A stretch of DNA of 64,000 nucleotides, taken from the NCBI GenBank assembly GCA_030867875.1, contig JAOWCC010001609.1:1098288-1162287 (forward strand), given 5' to 3'. The notes beneath the pieces are model-generated. The model saw only the letters and a program-made list of their open reading frames with translations. It was not told the DNA's origin and did no database searches. Position 1 is the stretch's first letter; the number at the start of each line of letters is the position of its first letter. A program made the translations under genes and the position numbers. Shown here piece by piece: positions 1 through 64,000 of this stretch. The DNA is from Actinernus sp. WN-2022. Taxonomy: Eukaryota; Cnidaria; Anthozoa; Actiniaria; Actinernidae.

Positions 1-240
1 CGCTTATCCCGTATAAGAGTGGGTGTGGTGAGTATGGGTGTTTTGAGTATGGGTGTTCTCCCTAGCTGGCCGGGGGTATGAGTTATGGAGTTCCCTGCAG
101 ATCTCGCACGGGCGACAATGCCCATTCTTATTGCACGAGCATAAAGGGAATGATGCAAATAGGATACTATTTGGCGGGCTACATCTATTGTTGATTGATG
201 CATGCGCAACATCGTCAAGGTGGGCTATTCTGTTTGGCTG

Positions 241-324
241 CATTCTCGACCCCAATCCCTTCTTTTATTTCTTACTGCCCGCACCCGCAGTAAGAAATAA
301 GAGAAGGGTCTGGGGTCGAGAATG
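241..324. mobile_element. 84-bp foldback MITE with 9-bp target duplication
   Basis: Two near-perfect inverted arms of about 40 bp, beginning CATTCTCGACCCC, meet with almost no spacer. The 9 bases GTTTGGCTG lie immediately on both sides (232-240 and 325-333), which is a perfect target-site duplication. A 9-bp duplication is typical of Mutator-like elements. The TIR start CATTCTCG is shared with the element at 34,674-35,114. Confidence 0.75.
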
Positions 325-333
325 GTTTGGCTG

Positions 334-1029
334 TTCTGAACAATGCAATTTCGCCGGAAGTCGAACAAAGCCTTTTTGGAGGGTTGATTTATTGCATGAC
401 CAGATGGATATAGCTCCCGACGTGAGTCCGCTGGCAATAGTCTCATTAATAAATTGCGTGAACGCAAGCGAGATGGCCTTGTTGCCTCTAATTATATCTG
501 CTGGGTGCAGTCAGACGAGAAACCGCTTGTGGCTCAAGAACCTTCACATCTCAAATAGAGAAATTATGGGATAGATCTAACACAAGTAAATTATGGGATA
601 GAAAGGACCCTTAGAATCAAACACCCCCTTTTGTGAAAACATGGTAGATCTTGTGTGCCTTTAGCTTCAAAAGCCAGTTACTCGTGTTCTTCCCGTTTTC
701 ATGAAAATGGTTGGCACATTAGCATAACAAAAGTAATATTTATCAACACAAAGTAATGCTATACGCTAAGCTGGTCGCTGAAAAACGAAGGTGCAGGACG
801 CGTTATGGCCGGGGGGGGGGGGAGGAGGGGGGGGGGGGGGGGAGGGGGGGAGGGGTGTGGCCCAAGGGCTCCCTTATAAAACTGTCAACCCTGAGCGCGG
901 GAGAATAGCAAAATAGCCGAAAGTGATTGTCAAAGCTACAGAAGAAACGCTATGGCACGAAAGCGCAAAAACCAGAAAACCATATCAAAACGCTTACGTA
1001 AGGGATGTACATGCACCATAGCCTACGTT
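334..1029. other. No recognisable gene; G-rich low-complexity tract inside
   Basis: Open frames here have no recognisable domain and one of them runs through the hairpin at 241-324, so I do not call a gene. Positions about 809-856 are almost pure G with a few A, a low-complexity tract that could form G-quadruplex or simply be a replication-slippage product. Confidence 0.5.
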
Positions 1030-1140
1030 ACGGCTTTGGAGTATCGGAGCGCAGCGAGCGGAGAGAGAAAAGAGGGGGGAGGGGGTGGGGAGGAGAGGAA
1101 GAGAGAGCCTGCCGGCAACCCATGGTTATTTTGATATCCA
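1030..1140 (+). repeat. Left half of a long-range inverted repeat (mate 3,838-3,965)
   Basis: The purine-rich block with GGGGGAGGGGGTGGGGAGGAG and the following GCCGG(C/T)AACCCAT is repeated in inverse orientation at 3,838-3,965, with similar flanking bases (GCGTTGCGGCTCTGGAG against ACGTTACGGCTTTGGAG). The pair could be the ends of a roughly 2.9-kb element that encloses the dispersed repeat at 1,925-3,695, or two independent copies of a shorter repeat. Confidence 0.55.
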
Positions 1141-1924
1141 CCCACTAATTAAAATGCATAAAATTAGTAAGTCATTCGACCGATTCATCCAATCATTATG
1201 CGGCGGAAGTGAAAACCATGTTTAATATCTGTCAAACTCACGCGTGGAATATCAAGGAATCACAACTCGAGCGTAAAATTCAAAACAAAAATATACGAAC
1301 CTGGAGAATGTCAGCTGAAACTCCGAAAAAACATGCGAAGATAGGACCTAAACCCAAACCTGTAAATGTCAACGACTTTTGCAGGCTATGTAATGTTTTA
1401 AGCTAGCGTTTGGGAATTCAAATATTTCCACGGCGAGAATCTGTTCAAGACTTCAGAAAGAAAAGAGAGCCGAAGCTTTAAATAATTCTAGCTGGTGCCT
1501 GCAAAAGTATTGGTCTTCATATTCCGAAATCTGCTGCTCTATCAGAGCGAGTCTGTCGTTCCTGAAGAAGGAAGATTCGAAATGCAGTAGGGAACTACAC
1601 CTATGTTCGTGAAGGTTTGCAGGATAAAGATAACTAAGATAAAGAGAACTCGTTGCCGCTGACTAAAGTCGCCACCAAATCAGCAAAGAACACTGCCGAC
1701 ACAATAACATCGGAACGAAATTCTGTCAAAAGAAGCGCTAAAAACTATCCACGCAGCGGTTCGAAATCATCAAAGCAGCTCGTATTTTCGGAAGCACAAG
1801 CCTGTTCCTCGAACACACCGGCCATGTTTCAACCGTTTGCGTTTCGTCGAGCAAGACGCTTGTGGAGTTCCGATACAGGGTTCTTCAGCTCATCGCGAAA
1901 TTCGATCTCATTACAAAAGATCTG
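1141..1924. other. Unassigned
   Basis: Short open frames of up to about 100 codons occur but show no recognisable domain or composition that sets them apart from noise. I see no RNA gene. Confidence 0.4.
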
Positions 1925-3695
1925 TATTTTTACTCGGGCTGCCTGTGGCAGCACAGAGTCTTAAAATGCAAGCCGTTCTTTTTTTTTTTGTTGGGTGTCG
2001 ACAAATTTCTGCGCATGCGTTAAAGGTCAAGTTCACCACCAATCAGATTGCACTGTGCTGGTCACGCAACAATCGCCAGGTTAATTTATTTACATAATTC
2101 AATACAGTAAATCAAGATGGCGGAGAACCCGCGAGGAACTTTCTCTATAATTTGGAGTCCCATCTCTCAAATGTAAGCAGTTTAATGTTTTATTTAACTT
2201 CACTCGTGCGAAAGCCTTCCAACAGGCTCAGGATATTTCAACTGGCGCTATTGTCGGAGCCGAAGGACCGCGTTTTTTACCCAGATGGCCAGTGATTTTA
2301 TATACGACACGTACGACGACCTGAAGCCAATCCGGAAAGCTAAAATTCGAATAAGTAGATATTGGAATCTATAAGCCATCGGCTCGCTGTGCTGCATTTA
2401 AAACATCCGAGGAGAACATCTTATTTTGGGTAAAGGCACTTCAAGACCAATATTATGAGTCTCTTAAAAACTGTCAGAGATTTAAATTTACCGTAAGTTG
2501 GATCGACCACTTAAATGAGGCAGAGACACAGTCAGAGAGTATTGAGATCAAGTTATTTCGTTCCAGCGAGGATATTGACCTAGCGGAGACGGTACAAGCT
2601 GTCGAAGGATTTTACTTATACCCATCAACGTCTACTTAAGCATGGGCAAAGATTGAGTTTCCCAGATTACAGATGAAAGTAGAGAACTTAATGAATGAAG
2701 AAACAGAGGTCACGCGCGACATGCTTGAGAACATGTTCAACACTTTATGTTACACTAAGAAAACAAAACAAGTTACAGAGCCTGCAAGTTCACAAGTCAA
2801 TGAAAAACCCCAAGAGCCTGTAGTTTTGGATCAACATATCCTTGAAACTCCAAAAGCAACATACACATGAGGAAAATTCAAACCGGAAGAGACGGAATTC
2901 TTTAGATTCTTCACGAAGATTGTTAGCCCGCAATAAGAACTCTCTCGCTGCTTTAATGACCTTGATTTGTAACATGTAGGCTGACCTAATTCATTCGTTA
3001 TGAATTCTTACTCTCGTCACATCAAAACACGAATCAAGAAACCAAACTCAGTCATTTGGAAGACAAATTAGTGCAGCAAGATAATATATACAAGACCGAA
3101 ATCAAGATGCTGTCATCACGAATATATTGTTGACCTAGAAGTTGAAAATGGCGAGTTGAAAGCGGATATAATAAAGCTAGGATCCGACTTTCAACTTAAA
3201 AAAAAAAATCAAGAATACAAAAAAGAAGACAATGAAAGACCAAGGTCTCCAGTGTTCCGAGACTACCCAACCTACTGAAGCTTATTAGTTTGTTCAAGAG
3301 CCATCTTTCTTACATGACAACCCGATCCCTATTCATCAGAATACATTTTCTGTGCTAAATGACGAGAGTTTACAATCACCTGACCGACAACCCACTACTA
3401 AAGAAAGGGACCATGAAGTACGGTAATACGGTTAATTCTCGGGTTCAAAATTCAAATGCAGTGTGTTAAACGAATAAGTAGTGTTTAAATTAAAAGGTCA
3501 ACATACAAAAATATTAAATTACATATATACTAGGGGAGCAGAGAATGAAAGTCACCGCGCTACCGGCCACTCCTAAAGACTGCTAAATTCAGCTAATAAT
3601 TATTCCGTTTGGTTATTACTAAGAGGATTTCAAATGAAAGTGTATTTCATCTTAAATCTAATGTGGCCCGAGTGAAAGCCCAGATGGGCTCTTGT
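1925..3695 (+). repeat. Dispersed repeat of unknown class, copy A
   Basis: This segment is alignable by eye along its whole length with 29,237-31,018, with small indels. Both begin near TTACTCGGGCTG, pass a long poly-T and GCGCATGCGTTAAAGG, and end near GATGGGCTCTTGTT. A 65-67-codon open frame (2,673-2,870 here; 29,963-30,166 in copy B) starting MKVENLMNEETEVT is conserved in both, with an in-frame gain of a few residues in copy B. The upstream part has several long stretches that read through with one or two stops, so it looks like an old coding relic rather than pure spacer. I cannot name the family. Confidence 0.65.
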
Positions 3696-3837
3696 TTTCT
3701 TTAAATTCATCGCTGAAGGAATTCTCGTTATGTTTGTCGCCATACTAATTGGTTTCTGCTCTTATCGCATGCCAATGATTTCTGTCAATCACGCCTTTTA
3801 GTCAATAGCAAACGCGGCCTTCTGAGGCCGAGAGTTA

Positions 3838-3965
3838 TCAAAATAACAATGGGTTACCGGCAAGCTCTCTCTTCCTCTCCTCCCCACCCCCTCCCCCCTC
3901 TCTTTTTTCCTCGCCCCAATCCCCCTAATCTCCGCTCGCTAGCGCTCCAGAGCCGCAACGCAGGC
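3838..3965 (-). repeat. Right half of a long-range inverted repeat (mate 1,030-1,140)
   Basis: Pyrimidine-rich complement of the block at 1,030-1,140. See that entry for the alignment. Confidence 0.55.
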
Positions 3966-4749
3966 GACATGCACCAAATCGTCCGCCATCGACAGAAATC
4001 ATTATTTCTTCTCAAGTCGTAAGCGGCCAGTTGTGACAAACCCTTATCAACTGTATTGGTCTGTGAATCTTCAAACGCCTGTATACACTGCAAGAGGGCT
4101 GCAACCTAGACGTAAAATACCGTTAATAAATAAATAACGAAATATATCTAAACGCATAAAGAAAACTTAAACGGTACGGCACGGAGCGTACACGTGCGTA
4201 GTGTGTCTTTAAAACGTGGTAAGCTACACACATAAGACATAACCAAAGCATGATGTATAAAACGGTCCCTATGGCAAAATTAAGATAATCACCGACTACA
4301 TACTTAGACTCTGGAGGCGAAATAGGCCATTAATAATGAACCACGAATAAATCTAAAACTGAATATACCTAATGACAACAGACCGGTCCGTTATTATTAT
4401 TATTTTTTAATCGGCTTTTGTAAAATGAACAGGAACCACAACAGCAGTACCTGGGTAACGAACCTAACCCAAGACCATTGCAATAATGACACACTAAACC
4501 GATGAACGTGCTCAGTTCCGCACGAACGAAAATGAATTGTTATGATGGGTTTTATAGAATTAAATACAGACCAATAGAATCACGGAAAAGAATAATAGAA
4601 AAGAAACACCCTTTGCATTTTTGTATTTTTTTGTATTTGCCGTTCACGGTATTGCCTCAAGAAGCCAACTTAAAAGCCAACGATATCCAAACAAATCGAA
4701 GAACAGCTGTAAATAAGCTAAAACAACAGTAGTAAAGTCGTGAATAAAA
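3966..4749. other. Unassigned AT-rich sequence
   Basis: No domain-bearing open frame is visible. A short (TTA)n run lies near 4,390-4,408. I see nothing else that can be supported. Confidence 0.4.
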
Positions 4750-5061
4750 TAATCAAATAAACTCTTGCCGAGAAACTATGACTCGTAAAGGAATGCATAT
4801 ATGTACGCTGTTCTGTATGTAAAGTAACAGACACTAAAACAAATAACTACCCGGCAAAAATCATGAACAAAACTGAAAGCCAAATATCTCATGACAAAAC
4901 TAAAACCGGTTGAGAGTTTTTTTTCTGCAGACCGGTGCACAGAAACTAAAACAACAGCACTAAAGTAATGAACAAAACTGAATACCTAACATATGACCAA
5001 ACTAAAACAGGTTAAGAAATAAACGGTCCGGCAAGTAGAGTGCACAAGTTATAGTACTAAA

Positions 5062-5767
5062 TGCCCGTGTATACGACAGAAAAAAGGAACGGCTCGAATA
5101 GAGAGAAATACCGGTTCCATAAACATTTGCCCATTTACACGAGAAATATCTTGAAACGGTTCGGATAAAAAGTGGCACCGGTCCGCAAGCCTAGATGGAA
5201 CGGCAAGGGCTGTTTACACAATAATATTTCCGAGACCGGACATGGTTGAGCCCATGATAATGTTTAGATCACTGTCATTCGTATGCGTCGCACATGACGC
5301 TCGTAAAATAGAATGGCGATTGACGAGGCGAGGCTGTTATCTTTTACGTTTCTTTTAAGAAGCTACTTTGAAGTTGCATAAAAAAAAACAGATATAAAAC
5401 TCGTTAGAAGATAACATTATTTACCTTCATTTTCATTTCTTACTCGTTTATCGTCCGCCATATTGCGAGAAAGTGGAGCTAAATACGCATGCGGACAGAA
5501 ATAAACAACTGAGGACAAAACAGTGCAGGCTCAGAAAAAAGCAATGAAACGGGTACGGAAGCGTTTACACGATGCACAGGAACTGAAAACACGGGTCAGT
5601 TTTATCCGTTCCGTTCCGTTTCGAGATCATACGCGCCTATGATCCCAGAACAGGTAAAATTCCCACGGTAAAAGTAGGGTACGGATCGTTTACACGAATG
5701 ACATTATCCGAACCGTTCTAGTTTTTATCCGAGCCGTGCCATTTTTTCCGGTCGTGTAAATGGACCT
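5062..5767. mobile_element. Insertion present only in copy 1 of the long repeat
   Basis: Copy 2 reads straight through GTACTAAAACTGAC (near 56,670), whereas here the same bases are split by about 706 bp. TAAA is present on both sides (5,058-5,061 and 5,768-5,771). The ends are imperfect inverted repeats: GTGTATACGAC...GGAACGGCTCG against the reverse complement of the right end, GTCCATTTACACGACCGG...GCACGGCTCGG. The interior repeats the same words (ACGGTTCGGATAAAAA) in both directions. Confidence 0.6.
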
Positions 5768-7350
5768 TAAAACTGACAACTATATAATGTGGTGAATACA
5801 ACTGAAAGCCCAAATACTACTAAAATGACAGGCCTAAAAAGACAGTCTAATAAGCAAAGAGAACCTACACGATACAGGATTTTATTTCTACATGTAGATA
5901 CGTTTACATTAAGGTTAAGAGAAAGAAAAAAGTGTTAACATATGTGGGGAAGTAAAACTACGCAAAACACGTTTTTATTATTCTTGTTTTCACTTCAGAG
6001 ACAATATGTAAACACGTTTTATTCTAGTTTTCACTGCATTATTGTGGTTTGCCTATGGCTACATAGCTGTAAGTTGTAATAATCAGCCTGCTATAACAAA
6101 TAAGAATATGTTTTAGCATATGAATCCGGAGGTTGCCGTGAATTAATACTACTACTTTGGCCTTAAAAAGTAGAGTTCTTGGAACTCACATTGTGTGCAA
6201 CTGCATTAGGATTTAAAGAATGGCCATGTGGCATAAATTGAACTGAGAGAGTAGAATCCAATTAACAGAGCGACAGACGAAGGCAGACAACTCGAGTTGA
6301 ATTTGTAGGTTATTCGAATCAACGACCGAGGAGTAACGATGTTTTTCTTCTTTTTTTCAAGCTGAAAATGGGACAGATACTTTAAGAACGTTAGAATTAA
6401 GTTGGGAATAATGAAAGTATAGCTTACGCGTTGGGTTGTGATAATTTTCGTCCATTAAATTGTCTTGAGTTCAATCACATCAATTGTGTATTTTGTAGAC
6501 TTTTTGCCATTGATATTTCTAATCATGAGATTAATTTTTTACAGGATTTTTGCTTATCAGTCAGTTTTATTATCAGTCTAGTTTTATGAGATTAATGAAT
6601 TTTTGCAATTCCTTTTCCTACTGTGCGGATATCACCTTGAAGCTATGGGATATCACTTATTACCTGACATCCATTCCGTGAAAGTGTACCACGCGACCCA
6701 TTTTGACCAATGAGAGCAAGCGAAGAAAATACCGGGAATTTACCACAGGAAGACCGGCATTAAGCATTTGGCAGAGAATACAAGAAATAACGGGATTCCT
6801 GTGGTTTTCATTTTACCACAGGAACCCCATTTCTTCATGTCCTCCGCCATTTTGTTTTGCCAGTCGAGTGTTGCGAATTGTGTGGTGTTTCTTCTCTGTT
6901 TAGGTGAGTATTTTGTCCTTGTTTTATAGCATGCTTCACAAAATAGTCTCTAGAATGAGAGGAAACTGAGATACCTTAGCTATAGACTTTAGAATGAGAC
7001 CGGACCTCAGATCAGTGACTAAACTATCAAAGGAACGTAACTGCAAATTATGGACCTTACAAGTCCTTATGCTTAGTAACTAAATATACTAATACATCAT
7101 ATTATGATGTATATAAAAGCAGTAAATATAAATGAAATGGCTCTTAACCTCCCACCCTATGTAAAGCCTAAACAGTGACTGACAAGACGGTATCATCCCT
7201 AGAAGTTTATTAATATTAGCACAGACTGGCGCCATGTCCAAGCTATATATGTAAAAGCTTTGTATTAGTATATATTATTTTTTATTATATATAATATCTA
7301 GCCAATATTTCCCTTAGGCCTTATTATTCTCAGATAAAGAATATAAACTC

Positions 7351-7455
7351 TCTGGGACTGGGGTCTAGAAATGGCGTTTAGACTTAGACTTAGAGGGAGA
7401 ATAGAGAGAAACCCAAACTGAGAATTATAAACGCCATTTCTAGACCCCAGAGACA
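7351..7455. repeat. Hairpin inside the long repeat
   Basis: CTGGGGTCTAGAAATGGCGTTTA is followed about 50 bp later by its reverse complement. The left arm is also seen at about 61,580-61,610 in copy 2, where the right arm has been separated by an insertion (61,648-62,490). Confidence 0.6.
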
Positions 7456-8391
7456 CAAAAGCACAGCAACACACTTAAAATAAGGTAAGTTTATTTTCTT
7501 TATCTGACAATTTTAGGGAAATAGGTTTATATAAAGGGTATACAATTAGCCTTGTACATATATACATGTAACATGAGCATGGGTCGTCTATGATCTGGCT
7601 GCAACTCATTACTGTCTAAAGTTATATTATTTGATCAACTATACACTGTACATGTATCATAGAATCTTTAGATAAAATCTTGCTACTTTTTTTCATGATT
7701 GATAAATAGTAGCATTGTTTATTATTTATTTATTTAATACTTATTTTATTCATTTGCGGTGATGGGTTCAGTGCATTTTATATTACATATTTAGATTGTC
7801 TATTCAATTTAAATGTAATTTTTTGTTTAAGTTTTATACTCATTATACAAAATGTACATTAATTTTATAGTTCTTTTTAGATTCTCATAAGTTTTTATAT
7901 GGCTTCTCTGGGGATGAAGCATCATAATTTTCTTCAAAGAAGAATTGTAATTTTGTTAGATTCTTCAATCAGTCCAATTCTATGCATGTTAGCCTACGTG
8001 TAGCCGCTTACCCACCCTCAGCGAGGAGGCCGATGTCTACGTAAAGCTGGCACTAACTGTGATATGTTCCTTTGTGAAGTGAATTTATTATTTTTAGCAG
8101 ATATATTGGGCTATCAGATACAAGTGACATATTGTGAATGCTGGCCACGGCCGCTCTGGGAGGGGGGAGGGGGGGGGGGGGGGGGGGGGCTTGTTTTCTG
8201 TAGTCATTGAAAGTCAAAAATGATGGAAATTTAGGCAATATTCAAATGTATATGACAGAAAGCCTAAAAGGATATCAATAATATACTTTCTGGGTTGTGT
8301 GAATAGCCTTTACACCTATCAGTCATTGGACTTTATAAAACACTATTTATTTACAACCAGCAGATGCAGCTAGATCTATCCAATTTGTGTT

Positions 8392-9546
8392 GCAGACATC
8401 CACAATAAAACATAATTTTTTTATTTCCAAAATAACTACTGGTATACTCATAGTTTTCTTGTGATATTGATGCTGCTCTTTTCGTTTGATAAGGGCATTA
8501 TTTTAGTCCAACAAGTTTTCCAGAAGATTGTTAATGTGTGGTGAGGAATATATAGTTTCCAAAGGGTATGTGGACATTAATATGTTGCAGACATTACATA
8601 TTTCAGACCTCAAGGAGAAAGGAACTATATATATAACCTTGACAATTTTGACAACCTACTAACCCCAAAATGTATTAGGATTTATTAAACAATCATTGCT
8701 AGCATATAATATATATATATATATATATTGTATACATACAGTCGATGCCAAAAAGGTTGTCCAGCAGAACATAATATAATACTATAATATCCATTGTTTT
8801 GGTCTATTGTTTTGGTCTAGACAATAGCCCAAAACAATGTATATTATAGTATTATATTATGTTCTGCTGGACAACCTTTTTGGCATCGACTGTATATATA
8901 TTACATATATATTATATGTTGTTTACTGCAAAAAGACTTGTGTACTAATTTTAATGTAAAAATGAAAGAAAGTTAAAATAAAACTAAAAATTGTTCAATT
9001 GTACATAATTAATTAATGTATTTTGTACTATTTAATTAACATTGAAACTCATTCATACTTTACAATACACTTCAAAACGAAAACAAAATCCCTTAAGCTC
9101 CAGACTACAAAACAATATGATTCTAAGCACATTTTAAAAATGTAATGTCTGCAACAGTTTTTGTGTAATGTCCGCAACATATATATTTGAAATAAAAACG
9201 ACCACAGTGTGCTTTGTTGAGCTTCATCATTATAGTTGGAAACTCTTGTCATTAGCAGGTTCAGAAAGTCCATTTGTTTTCTTGGAACTCCTCGCAATTC
9301 ACAGGAATTTAGATTTTAAAAAGTTGACTCAAACATGTGGTTGTTTTTGCTGTAATGTCTGCAGCAGGCATATAGATATTAATAAAAAAAGGATAATGAG
9401 AGATTTTTTTTTTATATTTCAAATAGAGAGGCCCACCTAATTTAAGGTGACAGCTATGTATAAATTTAAGCAGCACAGCTATTTTAAATGAAGTTTGGGA
9501 AGCCTTTGTAATCTGATTTTTGGTTTCTGAATGTAATGTCTACAAT
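8392..9546. promoter_or_regulatory. Six dispersed copies of a 14-bp motif, GTAATGTCTGCAAC
   Basis: Close matches occur at about 8,389-8,400 and 8,584-8,597 (reverse orientation) and at 9,142-9,155, 9,165-9,178, 9,352-9,365 and 9,533-9,546 (forward). Two point one way and four the other, around a centre near 8,800-8,900. That arrangement resembles subterminal transposase-binding repeats of a DNA transposon, but no gene or clear termini are seen. A G-only run lies at about 8,164-8,190 just upstream. Confidence 0.45.
8739..8892. mobile_element. TA-flanked foldback MITE (mariner-like)
   Basis: About 64-bp inverted arms start CAGTCGATGCCAAAAAGG and end with the complement. The element is flanked by TA on both sides (8,737-8,738 and 8,893-8,894), the usual target duplication of Tc1/mariner elements. 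It is inserted in an AT dinucleotide-rich stretch. The central loop repeats TTGTTTTGGTCTA twice. Confidence 0.75.
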
Positions 9547-9694
9547 GTGGAATATATTGCCCTAATGTTTTCAAATTTGAAAAAAATAATGCCTAAAAAT
9601 AGTTCAGCCACAATGAGCATATCAGGCAATGATAAATGGACCTTAGTGGAAGGCTTGAAAACCCAAAAGAATCCAAAACAGAATGACACGAACA

Positions 9695-9955
9695 ATGTTA
9701 ACTCATGTGGCGCAGTGGTGCATGTGACCTACATGTAGGTTCGATTCCCGGACACATCTCGCCCTTGCTCCGAAGATTTTTCTCTGGGTTCTCCAGTTTG
9801 CTTCTCTCGATCCTCAAAACCCAACCTAATTTTAATTCCAATTCGATCCTGGAGTTTGTTGGAATACTGAAATACAAACCTCTGGCTTGTAAGATCTCAG
9901 TAACAGCATCATGTATCTTCGACGTATAATAAACCATTTATTTTATTTATTTGTT
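9695..9955 (+). mobile_element. tRNA-derived SINE
   Basis: An RNA polymerase III A-box-like TGGCGCAGTGGT is followed by a B-box GGTTCGATTCCCG about 30 bp later, then the SINE body CTCGCCCTTGCTCCGAAG...TTTTCTCTGGGTTCTCC and an A/T-rich tail ending near TTTATTTATTTG. The body matches the minus-strand copy at 19,560-19,800. The tRNA head is too diverged to be a functional tRNA gene. Confidence 0.75.
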
Positions 9956-10253
9956 TGACTCGGCTCTCCAGTAAACAAGCTTGCAGTCTTCTAAAACAGA
10001 GTGGCAAAGGTGTTTCATACAATACAGAACTGGGTAATGCATAGATATTTTGCTATTAAGGTCCTTTATGATAAGATAATTTTTCTTGTTGTTTTCAAAG
10101 AATATATATATATTGGTGTGAAATAGACACATTGAATGATAACTTATGAAGCGGGGAAATGAAAAAAAAAGTTGATGCCACAGCCGGGAAGCGACCCCAG
10201 GGCCAACGGTTTGGGTGCCACGATAACCCCTAGCTGAGAGAAATGTATTTTGT

Positions 10254-10741
10254 CTTGTACATGTAATGGAGAAGGAATGCAATGAATTGGTAGTGCAAAG
10301 AGAAATAAGTTCCTATGTGGATGAGAGGGCCTGGAAAGCCTGAGTGTTATGATAATTAGGGTTATATACATGTAAACTGTCAAGAAACAGTCAGTTTATT
10401 GTGGTTCTGGCTTACAAACATTTTAGGGTTTAATTTTAATGAAAATTTACGATATAAATAATTAGGCACGTCCAGTTATATATTCAAGTGTGTTTATTCA
10501 TCCCAGATGTATTACACATCAGTTATACATATACATATTGCATGTTCATGCATAATTATATTACTTAATTTATGGATATGTCAAGGGCTTGGTCCCTTAT
10601 GTAAGTACTTTAAGTATTGTACTTAAGTCAAGTGTGTAACTATATATGGATATGGTGATGATAATAAATATAATGGTGGAGGTTGTGGGCCTGGACCCGT
10701 CACCACAAAGTGTTGCTGTGGTATATTTCAGGGACTCGAGA
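10254..10741 (+). repeat. Dispersed repeat, copy 1 (mate 15,987-16,362)
   Basis: The series GGAATGCAATGAAT, AGAGAAATA, GGATGAGAGGGCCTGGA, TGTGGTTCTGG and CAGGGACTCGAG occurs in the same order and spacing here and at 15,987-16,362, on either side of the full-length LINE. A minus-strand sequence just upstream (about 10,135-10,245) has a B-box-like GGTCGCTTCCCGG and may be another SINE head. Confidence 0.55.
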
Positions 10742-11094
10742 TCTAACAATACGAAAAGACAATTTTTTTGCAAATCTTGAGTTTTTTTCTATTATCAGCA
10801 TTTTCACATTCAAGAATCGTCATGATCTATGTAAAATTTCACTTGATAAGACAAAAACGAACATAAATAAGAGCAAAGAGTGTCGCTCAGTCAAATTGTC
10901 AATGATGCCCTTTTTGCACACAGCCCTTTAATAATTGTTCTTTTTGTAAACAGAAGAAATGTCTGAGAGGTATATTTTTTGCACATGCCAGGGAACATGA
11001 CGCATACTACATGTACTTTAAATTATTAGATATCTTAACTTTGGATAACATTTATCAACAAAATCGATTCAAAAACAGAATCTATACTAGACAC

Positions 11095-11188
11095 TGGGAC
11101 TCTTTATCTGGGACTCTTTATCTGGGACTCGTTATCTGGGACTCTTTATCTGGGACTCTTTATCTGGGACTCTTTATCTGGGACTCTT
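11095..11188 (+). repeat. Tandem array of a 14-bp unit, about seven copies
   Basis: The unit TGGGACTCTTTATC is repeated about 6.7 times with one G-for-T change. It lies about 250 bp upstream of the LINE ORF. The unit resembles the GACTCGTTTACTGTG words repeated inside the LINE ORF, so the two arrays may be related. Confidence 0.85.
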
Positions 11189-11438
11189 GTCCTGTTGTTC
11201 TATCCAACAACTAGTTGGCAAGCCTGTACTGTAAATTGTTTTTCTGTCTATATTTTTGTAGTGCGGTTTGTTTGTCATTGTAATAATCTGCTGTGCGCCT
11301 TCGATGGCTGCATAAAGTATTTTAGCTCCGCTATTTTACAGCAAAATCTTCCTCTCTGACCTTCGCTGGATCAATTATATCCAAGCTATACTCGCCTAAA
11401 GCACTTTTGGATCCTTTAAGTACTTTTATCTGTCACAT

Positions 11439-14400
11439 ATGCGTTTTATTGGACTGTTCTGGGCGAACTTTGGCTCGTCTGTCTTAAGTGGGATATTTAA
11501 GATGGCGGCCTCGCCAATAATTTATACATACTCAAGTGGCATTCTGAGGTCTCTGGCGGTCTTCAGCCGATACAAAACGACCCCTAACTCTCACAATTTA
11601 TTGAAGGAACTTGGCCTGTTACTACCTTGGAGGGGAAAACGTGCTGGTCGTGCTTCTGTAAATCGAATTATGGAACATTTGCACCCACAGCGAATTGCTT
11701 GCATTACGAATTCGTTTCGGTCACGGCGTGCATCTGCTGGGCTGCCAAGGCATCATATCCCAGGGAACTGCATTCAAATCTGTGCTGGCGTACGACAACC
11801 CGCAGCATGTAATACCTTGCGGGACTCGTCTACTGTGTGTGACTCGTTTATTGTGAGAGATTGTGATGGCGTACAACAACAACCCGCAATACGTGATACC
11901 ATGTGTGACTCGTTTACTGTGAGAGATTGTGCTGGCGTACAACAACAACCCGCAGCATGTAATACCTTGCGGGACTCGTCTACTGTGTGTGACTCGTTTA
12001 CTGTGAGGGATTGTGATGGTTTACAACAACAATCCGCAATACGTGATACCATGTGTGACTCGTTTACTGTGAGAGATTGTGCTGGCGTACAACAACCAGC
12101 AACATGTAATACCTTGCGTGACTCGTCTACTGTGCGTGACTCGTTTACTGTGAGGGATTGTGATGGCTTACAACAGCAAGCCGCAATACGTGATACTATG
12201 TGTAACTCGTTTACTGTGAGGGATTGCGCTGGAGTACAACAACAAGCTGCAATATGTAATACCTTGCGTGACTCGTCTACTGTGCGTGACTTGTTTGTTG
12301 TGAGGGATTGTGATGGCTTACAACAAGCCGTTACTCGTGATACCTTGTGTGACTCGTCTACTATAAGAGATCGTGATAGCGTACAACAACAGGCCGCAAC
12401 ATGTGTCACCTTGCGTGACAACTCACATACTGCGAAGAAGAAGAGTAGATCTCTTAAATTTGCCTGTGTCAATGCTCGTTCTGTTAGGAACAAAGTGGCT
12501 GATATAGTGGATCATGTTGTGGGCTTTGACATTGATATCTGTGTCATTACCGAAACGTGGCTAAAGGACCGTGACTCTGTTAGTGTCGCTGGCTTATCTC
12601 CGACGGGGTATAGTTTTAAGAACTTTCCCAGGCAGACCGACAGAACTGGAGGTGGAACCGGTGTGATGTATAAGGACACGATGGATGTGAATTTAATTGA
12701 TGCCAAAGAGAATAGATCTTTTGAATTCTCCGAATGGAACGTCACTTTGAAGAAGCACGTCATCAAGTTAGTAGCTGTTTACCGTCCGCCTTCCTCTGAC
12801 GCACATCCTGTCTCTTCAAGCTTGTTTATGGAGGAATTTTCCACTTACCTTGAGAATATTGTCATGTCTTCTGAGCTGTTACTCATTGCTGGTGACTTTA
12901 ACTTCCACCTTGACTGTACGACTCATTGTGACTCCAGGAAGTTTACAGATCTTTTGGAGACATTTGGACTTATCCAGCATGTTGGATTTTCAACTCACAC
13001 TTCAGGTCACATTCTTGATCTCGTAATTACAAGATCAACCAATGATGTAATCATATCCGCTTTGCAACCTACTCTCATCCTGTCGGACCACTCATTCGTT
13101 GAGTGTAAACTAGACATTCCTCGTCCAAATCTGTCTGTGAAAGAAGTTCAGTTTCGAAAACTCAAGCAGATTGACATTGACTCCTTCAAAGCTGACATCT
13201 CTTCATCAGCACTATACAATAGATCTTGGGCTAACATTGATGAGCTTGCCAACTGCTACGAGGAAACCTTGTCTGCCATTCTTGACAAGCACGCTCCACT
13301 GAAGACTAAGACGATGGTTGTTAGGCCAAGAGTGCCATGGTACAATGAGAACCTCATGAAACTCAAAGCTAATCGCCGGAAGCTGGAGAGAAAAATGCTT
13401 AAGTCTGGTCTACCTGCTGATAAAGAAGCGTACCGCGTGACACGAGACAGTTATAGTGCCTTTCTAAAGGAAGCTAAGACGACTCACTACACTGATATGA
13501 TTGACCAATGTGCGGGAAACTCCAAGAAACTATTTCGTGTTGTTAATTCTCTAACTAATGAACACAAGAGTAACTTACTACCACCACATGACGATCCTCG
13601 CCTATTGGCTAATGAATTCGGTGCATTCTTTTGTCGCAAGATTGAACTCATCAAAGAGGAGATTGATCAGACTAACGTTGATCCTCCTATTGTGGAATTC
13701 ATATTACCTCAAGTGAAGTTGGAATCCTTCTCTTCACTGTCTGAAGAGGAGGTGCGGAATATCATCATGACGTCCACCAATGCCTCCTGTCAATTAGACC
13801 CAATACCTACTTGGTTACTAAAGACCTGTTGTGACGTGCTGGCTCCCATTATTACTCATATGATTAACTTGTCTTTTGAAGAAGGGCAAGTACCTGACAA
13901 CTGGAAATCTGCGCTCGTACTGCCTCTTCTTAAAAAACTTGGCCTGGATCTGATATTTAAGAACTTTAGGCCAGTAAGTAACCTTCCCTTTGTTGCTAAA
14001 TCTGTTGAGAAAGCGGCGATTTTACAGCTGCTTACCCACTGTACTGCCAATGCCCCACTGCCTGATAACCAGTCTTCTTATCGCCAGTTCCATTCTACAG
14101 AAACAGCTCTCCTTAAAGTACAAAATGATATTCTCACTAGTATGGATAACCAAGAGGTTACGTTGCTCGTTCTGCTTGACCTTAGTGCCGCCTTCGACAC
14201 GATCGATCACAGTGTCCTGGTGAACATCCTTGAGAAAGACTTTGGTGTAATTGGTAATGCGCAGAAGTGGATTAAGTCCTTTCTCTCTAGGAGAAAGCAG
14301 CGAGTAGTTATTGATCAGTGCAAGTCCTCTGCCTTTGACCTGTTATCTGGAGTTCCTCAAGGCAGCTGCTTGGGTCCCATATTATTCCTGTTTTACGCGT

Positions 14401-15314
14401 CAGGGTTGTTCAGAGTTGTATCCAAGCACCTTCCTTCCGTTCACGGCTACGCTGACGATACTCAATTCTATCTGTCGTTCAAACCCCATCCTACTGCTTC
14501 AACGGCTCAGGATACCGCCGTGAAGGCCATGGAGGACTGTGTCAATAATGTCCGAGCATGGATGGTCCACCACCGTCTTCTTATTAATGACAGTAAGACA
14601 GAGTTCATCATCATCGGCTCTCGTCATCAGCTGTCCAAGTTGTCTATTGATGAGCTAAGGGTTGGAGAAGTGAACGTGTCTCCGGTGAATACAGTACGCA
14701 ACCTTGGTGCTTGGTTCGACGAGCACATGTCCATGAAAACGCATGTTGGTAAGGTTTGCAGCAAGGCCTTCCGTAGCTTGTATCACATCAGACAGATAAG
14801 AAAGTACTTATCGGAGGACTCCACGAAAATCTTGGTGCACGCATTTGTGACATCCCACATCGATTACTGCAATTCTCTATTGTATGGGATTCCAAAATAC
14901 CAATCTGACCGTCTACAGAAAGTGCTTAATGCGGCAGCTCGAGTCGTTTGTCTTGTACCTAAATTTGCTCACATTACTCCAACACTGATGAAACTCCACT
15001 GGTTATCTGTAAGAGAACGTGTGACTTTCAAGATCCTTTTGATTGTTTACAAGGCTCTTCATGGGCTAGCTCCACAATACATCTGTGAACTCTTAAATCG
15101 AAAAAAAGATGATCGCTACGCGCTGAGATCCGCCAAGCAGGATCTCCTTGCTGTACCTACGACACACCGGAAGACGTTTGGTGATCGTGCTTTTGCTAGG
15201 GCCGGCCCCATCCTATGGAACTCCCTCCCACAGCAGATCCGCAGCGCATCTAGTATAGACTGTTTTAAAAGTCGCCTTAAGACATACTTGTTCAAGAATG
15301 CTTATATTACATAG
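11439..15314 (+). CDS. CR1/L2-group LINE ORF: AP endonuclease plus reverse transcriptase, intact
   Basis: A single uninterrupted 1,291-codon frame encodes a non-LTR retrotransposon polyprotein. Residues about 338-560 are an APE-type endonuclease with NARSVRNK, the TETWL glutamate, AGDFNFH and LSDHSF, the expected catalytic positions. Residues about 842-1,090 hold the reverse transcriptase with NFRPVSNLPF, LLDLSAAFDTIDH, GVPQGSCLGP and the catalytic HGYADD. The C-terminal region (SHIDYCNSLLYGIP, LHWLSVRERV) is typical of the CR1/L2 group. This protein nicks target DNA and primes cDNA synthesis on the nick. Residues about 120-325 are tandem repeats (see the next entry), not a known domain. The start is uncertain: the ATG at 11,439 is the first in frame, but translation could begin later. 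No separate ORF1 with a zinc knuckle or RRM is seen. The intact frame suggests a recent insertion that could still be active. Confidence 0.9.
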   Translation: MRFIGLFWANFGSSVLSGIFKMAASPIIYTYSSGILRSLAVFSRYKTTPNSHNLLKELGLLLPWRGKRAGRASVNRIMEHLHPQRIACITNSFRSRRASAGLPRHHIPGNCIQICAGVRQPAACNTLRDSSTVCDSFIVRDCDGVQQQPAIRDTMCDSFTVRDCAGVQQQPAACNTLRDSSTVCDSFTVRDCDGLQQQSAIRDTMCDSFTVRDCAGVQQPATCNTLRDSSTVRDSFTVRDCDGLQQQAAIRDTMCNSFTVRDCAGVQQQAAICNTLRDSSTVRDLFVVRDCDGLQQAVTRDTLCDSSTIRDRDSVQQQAATCVTLRDNSHTAKKKSRSLKFACVNARSVRNKVADIVDHVVGFDIDICVITETWLKDRDSVSVAGLSPTGYSFKNFPRQTDRTGGGTGVMYKDTMDVNLIDAKENRSFEFSEWNVTLKKHVIKLVAVYRPPSSDAHPVSSSLFMEEFSTYLENIVMSSELLLIAGDFNFHLDCTTHCDSRKFTDLLETFGLIQHVGFSTHTSGHILDLVITRSTNDVIISALQPTLILSDHSFVECKLDIPRPNLSVKEVQFRKLKQIDIDSFKADISSSALYNRSWANIDELANCYEETLSAILDKHAPLKTKTMVVRPRVPWYNENLMKLKANRRKLERKMLKSGLPADKEAYRVTRDSYSAFLKEAKTTHYTDMIDQCAGNSKKLFRVVNSLTNEHKSNLLPPHDDPRLLANEFGAFFCRKIELIKEEIDQTNVDPPIVEFILPQVKLESFSSLSEEEVRNIIMTSTNASCQLDPIPTWLLKTCCDVLAPIITHMINLSFEEGQVPDNWKSALVLPLLKKLGLDLIFKNFRPVSNLPFVAKSVEKAAILQLLTHCTANAPLPDNQSSYRQFHSTETALLKVQNDILTSMDNQEVTLLVLLDLSAAFDTIDHSVLVNILEKDFGVIGNAQKWIKSFLSRRKQRVVIDQCKSSAFDLLSGVPQGSCLGPILFLFYASGLFRVVSKHLPSVHGYADDTQFYLSFKPHPTASTAQDTAVKAMEDCVNNVRAWMVHHRLLINDSKTEFIIIGSRHQLSKLSIDELRVGEVNVSPVNTVRNLGAWFDEHMSMKTHVGKVCSKAFRSLYHIRQIRKYLSEDSTKILVHAFVTSHIDYCNSLLYGIPKYQSDRLQKVLNAAARVVCLVPKFAHITPTLMKLHWLSVRERVTFKILLIVYKALHGLAPQYICELLNRKKDDRYALRSAKQDLLAVPTTHRKTFGDRAFARAGPILWNSLPQQIRSASSIDCFKSRLKTYLFKNAYIT
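11801..12420 (+). repeat. In-frame 150-bp tandem repeat inside the LINE ORF
   Basis: Each 50-residue unit has a 28-residue half (core NTLRDSSTV.DSF.VRDCDG) and a 22-residue half (core DTMCDSFTVRDCAGVQQ). The first two units are exactly 150 bp apart (11,801 and 11,951); about four units are present, with occasional loss of a glutamine codon. Because the unit is a multiple of three, frames on both strands stay open, which explains a 239-codon antisense frame at 11,774-12,493 that I do not call a gene. The repeats precede the endonuclease directly. Confidence 0.85.
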
Positions 15315-15600
15315 TGTCGCATTCATAGCTGCTTTAACTATTGGTCGTTTTTAATTTTATTTATACATTCTTACAAGTTTTACCTTCTGCATAGTATTAG
15401 TATAGTAATTTATTACTTTATTTTAGAATTTTGTTAGTAGTTTATAGTTATTTTATTAAAGTATTTACCATTAGTATTTTTTAGTATTGATAGATATGTA
15501 TTAACGATTTTAACAGCGCTTTAGAATATTTATAGTTTTAGCGCTATATAAATATTATAATTATTATTTATTATTTATAAATACTAGTTGTAAAGTTAAT
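15315..15600 (+). other. LINE 3' UTR and tail
   Basis: AT-rich sequence after the stop, ending with TTTTAGCGCTATATAAATATTATAATTATTATTTATT. An AGCGCTATATAAAT word followed by short A/T repeats is a common 3' end of CR1/L2-type elements, which places the element end near 15,580-15,600. Confidence 0.6.
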
Positions 15601-15736
15601 AAATAAATAAACTCCATTAAGTTTGTCTAATGTCCTCAGACCATCCTCGATCTACTCTTCACATGTACAACATCAGATATGTTTCTAATCAAAACTTTTA
15701 TAGGAGTCATATACAAACTAATAGGCCTTATATGCG

Positions 15737-15847
15737 TGATGATGTCACGCTTTTGTGATCACCACCCAAGCCCCAATGTGACACAAAGTTTCCTCTCAAC
15801 ACAGAAGTCAAAGGCTTGGTGGTGATGACAAAAGTGTGACATCATCA
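15737..15847. repeat. Hairpin of about 35-bp arms
   Basis: TGATGATGTCACGCTTTTGTGATCACC at the left returns as its near-complement GGTGATGACAAAAGTGTGACATCATCA at the right with a 40-bp spacer (quoted words are shortened by the limit on length). It is probably a small foldback element; target duplications are not clear. Confidence 0.6.
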
Positions 15848-15986
15848 AGCATCAAGCATTATCATGGAAAATTTATCCTTGATAATAGCTAGGGTTTGGG
15901 AGACTGTCCCCACTAGTTTTATAAATCTATGCCACCAAGCATTACTACAAAACCAGCTTTGTTAGCCTAATCAAGAAATATATTTC

Positions 15987-16362
15987 TCTTGTAATGGACT
16001 ATGAATGCAATGAATAGGTAGTGTAAAGAGAAATAGTTTCCTAAATGGATGAGAGGGCCTGGAGCCCTTGTTATGATAATAAGTTTCTGCATATTGTTTA
16101 TAACTGTCAAGTGACAGAGTCCGCTCCAATGTGGTTCTGGTCTTCAACAAGATAGGACAGTCTCAATTACAACAGTATACAAGTTCAATTTTCAAGTGTT
16201 TAGATTTTCAACTATCTAGTCATTTTCAGAATTGTAAGCAAGCTATAAATTACAGATGTATGTTGTGGTTATCAATGATAATGATAATACAGTGGATATT
16301 GTGGGCCAGGACCTGCCACCGCAAATTGCTGTTTTTGTGTTTGTGGGTCAGGGACTCGAGGA
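15987..16362 (+). repeat. Dispersed repeat, copy 2 (mate 10,254-10,741)
   Basis: Same word order as in copy 1, ending at CAGGGACTCGAG. See copy 1. The region from here to 17,030 shows no gene that I can support. Confidence 0.55.
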
Positions 16363-17029
16363 GTATTTAGGAATATAAAATTCATTGTTTACATAAAACC
16401 TTATCAATTTAAAAAATATTCTTAAAATTATAATTTCTTAGAATATTTTTGTTCTTAAATAGTTTAGGTAATGTTTGTCATTATTGTCATTATTCTGTCA
16501 AGTATGTACTGTTAGTAATATTTTTCACAAGATCATCAGAGGTTGACACAAAAGCCAACAGGCTATCTCAGCCTCTAGTGTGCACTTCCATACAATGTAT
16601 TAAATTGATATATAAAAAATTAAAAATGTCTAAAGTCAATAATTATATGTACATTTTGTATATATTTAACTAATTAATTACTTTTTTCCCTTGCAGATTA
16701 ATTAAGGATGGAGTCGTACTGGAATGTTACATTTTATAAATCTGGTGTAGTCCTGTGCGATTACAATACAACCACTCATGAAGTTAGATGGTCACATGCG
16801 CCAGATTCCTCTTTCAAGGTACAATTCCTAGTTTGTACTATTACATCACTTGAAAACAACTACCAGAATCCTTTTCAAATCCTTTTTGTTACTCAGATTT
16901 TTTAACTCCTGAGAATACCAAGACAATGGTCCAAATTAGAAGAACAAAAGAGTCAGCACATAGGACCCTGTTAGTTTTATTTAACTGATGTAATAGTGCA
17001 AACCACCTATTAGAGAGTACTACTTTTTT

Positions 17030-17271
17030 GATAGCCTTGTTTTACCTTGCAAGTGGCAAGCACTTTGTCTGTCAGCACCATTGCCAGGGTTCAAGCCCTG
17101 GTAACATGTGAGTTGAGTTTGTTAATTGCTATCTCACTCTAATGCTCTGAGGGTTTACCTTCAGACTTTCAGGTTTTCCTCCCTCCACAAAAACCAACAT
17201 GCTAAATTTCAATTCGTTGATGGGCTTCTGTGATTTCACCAGGTCCTGTTACAATTCAGCAGTATGAAGTG
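17030..17271 (+). mobile_element. tRNA-derived SINE, second copy
   Basis: CAAGTGGCAAGCACTTTG leads to the B-box GGTTCAAGCCCTGG, then the body CATGTGAGTTGAGTTTGTTAA, TTTTCCTCCCTCCACAAA and GCTAAATTTCAATTCG, ending in a (GTT)n run at 17,272. The body matches the reverse-complemented element at 19,560-19,800. Confidence 0.7.
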
Positions 17272-17360
17272 TTGTTGTTGTTGTTGTTGTAGTAGTACTG
17301 TTAGTAGTACTAGACAAAGTACATGTATGTGTAGTAGTAGTAGTAGTGCTAGAGTAGTAC
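17272..17360. repeat. Compound (GTT)n / (GTA)n microsatellite
   Basis: GTTGTTGTTGTTGTTG passes into GTAGTA runs interrupted by ACTAGACAAAGTACATG. Confidence 0.8.
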
Positions 17361-17504
17361 TAGTACTTTGATTAAGTGTCAAGGTATTTATATTAGCTAT
17401 AGCTAGGTGCAGCTAATTGGGGACTCTATACATTGTAGCTTAATTGTAAAATAAAGGTAAATTGTGAATAACATAATAAAAATTGGTACATATAGAATAG
17501 AAGG

Positions 17505-17895
17505 GTAATATATGCTAATAACATGTATCATAAACACATAACTACTGTAATTATAAGTGTGATAAGCGTAACTTACAATAAGTAATAGGCTATTTGCTAA
17601 ATACTAATTATGAGCAAACTAACTATTAAAAAATATAATAATATATATACTAATAGCACATCATAATTACATAACTCCTATAATATAGTAAGTGTGATAA
17701 GCGTAAGTTTACAATATGTAATAGACTAATTACTAATTATTAAATACTAACTATTAAAAAGTATAATAATACATGTATACTAATAGTACATCATAATTAC
17801 ATAACTCCTATAAATATAGTAAGTGTGATAAGCGTAAGTTTACAATATGTAATAGACTAATTACTAATTATTAAACACTAACTATTACAAAATAT
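17505..17895 (+). repeat. Tandem repeat of about 130 bp, three units
   Basis: TCATAATTACATAACTCC recurs at 17,661 and 17,791 (130-bp period) and GTGTGATAAGCGTAA at about 17,557, 17,692 and 17,823. The first unit is the most diverged. Composition is strongly AT-rich and no coding is seen. Confidence 0.75.
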
Positions 17896-17911
17896 ATTAC
17901 TTTCCCTACTA

Positions 17912-18428
17912 CAGTCGAACCTGTATATAATCGTCACCGTCGGGACTTTAGACATTGGTCGCTGAATACAGGTTGGCCGCTTAATACAGGTTCACCAAAA
18001 TACTTACTGGACATGGACAAATGTCAATTTATTCGCGTATTATGTACAGTACCAACTCGTTCAAGCTTACAATAACACAACCAAGCGATATCTATACCTT
18101 TAACAAACGAAGATTGTAAGTGCTTATATATGGATATTGGTGAATGAACTACTGTATGAACAATAACGGCTTTGTAGCGAAGTGTTGATGGTGCAATGAA
18201 ATCGTAAATTGATAAGTGGTTTTAGGTTTCCATTCAAAGGTGGCCGCTTAATACATGTCAAAATAACAAAGATAGACAAACACGGGACTGCTCAAGGGTG
18301 GCCGCGACCGCTTAATAGAAGTGACCGTTTGATACAGGTAGCAAATACAGAGATTGTATGGCAGAAACTTTGTGACTTTACAAACTGGTCGCTTAATAGC
18401 TGGTGGCCGCTTAATACAGGTTAGACTG
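17912..18428. mobile_element. TA-flanked MITE, pogo/Tigger-like ends
   Basis: The left end TA|CAGTCGAACCTGTAT matches the reverse complement of the right end near 18,428 (CAGTCTAACCTGTATTAAGCGG). The interior carries at least four copies of GGCCGCTTAATAC. TIRs of the CAGTNGAACCT kind with TA target sites are characteristic of pogo-group elements. No transposase is present. Confidence 0.65.
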
Positions 18429-18839
18429 TTACCAACGTTTATTAGCAGAAATGGCCTCCGAGCGTCCGACCAGTCGTAGCTACGATAGGGAAGATTCGAT
18501 CGGACCGAATCAGGTCGTACATCGATCGAAAGCTGCTCGGATGATGGGAAGCCAATTGAACGAGTGGCCACACCTACTGACTGATCCGACTACCTTACTA
18601 TCATCTGACCGCATTACGACCGCCCGTGTGATCCCAGCTTAACGGGACGATTTGCAGCGGGACTATTCTAGGCTTCTGGCAAAAGGTGGTTAATGTTGGA
18701 GCAGGAAGGGCAACTCGACAATCATCTCAGTAATCAATACTCAAAGCCTATAATTTTGACTAGAGCTAGCCTGGGTTTAATTCACTGCTAAACAACGTTA
18801 AATGTTCGATTTACTAATAGGGACCGTAATAACTGTTGA

Positions 18840-19400
18840 TTAGAGTTTAAAAAGTTGCGAAATCCTGATGTCCGAAGATTTACAGGGGCCAAGGGCCACG
18901 AATTTCTTTAGGCAAAACTAATACTATTCATCGACGGCTTGATTATTTCTTTGTTTCCGATTTTCTGCAGCCCGTACTTGAGAAGACTGATAGCATTACC
19001 GCCCCCTCTACTGATCACTCGGCTATTTCACTTTCCTTTAAATCATCATATGCAAACGCTCAACATGGACCTGCCTTTTGGAGGTTTAACAACTCACTGA
19101 TTAATGATAACAACTACTTAGAAAACATGCGGGATAAAATCAAATCTTTTAAATCTGACCTTGACAGCTCTAATATACATAACCCCCAACTCCGCTGGGA
19201 GTTACTCAAATATGAAATTCGAAAGTCCACTATCCGGTTTTCAAAAGATAAGGCAAAACAGTTTAGATCACGATATAGTCGCATTGAGAGAGAACTTGAA
19301 CTTATAGAGATGACCGTTCATTGGGAGGAGGACGAACAGTTGGCTTCCAAACACGACACGCTGAAAAAAAGAGTTAGACGTTTTCAGTGATTATATCACT
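18840..19400 (+). pseudogene. Truncated LINE relic (endonuclease C-terminus and linker)
   Basis: Translation across this part contains HRRLDYFFVSDFLQP, then a STDHSAISLSF motif, which match the last catalytic D/H region of L1/Tx1-type AP endonucleases, followed by a basic helical linker (19,127-19,390: WELLKYEIRKSTIRFSKDK). The reverse transcriptase is missing. At least two stops or frameshifts lie in the first 100 bp. This is a different LINE lineage from the element at 11,439. Confidence 0.65.
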
Positions 19401-19559
19401 GAGGGCATAATTATTCGTTCCAGATCGACTTGGTAACTAGAAGGGCTGGCGCTCGAAACGTCACCTGCTACTCTCATCCCATCACGATTGATTTTATTAT
19501 AAACAGGGACATTTTCAAATCAAGTAAACAAACTCTAATTTGTAACGAGACCTGAAACA

Positions 19560-19800
19560 ACCGTGGGGCTGATCAAAGTCAGGACCCGGCTAATCCACAG
19601 TTCGAATCGGAATTTAGCGTGTTTGGTCTTTGTGGAGGGAGGAAATCCGGAGAACCCGGAGAAAAACCGTCGGAGCAAGGGTGAGATCCCAAGAAACTCA
19701 ACTCACATATGGCGCCACGTCTGGGAATCGAACCTGGGCAATAGAGATGAGAGGCGAAACACTTAACCACTGCGCCAGCCCGGCTCACGCACATGGCATT
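19560..19800 (-). mobile_element. tRNA-derived SINE, minus strand
   Basis: Read on the minus strand: GGCTGGCGCAGTGGTTAAG (A box), GGTTCGATTCCCAGA (B box), then GTGAGTTGAGTTTCTTGGG, CACCCTTGCTCCGACGG and TTTTTCTCCGGGTTCTCCGG. Same family as the elements at 9,695 and 17,030. Confidence 0.75.
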
Positions 19801-20768
19801 GATGCACTGAATGAAAAACTGTGTTAGGAGTGGCTATTTACCTTCGATACTTTGCTTATTGCCGCAATAACATACCTGGAACATATCTGGGACATTTAAC
19901 TAATGTTACAACTGGCAAAACAGTAATCAAACGCTCCTATGAGCCAACTCGTGGATGTGAGGTGCAATTTATGTTTTATGCATGCGCTTTCGGGTGCGCA
20001 ATGCAAGTTTTAAACTCTTGGATTTTAACGGTGTCTTCGTTTGCCATAAGAACTCACACTAGATGTGTAATGGATCTAAGGACCACCTGAAGAAATCATC
20101 AAGCGCCGGATCCTTTTTGAAAGGATCACTATTAATCAGCAAAAATACGGTAATTAAAATAAAACGAGGAATGAAAGGCTGACTTTACAGCTCGAGGAAA
20201 AGCCATTCAGGCTGATGAAGGCAAACCGTGCTTGCTGATAAAGTATTTATCACCCGAAACGTGTGTGTTCATAACTATTGACACTTTGGAAGCCATTCAT
20301 TTTATATGAAGTTTTAAATTCTGACCTGGTCTGTTGATTATAGCCAAGTGTCATGCATCACCAGAACTTTTTGTTCTCTTCTGTTCATTTGGATAATATA
20401 CTGGTACATAATTTTCCCAACACTGTATATTGCAACTGAACGCAGCGACGGTAACTCTGGTCAAATTTCGGGCTCTGTGCAGATTTGATCAAATACTAGA
20501 TTACAAGCGGAAACGACGTGCTTAACAAATCTCTGCTTCTGAAGGTCTACGGTAACCTTATTTTGATAAGCATAACATCATCGTATGGAATGTTTTGCCT
20601 CGAATCGCAGAGGCTTCCGATGCGAGACGGGTGTATTCGCAGCCTAAAAGTATCTCTAAACCATAGTTTTTTCCCGAGATTCTGACGTAAGTGTACTCTA
20701 GCATGTAATATATTATAATAAAAGCCTAAAAAATGCAGAAAAGTACCTGCGATTTGAGTGAAACGTTT
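19801..20768. other. Unassigned
   Basis: Only short open frames of no recognisable kind. I see no supported gene, RNA or repeat here. Confidence 0.4.
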
Positions 20769-20836
20769 TCAATAGATCGATTTCACGTGACGTCACACGT
20801 TATCGCGGCGGCCATATTGGTGTACCTCTCGCGTTA
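20769..20836 (+). repeat. Left terminal inverted repeat of the ISL2EU-like element
   Basis: Outer block TCAATAGATCGATTTCA and inner block GCGGCCATATTGGTGTACCT both recur inverted at the right end (26,055-26,122). Between the blocks is a CACGTGACGTCACACG palindromic stretch. Confidence 0.8.
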
Positions 20837-20855
20837 CATAATCACATGTAAATCT

Positions 20856-23829
20856 ATGCAAACTAACTCAGAAACTACAATTGTAGCCAATATTTCTATG
20901 AATTTCAGCAAAACTACACCGACATCAAGCGATCCAAATGGATCCTCGGATCCACTAGATGCAGTACCAGTGTCTGAGTACGCGAAAAAGCTCGATCCAG
21001 CTGTGAAAAGGCAATATTTAGAGAAGATTGCATGCATCGGAATTGACCCGGCCTTGATACCAGAAACGCTCTTGGACCCGGACTCTCTCCCGCCCGTTGA
21101 ATCCACGGATATTTTATCCTATTTAGTGCTTGAGACTAGCTATTATACAAAGAACAGTTCAAGAATTTTCGAAGTCTAGAGGCGTTTAACCAGTTGGTTA
21201 GCGGCTTCGTCACAAGCGTACAAGGTCATAAAATCTCAGACAAGTTTGTTGTGTTAGCCAAAGTTAGACACTCACAGCGAATGAACGATGCTTTGATTTC
21301 TATTTGGATAATCACTGAAGACAATGGTGTGATTATTGGGCTGTAAAGCAGGGCTGGGTGAATCCTGTTCACATGTTGCTTGTGTGTTGTATTACTTGGA
21401 ATCATGGACTAAAATCAATGGAAAACTTGCCTGTACTCAAGTGCAATGTCAATGGAATCTTCCATCATTTGTTAAAGAAGTCGAGTATGCGCGGGTACGA
21501 GATATCAATTTTAAATCGGCTAAGAAATTGAAGTCTGAATTGGACGATACTATTGATAAACTGTCCGATGGATTAGAAGAAAATCTAAACGTGAAACCAA
21601 AAGTTAAGGGAATTTCACCTCCAACTAAAGCGGAAATGGATGCACTTTTTAGTGATCTAAGTCAATGCCAGGCAAAACCGGTAGTGATGAGCCTGCTTGA
21701 ACCTTATGCTGACAGTTACATTATGTCTAGTCGCCGCATCTTAACCATCCCAGGTCTTTTTCAGTCTAAGTATTTGGACTTATCCTATCCCGATTTAATC
21801 GATGCATGCATGGCTATCAAACTTGATATCAGTAAAGAACAGATTGAACAAGTCGAGAGAGATACTTTGGCACAAGCAAAAGGTATCAATTTTTTTAAGC
21901 ACAGAGCAGGCAGGATTGGTGCGTCGCAGAGTAAGGCAGCCTCTCATAGAAACCCCGCTCTACCGTCACATTCCTTACTCCAAGCAATGTGCTACCCGGA
22001 AATAAGTAAATTCACGACAAAAGCAACAGAACATGGTTGCAAGCACGAGGCTTTAGAAATTCGGGCCTATGAGGAGTTAATGAAGAAAACGCATAAGAAC
22101 TTTCAAGTCAAACAATGTGGGCTTGTTATTAATGAGGATATGCCTTGGGTGCATGCAACGCCTGATTTCTTTTGCCAATGTGACTGCTGCGGTGAGGGTT
22201 GTGGTGAGGTAAAATGCCCCTTGTGTCTAGAGAACTGTGACTTTGAAAGTTACATAACAAAGAACAATGCCTGTCTTAAAAAAGACATCCAGGGGCATTA
22301 TGTATTACCTAAAGACCACCAGTACTATTACCAGGTACAGCAACAACTGTTCACTGTCAAACACCCTTATTGAGATTTTGTAGTCTGTGCTGTTGGCACC
22401 GATCAAGTGATGCTTCTGCGGCAACGTATTCTGCCTGACAAAGCCCACTGGGAATCTGTTATTCCTAAACTGGAGACGTTTTGGAGGGTTTGTGTCTTAC
22501 CTGAAGTTCTGGGGAGATGGTCAACAAGGAGGTGTAAACCGCACCCTGTCGACAACACTGCGGCACAGAGTAAAGTGTGTTATTGTCGGTCTGACAAGGA
22601 TGAAGTCACGGTTAAGTGCTCTAACTCACAGTGTCCCATCAGAGAATTTCATCGATCTTGTTTGGGGATAGACAGTACACCGAAGACATAGTACTGTCCC
22701 AACTGCAGGATGTTGCCGCAGTGTAAGCCAGCTCAAAGGCAGAAAGACACTTTTAACAGAGCAATGAAGCTGAACGCAATCTGTATTTGCCAAGGCAAAG
22801 CTGCTACATCAGACAAGCTTGTGGAATGCAAGAGTGGTAGTTGTAACAAAGGAGCATTTTTCCACCTCACATGCCTTAACCTGAAACGCATGCCAAACAA
22901 CAGCATCTCATGGGTCTGTAGTTCTTGTGCCAATGCACAGAAGCCCAGACCACAGGGTAAGGCCAGTAGATCAAAACGGTCTCCTGTAAATCAATCAACT
23001 GCTACTAGCTCTGCTACTGTTCAACCAACTGTCAGTCAGCCAGCTGTCAATCAGCCAGCTGTCAGTCAGCCAGCTGTCAGTCAGCCAAGTGTCAGCCAAC
23101 CAACTGTCAGTCAGCCAACTGTCAGTCAGCCAGCTGTCAGTCAGCCAGCTGTCAGTCAGCCAAGTGTCAGCCAACCAAATGTCAGCCAGCCAACTGTCAG
23201 TCATTCTAGTACCACCCCTCAACCTACTGTTACTCAGACTAGTGCTGCTGATGTGCAATTTGTCAAAACTGTTCATAATTTTCATACATGTGCACCTGAC
23301 AAACATGCAAGGCAGGGAACTATGGGAGAATATGAGTACGATCTTATACGAGATCCCAGTGGGTGGCTAGACTGTGTAGTCATTCATGAGGCACACATAC
23401 TATTGAGGAAGATTAACCAAAACATTAAAGGGTTTCAGTACCCAACTCTTGGTGCAGTGAGACAGTTTGATGTTATGACTGGAAATTTTATTCAAATATT
23501 GCATATAAATAACAATCACTGGGTGTGCATGACTTCAATTGACTGTCCAAATGGATATGTTATAGTGCTTGACAGTTTCAAGACACCAGTATCGCGAGAG
23601 CTACGAGAGCTTGCTGAGAGCTTAGTTGGTCCAAATTTTAAAGGAGTACGCAAAGTCAGTGTCCAAAAGCAACGAAATGGCAGTGACTGTGGTGTGTGCG
23701 CTATTGCTTTTGCAACATGCCTTGTACTTGGACAAATCCAGTGTCAGTTACCTTTGACGTACCGAAAATGCGGCCACATTTAATTAGGTGTCTCAAATCT
23801 GGCTCTATGGAGCTCTTCCCTACCACATG
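20856..23829 (+). pseudogene. YqaJ exonuclease - PHD - PHD - Ulp1 protease protein, disrupted
   Basis: The second protein of the transposon. In order: an acidic N-terminus from the ATG at 20,856; a SWIM-like zinc finger ([14 protein letters not shown]) near 21,341; a YqaJ/lambda-exonuclease nuclease with GRIGAS, HATPDFF and the GEVKCP catalytic motif (21,900-22,375); a C4HC3 PHD-like finger ([14 protein letters not shown]...EFHRSCLG) near 22,600; a second PHD (CICQGKAATSDKLVECKSGSC...FFHLTC) near 22,780; a VSQP repeat linker; and a C48/Ulp1 cysteine protease with NNHWVC (His), VLDS (Asp) and SDCGVCA (Cys). Breaks: frameshifts near 21,140, 21,335 and 23,757, an in-frame TGA at 22,371 and an in-frame TAG at 22,689. 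The role in transposition is unknown; exonuclease end processing and deSUMOylation are inferences from domain families. Confidence 0.8.
23029..23205 (+). repeat. 15-bp coding minisatellite (VSQPx)
   Basis: GTCAGTCAGCCAGCT and close variants repeat about 11 times, encoding VSQP(A/T/S/N) between the second PHD finger and the protease domain. The antisense reading is open as well (SWLTD repeats), which is a by-product. Confidence 0.9.
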
Positions 23830-24523
23830 AACTTCTTGTCTCAATTGTGAAATGTACTTAAAGACCCTGTGTCAGACTTGCGTGACGCCGAGTTTTCTGG
23901 ACCATAAAACTCTATGCAAATGAGAAAAGCAGTGAACAAGTGAACGAAATCCTTCTAAATCCACGGGAATTTCAATCCATCCTGTGATAAAAATTGGTTC
24001 TGTGGATTATTAAGACATTGAATGATAAACCAGCAGCAGTATTTCAAACGTTTACGGCAGTATTTGATAACCAAAACAAACAAATCATAACATTGTCACA
24101 CAAGACGGACACAGGGTCTTTAACATTGTACTAAAGCACAAGGGATTCTGCCATCACTTGAGATATTATTATAATTAATAAAGAGTAAAAACAACTGAAA
24201 TTCAGCTACTGACTTATAGCTTGTGCTAGCCGCCTCTCCTGTGGGTTTATTTTGAAATGTTTGTTTTCGAGATTTGTGTGGTGCTCCTCATCCCCCTCCC
24301 TCCCTGAAAACAAACAGTTCAGAATAAACCCACATGAGAGTCAGCCAGCAGGCTAACTGACTTATTGATAGTAAACCTGCAAATAGTAAGCAATTATTTG
24401 CACTGTCATGGCCGAGGTAAATGTTATAAGCCAAAGCCATCTACGGCTGAGGCTGATAACATTTATCAAGACCTTGATTATTCACGAGACTGCTCTAGAG
24501 ACTGCTAGCAGGAAATGAATTAA
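23830..24523. other. Spacer between the convergent transposon genes, with hairpins
   Basis: Two inverted repeats are visible. One joins about 24,228-24,270 and 24,300-24,355 (CTGTGGGTTTATTTTGAAATG against its near complement). The other joins AATGTTATAAGCC and GGCTGATAACATT around 24,420-24,470. They could be small nested elements or 3'-end structures. Confidence 0.5.
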
Positions 24524-26014
24524 TTAATCAAATGGTACGATGCCTTGGCACAAGTTAGTCAGAGGAGCAGTAACAGTTATGATCCTGTCAATCATTGGCT
24601 TTGCAGTATCTGCAGTCCCTTTTGGGTCACACATAAGGAATTCAATGGGAAGGATGCCAGAAAGTATGGTGTATTTCCTGCGCAGTAATCCGATCACGCG
24701 TTCTACATGAATGCGGACATTTGCAATGCCTCTTGTTTTTTTCACGTCAATGGGATCTAACTGATCCTTGCCCCTGGTAAATGCTGGGATTGCCAGTTCT
24801 GCTCTTTGCAGAACAAGACTTTCATGGATAGTAAAACCACGGTCTGCCATAACTAAGTCTCCTGGTACTAGCTTTTTCAGGAGGTTGCAGTTGTCTGTGA
24901 GATATTTGTCAGATGTTCTTCCGCCCCAAGCTTGAGAAATAAACGAGATGCTGCATTGAGGAGTGATTCCGATTAATACTTTGACAGTGTTATGGCTCTT
25001 GTAATTAGAGTACGTCTGTGCTCGGACATAAAGGTTTGATGGGCGGTTGGTAAAAACTTCAAAGCAGTCGATAATAACTGTCACTTTGTTCCCAAAAGAG
25101 AATTGAAAACACTGAGGCATAGTGCGCCAGAGATCTTCCCGTTCAGGCCAAACGATTAACGGAGCTAATCGTACGTCCATAACCAGCATCCAGGCTAGGA
25201 AAATGCGTGAAACAGTGGAACGTGACACACTGAAGCGATAAGCCAAATCTTGCATCGGTATGTTAAGCTTTAGTTTCATCAACGTCATGATAAATTCCTG
25301 GAACTTAGTCAAAGTCATAGATTTTCGAACAACATGAGGAGAAATATGCCGAAATGCAGTAATTAAAACATCAAATCCAGGCAATCCAGTGTAAAATGTC
25401 ACTTTATCATTGTCACCTTGAAACCAGCTCTCTTCGAAGGGTTTCTCAGGCTCAGAGACAAACAAATAATCGAACTCTTCTGTCTGCGTTGCAACTCCCG
25501 TCTCCTCTTCATTTCCCTGCAACTTGCAGTCCTCAGAAAAGGAAATATCTTGTATTTTAAGCCCTGGCTCGTCGATTTTCCGCTTCTTTGCTGCCCTTTC
25601 CAGCTCGAGTTGCTCCTCTTTCTGAAGTCGTTCAAGCTGGACTCGTTTGAGCTCGCGAGTTCTCCGTCTCTCCTCTCGATTCGCGGCCGATTCAAGATCA
25701 CTTTCCAGCACTTCCACAGCTTTCTTCTTGTTGTGTCCCAAATTAAGTGATGGAATCCAGTCAAGATTGAATCGATCCCAGCTTTTGGCAGCCCGGCCTG
25801 AAACGAAATGCTTCGAGCAAACTCGACTACTGTTCAAGACTGACTCCGTGATGTCGTCCCTGCTTATCGCTTTAATCCACTCATTTCGCCTAAACTCCGA
25901 CAATGTTATCGCTTCTTCGCCTTTATTGATTACTACTTGAGGAACTCTAGAAAAAATTTCACCTTTATCTCGGCCGCTTTTCGTTCCACATCCAAAAACT
26001 AAGCACAACACCAT
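24524..26014 (-). CDS. THAP-domain DDE (DDE_Tnp_4) transposase, intact
   Basis: A 496-residue protein from a good ATG. Residues 1-95 form a THAP zinc finger: C4 and C9 spacing (CLVFGC), then SSRVCSKHF, giving the C2CH ligand set that binds the element ends. Residues about 100-165 are a charged, probably helical linker. The DDE_Tnp_4 nuclease follows: an HTH-like segment ([16 protein letters not shown]), first Asp in [11 protein letters not shown], second Asp in LVMADRGF and the Glu in [12 protein letters not shown]. The catalytic triad is present and the frame has no break. It is transcribed towards the YqaJ gene and starts about 110 bp inside the right terminal repeat. Confidence 0.9.
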
Positions 26015-26054
26015 TTTGCTTCACCCAGCGCCTTGCATTTCTCACACTTTGTTT

Positions 26055-26122
26055 ACACTCTCAGGTACACCAATATGGCGGCCAATAGAAAAGTGGTCAC
26101 GTGACTGAAATCGATCTATTGA
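26055..26122 (-). repeat. Right terminal inverted repeat of the ISL2EU-like element
   Basis: Inverted match to the left end at 20,769-20,836. See that entry. Confidence 0.8.
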
Positions 26123-27382
26123 GCTAGCGCGCTGTTGACGTAATTATCACGCCGTTTTCGAACAACAAGCGCGCGCTCAAAGCTGTTTTTTTTACAAGCC
26201 CGCGCGACGTACTCAACAAACTAAAGTAAAGCTTATGTATCCTCCTTTATTGTTTTAGTTACATGACTATCATAGAATTGTCTGTGTTTTTCGGTGTAAC
26301 GATAAATACCGCTCGTAATATTTCCAAATTTTCAAACTTGTCCAGCCGGCAAGTGCAATTTTGATGGAATTTTGAAATGTTACTCACGGTAGCACCAAAA
26401 ACCAGACGATTACATATACAGAGGGAAAGTTTCCAAAAGAGTAATTGAAAACACAATTTCATCCATGATTGGTCTGAAGAACCCCCAGCTACATATAATC
26501 CTCAAACAGCAGCTGCTCCAGATATGCTACTAATGTTTATTATTTTATTTATTAAATAAAATTGATACGCGATAATCAACGGTCAACAATAATTTTTTTT
26601 CTTCAAAGTAGCCGTGTTGCTAAAAGTATGGCTAAAAGTAAAACACAGTGGTTACTAACTACTTACAACTCTTACTGTCATTACTGTCTTATTGATTTCT
26701 GATTTTACTGATTAACTAACGTGCTCAGTAGATCTTTGCGTATATATACAATGTACTTGAACTCCATTACATTCTGTTCTTCTTAAACACAGTTGTTCTC
26801 TAATTATAATTGCCAACCGTTAATCCAATATTGCGTTCAAACCAATGTTTGTGATACAATATAGATTTAACATTAACTGGACGAGAAATGTTCACAGTTC
26901 AGTATTCCTCGATATAGCGACATGCTACGACATGTATCCTGTGTTCCAGAGGGATACATCTTGAGATTGTTAGAAATATTATTTAATATTTTATTATACC
27001 TGTAGAACAGTTCCAAGTTTTACCATATCATTTAGAAAGCATTTTAAGTACTAGATACATAACGAGTGGCCGTGTTTTATCGGATTCATAAATTCGAGCT
27101 GAAAGCGAGAGTTTGAAAATCCGATAAATCACGAATACGAATTCTCCATGTGTCTTAATTATCAAACGTCCAGATATGTAGAGTCGTGTTTTTCAGTTAT
27201 TTTGGCGATACGACCTATTTCGGCCAAGAAAATCGAAGCAAAGGTTTATGCAAATCAGGACGAACCTGTTACAGATTACTTATCGCAAATCGATTGCCTT
27301 TGTTTTCCTTAATGTATTATTAATGTATTATTAATGTATTATTAATGTGTTTGATAGTCATATATTATCTTCGTTGCTGTAG
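26123..27382. other. Unassigned, probably intron or upstream region of the zinc-finger gene
   Basis: No domain-bearing frame. A 12-bp unit ATTAATGTATT(A/G) is repeated three to four times at about 27,311-27,349, just before the splice acceptor at 27,382. Confidence 0.4.
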
Positions 27383-28938
27383 GACGTGTCTAAGGAAACA
27401 ATGGCCCATGCTTCTGGTCAGAGAAGTTCATCCTATGCTACCGAGAATCATCCACAATCAGAGAAACTGGTTAATCTTGATGATAATAAGACACCATTCC
27501 GAGACCATAAAGACCATGTTCCAACCCAGATTGAGCGTACAGATCACGTTCGAATGCACTCTGAAGAGAATCCATATAATTGTAAGCAGTGTAAAAAGTG
27601 TTTCAGCCAGTCTAGTCATCTAACTGAACATGTTCGAACACACACTGAGGAGAGGCCATACAACTGTAATCAGTGTGGAAAGTGCTTCAAGCAGTCTGGT
27701 TATCTAATTCAACATGTTAAAATACACACTGGAGAGAAGCCATATAATTGTAGGCAGTGTGGAAAGTGCTTCAAGCGGCTTGGTAACCTAACTACGCATG
27801 TTCGAATACACTCTGGAGACAAGCCATATAAATGTAAGCAGTGTGGAAAGTGTTTTAGCCAGTCTATTCATCTAACTACGCATGTTCGAATACACTCTGG
27901 AGAGAAGCCATATAATTGTAAGCAGTGTGGAAAGTGCTTCAACCAGTCTAGTTCCCTAAATCAACATGTTCAAATCCACTCTGAAGAAACACCATATAAT
28001 TGTAAGCAGTGCGGAAAGTGCTTTAAGCAGTCTGGGAGCCTAATTAAACATGTTCGACTGCACTCTGGAGAGAAGCCGTATAATTGTAAGCAGTGTGGAA
28101 AGTACTTCAATCAGTCTAGTGAGCTAACTCAACATGTTCGAATACACTCTGGAGAGAAGCCATATAATTGTAAACAGTGTGGAAAGTGCTTCAAGCAGCC
28201 TGGTAACCTAACTAGGCATGTTCGAATACACTCTGGAGAGAAGCCATATAATTGTAAGCAGTGTGGAAAGTGCTTCAACCAGTCTAGTTCCCTAAATCAA
28301 CATGTTCAAATCCACTCTGGAGACAAGCCATATAAATGTAAGCAGTGTGGAAAGTGTTTTAGCCAGTCTATTCATCTAACTACGCATGTTCGAATACACT
28401 CTGGAGAGAAGCCATATAATTGTAAGCAGTGTGGAAAGTGCTTCAACCAGTCTAGTTCCCTAATTAAACATGTTCGACTGCACTCTAGAGAGAAGCCGTA
28501 TAATTGTAAGCAGTGTGGAAAGTACTTCAATCAGTCTAGTGAGCTAACTCAACATGTTCGAATACACTCTGGAGAGAAGCCATATAATTGTAAACAGTGT
28601 GGAAAGTGCTTCAAGCAGCCTGGTAACCTAACTAGGCATGTTCGAATACACTCTGGAGAGAAGCCATATAATTGTAAGCAGTGTGGAAAGTGCTTCAAGC
28701 ATTCTAGTACCCTAATTCGACATGTTCGAATTCACTCTGGAGAGGAGTCATATAATTGTAAGCAGTGTGGAAAGTGCTTCAAGCAGTCTGGGAACCTAAT
28801 TCAGCATGTTCGAAGAATCCATATAAGTGTAAGCAGTGTGGAATGTACTTCAGTTGGTCTTCTACCCTAACTAATCATGTTCGGTTACACTCTGGAAACC
28901 ACACAACCTTGAAATTCAGTATGTACCGTCAGTGTTAA
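27383..28938 (+). CDS. C2H2 zinc-finger protein exon, 15 fingers in frame
   Basis: An open exon that follows TTCGTTGCTGTAG, a good splice acceptor; the first ATG is at 27,401 in AAACAATGG. After about 60 residues without a clear domain come 15 consecutive C2H2 fingers of 28 residues ([10 protein letters not shown]...L..HVRIH) joined by H(S/T)GEKPY linkers, so it should be a nuclear DNA-binding protein. Fingers 4-8 and 10-13 are nearly identical blocks, and finger 11 is a hybrid of fingers 5 and 6, showing recent unequal exchange. After finger 15 a deletion in the linker (near 28,812) shifts the frame: the open frame stops at 28,870, while a sixteenth finger and a short tail ending at 28,938 lie in another frame. 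No KRAB, SCAN or BTB domain is visible. Specific function unknown; it may have upstream exons. Confidence 0.8.
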
Positions 28939-29236
28939 TGCCGAGTTCAGTAGCCTAGTAAAAGGTATTTGAGAACAGTTTGAAATAATTCTTAACGACA
29001 ACAATATCATTCATCTGGAGTTTTGATTTTGTATATGTAATCGCTTGAGTGCAATGAAATGATGGATTTTTCACACATTTCCAACTTTTCATCAAATTGT
29101 GACGCGGGAAATGTCGTGAAAAAATTTAAAACACAAGTGATTAATCCTTTAATTTCGTTTATAAGATAGTGTGAAATTTTCCGAGAGAGTATGAAAGACT
29201 TTGACTTCAGAACTAGTCGACTATATTCGCCTTTTA

Positions 29237-31018
29237 TTACTCGGGCTGAGTCTTAAAATGAAAGTCGTTTTTTTTTTTTTTTTTTTTTAGTTTGAGTGTC
29301 GCAAAATTTCTGCGCATGCGTTAAAGGTCAAATTCACACCAATCAGATTGCACTGTGCTGATCACGCAACAATCGCCAGGTTAATTTATTTACATAATTT
29401 AATACAGTAAAGCAAGATGGCGGAGGACCCGCGAGGAACTTTCTCTCTAATTTGGAGTCTCATCTCTCAAATGTAAGCCAGTTTAATGTTTTATTTAACT
29501 TCACTCGTGCGAAAGCCTTCCAACAGGCTCAGGATATTTCAACTGGCGCTATTGTCGGAGCTGAAGGACCGCGTTTTTTTATCCAGATGGCCAGTGATTT
29601 TATTATACGACACGTACGACGACCTGAAGCCAGTGTAGGGGCCAGGATCCGGAAAGCTAAAATTCGAAGAAATAGATATTGGAATCTATAAGCCATCGGT
29701 TCGCTGTGCTGCATTTAAAACATCCGAGGAGAACATCTTATTTTGGGTGAAGGCACTTCAAGACCAATATTATGAGTCTCTTTAAAACTGTCAGAGATTT
29801 AAATTTACCGTAAGTTGGATCATTCCTTCCAGCGAGGATATTGACCTAGCGGAAACGGTACAAGCTGTCCAAGGATTTTACTTATAATCATCCACGTCTA
29901 CTTAACAACAGGAATAGTTATGTGCCAAGGCATGGGCAAAGATAGAGTTTCCCAGATTACAGATGAAAGTAGAGAACTTAATGAACGAAGAAACAGAGGT
30001 CACGTGCGACATGCTTGATAACATGAACATGTTCAACACTTTATGTTATACTAAGAAAACAAAACAAATTACAGAGCCTGCAAGTTCACAAGTCAATGAA
30101 AAACCCCAAGAGCCTGTAGTTTTGGATCAACATATCCTTGAAACTCCAAAAGCAACATACACATGAGTCAAATTCAAACCGGAAGAGACGGAATTCTTTA
30201 GATTCTTCACGAGGATAAAAATATTTGTTAGCCCGCAATAAGAACTCTCTCGCTGCTTTAACGACCTTGATTTGTAACATGGAGGCTGACCTAACTGATA
30301 TGCGTAATGAATTCTTACTCTCGTCACATCAAAACACGAATCAAGAAACCAAACTCAGTCATTTGTAAGACAAACTAGTACAGCAAGATAATATATACAA
30401 GACCGAAATCAAGATGCTGTCATCTCGAATATATTATTGACCTAGAAGTTGAAAATGGCGAGTTGAAAGCGGATATAATAAAGCTGCATGAGATCCGACT
30501 TTCAAACTTAAAAAAAAATCAAGAATACAAAAAAGAAGACAATGTTCTGAGACTACCCAACCTACTGAAGCTTATCAGTTTGTTCAAGAGCCATATTTCT
30601 TACATGACAACCCGATCCCTATTCATCAGAATACATTTTCTGTTCTAAATGACGAGAGTTTACAAGCACCTGACCGACAACCCACTACTAAATTAAAGAA
30701 AGGGACCATGAAGTACGGTAGTACGGTTAATTCTCGGGTTCAAAACAATGAATATATGCCTGCTCAAATGCAGTGTGTTAAACGAATAAGTAGTGTTTAA
30801 ATTAAAAGGTCAACATACGAGAAAAAGAAAACTATTAAATTACATATATACTAGGGGAGCAGAGAATGAAAGGCCACTCCTAAAGACTGCTAATTATAGA
30901 TTCAGCTAATAATTCTTCCCTTTGGTTAATATTAGAGGATTAAGAGGATTTCAAATGAAATTGTATTTCATCTTCAATCTAATGTGGCCCGAGTGAAAAC
31001 CCAGATGGGCTCTTGTTG
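29237..31018 (+). repeat. Dispersed repeat of unknown class, copy B
   Basis: Full-length partner of 1,925-3,695. It begins with TTACTCGGGCTGAGTCTTAAAATG and a long poly-T, and ends at GATGGGCTCTTGTT, after which it runs directly into a LINE relic. Compared with copy A it lacks about 60 bp near 29,820 (the HLNEAETQ-coding part) and has a 7-bp and a 12-bp gain elsewhere. Confidence 0.65.
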
Positions 31019-31459
31019 GATTGAAGCTCAAGCAAGTCGAAATGCTGCTGTCTTGTAATAGACATCACATAACTGTAAGGTGGAATGCTTTATTTTTCTT
31101 ATGCAATGTGATTGGTTCTTGTAAAAAAATAATATTTAAAAATGCTTTGCTTTCTGTTTCTAATTATCGTCCTATCTCTTTACTTTCAATATTCAACAAG
31201 ATTCTTGAAAGACTAATGTATAATAGACTATTATGTATGATCAGCAATTTGGATTTAGATCCAATCATTCAACATTTCTGTTAATTGACAAGATTAAACA
31301 ATCTATTGATAAAGGCACTTATTCCTGTGGCATCTTCATAGACCTGTGTGAGGCTTTTGATACAGTTGACCATAACATATTATTGACTAAACTAGAATAT
31401 TATGGAATCAGAGGTATTGCATTAGACTGGTTTGCCTCCTACCTGGATAATAGGAGACA

Positions 31460-32201
31460 CAACCTCGTCGCCAGGGTCTTCTCGGTCAGATCCAAGATGG
31501 CGGTTACCTGAGAGAAGATCCTGGTAAAGGCTGGATCATGTGATCAAATACTCCCAGATTTTGGGAGTATTTTGTCACGTGATTTGGCGATCTAAGATGG
31601 CGGCCAAGCTAAATATGGGAATATTTCATGACGTGTATAAAACATAGGTATCCCAATCTGGAGTGAGCGAGAAGCTATTAACGGTATTTCCACGCGGCGA
31701 ACGATGCAGTGAAAACAGGTCTACTAAATGGCTCGAAATGGAGTTTACTTGGATAAAGAAACAGTGGAAAGGTATCACAAAGCTACCAGGATGTATCTAA
31801 GCTAGAAGAGAATCCAAAAAAGCCGTTCATTTTCCGTTAGCGTTGAAGCGAAGCGATCGATTGCACATGTTCAGATTTAACAGCTTCTCCTGGCTTTCCC
31901 ACTGATGAATCTTACCAGAAGACTACCCAGTAATGCACTTCAGCTATTTCTCTACCTGCACAACGTGTTTTAATGTTATTTAAAATCATTTTATTGATAA
32001 AAAATTGAGCAATCTAAACTATATACAAGTTCATCTCTCTGGACTCGGTCCGTTTGGCCAATAAAAAGCATTGTTAGAACAACCCTTGCGTCATAATTGA
32101 AGAGCCAATCAGAATACGTGACAGTTCAGCGTTTACCAGGGCTTCTCTCTCAGGTAGCCGCCATCTTGGATCTGACCGAGAAGACCCTGGGAACAAGGTT
32201 G
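31460..32201. mobile_element. 742-bp MITE with 9-bp target duplication inside the LINE relic
   Basis: The reverse-transcriptase frame stops at TAGGAGACA (31,451-31,459) and resumes after a second TAGGAGACA (32,202-32,210), a perfect 9-bp target duplication. The ends CAACCTCGTCGCCAGGG and CCCTGGGAACAAGGTTG lead into about 60 bp of matching inverted repeat containing GATCCAAGATGGCGG. No transposase. The 9-bp duplication suggests a Mutator-like origin. Confidence 0.85.
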
Positions 32202-32506
32202 TAGGAGACAATTTGTATCAATATCAAATACTAATTCTGACTGTCTTCCAGTTGTATGTGGGGTGCCTTACGCTCAGTACTTGGTCCCCTTCTGTTTCTT
32301 ATTTATATGAACGATATTTACAAATGTTCTGTTTTACTTGAATTTCATCTATTTGCTGATGATACGAACCTATTTCTTAGTTATCCCAATATCCTTAGCT
32401 AAGAATCTAAATTGAATAATGAACTGGAGAAAGTTAACGAGTGGCTCTGTTCAAACAAATTATCTCTGAATGTTGATCAAACAAGCTTTGTTTTATTCCA
32501 TCCACC

Positions 32507-32788
32507 CATAGTTAATAGAGTGGAATGGTTATGAAACCCAGCGACCTTCTTTGTTATATGTCTTTGTTAGCTTTTTTCAACCACTACCATGTACAAAACA
32601 CATTAGAAATTCCAATGTGTTAATCAATAAGCCAATAGAAACGTGTGAGTTCAGTCGTTCAGGGGACGCTAATGAACTATGACCCTGCACAATCCTTTGT
32701 CTTGCCCCCTTCCAACATAAATCGCAGCGCCTTTGTTAGCCCCTTTGAAGTTTGCCGGGTCCATAACTATTCCACTCTATTAACTATG
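32507..32788. mobile_element. 282-bp MITE with 7-8-bp target duplication inside the LINE relic
   Basis: ATCCACC stands on both sides (32,500-32,506 and 32,789-32,795). The ends are CATAGTTAATAGAGTGGAAT and its near complement. Removing it brings the two LINE halves together. The duplication length and the CA start suggest a hAT-like element. Confidence 0.8.
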
Positions 32789-33955
32789 ATCCACCCCAGA
32801 AAAGAATTACTCATCAAATGAAACTACAAATCTGTAGTAAGCCGCTTAAAGAGGATTTGTGTGTAAGTATTTGGGATTAATGCTAGACTCTCACCTAAGT
32901 TGGAAAAAACACATACATGAATTAGGAAAGAATGTATCAAGGGGTGTGGGTATTCTTTCTAAATTAAGACATTTTGTTACTAAGGAAATTCTAGTTCAGT
33001 TATATTATTCTCTTATTTATCCTTTTATAGCTTATAGTTTGTTAATTTTGGGAAATACTTATGATACAACAGTAAATCCTATTGTTATCTTAAAAAAAAA
33101 AAGCTCTGAGAATCATGACCTTTTCAAAGCAAGATCAACATTCTTGTCCTCTCTTCAAAAATTTAGAAATACTCAAATTTAAAGATCTAATTTTCCTACA
33201 GAATGCCCTTTTCATGTTCCAGTATCATTACAATATTTTACCTACAGCATTTAACAATTACTTTCAAACTTTATCATCTATTCACCTGATCAGATATATA
33301 ATTTGTCATTTCAGTTCACACCTATAATAAAATTATTCTTAAATGAAATATGGTACCACCCATCTGATTTGCCCTTTCTCTCTCTTTTCTTTTGTACGTA
33401 CTTAATTACCAAATGATTGATAAATTCCTGCGATTGTTTTAATATCTATTATTTCCACGACCATTTATTATTTATAATTGTATCATGTTAGTTACTCAGC
33501 TAGATTAGCTATGCTATTCTGAGTAACTTTTACCATCACTTCTTAGTCTAAAAAATACTATTGTACATGTAATTAAGTTCAGTTTTTAGTAATAAAGTCG
33601 AGTTGTTGTTGTTGTCTAAGTGGCCTTTGTTTCAAAAGTCGCACTGTAATTTTCTTGTTAGCCGCATGAATATCTCTTCATTTTTGTTGTTCTACTTGTA
33701 GGTTGGTAGGGGTGGTAGCCACTTGGTAGTATGACTTGTGGTGGTCCATCTGAATGTGTAACCGCAGCAACTGGCTACATAGATATATCTTACAGTCGTG
33801 GGGTATGCTGTAGTAGCCCCTTAATTGGCTTACTTGTTATATTTCAAGTGTTTTTACCTTAAAATTAACTTCTATTGGAGTAGGCGCTTCATCCGATTCA
33901 TTAATAACCATTTTCGACTGCAAATCACTCATTAAAATGAGTCTTAATACACCTT

Positions 33956-34095
33956 GGCCTGGTTGTTCAAAGGGTGGATAAATTTCTCCACCGGATAAAT
34001 CCTTATCCAGTGGATACATATTAACCAAGCTAGTCATCTCATCCATTCGATAAGGTTTTACCGGTAAAGGTATCCACCCTTTGAATAACCAGGCC
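33956..34095. mobile_element. 140-bp foldback MITE
   Basis: GGCCTGGTTGTTCAAAGGGTGG at the left is matched by CCACCCTTTGAATAACCAGGCC at the right, with a second inner pair around GGATAA. No target duplication is obvious. The stretch 33,616-33,955 has no gene that I can support. Confidence 0.7.
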
Positions 34096-34562
34096 CTGGA
34101 GTACAATGGAGAATTTAGTGGCTTTTAACTGATATTCTGAATGGTGGGGGTATTCTGCAAATGAGCCATTTAATAAAGTAGAAGTACATGTAGACTAGAG
34201 TCATTAAACACGAAGTTCCGGTATAAAGAGTAAGCCTCTCCTCTTTTCACGCCTTTGAAACTCGAAATTTGACATTTAAGTAATAGTCCAGCTAAGAACT
34301 AGGCAGTCCAACGGCAAGGAATGTAGAAAGGTGCTAATTTTCTATTCTTCTTTCTCGTAATTTCATTGGTTGATACTCATAAATTCAATAGAAACCCATC
34401 GAAATAACGCAATTTTGGCTCCACTACACAACAACATCACAAAGGAAAACTCGTGTTTTATTGTGGTCATTTCGCCAGCGCCCGCAGTGGTAAAACTACT
34501 GCTACAAATAGCTACCGCTGCCAATATTGCTGAGCCAGACACGAAAACCAGTTAAAACCCTG
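34096..34562. other. Unassigned
   Basis: No supported gene or repeat; only short open frames. Confidence 0.35.
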
Positions 34563-35200
34563 AAAATGCAGTCTGTCTTTTTTTATTGTTCTGTCAACGA
34601 CAGAAGTTGATCAGTTCAGACCTTTGCCGCTGACAATGTGGGTTGGAGACGCGTGATTGAGCGATAAAGCAGACATTCTCGTTCCCAGTGCCTCCTCAAC
34701 TAACTGAAAAAATTGCTGTCTCGGTAGAGTTATTGATCAGCAAACATTCGGTTGGCCATATGCATCAAAGGCAACGTACCATAGCTACACGAGTGTGTGT
34801 TGTCAGTTTCGTCCGGCTAGATCGCAGGCAAAGAAAAACTTTATCTCTTGACTTTTGAATAAAATCGTTCTTCTGTTCAGTCATATTTTTAAACACACAA
34901 CTTCTACTACGACAAAATACTCGTCATGCCGGAGAATCGGTTTATACTGGAAAATATTTTTTTCGTAAAACCGGAACAACGTTATGCACAGCAAATGTTT
35001 ATTTTTCTTCATCGCGCAGCCGATTTGGTTAGCCAATCAAATTAGAGCCTTACCTGTGTCTTACCAGAGCCTCCAATTTTTCAGTTAGTTGATGAGGCAC
35101 TGGGAACGAGAATGTAAAGCAGGAGGCATGTGCATGAAACGTTATATATTTATTTAACGGTGTTTACATCACAATTTTGGTGAACAGATTACGAGTAAGC
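34563..35200 (+). repeat. Short dispersed repeat interrupted by a MITE (partner at 36,790-36,990)
   Basis: GTTGATCAGTTCAGACCTTTG, GAGCGATAAA and then GAGGCATG...TTTATTTAACGGTGTTTACATCACA match 36,790-36,990 in the same order. Here the two halves are separated by the element at 34,674-35,114. Confidence 0.55.
34674..35114. mobile_element. 441-bp MITE, CATTCTCG ends, about 9-bp target duplication
   Basis: Ends CATTCTCGTTCCCAGTGCC and its complement, with about 40 bp of inverted repeat. Flanks are TAAAGCAGA (34,665-34,673) and TAAAGCAGG (35,115-35,123), eight identical bases plus one mismatch. The partner copy at 36,790-36,990 serves as an empty site. The TIR start equals that of the 84-bp element at 241-324. 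Confidence 0.8.
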
Positions 35201-35639
35201 GAGTAATAACTGCGTCGACCGGCAATGTTTGGCGCGGTCGTAGACTAGAACGAGACATGTCTAAAAGGTCAAGACATGCGGACGGCAATCGGATGTGAGC
35301 TATATATATACCGTAGAGTTCCTAAAGTAGTGAGGGTTGTTACTTTAATTTTTTGCAGCCCTGACGAGACGTTACTTTCGAGGGATCGTTACTTTCGAGG
35401 GGTAAATTTCAGGTCCAATGCGATAACGTCTCGCAAACTACTGACTCTGACTCTTGTTATGTTCTGAGAGATATAGAGGTCTCGCAAGTCGCATTACGAG
35501 CTTTTGAACATTTAATTAAGTGTAAAAAAAATATTAATTGCTTGGCTGCATATATAATGGTACTAAAATGAAACCGACACCAACTTAGGTATAGGGTCGC
35601 TACTTTCGAGGAGTCGCTACTTTCGGGATTGTACGGTAA

Positions 35640-36620
35640 CATCGGTACAGCCGTCCGATTGAATGGCGTTCCCCTAAGATAACACATGTAGCCCGGAAAT
35701 ACAAAGACGGAACGCACTGAGAACACAGGTAACCCGGAACAACCAAGCCGATAACACAATTTGTATTATATTATTGTTAATTAACCTCCAGCACAAAGAA
35801 AACACAATGGTTTCGTTCGCAATTAGGAGCCGTTAGTCCAGCTAGCTTTTCAATGTGGGGAACTGACGTCGTCACAAAAGGCAAGATTTGAGCCGTCTGA
35901 GCGGATAGACGCGTCACATAGAAAAATTAAATAGCACAATTTATTTAATTGAAATTCATCTTTGCATATATATTAACTAAGTTGATTTGAGGATTTAGTT
36001 CCCCTGCGTGCAGCTTCTTGTTACTCTGGCGCAGCTACGTGATGCGACTGTCCATGCATACTTTCGTATCTGATTGTCCATTTAATCCAATTTGACTGGT
36101 TGTGCGTGTGTACTAACAGTGATTTGACTGTATGCATACTAATAACGATGTGGACACAGGTAGCCCGAAAATACAAATGGATGGTACCTCAGAAAACACA
36201 GGTAACCCGACATAACTAACCAAGGGTACCCTAGAATAACACAGGTAGCCCGGAAACACAATGAGGGTACCACACTGATAAGTATAGGTATCATATACTC
36301 GTGTACTTAGAGTACAGTACAATGTGGGTTTAATTGCACTAGTGCAATTAAGGATTAATTGCAATGCTCTCAGCCAATCAGAATCGAGAAATTTTGTTGT
36401 GTATATGATTACAAAGGCAACCTGAAACAACTATAAAGACGATAAAACTATTATTTGTATTATAATTTTTTAAATTAATTATGAACAATTATGCACTCGT
36501 GTTCACTCGTGTTCTGTGGAGTTCTAGATCAGATTTTAGATCAGAGTAACAATATTTGAATCCGATCATTTTTGAGCTACCTGTGTTATCCTAGGGTAAC
36601 CCGGCTTATTTGAAGTCACT
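35640..36620. repeat. Degenerate repeats of ACACAGGTA(A/G)CCCGGAA
   Basis: The word ACACAGGTAGCCCGGAAA(C/T)ACAA with variants occurs near 35,683, 35,723, 36,154, 36,196 and 36,238 in one orientation and near 36,578-36,608 in the other (CTACCTGTGTTATCCTAGGGTAACCCGG). Intervals are irregular. The region otherwise has no supported gene. Confidence 0.5.
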
Positions 36621-37418
36621 CGTGTTCTACATGGCTACATGTGTTGACTCGGTTTTGCTCATGTTCTGACTCGTGTGGAATTTTAGATGAGATCGACTGT
36701 ATGTGCGTACTTTCGCATCTGATTGTGTGTTTGCAATGTGCCAAACACGCAGGTGTATGAGCACATCCGCGTTAAAAAAGATACGCCGGAGTTCAAGCTG
36801 CGTGCAGCTTCTTGTTTTTATTAATGTTCAGTCCTGTAAAAAAATTGATCAGTTCTGACCTTTGTCGCTATCAGTGTGGGACGGAGATGCTGTGATCGAG
36901 CGATAAAACACGAGGCATGCATGCGCATTAAATTTATAGATTTCTTTTACACTGTTTACATCACATAATATTACCGTATAATTACCACTGTGAGAATGTG
37001 AAATGAGCAACACGTGAGACTTGGAGGCGCTACAGTTCTTTTTAACTAATTTTTAATCTTCTGATTCTTGTGAAGGAATGTTATAGACCCAAAAATACAC
37101 GAACAACGTAATACATTTATCTGCGCTGTCCGAACAGAACTAAAAACGTAAGCGAAATACAATCTCAGTTTAGGTATAAAAGGTATCGAATTATAATCTC
37201 ACGTTAGATTCCGTCAGGCGTGCTCAGATAACAAAGGTCAAAGCTCTCAGACAAGACGAGACAAGGAGATATCGATCAATGAGTCCTTGTGAGAAATCAT
37301 GTATAAATTAAGCCTAGTTAAATTGATATATAAGATATACAAATAATTAGTACCATTACTATAGATCACATAATAACTATAAGCCTCTTAAATAATCGTA
37401 GAAAAACAAATACACTTA

Positions 37419-38795
37419 ATAGGCCTTTTGCATCAATTGATCACGTGACGATTTTCCCATAGCAACGCTTTGTGTGGAGGGCAAGCCATTCTAACTTTCC
37501 TTGACAACAGAGAGAGCGTGGGAGACGCGAACGTGAAACCTCAATACTAAAAGTTCTGCCGGTTCCTTTGTTATTTGTTTTCAGCTCAAATTTATCATAA
37601 CTGTTTAGCTTTAAATCTTAAAGTTCAGTGTTAGAGGATTTTAAGAGCCGTAAGACGATCAGAAATAGCTTTCTGAAGCCAAAACCGAACCGGACTCTGC
37701 GAGTACTCGCAACATGAGACAACAGCTGGCGCCGGTAAGAAGCTGACTTCGGGAATGTACTTTTCTTCCACGCTTTAAATCGTCTTTATGTTCTAGAAAA
37801 AATATGTGACGACAGGAGAATGATGTATCTGAACGCGTTACAGGCTACAGAGATATTATAAACTGATGTACGAATAACAACCTGATATTATAGGTTGTTG
37901 AGTAGCTGGTTTTCCTATGTGACAGGTTCTCTTTTTTTTTTTAAATCACCAGCAACACTAGAGTCTGTAATCTTGAAATAAAGCCCCTCGTTACTTCGTA
38001 TTTTGGTGATCCACTGAGACCTCAATCCCATGTCTTTACCGGGGAATTTTTGTGATGAAAGGAAAGTCCATCGTTATAGCGTGAATCACCACTGCATATT
38101 TGTGGCACACAACAGTGGTAGCGCGTTCCAGTTTATACAACACCAGCGTCTCCTAGCATCTCCTCGGCTATGGTAGAGTATTAAGCGTAGTCCACACGAG
38201 CAAGTTTTCCTTGACAAGTTTTCCCTTGACAAGTTATATTTGCTCGTGTAGACGACGAAAAATGGCAAGTTTTGCCTTGACAAGTCTCTTGTTGAAGAAC
38301 TGGCGTGCCAGTTATTGAACAAGGCAACTTGTCAAGGAAAACTTGTCAAGGAAAACGTGCTCGTGTGGACTACGCATTTAATAGATACATCTCCTGTCAT
38401 CAGATAATTTTTCTAGAACATAAAAACGATTTAAAGCGAGGAAGAAAAGTACATTCCCGAAGTCAGCTCAGTTCTTACCGTCTGTTGAGGCCGCCATCAT
38501 GTTGCGAGTATTCGCAGAGTCCGGTTCGGTTTTGGCTTCAGAAAGCTATTTCTGATCGTCTTACGGCTCTTAAAATCCTCTAACACTGAACTTTACGATT
38601 TAAAGCTAAATAGTTATGATAAATTTGAGCTGAAAACAAATAACAAAGGAACCGGCAGAACTTTTAGTATTGAGGTTTCGCGTTCGCGTCTCCCACGCTC
38701 TCTCTGTTGTCAAGGAAAGTTAGAATGGCTTGCCCTCCACACAAGGCGTTGCTATGGGAAAATCGTCACGTGATCAATTGATGCAAAAGGCCTAT
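37419..38795. mobile_element. 1.4-kb palindromic element with about 420-bp arms
   Basis: From ATAGGCCTTTTGCATCAATTG the sequence returns as its complement from about 38,380 to 38,795, with only scattered mismatches over about 420 bp. TA stands on both sides (37,417-37,418 and 38,796-38,797). The centre carries a second, nested hairpin at 38,187-38,375. No protein domain. A transcript through it would form a very long duplex. Confidence 0.8.
38187..38375. mobile_element. Nested hairpin element in the palindrome centre
   Basis: GCGTAGTCCACACGAGCAAG at the left and its complement at the right, each followed by two to three copies of TTTTCCTTGACAAG. Flanks are TATTAA and TTTAATA. It lies inside the 1.4-kb palindrome and so is younger than it. 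Confidence 0.65.
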
Positions 38796-38958
38796 TAGTG
38801 AACACTCTCCATGATATGGACTTTGATGCATTATCTGTTCAATGCACTCCTCGTTTTAAGAAATATTATATATTTTATTAGCTTGTATTCCGTGTCTGCT
38901 TGAGCTTACATAAATACAGACCCGGACATTGCTGCGGACGTACGGAGAACTCTCGCAC

Positions 38959-39231
38959 ATGTACAGCTGTGAGGGTACATGTATGTGTTTGGGTAAGGTC
39001 GCAGCTGCTCGGAACATATTTCTTGATTGGATAACCAAAACAATAGATGTTATTGTTTGCTTCGTTCTATTAATCTTTGTTCTATTGTTTGTCGGTGAAG
39101 GTAGTAGCAAATTGGAGCAAATCTTACGAGCGCTGCGAGGCGACCCATGTGTTTCTGTGTCTGTAGCTGTTGCTGCCTGGGTCGATGTTTGTGTTTGTAT
39201 TTGCAGTCAATTAGTATTTGTACTATCCTAG
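38959..39231 (+). CDS. Possible 90-residue single-pass membrane protein
   Basis: From the first ATG the frame encodes about 90 residues with a strong hydrophobic segment (VIVCFVLLIFVLLFVG) after a short Cys-containing N-terminus. It could be a small membrane protein at the left edge of the virus-like island, which encodes several such proteins. No family is recognised and a chance frame cannot be excluded. Confidence 0.25.
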   Translation: MYSCEGTCMCLGKVAAARNIFLDWITKTIDVIVCFVLLIFVLLFVGEGSSKLEQILRALRGDPCVSVSVAVAAWVDVCVCICSQLVFVLS

Positions 39232-39408
39232 ATTAGAGATAATATAACTGTATTTACATCATCACAAGTACCCCTGTTTGATATACACTCACATAGATAC
39301 ATACTCATGTTTGCGTACCCGTACTTCAGGGGGTTGGCGTTTGTATTTATTTGTAGTTCGTACTATGTTTCCATAATGTTACATATTGTATGTATGTGTA
39401 TACATATA

Positions 39409-39660
39409 GTAGTATAGCCGGGGTCAAAATGATACCACCTAATATTTTTCCACTCGAACAGTTTGTTTGCCCCCTCCCCACCATCTTTTTTTGGACCCTG
39501 TCGAAATTATGGTACCCAATCCCAACTTATTATCTAACGAATACCTTAGATGACCATAATTTCGACAAAGTCCAAAGAAGATATTGGGGTCGGGGGCCAA
39601 CAAACGGTTCTTCGGTGGAAAAATATTAGGCGGTATCATTTTTGACCCCGGCTATACTAC
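39409..39660. mobile_element. 252-bp TA-flanked MITE at the left edge of the virus-like island
   Basis: GTAGTATAGCCGGGGTCAAAA and its complement close the element, with TA at 39,407-39,408 and 39,661-39,662. Inverted similarity continues for about 100 bp (ATTTTTCCACTCG... and CATAATTTCGAC). It sits immediately upstream of the zinc-binding gene and could have separated that gene from its promoter. Confidence 0.75.
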
Positions 39661-39724
39661 TAGGGGTTACGACGTAGATAGAAAATTTCGATTTAGAGAA
39701 TGGAATGTATATGGTATATATCGA

Positions 39725-40000
39725 ATGATGGAGAAAGGCACTTGTAGCTGGTTGATGTTTGGGAAGGATACGAGGTGTGTAAGGAGTCTGGGTCGTTCGA
39801 AGACAGAGTACTGCGCCCAGCATAATTTCCAGATACGAGGTGGGAGCACATCACTCACTCCATGTTCGAAGTGTGGTGGTGGCTGTCTTACGAGTTACGG
39901 TCTTCGCTCGAAGTGCGGACAAACACAGCGCCATCGCCTCCATGCTTTACAACGCCGCACTAAGGAGCGCTTTGCAAAGGTGTTAGCTGACTATGGCTAA
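39725..40000 (+). CDS. Small Cys-rich zinc-binding protein
   Basis: A 91-residue basic protein with two clusters. Residues about 5-30 give C-x10-C...YCAQH, a C3H-like knuckle seen in many large-virus and transposon proteins. Residues about 44-64 give PCSKCGGGC...SKCG. It is likely to bind zinc and perhaps nucleic acid; no enzymatic role is evident. The start is one of two adjacent ATGs at 39,725 and 39,728; the frame is open upstream into the neighbouring MITE, so an earlier start was possibly lost. Its stop overlaps the ATG of the F-box/ankyrin gene by 8 bp (ATGGCTAA), a compact, virus-like arrangement. Confidence 0.55.
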   Translation: MMEKGTCSWLMFGKDTRCVRSLGRSKTEYCAQHNFQIRGGSTSLTPCSKCGGGCLTSYGLRSKCGQTQRHRLHALQRRTKERFAKVLADYG

Positions 40001-40825
40001 TATATTAGACCTCCCTCTAGAAATCTTGTCTAAGATCGTAGAGTACGCAGGCCCTACATCATTCGCAAGCATTGCTTCGACTTCGAAACGTTTTGGCGAA
40101 GCGGCATCTCCAGCACGTTACAAAAAGGTAGACCAAACGTTTCGCAGACGAGTCCTCCTATCCGGTTTCAGAGCCGTTTGTGACGATAACAAGCGAGACG
40201 ATTTGGTTAGGATTTTCGGTATTTCCACCAAGGACGCACGGAAGAACTATGCACTACGCTTTGCTTGCGAACATGGTCATCTCGACGTCGCTAAGTGGCT
40301 CGCCAAGCATTTCCAGCTCACTTTAGAGGATGTGCCTGCATAAATGGTTATCTTAACGTTGCTGAATGGCTCGCTGAGCACTTTCAGCTTACTACGAAGG
40401 ATGCACGTGCCTATGATAACTATGCGCTGCGTTATGCTTGTCGTAATGGCCACCTCGCCATCGCTAAGTGGCTCGCTGAGCATTTCCAGCTCACCATAGC
40501 GGATGCACGTGCATGTTTCAACTATGCGCCATGTTTTGCCTGCGAAAATGGCCATCTCGACGTTGCTAAGTGGCTTGCGAAGCACTTCGGCCTAACCATC
40601 CAGGACGCACGCACTATCGATAACCAAGCACTACGCTTTGCCTGCGAAAATGGTCATCTTGATATCGCTAAGTGGCTCATCGACGACTTCAACATAACCG
40701 TCAAGGACATACCAGTACCGACTCTTATGGCTACCAATTTTGCATTACTCAGTGGCTCGAAAAGCACTTCCGGGTCACCACTGTGTACGAATCTTAGTCG
40801 AAAAATAAAAGAGATAAACCTCTAG
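39993..40825 (+). pseudogene. F-box / ankyrin-like repeat protein, frameshifted
   Basis: Residues 1-40 are an F-box (LPLEILSKIVEYAGPTSFAS), which would recruit a Skp1-cullin ubiquitin ligase. They are followed by about five 33-residue ankyrin-like repeats of the type common in large DNA viruses and amoebae (ALRFACE.GHLDVAKWLAKHFQLT). A deletion near 40,335 shifts the frame inside the second repeat and introduces TAA at 40,341; a second shift near 40,740 separates the last half-repeat, whose own stop is at 40,797. Poxvirus-type F-box/ankyrin proteins steer host proteins to degradation; a similar host-directed role here is an inference. It is the second gene from the left edge and converges on the interrupted structural gene. 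Confidence 0.75.
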
Positions 40826-41160
40826 AGATCGAAAGGAGAAGGAAGGAAAAAGGTGAAAGTGGTCTCTAGAGTGTTTTTTAAATATATTTTTCTTGAGCTT
40901 CGATGCCTGCAAGCGTCTCACACACTTTTTGCAGTCGAAAGTTCTCTCCAGAGAGCTGGGGATAAATCTGCGGTGCTGTCGGAATGGTTTGAATTAAGTC
41001 GCTTGCCATTATATTATAGCTTTGCTATGTATATAACTTACTCAATCTTCAATACGTAGCGTATGGGGCTATGATGTTGCCTTTCTCGTCGCGAACTGTC
41101 AGTTGAAGGCTGCTTCGCATTGTCCCTAGATAGAGCTTGGACGGTTAGGGGGAGTAGTGA

Positions 41161-41200
41161 AGCTATAGCAAAGCTATAGCAAAGCTATAGCAAAGCTATA
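41161..41200 (+). repeat. 11-bp minisatellite, left block
   Basis: GCTATAGCAAA repeated about 3.5 times, continued in the same orientation at 41,759-41,801 on the far side of the inserted element. The unit is not a multiple of three and breaks the minus-strand structural gene. Confidence 0.85.
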
Positions 41201-41758
41201 GATCCTTTGCATGTGACGTCATCAAAATTCTAAAATCTAAACTATGAGATATATGAAGCTGTTCTTTTAATATGATTTAGATATCGGTATTCTCAGTATT
41301 CTTCGAAAAATTGACATCGATACGGTGATTTGTTTTTGAGTTACATTACTTTGAATTTTGTGACAGCCCAGGTCAGCGTGTTTCCTAAATGTCAAGGAAA
41401 TCTATATATTTCGACCAATTTCAAATTTTAGACTTGATAAACCTTTAAAAGTGATATCAAAAGTGTTTTGAAGTGAATGCTAATCATATTGATGGGGAAA
41501 ACAGCTTTATTTGTAGAGTACGTTTTTGGCCGCCATCTTGGTGTACTAAAGCTGTACACCAACATGGCCGCCGCATACTAATTACACTAAATTGTTCGAA
41601 TATTATTTGGCCGACAGCTCGGTTACGAAGTACTCTATTGCTCCAAAATTTCGGTCATTTCTATATTTTTACCTGCTCTATACACAGCATTAAAAATATT
41701 TTACTAATATAAGTTTTTTCTTGAGGCAATTTGTTTTGTGACGTCAATGCAAACGATC
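41201..41758. mobile_element. 558-bp MITE inserted in the 11-bp minisatellite
   Basis: The left end GATCCTTTGCATGTGACGTCA matches the complement of the right end (GATCGTTTGCATTGACGTCA). The same tandem repeat lies on both sides, so the exact target duplication cannot be separated from the repeat. The interior has a hairpin around CCGCCATCTTGGTGTAC / GTACACCAACATGGCCG (41,530-41,576). Confidence 0.75.
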
Positions 41759-41801
41759 AATAGCAAAGCTATAGCAAAGCTATAGCAAAGCTATAGCAAA
41801 G
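41759..41801 (+). repeat. 11-bp minisatellite, right block
   Basis: About four GCTATAGCAAA units in the same orientation as the left block. Confidence 0.85.
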
Positions 41802-42390
41802 ATATATGTTGTTTTTGCAAACCTTTCGCCTCGGATCTCTAAGCTAGCTAGGACTTTCGATGGCTTTCCCTCGAGAAGTGAGAAGCTAGAATCCACCACA
41901 TCGCAGTGGACATACACTGTGTGGATATCTTGGAGCCATATTTTATGATTACCCACTTGGATCGTCATATCATCCATCCCATGTTTATTTCCTTTGACAC
42001 CCAACAGTGTGCAGAGATTTCTGCTAAATTGAATCGGTTTCTTGACTTCTAGGATCCAAACCCTTGTTGGTAAGGTTTTCACGAATTTTATGATGCCAGC
42101 ATCGATTGCGGGTTTTAAGTATGTTTGAATGCTTGCCATATCATGATGCCCTGTAGCGATACTGTTTGGAAACCCCACACCGTTGGTATCCCACCAGAAC
42201 GAAGCTATCTTTTCTAGGTTCTACCAACTGTTCTCGAGCGTAGCCTCGATTAGTGAAATATGTCGGATTTCGAGGGGTTGATCAAAGTAGATCGTCTGGT
42301 CAGCTGCGGTACAGGTGACGTTGAGCAAAACCATTTTGTATATTGAAGGTATCAACTGTATGTATACATACGAAAGCATACTTCAATACG

Positions 42391-44063
42391 ATGCCACTCA
42401 AGAAGAACTGGTACGAGGATAGGCTTCGCGACACGAAACCCATTCCGTGGCCGACGGGACCTCCACAAGAATTCGCCCTCACAGCACAACAAAAGACCGA
42501 TATTCTCGCTGAATTCAACAAGAAGGTAGCACCACGCAATGCAAAGGCTTTCGCAGCTTTTCGGAAGAAGTATCCCAATGCCGACTATGCGAAGTTCTCT
42601 GCCCAGACGGATGCCTCCGATATACAGGACGAGTCGACCTACAAAACTAGGATTACCTTCAAAGATGGTTCCCGCGTCTGGTACATCGACGATCCACACA
42701 TTCCAACAGATGTGCAGACCAGGCTAGATACGGAATTAGGTGTGGATGGTTTCCCACATACCCTGGTGTGGGCCCAAGGTGTGAAATACCCTGTTCCAGC
42801 AATCCCCTTTACCGAAGCAGCCCACCATATCAATCTCAAGACTTTGCACATATACGCCAAACCTGTGGAATCATTCGAAGTAGGTGTCAGGGACATATTC
42901 AAAGAGACCGTTGTGACGCATAAAACAGCAAAGGAGTCTAGGAAATGGCTGGCAGCTCCATCCTTCAGTTATTGGCCTCAACAATTGAATTTAGCAACGT
43001 GGTGTGCAACTGCTGGCTGTGGAGTGTCGTTGGCCGACCCTGCTTTCAAGACATATACAACTATTGTTCGAGGGTTCCTACGATTTCACACGTATTTCAC
43101 AATACGACGAATTTTGCATGAACTTGGTGGTCCTCTACCTGGTGACTCCGCCTTCGAGCAACGTGATAACCTCTACAACAAAGCAGTTCTGGAGACCTTG
43201 TGCATCGCACACCTGATTTTCGATGGAAGGGTGGTCGTAATCACGGATTAGGAGATGTATTTCTTTACTACCCGGGTGATAGCTACAGAAACGTTCACGT
43301 AATCCGAGGCTATGACAAAGAAGGAGATATGTGGCCCAACCACAACAATTTGTTTGCAGACCAAGGAGGCAAGGTGGACATGGAAAATCTCGTATATTTT
43401 ATTCGAAATGATGAGTCCGAAGGGAAACAATACGATTGGTTTGCACCCCCAATCGGAAAAGGTCTGACAAGGGCAGGATTGGGTAGGTTGAATCGCTCAG
43501 TCGAGGCTTTCGCATATTGTTTTCTAGGTGCCCAAGCCGACATGCGCTCATCTATCATCAGTACCGAAGGTACAAGTGGTGGTGCTATTAACACTCAACT
43601 CGAGTTCAAAAATCTGCTTGAGTCATCAATCCTCGAAAACGATTTAACGAAAAGCGTAGCAAATTATCAGTTGGCTATTCAAGAAACGAAAAAGAGGCTC
43701 GACTTAGCCGTAGCTATAGGGGTGTGGTTATTGCCAAGTAATCTGGTGATCAACATCCACAGTGTTGTGGGTTATAATAACGAACTCCTGAAGGCTACGA
43801 AAGATATGCGATTGGGTGCAAACGACCATGTAAATACGGAGAGTAAGAAACCACCTCCACCACCTATGCTAGGACTTCACCCAAAGAAACATCTTCCACG
43901 TGTTGCAAAGCAAGTTGAAAAGCAACCACATGGTGCTGCAACGCACGTACCAAAGGCAAAGCCCGCCGTCGTGGTACCGAAGGTACAATCAACACGCCAC
44001 GATACTAATTTAGCTATGGCTTCGATTGCTGCAGCCGGAGCCGTATGGTGGCTATTTCACTAA
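42391..44063 (+). pseudogene. Large structural-like protein with C-terminal membrane segment, one frameshift
   Basis: The ATG at 42,391 opens a frame of about 280 codons that shifts near 43,200-43,245 into a second frame running to TAA at 44,063, about 555 residues in all. The N-terminal half is rich in aromatic residues (WPQQLNLATWC, FHTYFTIRRILHELGG). The second half has conserved-looking blocks (IRNDESEGKQYDWF, NRSVEAFAYCFLGAQ), then a Pro/Lys-rich tail and a final hydrophobic segment (NLAMASIAAAGAVWWLF). I cannot assign a named family; the size, position next to capsid genes and tail anchor suggest a virion or vertex-associated protein. It overlaps the tail of the opposite-strand membrane protein gene by 4 bp. 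Confidence 0.55.
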
Positions 44064-44344
44064 CGGCGTCGTCGTCCCGACAATTGCTCCACTACGAACA
44101 CAACTACAGCTACAATGAGCAGCCAGGTATTCTTTGCCAAGAATCCCACAACCTCGCCCGCGGTCCGAAAGAGAAAACTCGCAATCGCCCCAACCATCCC
44201 AGGTAGAATCTGCCCCAACGTTTTTCCTATTGCTTTTAACCCCTTGCCAACTCCCTTGGCTACACTAGACAGGCTCTTTGATAGCATGGAAACTATGACA
44301 CCAATCACGGTGCCCGTTGCAGCCAGAACCCCAAGCACTGTCAA
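44060..44344 (-). CDS. Gly/Ala-rich membrane-active protein with C-terminal TM segment
   Basis: About 94 codons on the minus strand. A Gly/Ala/Ser-rich amphipathic stretch (SSVAKGVGKGLKAIGK) is followed by a hydrophobic segment (WLLIVAVVVFVVEQL) and a short Arg tail. The frame has no upstream ATG (it opens at TTG), and the coiled-coil gene just upstream ends at the same place in another frame, so the two may be one gene separated by a frameshift. Proteins of this build can be virion membrane or membrane-disrupting components; that is an inference. Confidence 0.5.
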   Translation of the reverse strand: MTVLGVLAATGTVIGVIVSMLSKSLSSVAKGVGKGLKAIGKTLGQILPGMVGAIASFLFRTAGEVVGFLAKNTWLLIVAVVVFVVEQLSGRRRR

Positions 44345-44690
44345 TCCATAGCTTTGACTCTATCCTGCAGTGACATGCGCTCTTGGAGGGCTTCTTCGCG
44401 CTGATCCAGAACTGCTGATCCTCATGTAGAGCGTCGATCTCCTCACTGGCTGCTTCTCTCTCAACTGTGGTTGACGTAGGGTCTTGGAGAATCTCTTCTT
44501 CCTGTGCGATCCGTTCGTCGAGCTGTTGTTGCGCCTTTTCTACTTTCTGTGCTGCCTCTTCTGTCGTGGGACCTAGAACCCTTTTGAGGTCCGCCCCCAT
44601 CTTCATGTATCTCTCTCCTTTAACAGTGGTCAAAGGGATAGGCTGCTCTTTGCTTCCGTACGCGTGGATCCAGATTCTACCGTCGGGCAT
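44345..44690 (-). pseudogene. Coiled-coil protein, frameshifted
   Basis: It starts at ATG 44,688-44,690 with DGRIWIHAYGSKEQPIPL, then a long Glu/Gln/Ala-rich coiled coil (EEAAQKVEKAQQQLDERIA...). Near 44,392 the heptad-rich coding continues in another frame (REEALQERMSLQDRV) up to a TGA at 44,341-44,343. A single-base change therefore breaks it. Possibly part of one larger gene with its downstream neighbour. Confidence 0.5.
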
Positions 44691-45042
44691 GGTTGCTGTC
44701 TCTCCCTAACCCAGCATCCGGATAGTATTCCTTGACAGTATCAACCAGCATCTCTCTTGCCCCTTCTGAGATGTTTTGTTCGAAGACGAACCCTCGGAGG
44801 GGATCTTCCGGACCTACGATTTCATCCGAGATGTCATCATCCTGCGAGAACGAGGTTTCCTGAGTCTTCGGCCTTGCACCTTTTTCGTTATAGTCGCGAC
44901 GAGTTTCCATTTCGAATTCCTCTGGAAATCATTGATTCCATGTTTCTTCATCGAACCTATCATCGTATCCGTCATTGACTTCGCCTGGAACATTAGTCTC
45001 TTTGATTGGGTCGATGCCAACAGCCACCTTAGCAGCAGTCAT
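44677..45042 (-). pseudogene. Acidic protein of unknown function with an in-frame TGA
   Basis: ATG at 45,040-45,042; 37 codons, a TGA at 44,929-44,931, then the same frame stays open for 84 codons (blocks FEQNISEGAREMLVDTVKEY, SQDDDISDEIVGPED). The frame shifts again near its end, just before the ATG of the coiled-coil gene. The 16-bp motif at 45,061-45,076 lies 19 bp upstream. No family recognised. Confidence 0.45.
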
Positions 45043-45060
45043 ATTGAAGGCTTATTCTTC

Positions 45061-45076
45061 CACCTATAACTATATT
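45061..45076. promoter_or_regulatory. 16-bp motif between divergent viral genes (copy 1)
   Basis: CACCTATAACTATATT lies in the 38-bp gap between the divergent starts at 45,042 (minus) and 45,081 (plus). The identical 16 bp occur at 50,234-50,249, again touching a minus-strand start. It may be a shared promoter or replication element; TATAACTATA is TATA-like on both strands. Confidence 0.5.
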
Positions 45077-45080
45077 CAAT

Positions 45081-46373
45081 ATGATATCGTCAAAGCTAGA
45101 TCCAAGACAAGCACGCAGAGAGCCTCGTGGATTAAAAGCTCGACGCATTCTATATAGACGCACTTTCACACCATCATCTGCCAATCCAGGAGAGACTCTA
45201 TATGCGGAAGTCCCAACACTAGGAGAAAACATCATCCTAGTTCCGGGTAGTCTTGCACTCTTGGCTGACCTTGCATTGTCTGGTGAACACGCCAACAATC
45301 GCGTGGTGGCCAATGTCGGACGATGTCTGGTCTCGCGTAGAGTTTGTAAAATGGGAGCCGAGACAATAGAAGACATCGCTCGGCCCGATCTCCTACAGAC
45401 ATATTCTGATCTCTACCTTCCTACTCAAGAGCGAGAAGCTCGGACTCAACAAGGTATTCAATCAGAGAACGTAAACAAGCTACGCTCAGTGGCCGGTGAC
45501 AAGAATACGTTGGTTGCCGCAGACAATGCGCTCCTGGCCGCCTATGGATCGAAATATAGAATCCCACTGGACGTTGACATTCTTACACAACATGGAGCTC
45601 TGTATTCCCACGCCCTACGCGACACTATTTCATTTGAGCTGACTCTAGCATATGCTGCCGATGTGATTGTGGGGTCAGATACGACTAAAATCGGTACATA
45701 CAAGCTCAACAACATCCAGCTGGAGTATGAGGTCATTGAGAATGAAAATCTCGCCAGGCAAGCACAGGACGCATATACCACAGGCGCTGCCTTCCTGTTC
45801 AACCACGCTGTCCACTTCAAAACCGTACCTGTGAATAAAGCATCCGACACTCTGGTGTCTCAGAACGTCCCTGTCCCAAGGCGATCCTTTGCTGGGTTAC
45901 TTCTCCTATTTGTAGATCCACACACCACTGGCGCCCGAGACAGCGAGGCATTCGCCAATCCAGGTATCACAAAGGTCGAGGTAGATGTCAATGGAATTCC
46001 AAATAGTCTCTTCCCAGGAGGTATGCTACCACCAGATTTCTGGGAGGCTGCCAAGGGATGGTTCGTCACTGTTGCTCCGCAAGCGGATAGACACGGAATG
46101 ACTGCCATGACCCCTACGAAGTTTCAAAACAACAGATTCGCCGTCCTGGTTGACTGTCGCACAGCAAAGGATCCAGTTGTCCATGGCGATGGCTTGGGCC
46201 AAACAGGTAGTGGAAAAGACATCGAGATCCGTATTCATAGGAGCGGAGGCACTGGAACGATAAACATGCACATCTATGTACTGGCTGATGGTCAGCTCAC
46301 TGTATTGAATGGAGCCCTACAGAATATAACATTAAATGTTTGCAAAGCAAACGAACAATGGACGCCCTGGTAG
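45081..46373 (+). CDS. Putative double-jelly-roll major capsid protein, intact
   Basis: A 430-residue open frame from ATG 45,081 with no break. It has a basic N-terminus, then two beta-rich halves with the spacing expected of a double-jelly-roll capsid: LDVDILTQHGALYSHALRD, a YKLNNIQLEYEVI block, the loop motif SRSFAGLLLLF-like (RRSFAGLLLLFVDP), ITKVEVDVNGIPN.LFPGGM near residue 300, and an FAVLVDCRTAKD...HGDG block near residue 350. These motifs and the neighbouring packaging ATPase are typical of Polinton and adintovirus-type capsids, but I could not run a fold search. It would build the icosahedral shell. The gene ends 16 bp inside the ATPase gene. Confidence 0.65.
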   Translation: MISSKLDPRQARREPRGLKARRILYRRTFTPSSANPGETLYAEVPTLGENIILVPGSLALLADLALSGEHANNRVVANVGRCLVSRRVCKMGAETIEDIARPDLLQTYSDLYLPTQEREARTQQGIQSENVNKLRSVAGDKNTLVAADNALLAAYGSKYRIPLDVDILTQHGALYSHALRDTISFELTLAYAADVIVGSDTTKIGTYKLNNIQLEYEVIENENLARQAQDAYTTGAAFLFNHAVHFKTVPVNKASDTLVSQNVPVPRRSFAGLLLLFVDPHTTGARDSEAFANPGITKVEVDVNGIPNSLFPGGMLPPDFWEAAKGWFVTVAPQADRHGMTAMTPTKFQNNRFAVLVDCRTAKDPVVHGDGLGQTGSGKDIEIRIHRSGGTGTINMHIYVLADGQLTVLNGALQNITLNVCKANEQWTPW

Positions 46374-47017
46374 AACACATTCCATTCAATGCCTTGATAG
46401 TTGGGCCCACGAACTGTGGAAAAACGGCTTTTCTCATAGAGCAGCTTCGTGGAGCATTTCGCGGCAAGTTCGACTATATAGTATTGATATGCCCCACGTA
46501 TGCCCACAACAAAACCTATCGTGGATTTGCTCATCGAGACCCTCATTTCTTTGTTATATCACCCCCACAGGATGCCATCACTGCTGCACTGCGCTTGTGT
46601 GCCACATTTTGGACAGGAACCAATACACTGATCCTCGATGATTGTGCCGCTTCGAAGGACGTTAAAGGAAGAACTGAGCCGCTTGTAGAACTGGCATTTT
46701 CTGCTCGCCATATTGGGATTTCCGTTTGGGTGCTCTCCCAACAATTGACGAGTATCTCTAAACCCGTCCGCGAAAACGTAGCCATAGTTGTGGCCTTTCA
46801 TTTCGTGTCGGCTCCAGATGGTAAGCAACTCTTTGAGGACTATGGTGGAGGTATAGAGGTGGATGAGAAAAAGATGTTGCAATCAGAGCTCAAGGCCCAC
46901 AAGGTTGCTCGCATGTGCTTTTGTTTACGGCATCCTTTTGCAGTTGTATTAGAGCTGCCTGCACCTGAAGTATACTTCAAAGGTATACCATGGAGGACGA
47001 AATCAGTGCCCTATTAG
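46358..47017 (+). CDS. A32/FtsK-type genome-packaging ATPase, intact
   Basis: 219 residues from the ATG at 46,358, which lies inside the end of the capsid gene. The Walker A motif is GPTNCGKTAF near residue 14 and the Walker B is NTLILDDCA near residue 89; a sensor-like SQQL follows near residue 125. Size and motif order fit the small packaging ATPases of Polintons, virophages and related double-jelly-roll viruses, which pump DNA into the capsid. Upstream in-frame codons exist only with a non-ATG start. The neighbouring gene begins 28 bp before its stop. Confidence 0.8.
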   Translation: MDALVEHIPFNALIVGPTNCGKTAFLIEQLRGAFRGKFDYIVLICPTYAHNKTYRGFAHRDPHFFVISPPQDAITAALRLCATFWTGTNTLILDDCAASKDVKGRTEPLVELAFSARHIGISVWVLSQQLTSISKPVRENVAIVVAFHFVSAPDGKQLFEDYGGGIEVDEKKMLQSELKAHKVARMCFCLRHPFAVVLELPAPEVYFKGIPWRTKSVPY

Positions 47018-47502
47018 GTGTGGATGCCACATGTCCAACTATGCCTACGGCGGAGGCAACCAATTCGGCCGCCGAAACAGCAAATGATCATCGGGAAGCA
47101 CTTTCGATTTTTGCCACAACGGGCACCACAAAGGAATATCTAGGAAAACATTTCTCACTAGGAGACGTTTCTAGACTACCTGAGAAAGAAGTAGGGCGGC
47201 TACATAGAAGGTACCAGGCCGTTCTAGCCCAGCAAATAACAGGGTGGCTAGTCAATGGTGTGATGCGTCTAGCTACCCGCGCAGTTGCATACCTAGTTCC
47301 ACTAGATTCTCAAGAAGCACTTTTGAAGGACCTACAAGAAGACCACTTAATCCGCAACGAAATCAGTGCTGTGGCTGGCTTGTTGTCTCTTAAAGCAGGC
47401 CACTGTGTAGCGCTAGCTAGTGCCTTGTTCCATGTAGCTGGTCACGTAGTTGCAAGCGATCGACCAATTAAAGACCTACAGTCAACTGCTATATCAAAGT
47501 AA
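46990..47502 (+). CDS. Unknown 170-residue helical protein
   Basis: Open frame from ATG 46,990 (ATACCATGG), overlapping the ATPase by 28 bp. An Ala/Thr-rich N-terminus is followed by helical segments with hydrophobic runs (QQITGWLVNGVMRLATRAVAYLV; SLKAGHCVALASALFHVAGHVV, shortened here). No family recognised. The position in the capsid-ATPase string suggests a structural or assembly role. Confidence 0.55.
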   Translation: MEDEISALLGVDATCPTMPTAEATNSAAETANDHREALSIFATTGTTKEYLGKHFSLGDVSRLPEKEVGRLHRRYQAVLAQQITGWLVNGVMRLATRAVAYLVPLDSQEALLKDLQEDHLIRNEISAVAGLLSLKAGHCVALASALFHVAGHVVASDRPIKDLQSTAISK

Positions 47503-47515
47503 CAAGATATACAAG

Positions 47516-47689
47516 ATGGAGGAACAACCACCAATTCCAATAGACCTGTTACGTGAGCTATTGAAACATGTGGATTGGAGCGACATGGCGGAACTAAGAC
47601 TCAAGTTGGAGCACGCAAAAGAGATGATGGCATTTTTAGCACACCTGTTAGATATGTTAGATATGCTAGATATGCTAGCAAACAACTAG
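47516..47689 (+). CDS. Small 57-residue protein ending in LDM repeats
   Basis: ATG at 47,516 in AAGATGG, 14 bp after the previous stop. An acidic N-terminus (MEEQPPIPIDLLREL) and a helix end in LLDMLDMLDML, encoded by a 9-bp tandem repeat (TTAGATATG/CTAGATATG). The spacer after the stop continues with a second short tandem repeat (CTAGCAAACAT). Function unknown. Confidence 0.45.
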   Translation: MEEQPPIPIDLLRELLKHVDWSDMAELRLKLEHAKEMMAFLAHLLDMLDMLDMLANN

Positions 47690-47767
47690 CAAACATCTAG
47701 CAAACATCTAGCACACTAATTAAAGACACACAACGTAGGTACAGCATAGCTATTGCAAATCAACGAG

Positions 47768-48136
47768 ATGGCAGAAGTGGATCGGATCACTGCAGATCAA
47801 CCGAAGACTGCCCACGGAAAGACGAAAAATCCAGATAAAGTTGCTGCTGGAAAAGCACTGGCAGAACTCAATCGTCGTGGTAGAGCGGCCCTTGTTCATG
47901 AAGAGGAACGCGAAAAGGAAAATCTCCCCAAAGCGGATGCAGCTTGTCGGAACGACGGTGGCAGTATCTTAGGCATGATGTCCGTCAACACCGCACTTGC
48001 TGCCATTGGCGTAGTCGCGGCACTGGTGGGGCTATGGTTGGCTGAACGACGGCGACAGAACTACTGCACGCCTCAGGTGGAACCCCAGTCCAACCCCCAG
48101 TCTGCCGTCGTGCCAACAGTGCCAGAAATGGAGTAG
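47768..48136 (+). CDS. Small single-pass membrane protein
   Basis: 122 residues from ATG 47,768. A charged N-terminal half (HEEEREKENLPKADA) precedes one transmembrane segment (NTALAAIGVVAALVGLWLA) and a short Pro/Gln-rich tail. No family recognised. Confidence 0.5.
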   Translation: MAEVDRITADQPKTAHGKTKNPDKVAAGKALAELNRRGRAALVHEEEREKENLPKADAACRNDGGSILGMMSVNTALAAIGVVAALVGLWLAERRRQNYCTPQVEPQSNPQSAVVPTVPEME

Positions 48137-48190
48137 ATGGCACATCATTTGAAGCTAAATTCATAGCGTTTATACCAGTTGCTTCGCAAC

Positions 48191-48412
48191 ATGCCTGAGG
48201 ATAAGTTGATGCAAACATTAACCGACGCTGCAGTATTATCTGGACTTGCTGCTGGCATTGGGTTCACCGCAAAAAAGTTGATCAAGGAGTCCATGCTTAG
48301 CGATCCTTCAGCTTCAGTCTTGAATTACGTGAAGTGGACGGCTGTATTGGCTGGTAGCATCGCCTCCAAGAAATATCTCGAGGACCAAAACATTATTCCA
48401 CCAGGTGAGTAG
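48191..48412 (+). CDS. Small membrane protein with two hydrophobic segments
   Basis: 73 residues from ATG 48,191. Hydrophobic stretches AAVLSGLAAGIGFTAKKL and YVKWTAVLAGSIASKKYL, then NIIPPGE. The stop TAG is directly followed by the ATG of the next gene (TAGATG), so the two are tightly coupled. Confidence 0.55.
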   Translation: MPEDKLMQTLTDAAVLSGLAAGIGFTAKKLIKESMLSDPSASVLNYVKWTAVLAGSIASKKYLEDQNIIPPGE

Positions 48413-48850
48413 ATGGCAACCATAGCTATGATTATTGGTGGAGCCATACTCAACGCAACAGCCTTCGTAGGTGGAAGCTACCTCGCCCGGGCAATCTCCG
48501 GCAAAGGTCCTGATACACTAGCTATAGAGCGAAAAAGACACGACAAGGCTCTCGAGAAATACCAGGCAGACTGGGCCATCTTTCAAAAGCATCGTTAAAA
48601 ATTAGCTGACTGGGTTCAGAAACAAGAACGGCTGCAGCATCATGCTTCTGTGGATCTCAACAATACGAACCGCGCTCTTGTGCTATACAATACCGTACAC
48701 GTGGGACTACACCGCATACCAGCACTGCACGAACCTAGTTTCTTTGACTACTATCGGCCATCAAGTTCACAGAAGACAGGTGAGTTGGTCTATGTTGGTG
48801 GTGGAATGCTTGCCATTGGCTATGCTGCTAGTCGCTGGTTTTTTCTGTAG
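48413..48850 (+). pseudogene. Membrane protein with an in-frame TAA
   Basis: ATG 48,413, a hydrophobic N-terminus (IGGAILNATAFVGGSYLA), then a helical charged stretch interrupted by TAA at 48,596-48,598. The same frame stays open to TAG at 48,850 and ends in a second hydrophobic segment (VGGGMLAIGYAASRWFFL). A single C-to-T change in a Gln codon would explain the stop. Function unknown. Confidence 0.5.
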
Positions 48851-48899
48851 ATGGTCGTGGTTTTAGAGAGGCAGTGCCAGTCGTTAATATACCATAGGT

Positions 48900-49888
48900 A
48901 TGATGGAGGCTAAGCTATCTATTCGACTTGCGAACACCTACTATGGTCCTAAGGGATATTGGAAAGGTCATGCTGCTGTGGGTAAGCTCGCAACTGCTGC
49001 GGGAGTGTCAGAGGCTATCGCGAAGGTTTGGCTAGAAAAGCATGCCCTGTGGCAAATGTTCCTACCTAGTCCACACGAAATTCCAAGACCCCACTGGACA
49101 GTCTCAAAGCCAAACGAGGTGCACCAGGCAGATCTCCTTTTCCTACCACATGATCGAGTACGTTCGGGACGAACGTAACATGGAAGCTGTATAAGTACGC
49201 ACTTGTTGTGATCGACATAGCAAGCCGCTACAAAGAAGCAGAACCATTGACCTCGAAAGATAGTGGTGAAGTGGCTGCGGCATTCGAACAAATCTATAAG
49301 CGTGGTCCATTGACGTGGCCGAGGCTGTTACAAGTCGATCCTGGAAGGGGGTTCATGGGACGTATGTCTGAAATCTTGGAACGACATGGTACAAAGGTCA
49401 AACGAGGCGAGGTAGGCAACAACAGAGCACAAGGCTTTGTTGAACGAGCAAGGATCAGAAGCTCGATCCAGAGAGTGGGTTCAAAGGCTTCCTGCAGTCA
49501 ACAAGGCCATGAATAGTGAGGTGACTCGTTTGACAGGAAAAGAGCCTTCGAAGGCCCTCGCAGGAGTGGATATAAAAGTCCCTACGTATTCACGACCCGT
49601 TGGATTCGAAGAGAAGCGCCTGCCATTCGATGCTCTTGTTCGATATCTGTATGCGCCAGGAGAGCTGGAAGGTGGTACAAGACGTAGAGCAACTGATCCT
49701 GTGTGGAGTTTGGAGACGTATGGTATCTCGCACATGTAGTATCTTCGGAACAGCCAGTGCTGTACTATTTGGACTCCGTCCAAGGAGGAGAAAAGGCACC
49801 AAAGCGTGGGTTTGTTCGCGAAGAGCTGCAGGTAGTGCCTAGGGATACAGAGCTGCCATCAAAGAAGGTCCTAGCCCATGTTTCTTAG
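48900..49888 (+). pseudogene. Retroviral-type (rve) integrase, three frameshifts
   Basis: Four pieces in shifting frames together give a complete integrase of about 330 residues. An N-terminal helical domain (AGVSEAIAKVWLEKHALW) is followed by the catalytic core with Asp in HQADLLFLP, KYALVVIDIASRYKEAEPL, the second Asp in LLQVDPGRGF and the Glu in AQGFVERA. A C-terminal SH3-like part (GGTRRRATDPVWSL... GFVREELQVVP) ends the protein. Breaks are near 49,160, 49,440 and 49,730. This enzyme would insert the viral DNA into the host genome. Polintons and Ginger transposons carry such integrases. The catalytic residues remain, but the gene cannot be translated as one protein. Confidence 0.8.
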
Positions 49889-50233
49889 AGATAGGCTCGA
49901 AATGGGAATGGTAAGCAAGCAACTCATCGGTAAAACGTACAGTCGCATTTTTGTGAATACCACATCGTTTAATGACGTAATCTAGAGTGATTCGTGCTCC
50001 TGCACGACGTAGCACCTCGTAACTTGCTCCCACGACTTTGCTGCGTAGCACGGAGTGAGTACCAATATGATCATCGATTGCTTTGCGAACAACCTCGTGG
50101 ACTATCGTTTGGAGCAAAGCAGTAGTGTCTAGGTCGAGTTTAGCAAAAGTTGTTGCGATATGAGGAGCTATTCGGTCGGCATTCAAGTCGATATCGATTT
50201 TGTCGTCGGCATGTAATGAGCGTAGAAAGTCAT
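49839..50233 (-). CDS. Unknown helical protein at the right edge, possibly frameshifted at its start
   Basis: At least 115 residues of open frame on the minus strand (IAPHIATTFAKLDLDTTALL, SKVVGASYEVLRRAGARITL, RFTDELLAYH). The nearest ATG (50,231-50,233), directly after the 16-bp motif, is in another frame, so one base appears lost near the start. Its 3' end overlaps the end of the integrase gene by 50 bp. The all-helical, basic-acidic mix could be a DNA-binding protein, but I do not recognise a family. Confidence 0.5.
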
Positions 50234-50249
50234 CACCTATAACTATATT
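50234..50249. promoter_or_regulatory. 16-bp motif at the right edge (copy 2)
   Basis: CACCTATAACTATATT, identical to 45,061-45,076, immediately upstream of the minus-strand gene. Confidence 0.5.
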
Positions 50250-50352
50250 ATTAAAGAGAATACTATGACTTGCGAGTGTTAGCCAAATTCATTTCATTGA
50301 TAAAATTCCCAAAAAATTGAACTGGCTATTTTCTGAGGGTACAGAAATATAT

Positions 50353-50755
50353 TTATGACGTCATAATGACGTATACAAAAAATTGGGCTTCAATTATGAG
50401 CTGTTATACTCAAAAAATCAAAATTCTTAAAAGAACACGTTGTTATTACTAAAGAGCTCTATTATTGTGCAAAATATGATGCACCAGTATTTCAAATTGT
50501 AAAAGTTAAAACAAGCGACATTTTCATAAATGGTTTTATGCTATTTATTTCCCGCCAATTTTTGGCGGGAAAATTATCAAAATTCAAACTTTAATAACTT
50601 TTGTTTACTTCAACCGATCGAGAACGGGTTTTCGATAATTTCATTCACATGAACAAGAGAATATAAAAAGATATAATAAAACGTTTTTAGAGGTAATAAA
50701 AAATTATAAGAAACCTATTAGAAAAGGATGTATGACGTCATTGTGACGTCATAAT
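50353..50755. mobile_element. AT-rich MITE with TGACGTCA ends
   Basis: The left end ATGACGTCATAATGACGTATAC matches the complement of the right end (ATGACGTCACAATGACGTCATAC), shown here only in part. The interior is AT-rich with a CCCGCCAATTTTTGGCGGG hairpin at about 50,550. No gene. Confidence 0.55.
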
Positions 50756-51340
50756 GATGGCTATATTAGCTTAACTTATCAGACTATGTTTTGTTTACAC
50801 TTCTTTATACACCTACCAAAATTCATTCTTCTATGTCGAAAACGTTTAAATATATATAAAACCCGCCGTTTTTACGATCATTTGTGCCCGGCGTGATAGG
50901 TCCTGCATGTGCTTCATTGCGCAGGCATGTTAGTAGTTTATCATTTTATGGGTGTCTATTTGCGCTACTACGAGCTTTGATTACCTGTTTTTGGTATAGG
51001 ACCTGCGTATAGTCATTACTCAAAAGTAACCTATATGCACTGGTATGTTACCAGTCCCCGTGAACTGTCATGTTTATCTAGGTAGACCAAGGGAGTCGTC
51101 ATGTATAGTACGTAGGCCCTGCGTGTAGTTTTGAATAAGTATTTAGGTTGTGAACTGTCGCGACGTCTGAGATAAGCCGCGTCGGCTGATATGAGTCAGT
51201 AAGTAGACTCGGTGCATTATCATTGCAGGCGGTATGTAAACCATATGCCATCTCGTATCCTACGTAGGTGTGCAGTCAAGAATCAGTCAGTAGACTGGAG
51301 ACATCCTGAGTATTTCCGCAGAAGTACTTATAAAAGTCAT
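50756..51340. other. Unassigned region before the recombinase
   Basis: No supported gene. Loose repeats of GAGTCAGTAAGTAGACTC-like words (near 51,200 and 51,285) anticipate the tandem array that follows. Confidence 0.4.
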
Positions 51341-51359
51341 GTGCACCTGCTCTAACTAA

Positions 51360-51580
51360 GTTCGAGGCCCCGTCGGCTGCCACCAGTCAGCATGCAGACT
51401 CACTATGAAGATTCAACAATAAAGCCCCATCGGCCCGCCGCCACGAGTCAGCGTTATGACTCAGTATGAAGATTCAGTAATGAGGCCCCGTCAGCCGCCA
51501 TGAGTCAGCGTGAAGACTCAGTAGTGGGGCCCTGTCGGCCGCCACGAGTCAGACAAAAGGCCCTGTTGCCGAATGTGTAC
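51360..51580 (+). repeat. Degenerate tandem repeat of about 60 bp, four units
   Basis: Units begin GAGGCCCCGTCGGC(C)GCCACGAGTCAGC and end GACTCAGTATGAAGATTC. Each contains a short stem GAGTCA...TGACTC (for example 51,448-51,465). Unit length varies between about 35 and 65 bp. Confidence 0.7.
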
Positions 51581-51649
51581 TAAAGGCCCCCGTGTGCCAC
51601 ACATTTCGGCGTGGAAAGCCCCGTCGGCAGTTCCACAGAGGTGGGCCAG

Positions 51650-52711
51650 ATACCATGTATCCTTCTAATCCGTATTTATTTTATCGTCACAGATACGATG
51701 TCTTTAAGAGCGGGATTTGGTCAGAAGCGGATTCCATAACTAATGTAGATCTGAGGGCTACGATGGCTAAACTTCAAACCAGTTATCGCAGCTAAAGCGG
51801 GGGGAACAACTGATGGCTACCGAAGGGCTTTTCAGAGGTGGTAATCTTTCGCGAATAACACAGATGGAATAGAATGTTTTCCAGCCAAGCCACTGCATGT
51901 CGCTCTGTATTTACAGACACTTATGGAAAGTTCAAACTCCTCAGCTTCCGTAGAAGCAGCCTTCTATGCCATCCAATAATGGGCGCACAATCTAGCTGGA
52001 ATTCCCTCCCCCACAGCTCATGCCACTGTTATAGCAGTCAAAGCCGCAGCCAAGCGGATCTGTGGAAAAGTAGGAAGTCACAAAAAGGAACCCGTTTCAC
52101 CGACTATGATTAAAACTGTAGTAGCTACGGCTAATTTAGACAATCTTTTAGAATTACGGAATGTATGTATAATTGTTCTTTCTTTTGCTGGATTTCTTAG
52201 AATAGATGAGACTATAAATATCAAGAGAAATAATATACTTATCAATGAAGAATATGTAAGCATCGGACTAGAGCGCAGCAAAACGGATCAGAATCGTAAG
52301 GGCAACGAAGTGGTTGTTTCTAGAATCATAGGTTCCACAGCTTGCCCTGTTTCCATCTTAGAGGTTTATTTAGCTCTACCTGGTATTAGTAATCCTTTAT
52401 CTTCCGAGTTTATTTTCAGGCCTGTTTCCAAAATCCGGGCTGGTTATAAATTGGTTAAAGTTAATAAGTCCATAAGTTATTCTACTATCAGAGAGGCATT
52501 TAAGTCATCCTTTAAGGATATTGTTACATACATTAACTTATATAGTACTCACTCCCTGAGAGCGGGTGGAGCCAGAGCAGCCGCTAGTGCGGGTATAGCG
52601 GATCGGGCGTTTCAGAGACACGGCAGATGGAAGTCTGTGTCTGCTAAAGATGGCTATGTTAAGGATGAGCTGAACGTGCGCTTAGATGTCTCCAAGAATC
52701 TCGGTCTTTGA
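51650..52711 (+). pseudogene. Tyrosine recombinase (Crypton/DIRS-like), catalytic domain open
   Basis: The catalytic domain is open from 52,106 to the stop at 52,711 and shows the tyrosine-recombinase set: Arg in FAGFLRIDET, Lys in ERSKTDQNRKG, H..R in STHSLRAGG, His in QRHGRWKS and the nucleophile Tyr in KDGYVKD. Upstream the same frame continues through an in-frame TAA (51,977) and an earlier TAG into a SAM-like core-binding domain (SLYLQTLMESSNSSASVEAAF, shortened), so the N-terminal half is damaged. Such enzymes mobilise Cryptons and DIRS/Ngaro retroelements; no reverse transcriptase is seen nearby. Expression from 52,106 alone would give a catalytic fragment. Confidence 0.75.
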
Positions 52712-52749
52712 GTAATCTGTTTGTTAGTTTTCCCTTTCTTTGTCTTTCT

Positions 52750-52787
52750 AGTACGGAGTTGTCTGGCGACTATCCCACAATAAACTA
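52750..52787 (+). repeat. 38-bp direct repeat, left copy (mate 54,743-54,780)
   Basis: AGTACGGAGTTGTCTGGCGA and the next 18 bp are identical to 54,743-54,780; a shorter match, GTCAGAATNTGT, follows each copy. It lies about 40 bp after the recombinase stop and could be a split direct repeat as in DIRS/Ngaro elements. Confidence 0.7.
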
Positions 52788-53009
52788 GTCAGAATATGTA
52801 ATTTCTGCCGGTTGAGCGACACAGGAGCGATATAGTCGGAAATTGATATTCTGCCGGCACGGTAGAGAGGTATGGATACGAGTCTATAGCATTATGGGTA
52901 ATGCTTCTAGCATATATAATGCTTCGAGCGGGAAAAGTAGTCATTCTAGGCCAGTCGGCTCCACGTTGGTTCAAATAATATTTTTTGATTGATTAATTAT
53001 TTAGCTTAA

Positions 53010-54530
53010 GGACGGTGCCTACTATTGTCAGCGCGCACGCCGTTCTGCGCATCTTGCGTCCCGCGGGTCATCCCGCGAGACTGGCCATTTGCAGAATTAT
53101 TTTGAAAGCTGTGTTAATTGTGTAATTTTACAGACAGAAAGATGAAGGATTTTAAAATACGGTCGAAAGATATGCTTGAGAAATGAACGATTTGGGAAAT
53201 CTTTAAATTCCACTACGTACACGGCCACGAAAGACAATTTTCAGCTGAAATGGTATTAAAACAGCCGACCATTTCAATGATTTATCGTGGGGAGATGGTC
53301 GAAGAATCGTAGATTTAGGAGATTTACCCGACCAATTACCCTATATCATTATGACGTCACGGCTTGTTTATGAGGGGGACAGAATCGACTCGAACAATAT
53401 AATTTTGAACTAAATCTGCTCTGCTGAGGAAAATTTAACTTCGAATTGTCTGGTTTCCAGATATTAGCTGTATCAATGTTTATCCCACAATATTTACCGT
53501 ATTTGGTGGCTGTTACCGCTATTCTACGTTCTACAAAATGCATTTGATAGCGATTTCCTTTGCGTTGTTGCTGTTTTGTCCCCTTCCCACGACCGTGATC
53601 CTTAGCGTTTAAACAATAGATTGTTTTGATATGACGTCATAATGATATAGGTCAATTGAATGAAGGTTGTTTGGACTGCCATGAATCGCTGCTGTCTTTT
53701 CGCCCAGCGGCTTGTGCTTTAGGCCTGTCAATGCTTTCGAGTTTCGTCAGTTTCTCCAGACATCGACTCGGCCGAGTATAAACAATGTGTGAATACGGTC
53801 AAATAAGCTTTGTGAAAACGGGTAAACCTCTTGGAAATCCAAAGAAGAATGAAGAAGGAAGGACTGTATGGGGTTTGAGCACAAAGGAAGCGTTAACAGG
53901 TTTGATTTTCAATGAAGAAAGTCGAAAGACGGAACTGACTCTTTTCCCCACCGCCATCTTGAAAATCTCCCAGAATGCAAGAAAAGAAAAAACAACGTTT
54001 AAATATATTTTTGGTCTTTATAAAATTGAAACTTGATGTCCAATTCGGCACAAAATATGTGTCTGTTTATGGTCACTAATGATAAATGGTTTGATTGGCA
54101 TCCTTTGTGAAGAACGCTATGTCTAACGTTTTTTGTCCTAATATTTTGCAAAATAACCCAAAATATTAATCGAATTAAAAAATTGTTTCTCGGACAAAGA
54201 AAAATGCTGAGTCAGCACTTTTTTCGATTTTTATCCTTTTTTATTCTTTTCACCTGGTGGCCATCTTGGATTCAAAGCGAGGCAATCCTTTGTTTTTGCC
54301 AGGTTAGCCTCATTTTGACTATCCCTCACTACGAGGCTGACCTGGCAAAAACAAAGGATTGCCTCGCTTTGAATCTAAGATGGCCACCAGGTGAAAAGAG
54401 TGAATTATCTCTCTTAAACGTATGGGTACCCCATAATTTTTTTTCTGATTTCAAAAGTTCCTTAGGGGGTTAAAACAAACCATATAGATTTTTAGAAAAC
54501 AAATTGGTTTGCAATTAGTAGGCACCGTCC
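53010..54530. mobile_element. 1.5-kb TTAA-flanked element
   Basis: Ends GGACGGTGCCTACTA and its complement, with TTAA at 53,006-53,009 and 54,531-54,534. TTAA duplications are typical of Kolobok and piggyBac elements. Open frames inside (for example 53,785-54,036) have no recognisable transposase domain, so it is non-autonomous. It separates the two copies of the 38-bp repeat. Confidence 0.75.
54249..54398. mobile_element. Nested 150-bp hairpin element
   Basis: TTTTCACCTGGTGGCCATCTTGG and its complement form arms of about 62 bp with a 25-bp loop, inside the TTAA element. Confidence 0.7.
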
Positions 54531-54742
54531 TTAAGTCAATAGTGAATAGTCAGTTCTGTAACCCTCGGAGAATCCGGGTTGCTACATTAGGTCGAGGAGT
54601 ACGTTTCCGCATTTTCCCACGTTTTTTGGCCACAACCCCAGGGTGGTTTTTTCGTGGTTTAAGCGGGTTTTCGTATCTGGCAGTTTCCATTAGTTAGGAA
54701 TACCGGCAATACAATATTAGTTAATTGTATTATGTAGTACGG

Positions 54743-54780
54743 AGTACGGAGTTGTCTGGCGACTATCCCACAATAAACTA
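54743..54780 (+). repeat. 38-bp direct repeat, right copy
   Basis: Identical to 52,750-52,787; preceded here by an extra GTACGG duplication. Confidence 0.7.
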
Positions 54781-54963
54781 TACTTACGAAGTCTCTTGTC
54801 AGTGTAGTCAGAATTTGTTGTTTTCGTGAGTCTCGACTTTTTCTACAATTGCCAAGAATTATGCAAACTTGGTCCCGCAGGAAAGGGAGAGGGGTAAAAG
54901 GGACTGGAGTACTTAGGGGGTGTTGTACCGTAAACAGATACTGATGGACAATATCCATCACAT

Positions 54964-55263
54964 TGGCCTTTTCTCGAATAGAATGACTTGTTGAAATATT
55001 TCTTTAATCGATACGTTTTTTTACGATTAGATTTATCACACTGAAAATAGTTTCGAGGATATCTACCATAAAACCTGAGGAGATATTCGTGTTCAAATGA
55101 ACCACACAAGCGTCATGCTGGTTCATGCATTTCTTTGCCAAAATCCGTGCTGTTGACCATAAATATCTCCTCAGATTTATGGCAAAATCTAATCATAAAA
55201 AAGATGTTCAATTCGATTGGAGAATTATTTAAAAAAATACATTCTATATTCGAGAAAAGGCCT
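54964..55263. repeat. Inverted repeat of about 300 bp
   Basis: GGCCTTTTCTCGAATAGAATG at the left and its near complement at the right, with an inner pair around CCTGAGGAGATAT / ATATCTCCTCAG. Probably a small foldback element. Confidence 0.6.
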
Positions 55264-55289
55264 TGAGTTACCCGAGGTTTTATGGAAGA

Positions 55290-55870
55290 GTTACATACCG
55301 AGAACGGAGGCAATAAGCCATATACATCCCGAGGGCCGTAGGCCCGAGGTATGTATATGGCTTATTGCCGACGTTCGAGGTAGTAAGTGTCTTATTTCAT
55401 ACTTGACGAGGTTTTCGCAAAATTGGTGAATTGAATAGCTCATTATAAATGCAAGGGTATGTATGGGGGTATGTATGGAAAATAGAGCCTCATGAAGAAC
55501 AAAGAAAACCGTGTCAAGTATGAAATAAGGACTATTATTATATGGCATTTTTTTGGATTTTTAGATGATTTTTTTTTTCACTTTTGCTTAACGGTTGATA
55601 TTACTTCCGGAAAGCGCGCGCGTGAACTCAATTTCCCGCTCTTTTCAATTTTACGGAAAAAGAACCAAAAATCAAATTCAACCAAAACTCAATTTTAATG
55701 CATCAGTTTACTTGATTTTTCTTTTACAAATTGCCGGTCCGAATACGAAAAAGACGGACCGTGGTCCGAATACGCAAAAAGACGGACCGCGCGTCGACCA
55801 ATCAGAATGCAGGAAATCGCAAAGCCATATAATAAGAGACCGTATTACACAACTTTTCGTGTAATAAGCC
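55290..55870. repeat. Cluster of hairpins
   Basis: GGCAATAAGCCATATACAT pairs with ATGTATATGGCTTATTGCC around the word CGAGGGCCGTAGGCCCGAGG (55,310-55,370). AGTGTCTTATTTCATACTTGAC (shown short) pairs with a segment near 55,512. A GTCCGAATACG(A/C)AAAAGACGGACC word is repeated twice at 55,736-55,790. No gene. Confidence 0.55.
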
Positions 55871-56247
55871 CTTTATACACTGCGTCTGCTTCTGCATGAA
55901 CCATTTCACCACGATCAGACCATTCATTATTTATTTTATTTACGTTTGGCATGTTTTGCCGATTGCCGTGATTTTACATACTAGCCTCACATCCACTGTT
56001 ATGCACTAAGGTAAACTCTTGCCGAGAAACTATGACTCGTAAAGGATGCATATACATATAAGCTGTTCTGTATGTAAAGTAACACACTAAAACAAATAAC
56101 TACCCGGCAAAAATGATGAACAAAACTGAAAGCAAAATATCTCATGACAAAACTAAAACCGGTTGAGAGTTTTTTCTGCGGACCGGTGCACAGAAACTAA
56201 AACAACAGCAAAACTGAATACCCAACATATGACCAAACTAAAACAGG

Positions 56248-56632
56248 TTTTATACTCTTATCACCCTGAAACGAGCATAAAACATTTAATAGCTAAACTG
56301 CATTAAACACAAACAACAGATCAGGGATGGGCATCTCGTTTATTGATACTTGTCGGACACGTATAATTACAGCAGTATATAATGTTGCATGGCCAATCAC
56401 GTCTGTATAGATGTGTAGTTAGTAATTTCTTCTGTTCTCAACATATATCCCGAAGAAAATTTAGGTATCAAGGTAGAGAAACGCCTTCGAATGATTCTTA
56501 CATATTAATCACTCTTCTTATACACCCTCAACGCAATCCCAACGGGATTATGTAACTTGTTTATATAACATAACAACATTCTGCATTAATTCCTACCCAC
56601 TTGTGTACATTCCGTAACGCTAATAAATATAT
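56248..56632. mobile_element. Insertion in copy 2, unknown class
   Basis: Copy 1 reads AAACAGGTTAAGAAATAAACGG at about 5,000, whereas copy 2 has about 385 bp between AAACAGGTT and AAGAAATAAACGG. No inverted ends are clear; GGCATCTCGTTTATTG...GTAACGCTAATAAATATA could be a retroelement fragment. Confidence 0.5.
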
Positions 56633-56828
56633 AAGAAATAAACGGTCCGGCAAGTACAGTGCACAAGTATAGTACTAAAACTGACAACTGTATAATGTGG
56701 TGAACACAACTGAAAGCCCAAATACTACTAAAATGACAGGCCTAAAAAGACACAGTCTAATAAGCAAAGAGAACCTACAGGATACAGGATTTTATTTCTA
56801 CATGTAGATACGTTTACATTAAGGTTAA

Positions 56829-57554
56829 AGGGATACCCGAGTGAAAAACACATTGGCGCTCAAAAGAATCTTCAACATGTTCTTTGTTCAGAAAATGTAT
56901 TAAAATTTGATCAAAGGTTTTTAGTATTAAGAACGAGCACCTCAAAGTTGGCCCCACGAAGACATGGGCGGCGCCATCTTTGTTTGCATTTACGGAAGTG
57001 ACGTCACTTCGTCCCACCAGCGTTCTACTCTCTCACTTATTAGGTGTTTTTAGGATGATAAACGCCTTAACTGTACCTCACATACATTGTAGTTCTTATA
57101 CTTATTCAGAAGTCACTCGAGTCTTTTAAGCCATGTTGTTTTGCTGTTATTAAATGGCAGTTACGAGACCTTGTTGTTCGTCTGATAATTTCTCGCCTTC
57201 CCAATGCTTTTCTTCCTCCTCCCAGTCTTCTGAACTTTTCTCATAATGTCGTCTTCATCATAATTCCGGTTTCTGTAAGAATTCCTCTGCAATCTCGATG
57301 AAAATATATTCACTTTAATTCCGAGCGTGTGAAAATCATACAAAGACAAGTAGCCGCGATACGCTGGTGGGACGAAGTGACGTCACTTCGTAAATGCAAA
57401 CAAAGATGGCGGCGCCCATGTCTTCGCGGGGCCAACTTTGAGGTGCTCGTTCTTAATACTAAAAACGTTTGATCAAATTTTAATACATTTTATGAACAAA
57501 GAACATGTTGAAGATTCTTTTGAGCCCCAATGTGTTTTTCACTCGGGTATCCCT
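56829..57554. mobile_element. 726-bp TTAA-flanked element with about 190-bp terminal inverted repeats
   Basis: The empty site in copy 1 reads AAGGTTAAGAGAAAG; here TTAA is duplicated (56,825-56,828 and 57,555-57,558). Ends AGGGATACCCGAGTG...CACTCGGGTATCCCT, with inverted similarity continuing about 190 bp to GTGACGTCACTTCGTCCCACCAGCG (shown split). TTAA target and an AGGG start suggest the Kolobok group. No transposase. Confidence 0.85.
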
Positions 57555-57954
57555 TTAAGAGAAAGAAAAAATGTTTTAACATATGTGGGGGAAGTAAAAC
57601 TACGTAAAACACGTTTTATTCTTGTTTTCACTTCAGAGACAATATGTAAACACGTTTTATTCTAGTTTTCACTGCATTATTGTGGTTTGGCTATGCCCAC
57701 ATAGCTGTAAGTTGTAATAATCAGCCTGCTATAACAAATGAATATGAATCCGGAGATTGCCGTGAATTAATCCTACTACTTTGGCATTAAAAAGTAGAGT
57801 TCTTGGAATTCACATTGTGTAGAATCTCAATTAACACAGCGACAGACGAAGGCAGACGACTCAAGTTGAATTTGTAGGTATTCGAATCGACGACCGAGGA
57901 GAAACGATGTTTTTCTCCTTTTTTCAAGCTGAAAATGGGACAGATACTTTAACA

Positions 57955-58317
57955 AGACAAGACAAGACAATTTATTTAACACTGATTCGAAAACGTAAAT
58001 AACAGGAGTAGCATGAAATATTTTCCTTGGATTGAGGTCATTAGTTTAAAAATAAGGATAATACAATGTCTGTATGCAGTAGCCAAAGTAGCGCAAGGCT
58101 TTCGAGATGGCTGCTGTGATTAGGAAAGTCAAAATAGGTTACAAATTATAGTTACAAATTACAATGAGATATATGACAAAACAATTTAAAGTACTAGCAT
58201 GCATACATTTTGTATATTGATCATATTTACAGCTAGGAAGAAAAAGGTTTGATGTGAAAATTATATATACTCTGATGTTAACAACTTATAAAGAGACGAA
58301 GAAGAAAACGTATATTA
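57955..58317 (-). mobile_element. LINE/SINE 3' fragment inserted in copy 2
   Basis: Read on the minus strand it ends AATAAATTGTCTTGTCTTG, a typical tail of CR1/L2-like retroelements, and is 5'-truncated. Short TTAAC words border it. It is absent from copy 1 at 6,385. Confidence 0.55.
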
Positions 58318-58530
58318 ACAACGTTAGAATTAAGTAGGGAATAATGAAAGTATAGCTTACGCGTTGGGTTGTGATAATTTTCGTTAGTGACAACGTTAGA
58401 ATTAAGTAGGAAATAATGAAAGTATAGCTTACGCGTTGGGTTGTGATAATTTTCGTTAGTGACAACGTTAGAATTAAATAGGGAATAATGAAAGTATAGC
58501 TTACGCGTTGGGTTGTGATAATTTTCGTCC
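58318..58530 (+). repeat. 72-bp tandem triplication
   Basis: CAACGTTAGAATTAAGTAGG...ATAATTTTCGTTAGTGA is repeated with a 72-bp period at 58,318, 58,390 and 58,462. Copy 1 of the long repeat has a single unit (about 6,388-6,453). Confidence 0.9.
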
Positions 58531-60168
58531 ATTAAATTGTTTTGTTTTCAATCACATCAATTGTGTATCAGTTGTAGACTTTTTGGCATTGATTTTTCTA
58601 ATCATGAGATTAATGAATTTCTGCAATTTCTTTTCCTACTGTGCGTATATCACCTTGAAGCTATGGAATATCACTTCGAAACTGGGTAATATTACCTGAC
58701 ATCCGCCCCGTGAAAGTGTACCACGCGACCCATTTTGAACAATGAGAGCAAGCGAAGAAAATACCGGGAATTTACCACAGGAAGACCGGCATTAAGCATT
58801 TGGCAGAGAATACAAGAAATAACGGGATTCCTGTGGTTTTCATTTTACCACAGGAAGCCCATTTCTTCATGTCCTCCGCCATTTTGTTTTGCCGGTCGAG
58901 TGTTGCGAATTGCGTGGTGTTTCTTCTCCGTTTAGGTGAGTATTTTGTCCTTGTCTTATAGCATGATTCACAAAATAGTCTCTAGAATGAGAGGAAACTG
59001 AAATACCTTAGACTTTAGAATGAGTCAAAGGAACGTAACTGCAAATGCATAAGGACTTGTAAGCCAGTAAGGTCCACACCTATCAGCGGCTTCCCCGAGG
59101 GGTCGACTCCCGAACTGACCAGGGGGATTGTAAAAAGACAGAAACAATCTTGACGATTTCCCCCAAGGGTAGGATAATCGTCCCTTTCAAAGTCCCCTGG
59201 TTAGGTCTTCCACGACCTACATTCCCCCGTTATATTGCACGAAATGAGATCGATGGAGCTGAACTGACTATAGTCTATATATGTTTATCAGTTAGTAGCA
59301 ATTTGAACAAATCCCCTAACCCCAGTTTTCCAACCCTAAAACAAAGTCGATCATTTCTCCGACCCCAGGGGCATGTTTGCATTCAATACTCCTGTATTCC
59401 CCCACATACATGTACCTCCGTGGTTACCGCCCGGGGGTCGACCTCTCGGGGAAGCCGCTGATAGCACAGGTACCCCAGGCTCATTATGAGTAAAACGGTT
59501 ATTTCCCGGATATTTGAAATTACAGTAAATGTATGGAGTTTTAGTTCGAACGCCCGTTTGCTCTAAAATAAAATTCAGTAAATCGTCAAAATAGTCTTAC
59601 CTGTCTCTTATTTGTGTGTTCCTTTCAGTTTCTGTGAAGTTTCAAGCCATTCCATTCAATATTGAGTGAGTTACAGGAATTTTTCTTCCCTTAGTATAAT
59701 TATTGGGAAGGTAGCAAACTCGAGGCCGATCAGCCGCCGATCAGCTGCAGAAAATCGCCTCGAATTCCCACAAAAATCCCGTACATCGCCAAAATTCCTT
59801 CAAATAACGGTTGCCCAAACACAGGTCCTTCATCACACTCAGCTTCACTTTCACTGGTTTACTTTAACGGGAGAAAAGTGCCACGTAGTTTGCAGATTTC
59901 GGGTTTCGCGGATGTTCTTGTCCATCTGCCCGACAACGAGGCGACAAACAGTAGACCGTCCCCTACCACGTCAATTCGATCTTGCTAGCAACGAGGCGAC
60001 AAAAAGTAGACCGTCCCTACCCAGTGAATTTGACACTCCGTTGTGCCATTGTTTCATCTACCAATCGGAATCGATGTAAAAAAACGGTTTGTTACCCAAA
60101 AGTTCACGGGCTCAGACCTAATACATACATTGTATATACCTTATTTTGAAAGTGCTCTTTCAACAATC

Positions 60169-60241
60169 GGTTCTATGGTGTAGTGGTTTACATTTTGGGC
60201 TTTTGATCCAACGACCGGAGTTCGAGTCTATGCCGGGTACT
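60169..60241 (+). other. tRNA-like sequence, left arm
   Basis: GGTTCTATGGTGTAGTGGTT (A box) leads to an anticodon-like stem-loop TTGGG-CTTTTGA-TCCAA and a B box GGAGTTCGAGTCT. The acceptor stem does not close (the 3' side reads CCGGGTAC), so I do not call a functional tRNA gene. It resembles a glutamine-type tRNA 5' half with an altered anticodon loop. Confidence 0.5.
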
Positions 60242-60511
60242 AAAATTTTTTTTTTTTACTTCTTTTTCTCCTTTCTCAGTTTTATTTTTATCCTTTTCCT
60301 CTATTTTAAGCTATTAGAGGCGCCTTCTACACTACTATAAATAAAACATTGTTGTGTATTGGCTCTCAACCCAACAATTGGCTCTCATCCCAACACGGTC
60401 ACGACCTCGATTTTATAGTAGCGTAGAAGGCGCCTCTAATAGCTTAAAATAGAGGAAAAGGATAAAAATAAAACTGAGAAAGGAGAAAAAGAAGTAAAAA
60501 AAAAAAATTTT

Positions 60512-60584
60512 AGTGCCCGGCGTAGACTCGAACTCCGGTCGTTGGATCAAAAGCCCAAAATGTAAACCACTACACCATAGACCT
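60512..60584 (-). other. tRNA-like sequence, right arm
   Basis: Inverted copy of the left-arm tRNA-like sequence with a few differences (GCCGGGCACT instead of GCCGGGTACT). Again no closed acceptor stem. Confidence 0.5.
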
Positions 60585-61647
60585 GATTATTGAAAGAGCA
60601 CTTTCAAAATAAGGTATATATGTATTAGGTCTGAGCCCGTGAACTTTTGGGTAACAAACCATTTTTTTACATCGATTCCGATTGGTAGATGAAACAATGG
60701 CACAACGGAGTGTCAAATTCACTGGGTAGGGACGGTCTACTTTTTGTCGCCTCGTTGCTAGCAAGATCGAATTGACGTGGTAGGGGACGGTCTACTGTTT
60801 GTCGCCTCGTTGTCGGTCAGATGGACAAGAACATCCGCGAAACCCGAAAACTGCAAACTACGTGGCACTTTTCTCCCGTTAAAGTAAACCAGTGAAAGTG
60901 AAGCTGAGTGTGGTGAAGGACCTGTGTTTGGGCAACCGTTATTTGAAGGAATTTTGGCGATGTACGGGATTTTTGTGGGAATTCGAGGCGATTTTCTGCA
61001 GCTGATCGGCGGCTGATCGGCCTCGAGTTTGCTACCTTCCCAATAATTATACTAAGGGAAGAAAAATTCCTGTAACTCACTCAATATTGAATGGAATGGC
61101 TTGAAACTTCACAGAAACTGAAAGGAACACACAAGAGACAGGTAAGACTATTTTGACGATTTACTGAATTTTATTTTAGAGCAAACGGGCGTTCGAACTA
61201 AAACTCCATACATTTACTGTAATTTCAAATATCCGGGAAATAACCGTTTTACGCATAATGAGCCTGGGGTACCTGTGCTGATAGGTGCATTTTTAATAGG
61301 CTTAGTAACTAAAATAATATACTAATTAATACATCATAATGATGTATATAAGAGCAGTAAATATAAATGAAATGGCTGTTAACCTCCCACCCTATGTAAA
61401 GCCTAAACAGTGACTGACAAGACGGTATCATGGCCCTTATAGAAGTTATATTAGCACAGGCGCCATCACTCACTCACAGTCCAAGCTATGTAAAGGCTTT
61501 TTATTAAATATATAATATCTAGCCAATATTTCCCTTAATAGGCCTTGTTATTCTCAGATAAAGAATAAAATATAGACTCTCTGGGATTGGGGTCTAGAAA
61601 TGGCGTTTAGAGGGAGAATAGAGAGAAACCCAAACTGAGAATTATAA

Positions 61648-62490
61648 GTTCAAGTTCAATTTATTCACACTTGTTTATAGGTTACAATTATTGGTTGAAT
61701 ATAACAAGCCATAAGAAAGAGAAACAATATATTAAAGTAGATAATAATTACAATCTTTAGATGATAGTGTGTAGTGGTCAAAGGAGCAAAAGCTTTCGAG
61801 TTGCCCACTTAACCATAAGGGGAGGAATAGATATATGTAATATAAAAGGCTTGATTGTATCTTTAGTTGTTACATTTGAGAGAAGAGGAAGAAAATACTA
61901 CCATTTGCAAGCTACCGTTAAGCGTGAATCTTTTTCCGCGTTCGTTTATGTTTGAAACTAGACGTCTGTCGTCCCAAACATCGGCAAACTAATTAGTTTC
62001 AACCTTGATGTTTAAAACCTTTGATATGTCTTCTACCGTCGTGCAACTCAGATTATGCCAATTAAGAGACAGTTGTTGTCTTGCATCTCTCATAATTCTG
62101 AGCGTCCAAAACTTTAACTTGAACGGACATTTATATGATTTAGCGCGTAGCGCGAAGGAAAATCTCGCTGAAAAGTTTCCAAACTTGAATCCCACTCGCT
62201 GAAACGTGAAGGCGGGACATGTCAAAGGTTGTCGTTATCGCGGTTAAATTGCAAAGGTTTGTGCCGCCAGACGTCTAGGTTTCAAACTTAAACGAACGCG
62301 GAAAAGGTTCACGCTTAACAGTAGCTTGCAAATGGTAGTAAAGGCTGTTTACATGTACAAACTAAGTTTGGATATATGGTAATTTTACAATACAGAATAA
62401 TGTAGACATTTACAGTAAATATTTATAAATAATAATTGATATATACCGGTACATATATTATAGATGCAGCTAACGTTTTATATCTGGCCA
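61648..62490 (-). mobile_element. Retroelement tail insertion carrying a foldback element
   Basis: Starts TTATAAGTTCAAGTTCAATTTATT, the complement of a common LINE/SINE tail. Inside, TACTACCATTTGCAAGCTAC (61,898) returns inverted near 62,342 with about 65 bp of arm each side, a nested foldback of about 445 bp. Copy 1 has none of this between GAATTATAA and the GTCTAGACCCC arm. Confidence 0.65.
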
Positions 62491-62624
62491 TGTCTAGACC
62501 CCAGAGACAAAAAAGGACAGCAACACACTTAAAATAAGGTAAGTTTATTTTCTTTATCTGACAATTTTAGGGAAATAGGTTTATATAAAGGCTATATACA
62601 AAGCCTTATACATATATATGTTTG

Positions 62625-63508
62625 CAGTTGAAATTGACCATTCAGTTCAATTTGACCATGTCAGTCCAAACAAACTAGTTCAATTTGACCATGAGTCAAA
62701 ACAAACTAGTTCAATTTGACCATTGGTCATATTCAACTACATGTAGTTCAATTTGACCCGGTCAAACCAACCCAGGTTTCGCTATCAATGATTCTAAAAA
62801 AAAATTACCCTCCCCTCCCTTCCCTTCCTTCCTTCCATCTATCCATCCCTCCCTTCCCTTCCCTTCCCTTCCCTTCCCTTCCCTTCCCTTCCCTTCCCGT
62901 CCCTTCCCTTCCCTTCCCTTCCCTTCCCTTCCCTCCTCTCCTCTCTCTCCCCTCCCTCCTCTCCTCTCTCTCCCCTCCCATATACTTACACTTAATTACC
63001 TTTCATTCAGATGTAATACCATGTACTGAACTCAGGGGGATTTGAACTCAGCAGCTCTGCCTTGACACACCCATGCAGTTTTCCACTGACTTAATAACAC
63101 ACTGCGCCACACAAGCTCTTGTTGATTTGGAAGCAACATTTATTATAAACCGGAACCCAGATCCTCTCGGGTCAACAAGTCAACATTTACATGAAGTAGT
63201 AACCCACATGGAATCTGTCATGAAACTCCAAATATTTTTTTTGCTTTAGTTTCCTTCAACGATCAATAATCATATGAACTAATCCAAATCCTACCCCTAC
63301 ATTTAAAAAAAAACCTAACTGTCAACAATGTGTGCTCAGTAATTTGTTTGAGTCAAATTAAACTAGTTTGTTTTGACCATGGTCAATTTGAACTAGTTTG
63401 TTTTGACTGAGTCAAATTGACCTAGATTGAATTGACCAGGTCAAATTGAACTAGGTTGTTTTGACCCATGGTCAAATTGAACTGAATGGTCAATTTCAAC
63501 TACAACAT
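62625..63508. mobile_element. Inverted-repeat element with AATTTGACC sub-repeats and (TTCCC)n core
   Basis: Ends GTTGAAATTGACCATTCAG and its complement. Each terminal part is built of alternating AACTAGTTCAATTTGACC and its complement, about five units per side. The core has a (CCCTT)n microsatellite (62,805-62,985). A minus-strand tRNA-like stretch lies at 63,020-63,125 (GTGTGGCGCAGTG, then GAGTTCAAATCCCCC). Absent from copy 1 near 7,560. Confidence 0.7.
62805..62985. repeat. (CCCTT)n microsatellite
   Basis: Long run of TTCCC with interruptions, then CTCCTCTCC-type repeats. Confidence 0.9.
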
Positions 63509-64000
63509 ACATGTATACATGTAACATGAGCATGGGTCGTCTGTGATCTGGCTGGAACTCATTACTGTCTAAAATTATATTGATCATAGAATCTTTAGAT
63601 CAAATCTTGCTACTTTTTTCATGATTGATAAATAGCATTGTTTATTATTTATTTATTTTATACTTATTTTTATTCATTTGCGGTGATGGGTTCACACCCT
63701 GTGCATTTTAAATAACATATTTAGATTTAGAATTGTCTACTCAATTTAAATGTAATTTTTCGTTTAAGCTTTAAAGTTCTTTGTAGATTCGCATAAGTTT
63801 TTATATGTGGCTTCTCTGGGGATGAAGCATCATAATTTTCTTCAAAGAATAATTGTAATTTTGTTAGATTCTTCAATCAATCAAATTCTATGCATGTTAG
63901 CCTACGTGTAGCTGTTTACCCACCCTTAGTGAGGAGGGAACGTCTACGTAAAGCTGGCACTAACCGTGATATGTTCCTTGTGAACTGAGTCTATTATGTT

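Follow-up and report, generated by a model that had tools for sequence, protein, structure and literature searches.

A truncated Polinton copy in the genome of Actinernus sp. WN-2022 and its polymerase-bearing relatives

The described systems closest to the element analysed here are the Polintons, or Mavericks (Polintoviricetes), the adintoviruses, and the Polinton-like viruses and Tlr1. With Polintons it shares an rve integrase, an A32-type packaging ATPase, a capsid-like gene and, in its relatives, a family-B DNA polymerase (PolB), along with a full length of 15.5-16.7 kb, ends starting AGTAGT, and target duplications. Adintoviruses (alpha and beta), whose definition as given in PMC11071296 comprises BLAST-recognisable hexons, an OTU-bearing PolB and a chromodomain integrase, are likewise animal-associated elements that combine PolB and an rve integrase with capsid and packaging genes. 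The chromodomain of their integrases was, however, not found in the open integrase of our relative c6, whose only Pfam match at E up to 0.1 was rve. Polinton-like viruses and Tlr1, with their PolB-superfamily-1-helicase protein, resemble those relatives that we term type C, which have a helicase-like frame with polymerase-like motifs, but the type-C capsid-like proteins remain 80-85% identical to that of our locus. Finally, PMC10120064 describes cnidarian capsid genes as lying outside the main Maverick-Polinton cluster, and the existence of a divergent animal group is known; a link between these capsids and our element is a lead only.

The window, by which we mean the whole 64,000-nucleotide stretch that was analysed, contains an element that runs from its left terminus at 39,408 to a break at 50,237, where homology with its relatives ends. 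The original prediction had drawn these limits at 39,661, where the terminal hairpin has its inner border, and at 50,250, slightly displaced from the break. The feature itself is real, and it is almost certainly an old, truncated and mutated Polinton (Maverick) copy of the type-A replicase kind. It has decayed by frameshifts, which have disrupted the integrase and no fewer than three further genes. A scan of the window against Rfam gave no match at gathering score.

Adjoining the left end is a small Cys-rich ORF (39,725-40,000, plus strand; tblastn 80% to L020:8599-8937:-), which has a similar, inverted counterpart at the right end of relative c6. It is followed by an F-box and ankyrin-repeat gene (39,993-40,822, plus strand; Ank_2, 1.5e-17) split over two frames, 39,993-40,343 and 40,295-40,822, whose F-box is matched at 1.6e-4 in relative c3. 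On the minus strand, 41,801-42,337 holds a piece of a gene that spans 342 codons in c8 (tblastn 37% and 74% to L024:2593-3618), with a further piece of it at 40,884-41,012. This gene has no convincing Pfam family (its chance-level match scored 0.13), and its position suits a candidate minor capsid (penton) protein. Two plus-strand ORFs within 42,391-44,063 (42,391-43,251 and 43,329-44,063; tblastn 64% and 79%, in two frames) encode products of 286 and 244 aa that form a single 544-codon frame in c8. Comparison of frames with the relatives shows that the small minus-strand ORFs at 44,060-44,910, in three frames here, are one membrane/coiled-coil gene with a single frame of ~270-320 codons in several of them. 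Further plus-strand genes comprise an ORF of 170 aa that is present in relatives (46,990-47,502), a small ORF of 122 aa with a hydrophobic C-terminal segment recognised by eye (47,768-48,136), and a conserved small gene (48,413-48,820; tblastn 87%) of 143 codons in c6.

The proposed capsid-like gene (45,081-46,373, plus strand; 430 aa) holds up as a multi-copy gene. A search of the 1.39-Gb host genome with its product scored 98 matches, among them the query itself, at 77-100% identity; by our count 50 of these are free of internal stops. Alignment of five copies gave dN/dS values of 0.15-0.30 over 10 pairs, and the gene is thus under purifying selection. The C-terminus of the window copy is ~12 residues longer than those of its relatives. 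No sequence match was found in PDB and no detectable relative in Pfam, which distinguishes this protein from its Polinton counterparts, and a scan of IMG/VR that needs exact short peptide matches gave no relatives. The AlphaFold model reached a pLDDT of 32, as the six close sequences from which it was built are too few and too similar, and it did not confirm the predicted double jelly roll. We therefore regard the product as a candidate capsid protein. The adjacent open frame (46,358-47,017, plus strand) was correctly predicted to encode a packaging ATPase of the A32/FtsK type, its 46,358-47,014 product matching Pox_A32 at 2.5e-10 with a supporting alignment; the same IMG/VR scan, limited to exact short peptide matches, returned no relatives, and phage records gave no match. 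The rve integrase (48,888-49,864, plus strand; rve 3.3e-8 from the frame at 49,154-49,513) is also present with its D, D and E residues, but these are split over two reading frames, and the gene lies in four frame pieces compared with an open relative of 380 codons. The integrase frame of c6 is open and matches rve at 3.8e-8.

The absence of a visible polymerase or protease from the window was borne out: Pfam found neither domain in the 20 window frames scanned, and the polymerases of the relatives, of all three types, gave no tblastn match at E 1e-5. Matches to the capsid-like gene in the host's own genome led to fuller copies with PolB between the same ends, one half of the outcome that the original prediction had named as refuting it; for the other half, Pfam recovered no protease from the relatives' ORFs scanned. 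Three relatives with both ends (c3, c8 and c9; 15.5-16.7 kb) continue 4.9-5.4 kb beyond the position of the break, and this extension consists of a TFIIB-like gene and PolB, followed by the right terminal hairpin. Together with c6 they share DNA blocks of 3.4-5.4 kb at 84-88% identity that reach past the point matching the break. The window copy thus lacks a polymerase because ~5,000 bases have been lost at one end. The suggestion that this was a copy that had lost an end is accordingly well founded: in more complete relatives, whose genes follow one another in the same order, PolB lies after the integrase and before the right terminal repeat. The integrase at the right edge, taken as the mark of a distinct group, is an effect of the truncation.

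The other reading offered was a true polymerase-less lineage, copied by the host or a helper and ending at 50,237. Apart from the lack of a polymerase match in the window, it could draw on three of 29 other copies (c5, L044 and L046) with no replicase seen in the stretches examined. A replicase match lies near the capsid block in the remaining 26, however, and the window element stops inside the TFIIB-like gene, of which the C-terminal ~123 codons remain (49,869-50,237, minus strand; 79% identical to P0002), with no second terminal motif anywhere within the 64 kb. Among ten copies read at length, this break recurs only in c1, a 99% duplicate of the window locus: a second contig carries the same locus at 99.1-99.4% identity over 17 kb with identical flanks and break. 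As the gene is cut at the break, the polymerase-less reading is refuted for the window copy, and we consider such a lineage scarcely credible. It is also very improbable that a large insertion or rearrangement has moved the polymerase end beyond the window. The break is followed by repeat-like sequence and the contig ends 13.8 kb further on, but PolB has no match in those 13.8 kb. The repeat-like sequence, at 50,412-50,895, occurs also to the left of copy c2.

Unlike the polymerase, a protease was not recovered from the relatives: Pfam found no protease domain among the scanned ORFs of the window, c3, c4, c6 and c8, which sets these elements apart from other Polintons. A protease concealed in the 544-codon gene or other conserved genes was considered and rejected, as no protease family appeared at E up to 1. 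Since PMC4028283 gives a protease as identifiable in 74% of Polintons, it is not obligatory and its lack defines no group.

The polymerase of c6 is a 1,267-codon open frame (DNA_pol_B_2, 1.3e-10) with the motifs DFEAY, YDANALYL, GNSAYG and MDTDSA and ~450 residues upstream of them. This frame has one stretch out of frame and some residues missing; PolB lies in several frames in c3 and c9 and has a frame change and a stop in c8, so that the gene is damaged in all four long type-A copies. No PolB relatives appeared in IMG/VR, again by exact short peptide matches. The TFIIB-like gene, a further difference from Polintons, was seen beyond the window locus only beside type-A PolB, in five copies. 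Its product may direct host RNA polymerase II to the element's promoters. The resemblance could be due to chance, as the individual hits score poorly (Pfam 0.002 and 5.9e-4, under the curated cut-off; single-sequence PDB search 0.32) and the model, at pLDDT 41, gave nothing significant in Foldseek (best E 0.29). We think this unlikely, given that six of the seven hits of a PDB profile search at E up to 1 were TFIIB (best 0.015), that the model is at its best in the zinc ribbon (block means 73 and 65), and that the gene occurs, in addition to the window locus, in five type-A copies.

The left terminus of the window element (39,408-39,661) is a 254-bp hairpin that starts AGTAGTATAG and ends CTATACTACT; its predicted DNA fold has an energy of -91.1 kcal/mol (z -20.3), which none of 200 shuffles equalled. 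The relatives c3, c8 and c9 carry both ends, AGTAGTATAG...CTATACTACT, with a similar hairpin at each, and hairpins of 246-311 bp, a departure from Polintons, occurred at all 12 ends examined in type-A and type-B elements. The third element type has no terminal hairpin (z -1.0). The hairpin arms show compensating changes above both shuffled and slid controls. Perfect 5-bp target duplications (CTTTA, CACCC and CATTG) flank c3, c8 and c9, and that of c4 is likewise 5 bp, compared with the 6 bp described for vertebrate Mavericks in PMC8097293; c7 has no perfect duplication, and the type-C copy c10 has a 6-bp one, AGACAG, of ambiguous placement. An independent small transposon (MITE) adjacent to every copy is disfavoured as the origin of the hairpin, because in c3, c8 and c9 the hairpin occupies both ends and abuts the target duplications.

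Replicase matches divided the 29 other copies into nine of type A, 13 of type B and four of type C, with none seen in three, while the capsid genes that accompany the three replicase types are 83-92% identical in DNA. Homology between types A and B ends at the 3' end of the integrase. The type-C relatives (c10 in L028, L032, L042/L052) have a superfamily-1 helicase-like frame with polymerase-like motifs upstream, recognised by eye, and in the L042 copy this frame adjoins an open rve integrase. On the capsid tree, replicase type changes three times against a possible minimum of two, and 63 of 200 shuffles needed no more changes than this; exchanges cannot be counted on this tree because its branching is too weakly supported. 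Our tentative proposal, which we hold at somewhat less than even chances, is of Polintons with parvovirus-like hairpin ends, the arms of which stay complementary while diverging, and with two exchangeable blocks, capsid-integrase and replicase-plus-ends. If so, a single host genome would harbour no fewer than three different replication systems that spread closely related capsid genes.

A fuller member of this type begins with a terminal hairpin, the small Cys-rich ORF, the F-box/ankyrin gene, minus-strand genes and the 544-codon gene, continues with the capsid-like protein, packaging ATPase, small proteins and integrase, and closes with the minus-strand TFIIB-like gene and PolB before a second hairpin. 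Four genes of the element have dN/dS values of 0.15-0.39. We envisage that the linear element would be copied by its polymerase, packaged by the capsid-like protein and ATPase, and inserted by the integrase, leaving the 5-bp duplication.

Collectively, these data remove a false polymerase-less lineage and show why any assessment of copies in eukaryotic genomes should draw on their more complete relatives. The side results outweigh the main one: hairpins with compensating changes bear on how Polinton replication starts and, if the hairpin ends are true, would point to self-primed or closed-end replication intermediates, which would accompany or replace simple protein priming. At the sharp junction that follows the integrase gene, one could gauge how often replication systems are swapped under near-constant capsid genes. 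Should the TFIIB-like gene be confirmed, it would suggest direct steering of host transcription initiation by some Polintons.

The element starts at its left end at 39,408, in a window from the end of contig C658; the 1.39-Gb assembly has contigs as long as 190 Mb, and the host is therefore taken to be a eukaryote. It encodes ankyrin repeats (40,295-40,822; Pfam 1.5e-17), a capsid-like product of 430 aa (45,081-46,370), a packaging ATPase (46,358-47,014), which the original prediction had recognized and a Pox_A32 match confirmed (Pfam 2.5e-10), and an integrase core (49,154-49,513). The proposed rve identity of this last gene held (Pfam 3.3e-8), but the gene is not intact, as comparison with relatives places it in four frame pieces. 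The same comparison shows the 544-codon gene split into two frames, the minus-strand membrane gene into three, and the F-box/ankyrin gene into two. At 41,801-42,337, another minus-strand gene is fragmented, and the capsid frame overshoots its usual end by about 12 residues. The 430-aa product found matches in its own genome, while Pfam and PDB searches returned no convincing relative. At 41144-41817, two 11-bp tandem arrays lie either side of a ~540-bp segment that several relatives lack at this position, and which is likely an insertion or an array-mediated duplication.

Other elements were seen in the window. Immediately left of the Polinton end is a foldback-like inverted repeat (37417-38797) with 301-bp arms, 98% complementary and 779 bp apart, that enclose smaller inverted repeats. 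By eye, we identified a LINE-type element with a 1,304-codon endonuclease- and reverse-transcriptase-like open frame (11400-15314, plus strand), a THAP/DDE-transposase-like frame (24524-26020, minus strand), and a 495-codon C2H2 zinc-finger array (27383-28870, plus strand). A tyrosine-recombinase-like open frame (51980-52711, plus strand; Phage_integrase 3.4e-7), 1.7 kb past the point at 50,237 where the element breaks off, had no match in the fetched flanks and is probably part of another mobile element.

Within the 1.39-Gb host genome, the 430-aa product gave 98 scored matches, itself included, at 77-100% identity; these came from a first look that gave 4,994 candidates, the majority unscored. 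Internal stops are absent from 50 of the 98, as counted from the rows. Besides the window copy there are 97 matches, of which ten (ranks 2-8, 14, 15, and 19), the relatives c1 to c10, were read as two adjoining 10-kb stretches around the capsid gene. Copy c1, on contig C1380, is 99.1-99.4% identical to the window across the 17 kb compared, flanks included, shares its break, and is a duplicate of the window locus or its second haplotype. Among the nine non-duplicate copies, the homology of c3, c8, and c9 with the window stops at 50,237, and a 5.4-kb block shared by c3 and c8 at 84% runs on past this point, as it does in c6 and c9. The original prediction had offered either a polymerase-less lineage or a copy that lost one end. 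As relatives run 4.9-5.4 kb further and carry PolB, the lost end stands and the polymerase-less lineage does not: the window copy has no polymerase because 4.9-5.4 kb of the element is missing, and truncation, an ordinary explanation, accounts for its appearance.

The shared ends, target duplications, and polymerase that had been proposed as a check on the relatives were all found. Three copies retain both ends (c3, 16,659 bp; c8, 15,510 bp; c9, 16,378 bp); all start AGTAGTATAG and finish CTATACTACT, and each sits between perfect 5-bp target duplications (CTTTA, CACCC, and CATTG, respectively). According to PMC8097293, vertebrate Mavericks have (AGT)2 ends, with which these ends agree, whereas their duplications are 6 bp rather than 5 bp. 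Within the 64-kb window, the end motif was not found other than in the left hairpin. The ends of copies with the second kind of PolB (type B) differ in sequence from those of type A, to which the window and c3, c6, c8, and c9 belong, and also start (A/T)GTAG; in c4 the target duplication spans 5 bp and has one end base changed, and c7 has no perfect one. Copy c10, with a superfamily-1 helicase (type C), carries inverted repeats of the ordinary kind (96% over 153 bp) and a 6-bp duplication that can be placed in more than one way, within a few bases. Within a copy, the left end resembles the right (type A: c3 94.8%, c9 96.1%, c8 86%; type B: c4 94.6%, c7 94.1%). Between copies, type-A ends are mostly 63-82% alike over their main blocks, so each copy's pair of ends seems to have been evened out.

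These ends fold into hairpins. With DNA parameters, the terminal 254 nt of the window element reached -91.1 kcal/mol (z -20.3; 0/200 shuffles as good). Of the other three ends subjected to shuffle tests, the left ends of c9 (z -19.9) and c4 (z -20.95) were similar, in contrast to the first 250 nt of the c10 left end (z -0.96; 34/200 shuffles as good). The remaining ends were folded with RNA parameters without shuffles; by this method 75-89% of bases were paired over 252-311 nt in eight type-A ends and 79-89% over 246-264 nt in the four ends of c4 and c7. All 12 type-A and type-B ends found form hairpins. The searches relied on an exact 10-base motif for type A and on inverted repeats for type B, so ends lacking these features would have escaped; neither end of c2 or c5, nor the left end of c6, was recovered. 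An alignment of the eight type-A ends, which stem from five loci and are therefore not independent, predicted 82 pairs, 18 of them with two-sided changes, compared to a shuffle mean of 9.7 (0/500 reach 18) and 1-6 for slid structures; 91.8% of cells paired, versus 37.5-50.3% when the structure was slid. Against paired changes count a slightly unfavourable RNAalifold covariation term (+1.78) and a number of further pair types reached by 57/500 shuffles. No report of Polintons with hairpin or palindromic ends was found in the accessible text of PMC8097293, PMC10120064, PMC6431247, and PMC12220804, with subscription papers mostly outside the search. In c9, the left hairpin is followed by a frame resembling the PolB N-terminus (L025 4304-5316), and the inverted repeat may thus reach into the PolB gene.

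Full-length relatives with PolB and protease had been named as what would refute the original prediction. The polymerase is present: a 1,267-codon minus-strand open frame of c6 (L020:4789-8589), lying in the part beyond the window's break, matches DNA_pol_B_2 (1.3e-10) and contains what we take to be exonuclease and polymerase motifs. No protease was recognisable by Pfam in the relatives' ORFs scanned. None of the four PolB genes of c3, c6, c8, and c9 is undamaged: it is spread over several frames in c3 and c9, has one frame change and one stop in c8, and in c6 is open but, relative to the others, has one stretch out of frame and residues missing. With codons containing gaps or stops dropped, pairwise dN/dS was 0.15-0.30 for the capsid (10 pairs), 0.16-0.26 for the ATPase (6 pairs), 0.16-0.32 for part of PolB (3 pairs), and 0.24-0.39 for a TFIIB-like gene (3 pairs). 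The four proteins therefore worked in the lineages from which these copies descend.

The TFIIB-like gene is a minus-strand frame between integrase and PolB (L023:4212-5105; 298 codons, true start uncertain) with a CPxCxC...CPIC zinc-ribbon motif visible by eye. Two copies matched TFIIB weakly, below the Pfam cut-off (0.002 and 5.9e-4), and in a PDB profile search with copies of the gene, TFIIB made up six of seven matches at E up to 1 (best 0.015). The structure model had a low overall pLDDT of 41, with the zinc ribbon modelled best; Foldseek gave no significant match, and its top row (E 0.29), to an RNA polymerase II complex, fell on chain M, which is TFIIB. Together, we consider the frame very probably kin to TFIIB. 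Of this gene the window retains 123 codons, open and 79% identical, and beyond the window and its duplicate it was seen only with type A (c3, c8, c9, L035, and L036), of which c6 lacks it. TFIIB serves as a giant-virus marker in PMC12638062.

The replicase survey covered 29 copies: c2-c10 and 20 further copies, hand-picked from ranks 10-98 and denser at the top, for each of which a 2.5-kb stretch, 5.0-7.5 kb away from the start of the capsid gene, was read; in these 20, position alone ties the replicase to the element. Type A was found in nine (c3, c6, c8, c9, L034-L037, and L039), type B in 13 (c2, c4, c7, L033, L038, L040, L041, L045, and L047-L051), and type C in four (c10, L032, L042, and L043); no replicase was seen in the stretches read of c5, L044, and L046. 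Type-B and type-A PolB are 22-28% identical, an Endonuclease_7-like finger was seen in five type-B copies (two above the Pfam cut-off), and the L043 replicase is only 38-41% like others of type C. The adjoining stretches L042/L053 hold an integrase, open and at 57.5% to c6, together with a helicase frame. In L044, a second, divergent capsid-like frame (1187-2494, plus strand) lies 6 kb away from the capsid match by which this locus was picked, and elements of this family therefore sit close together at that site. Unlike in the window, the central capsid block of copy c2 (L011/L012) is inverted with respect to the integrase and the genes on the left.

DNA homology stops at the integrase 3' end in all eight pairings of type A (c3, c6, c8, c9) with type B (c4, c7), and continues into PolB in 6/6 type-A pairs. 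In the sole type-B pair, c4/c7, it continues at 94%, with high identity beginning inside the integrase and blocks further left 77-85% alike; this rise points to recombination. Capsid DNA identity, which ranges from 83-92% with the duplicate left out, reaches 92% between replicase types (c2, type B, versus c3, type A), and the capsid tree branches too weakly for replicase exchanges to be counted. That replication genes can be replaced while the capsid block is conserved is already known, from cryptophyte PLVs (PMC12220804) and more generally (PMC11071308); the closeness of the exchange seen here and the linked hairpin ends were not seen reported there. Collectively, these elements form a variant of Polintons that has unusual ends, a probable TFIIB-like gene, and replicases that can be exchanged.
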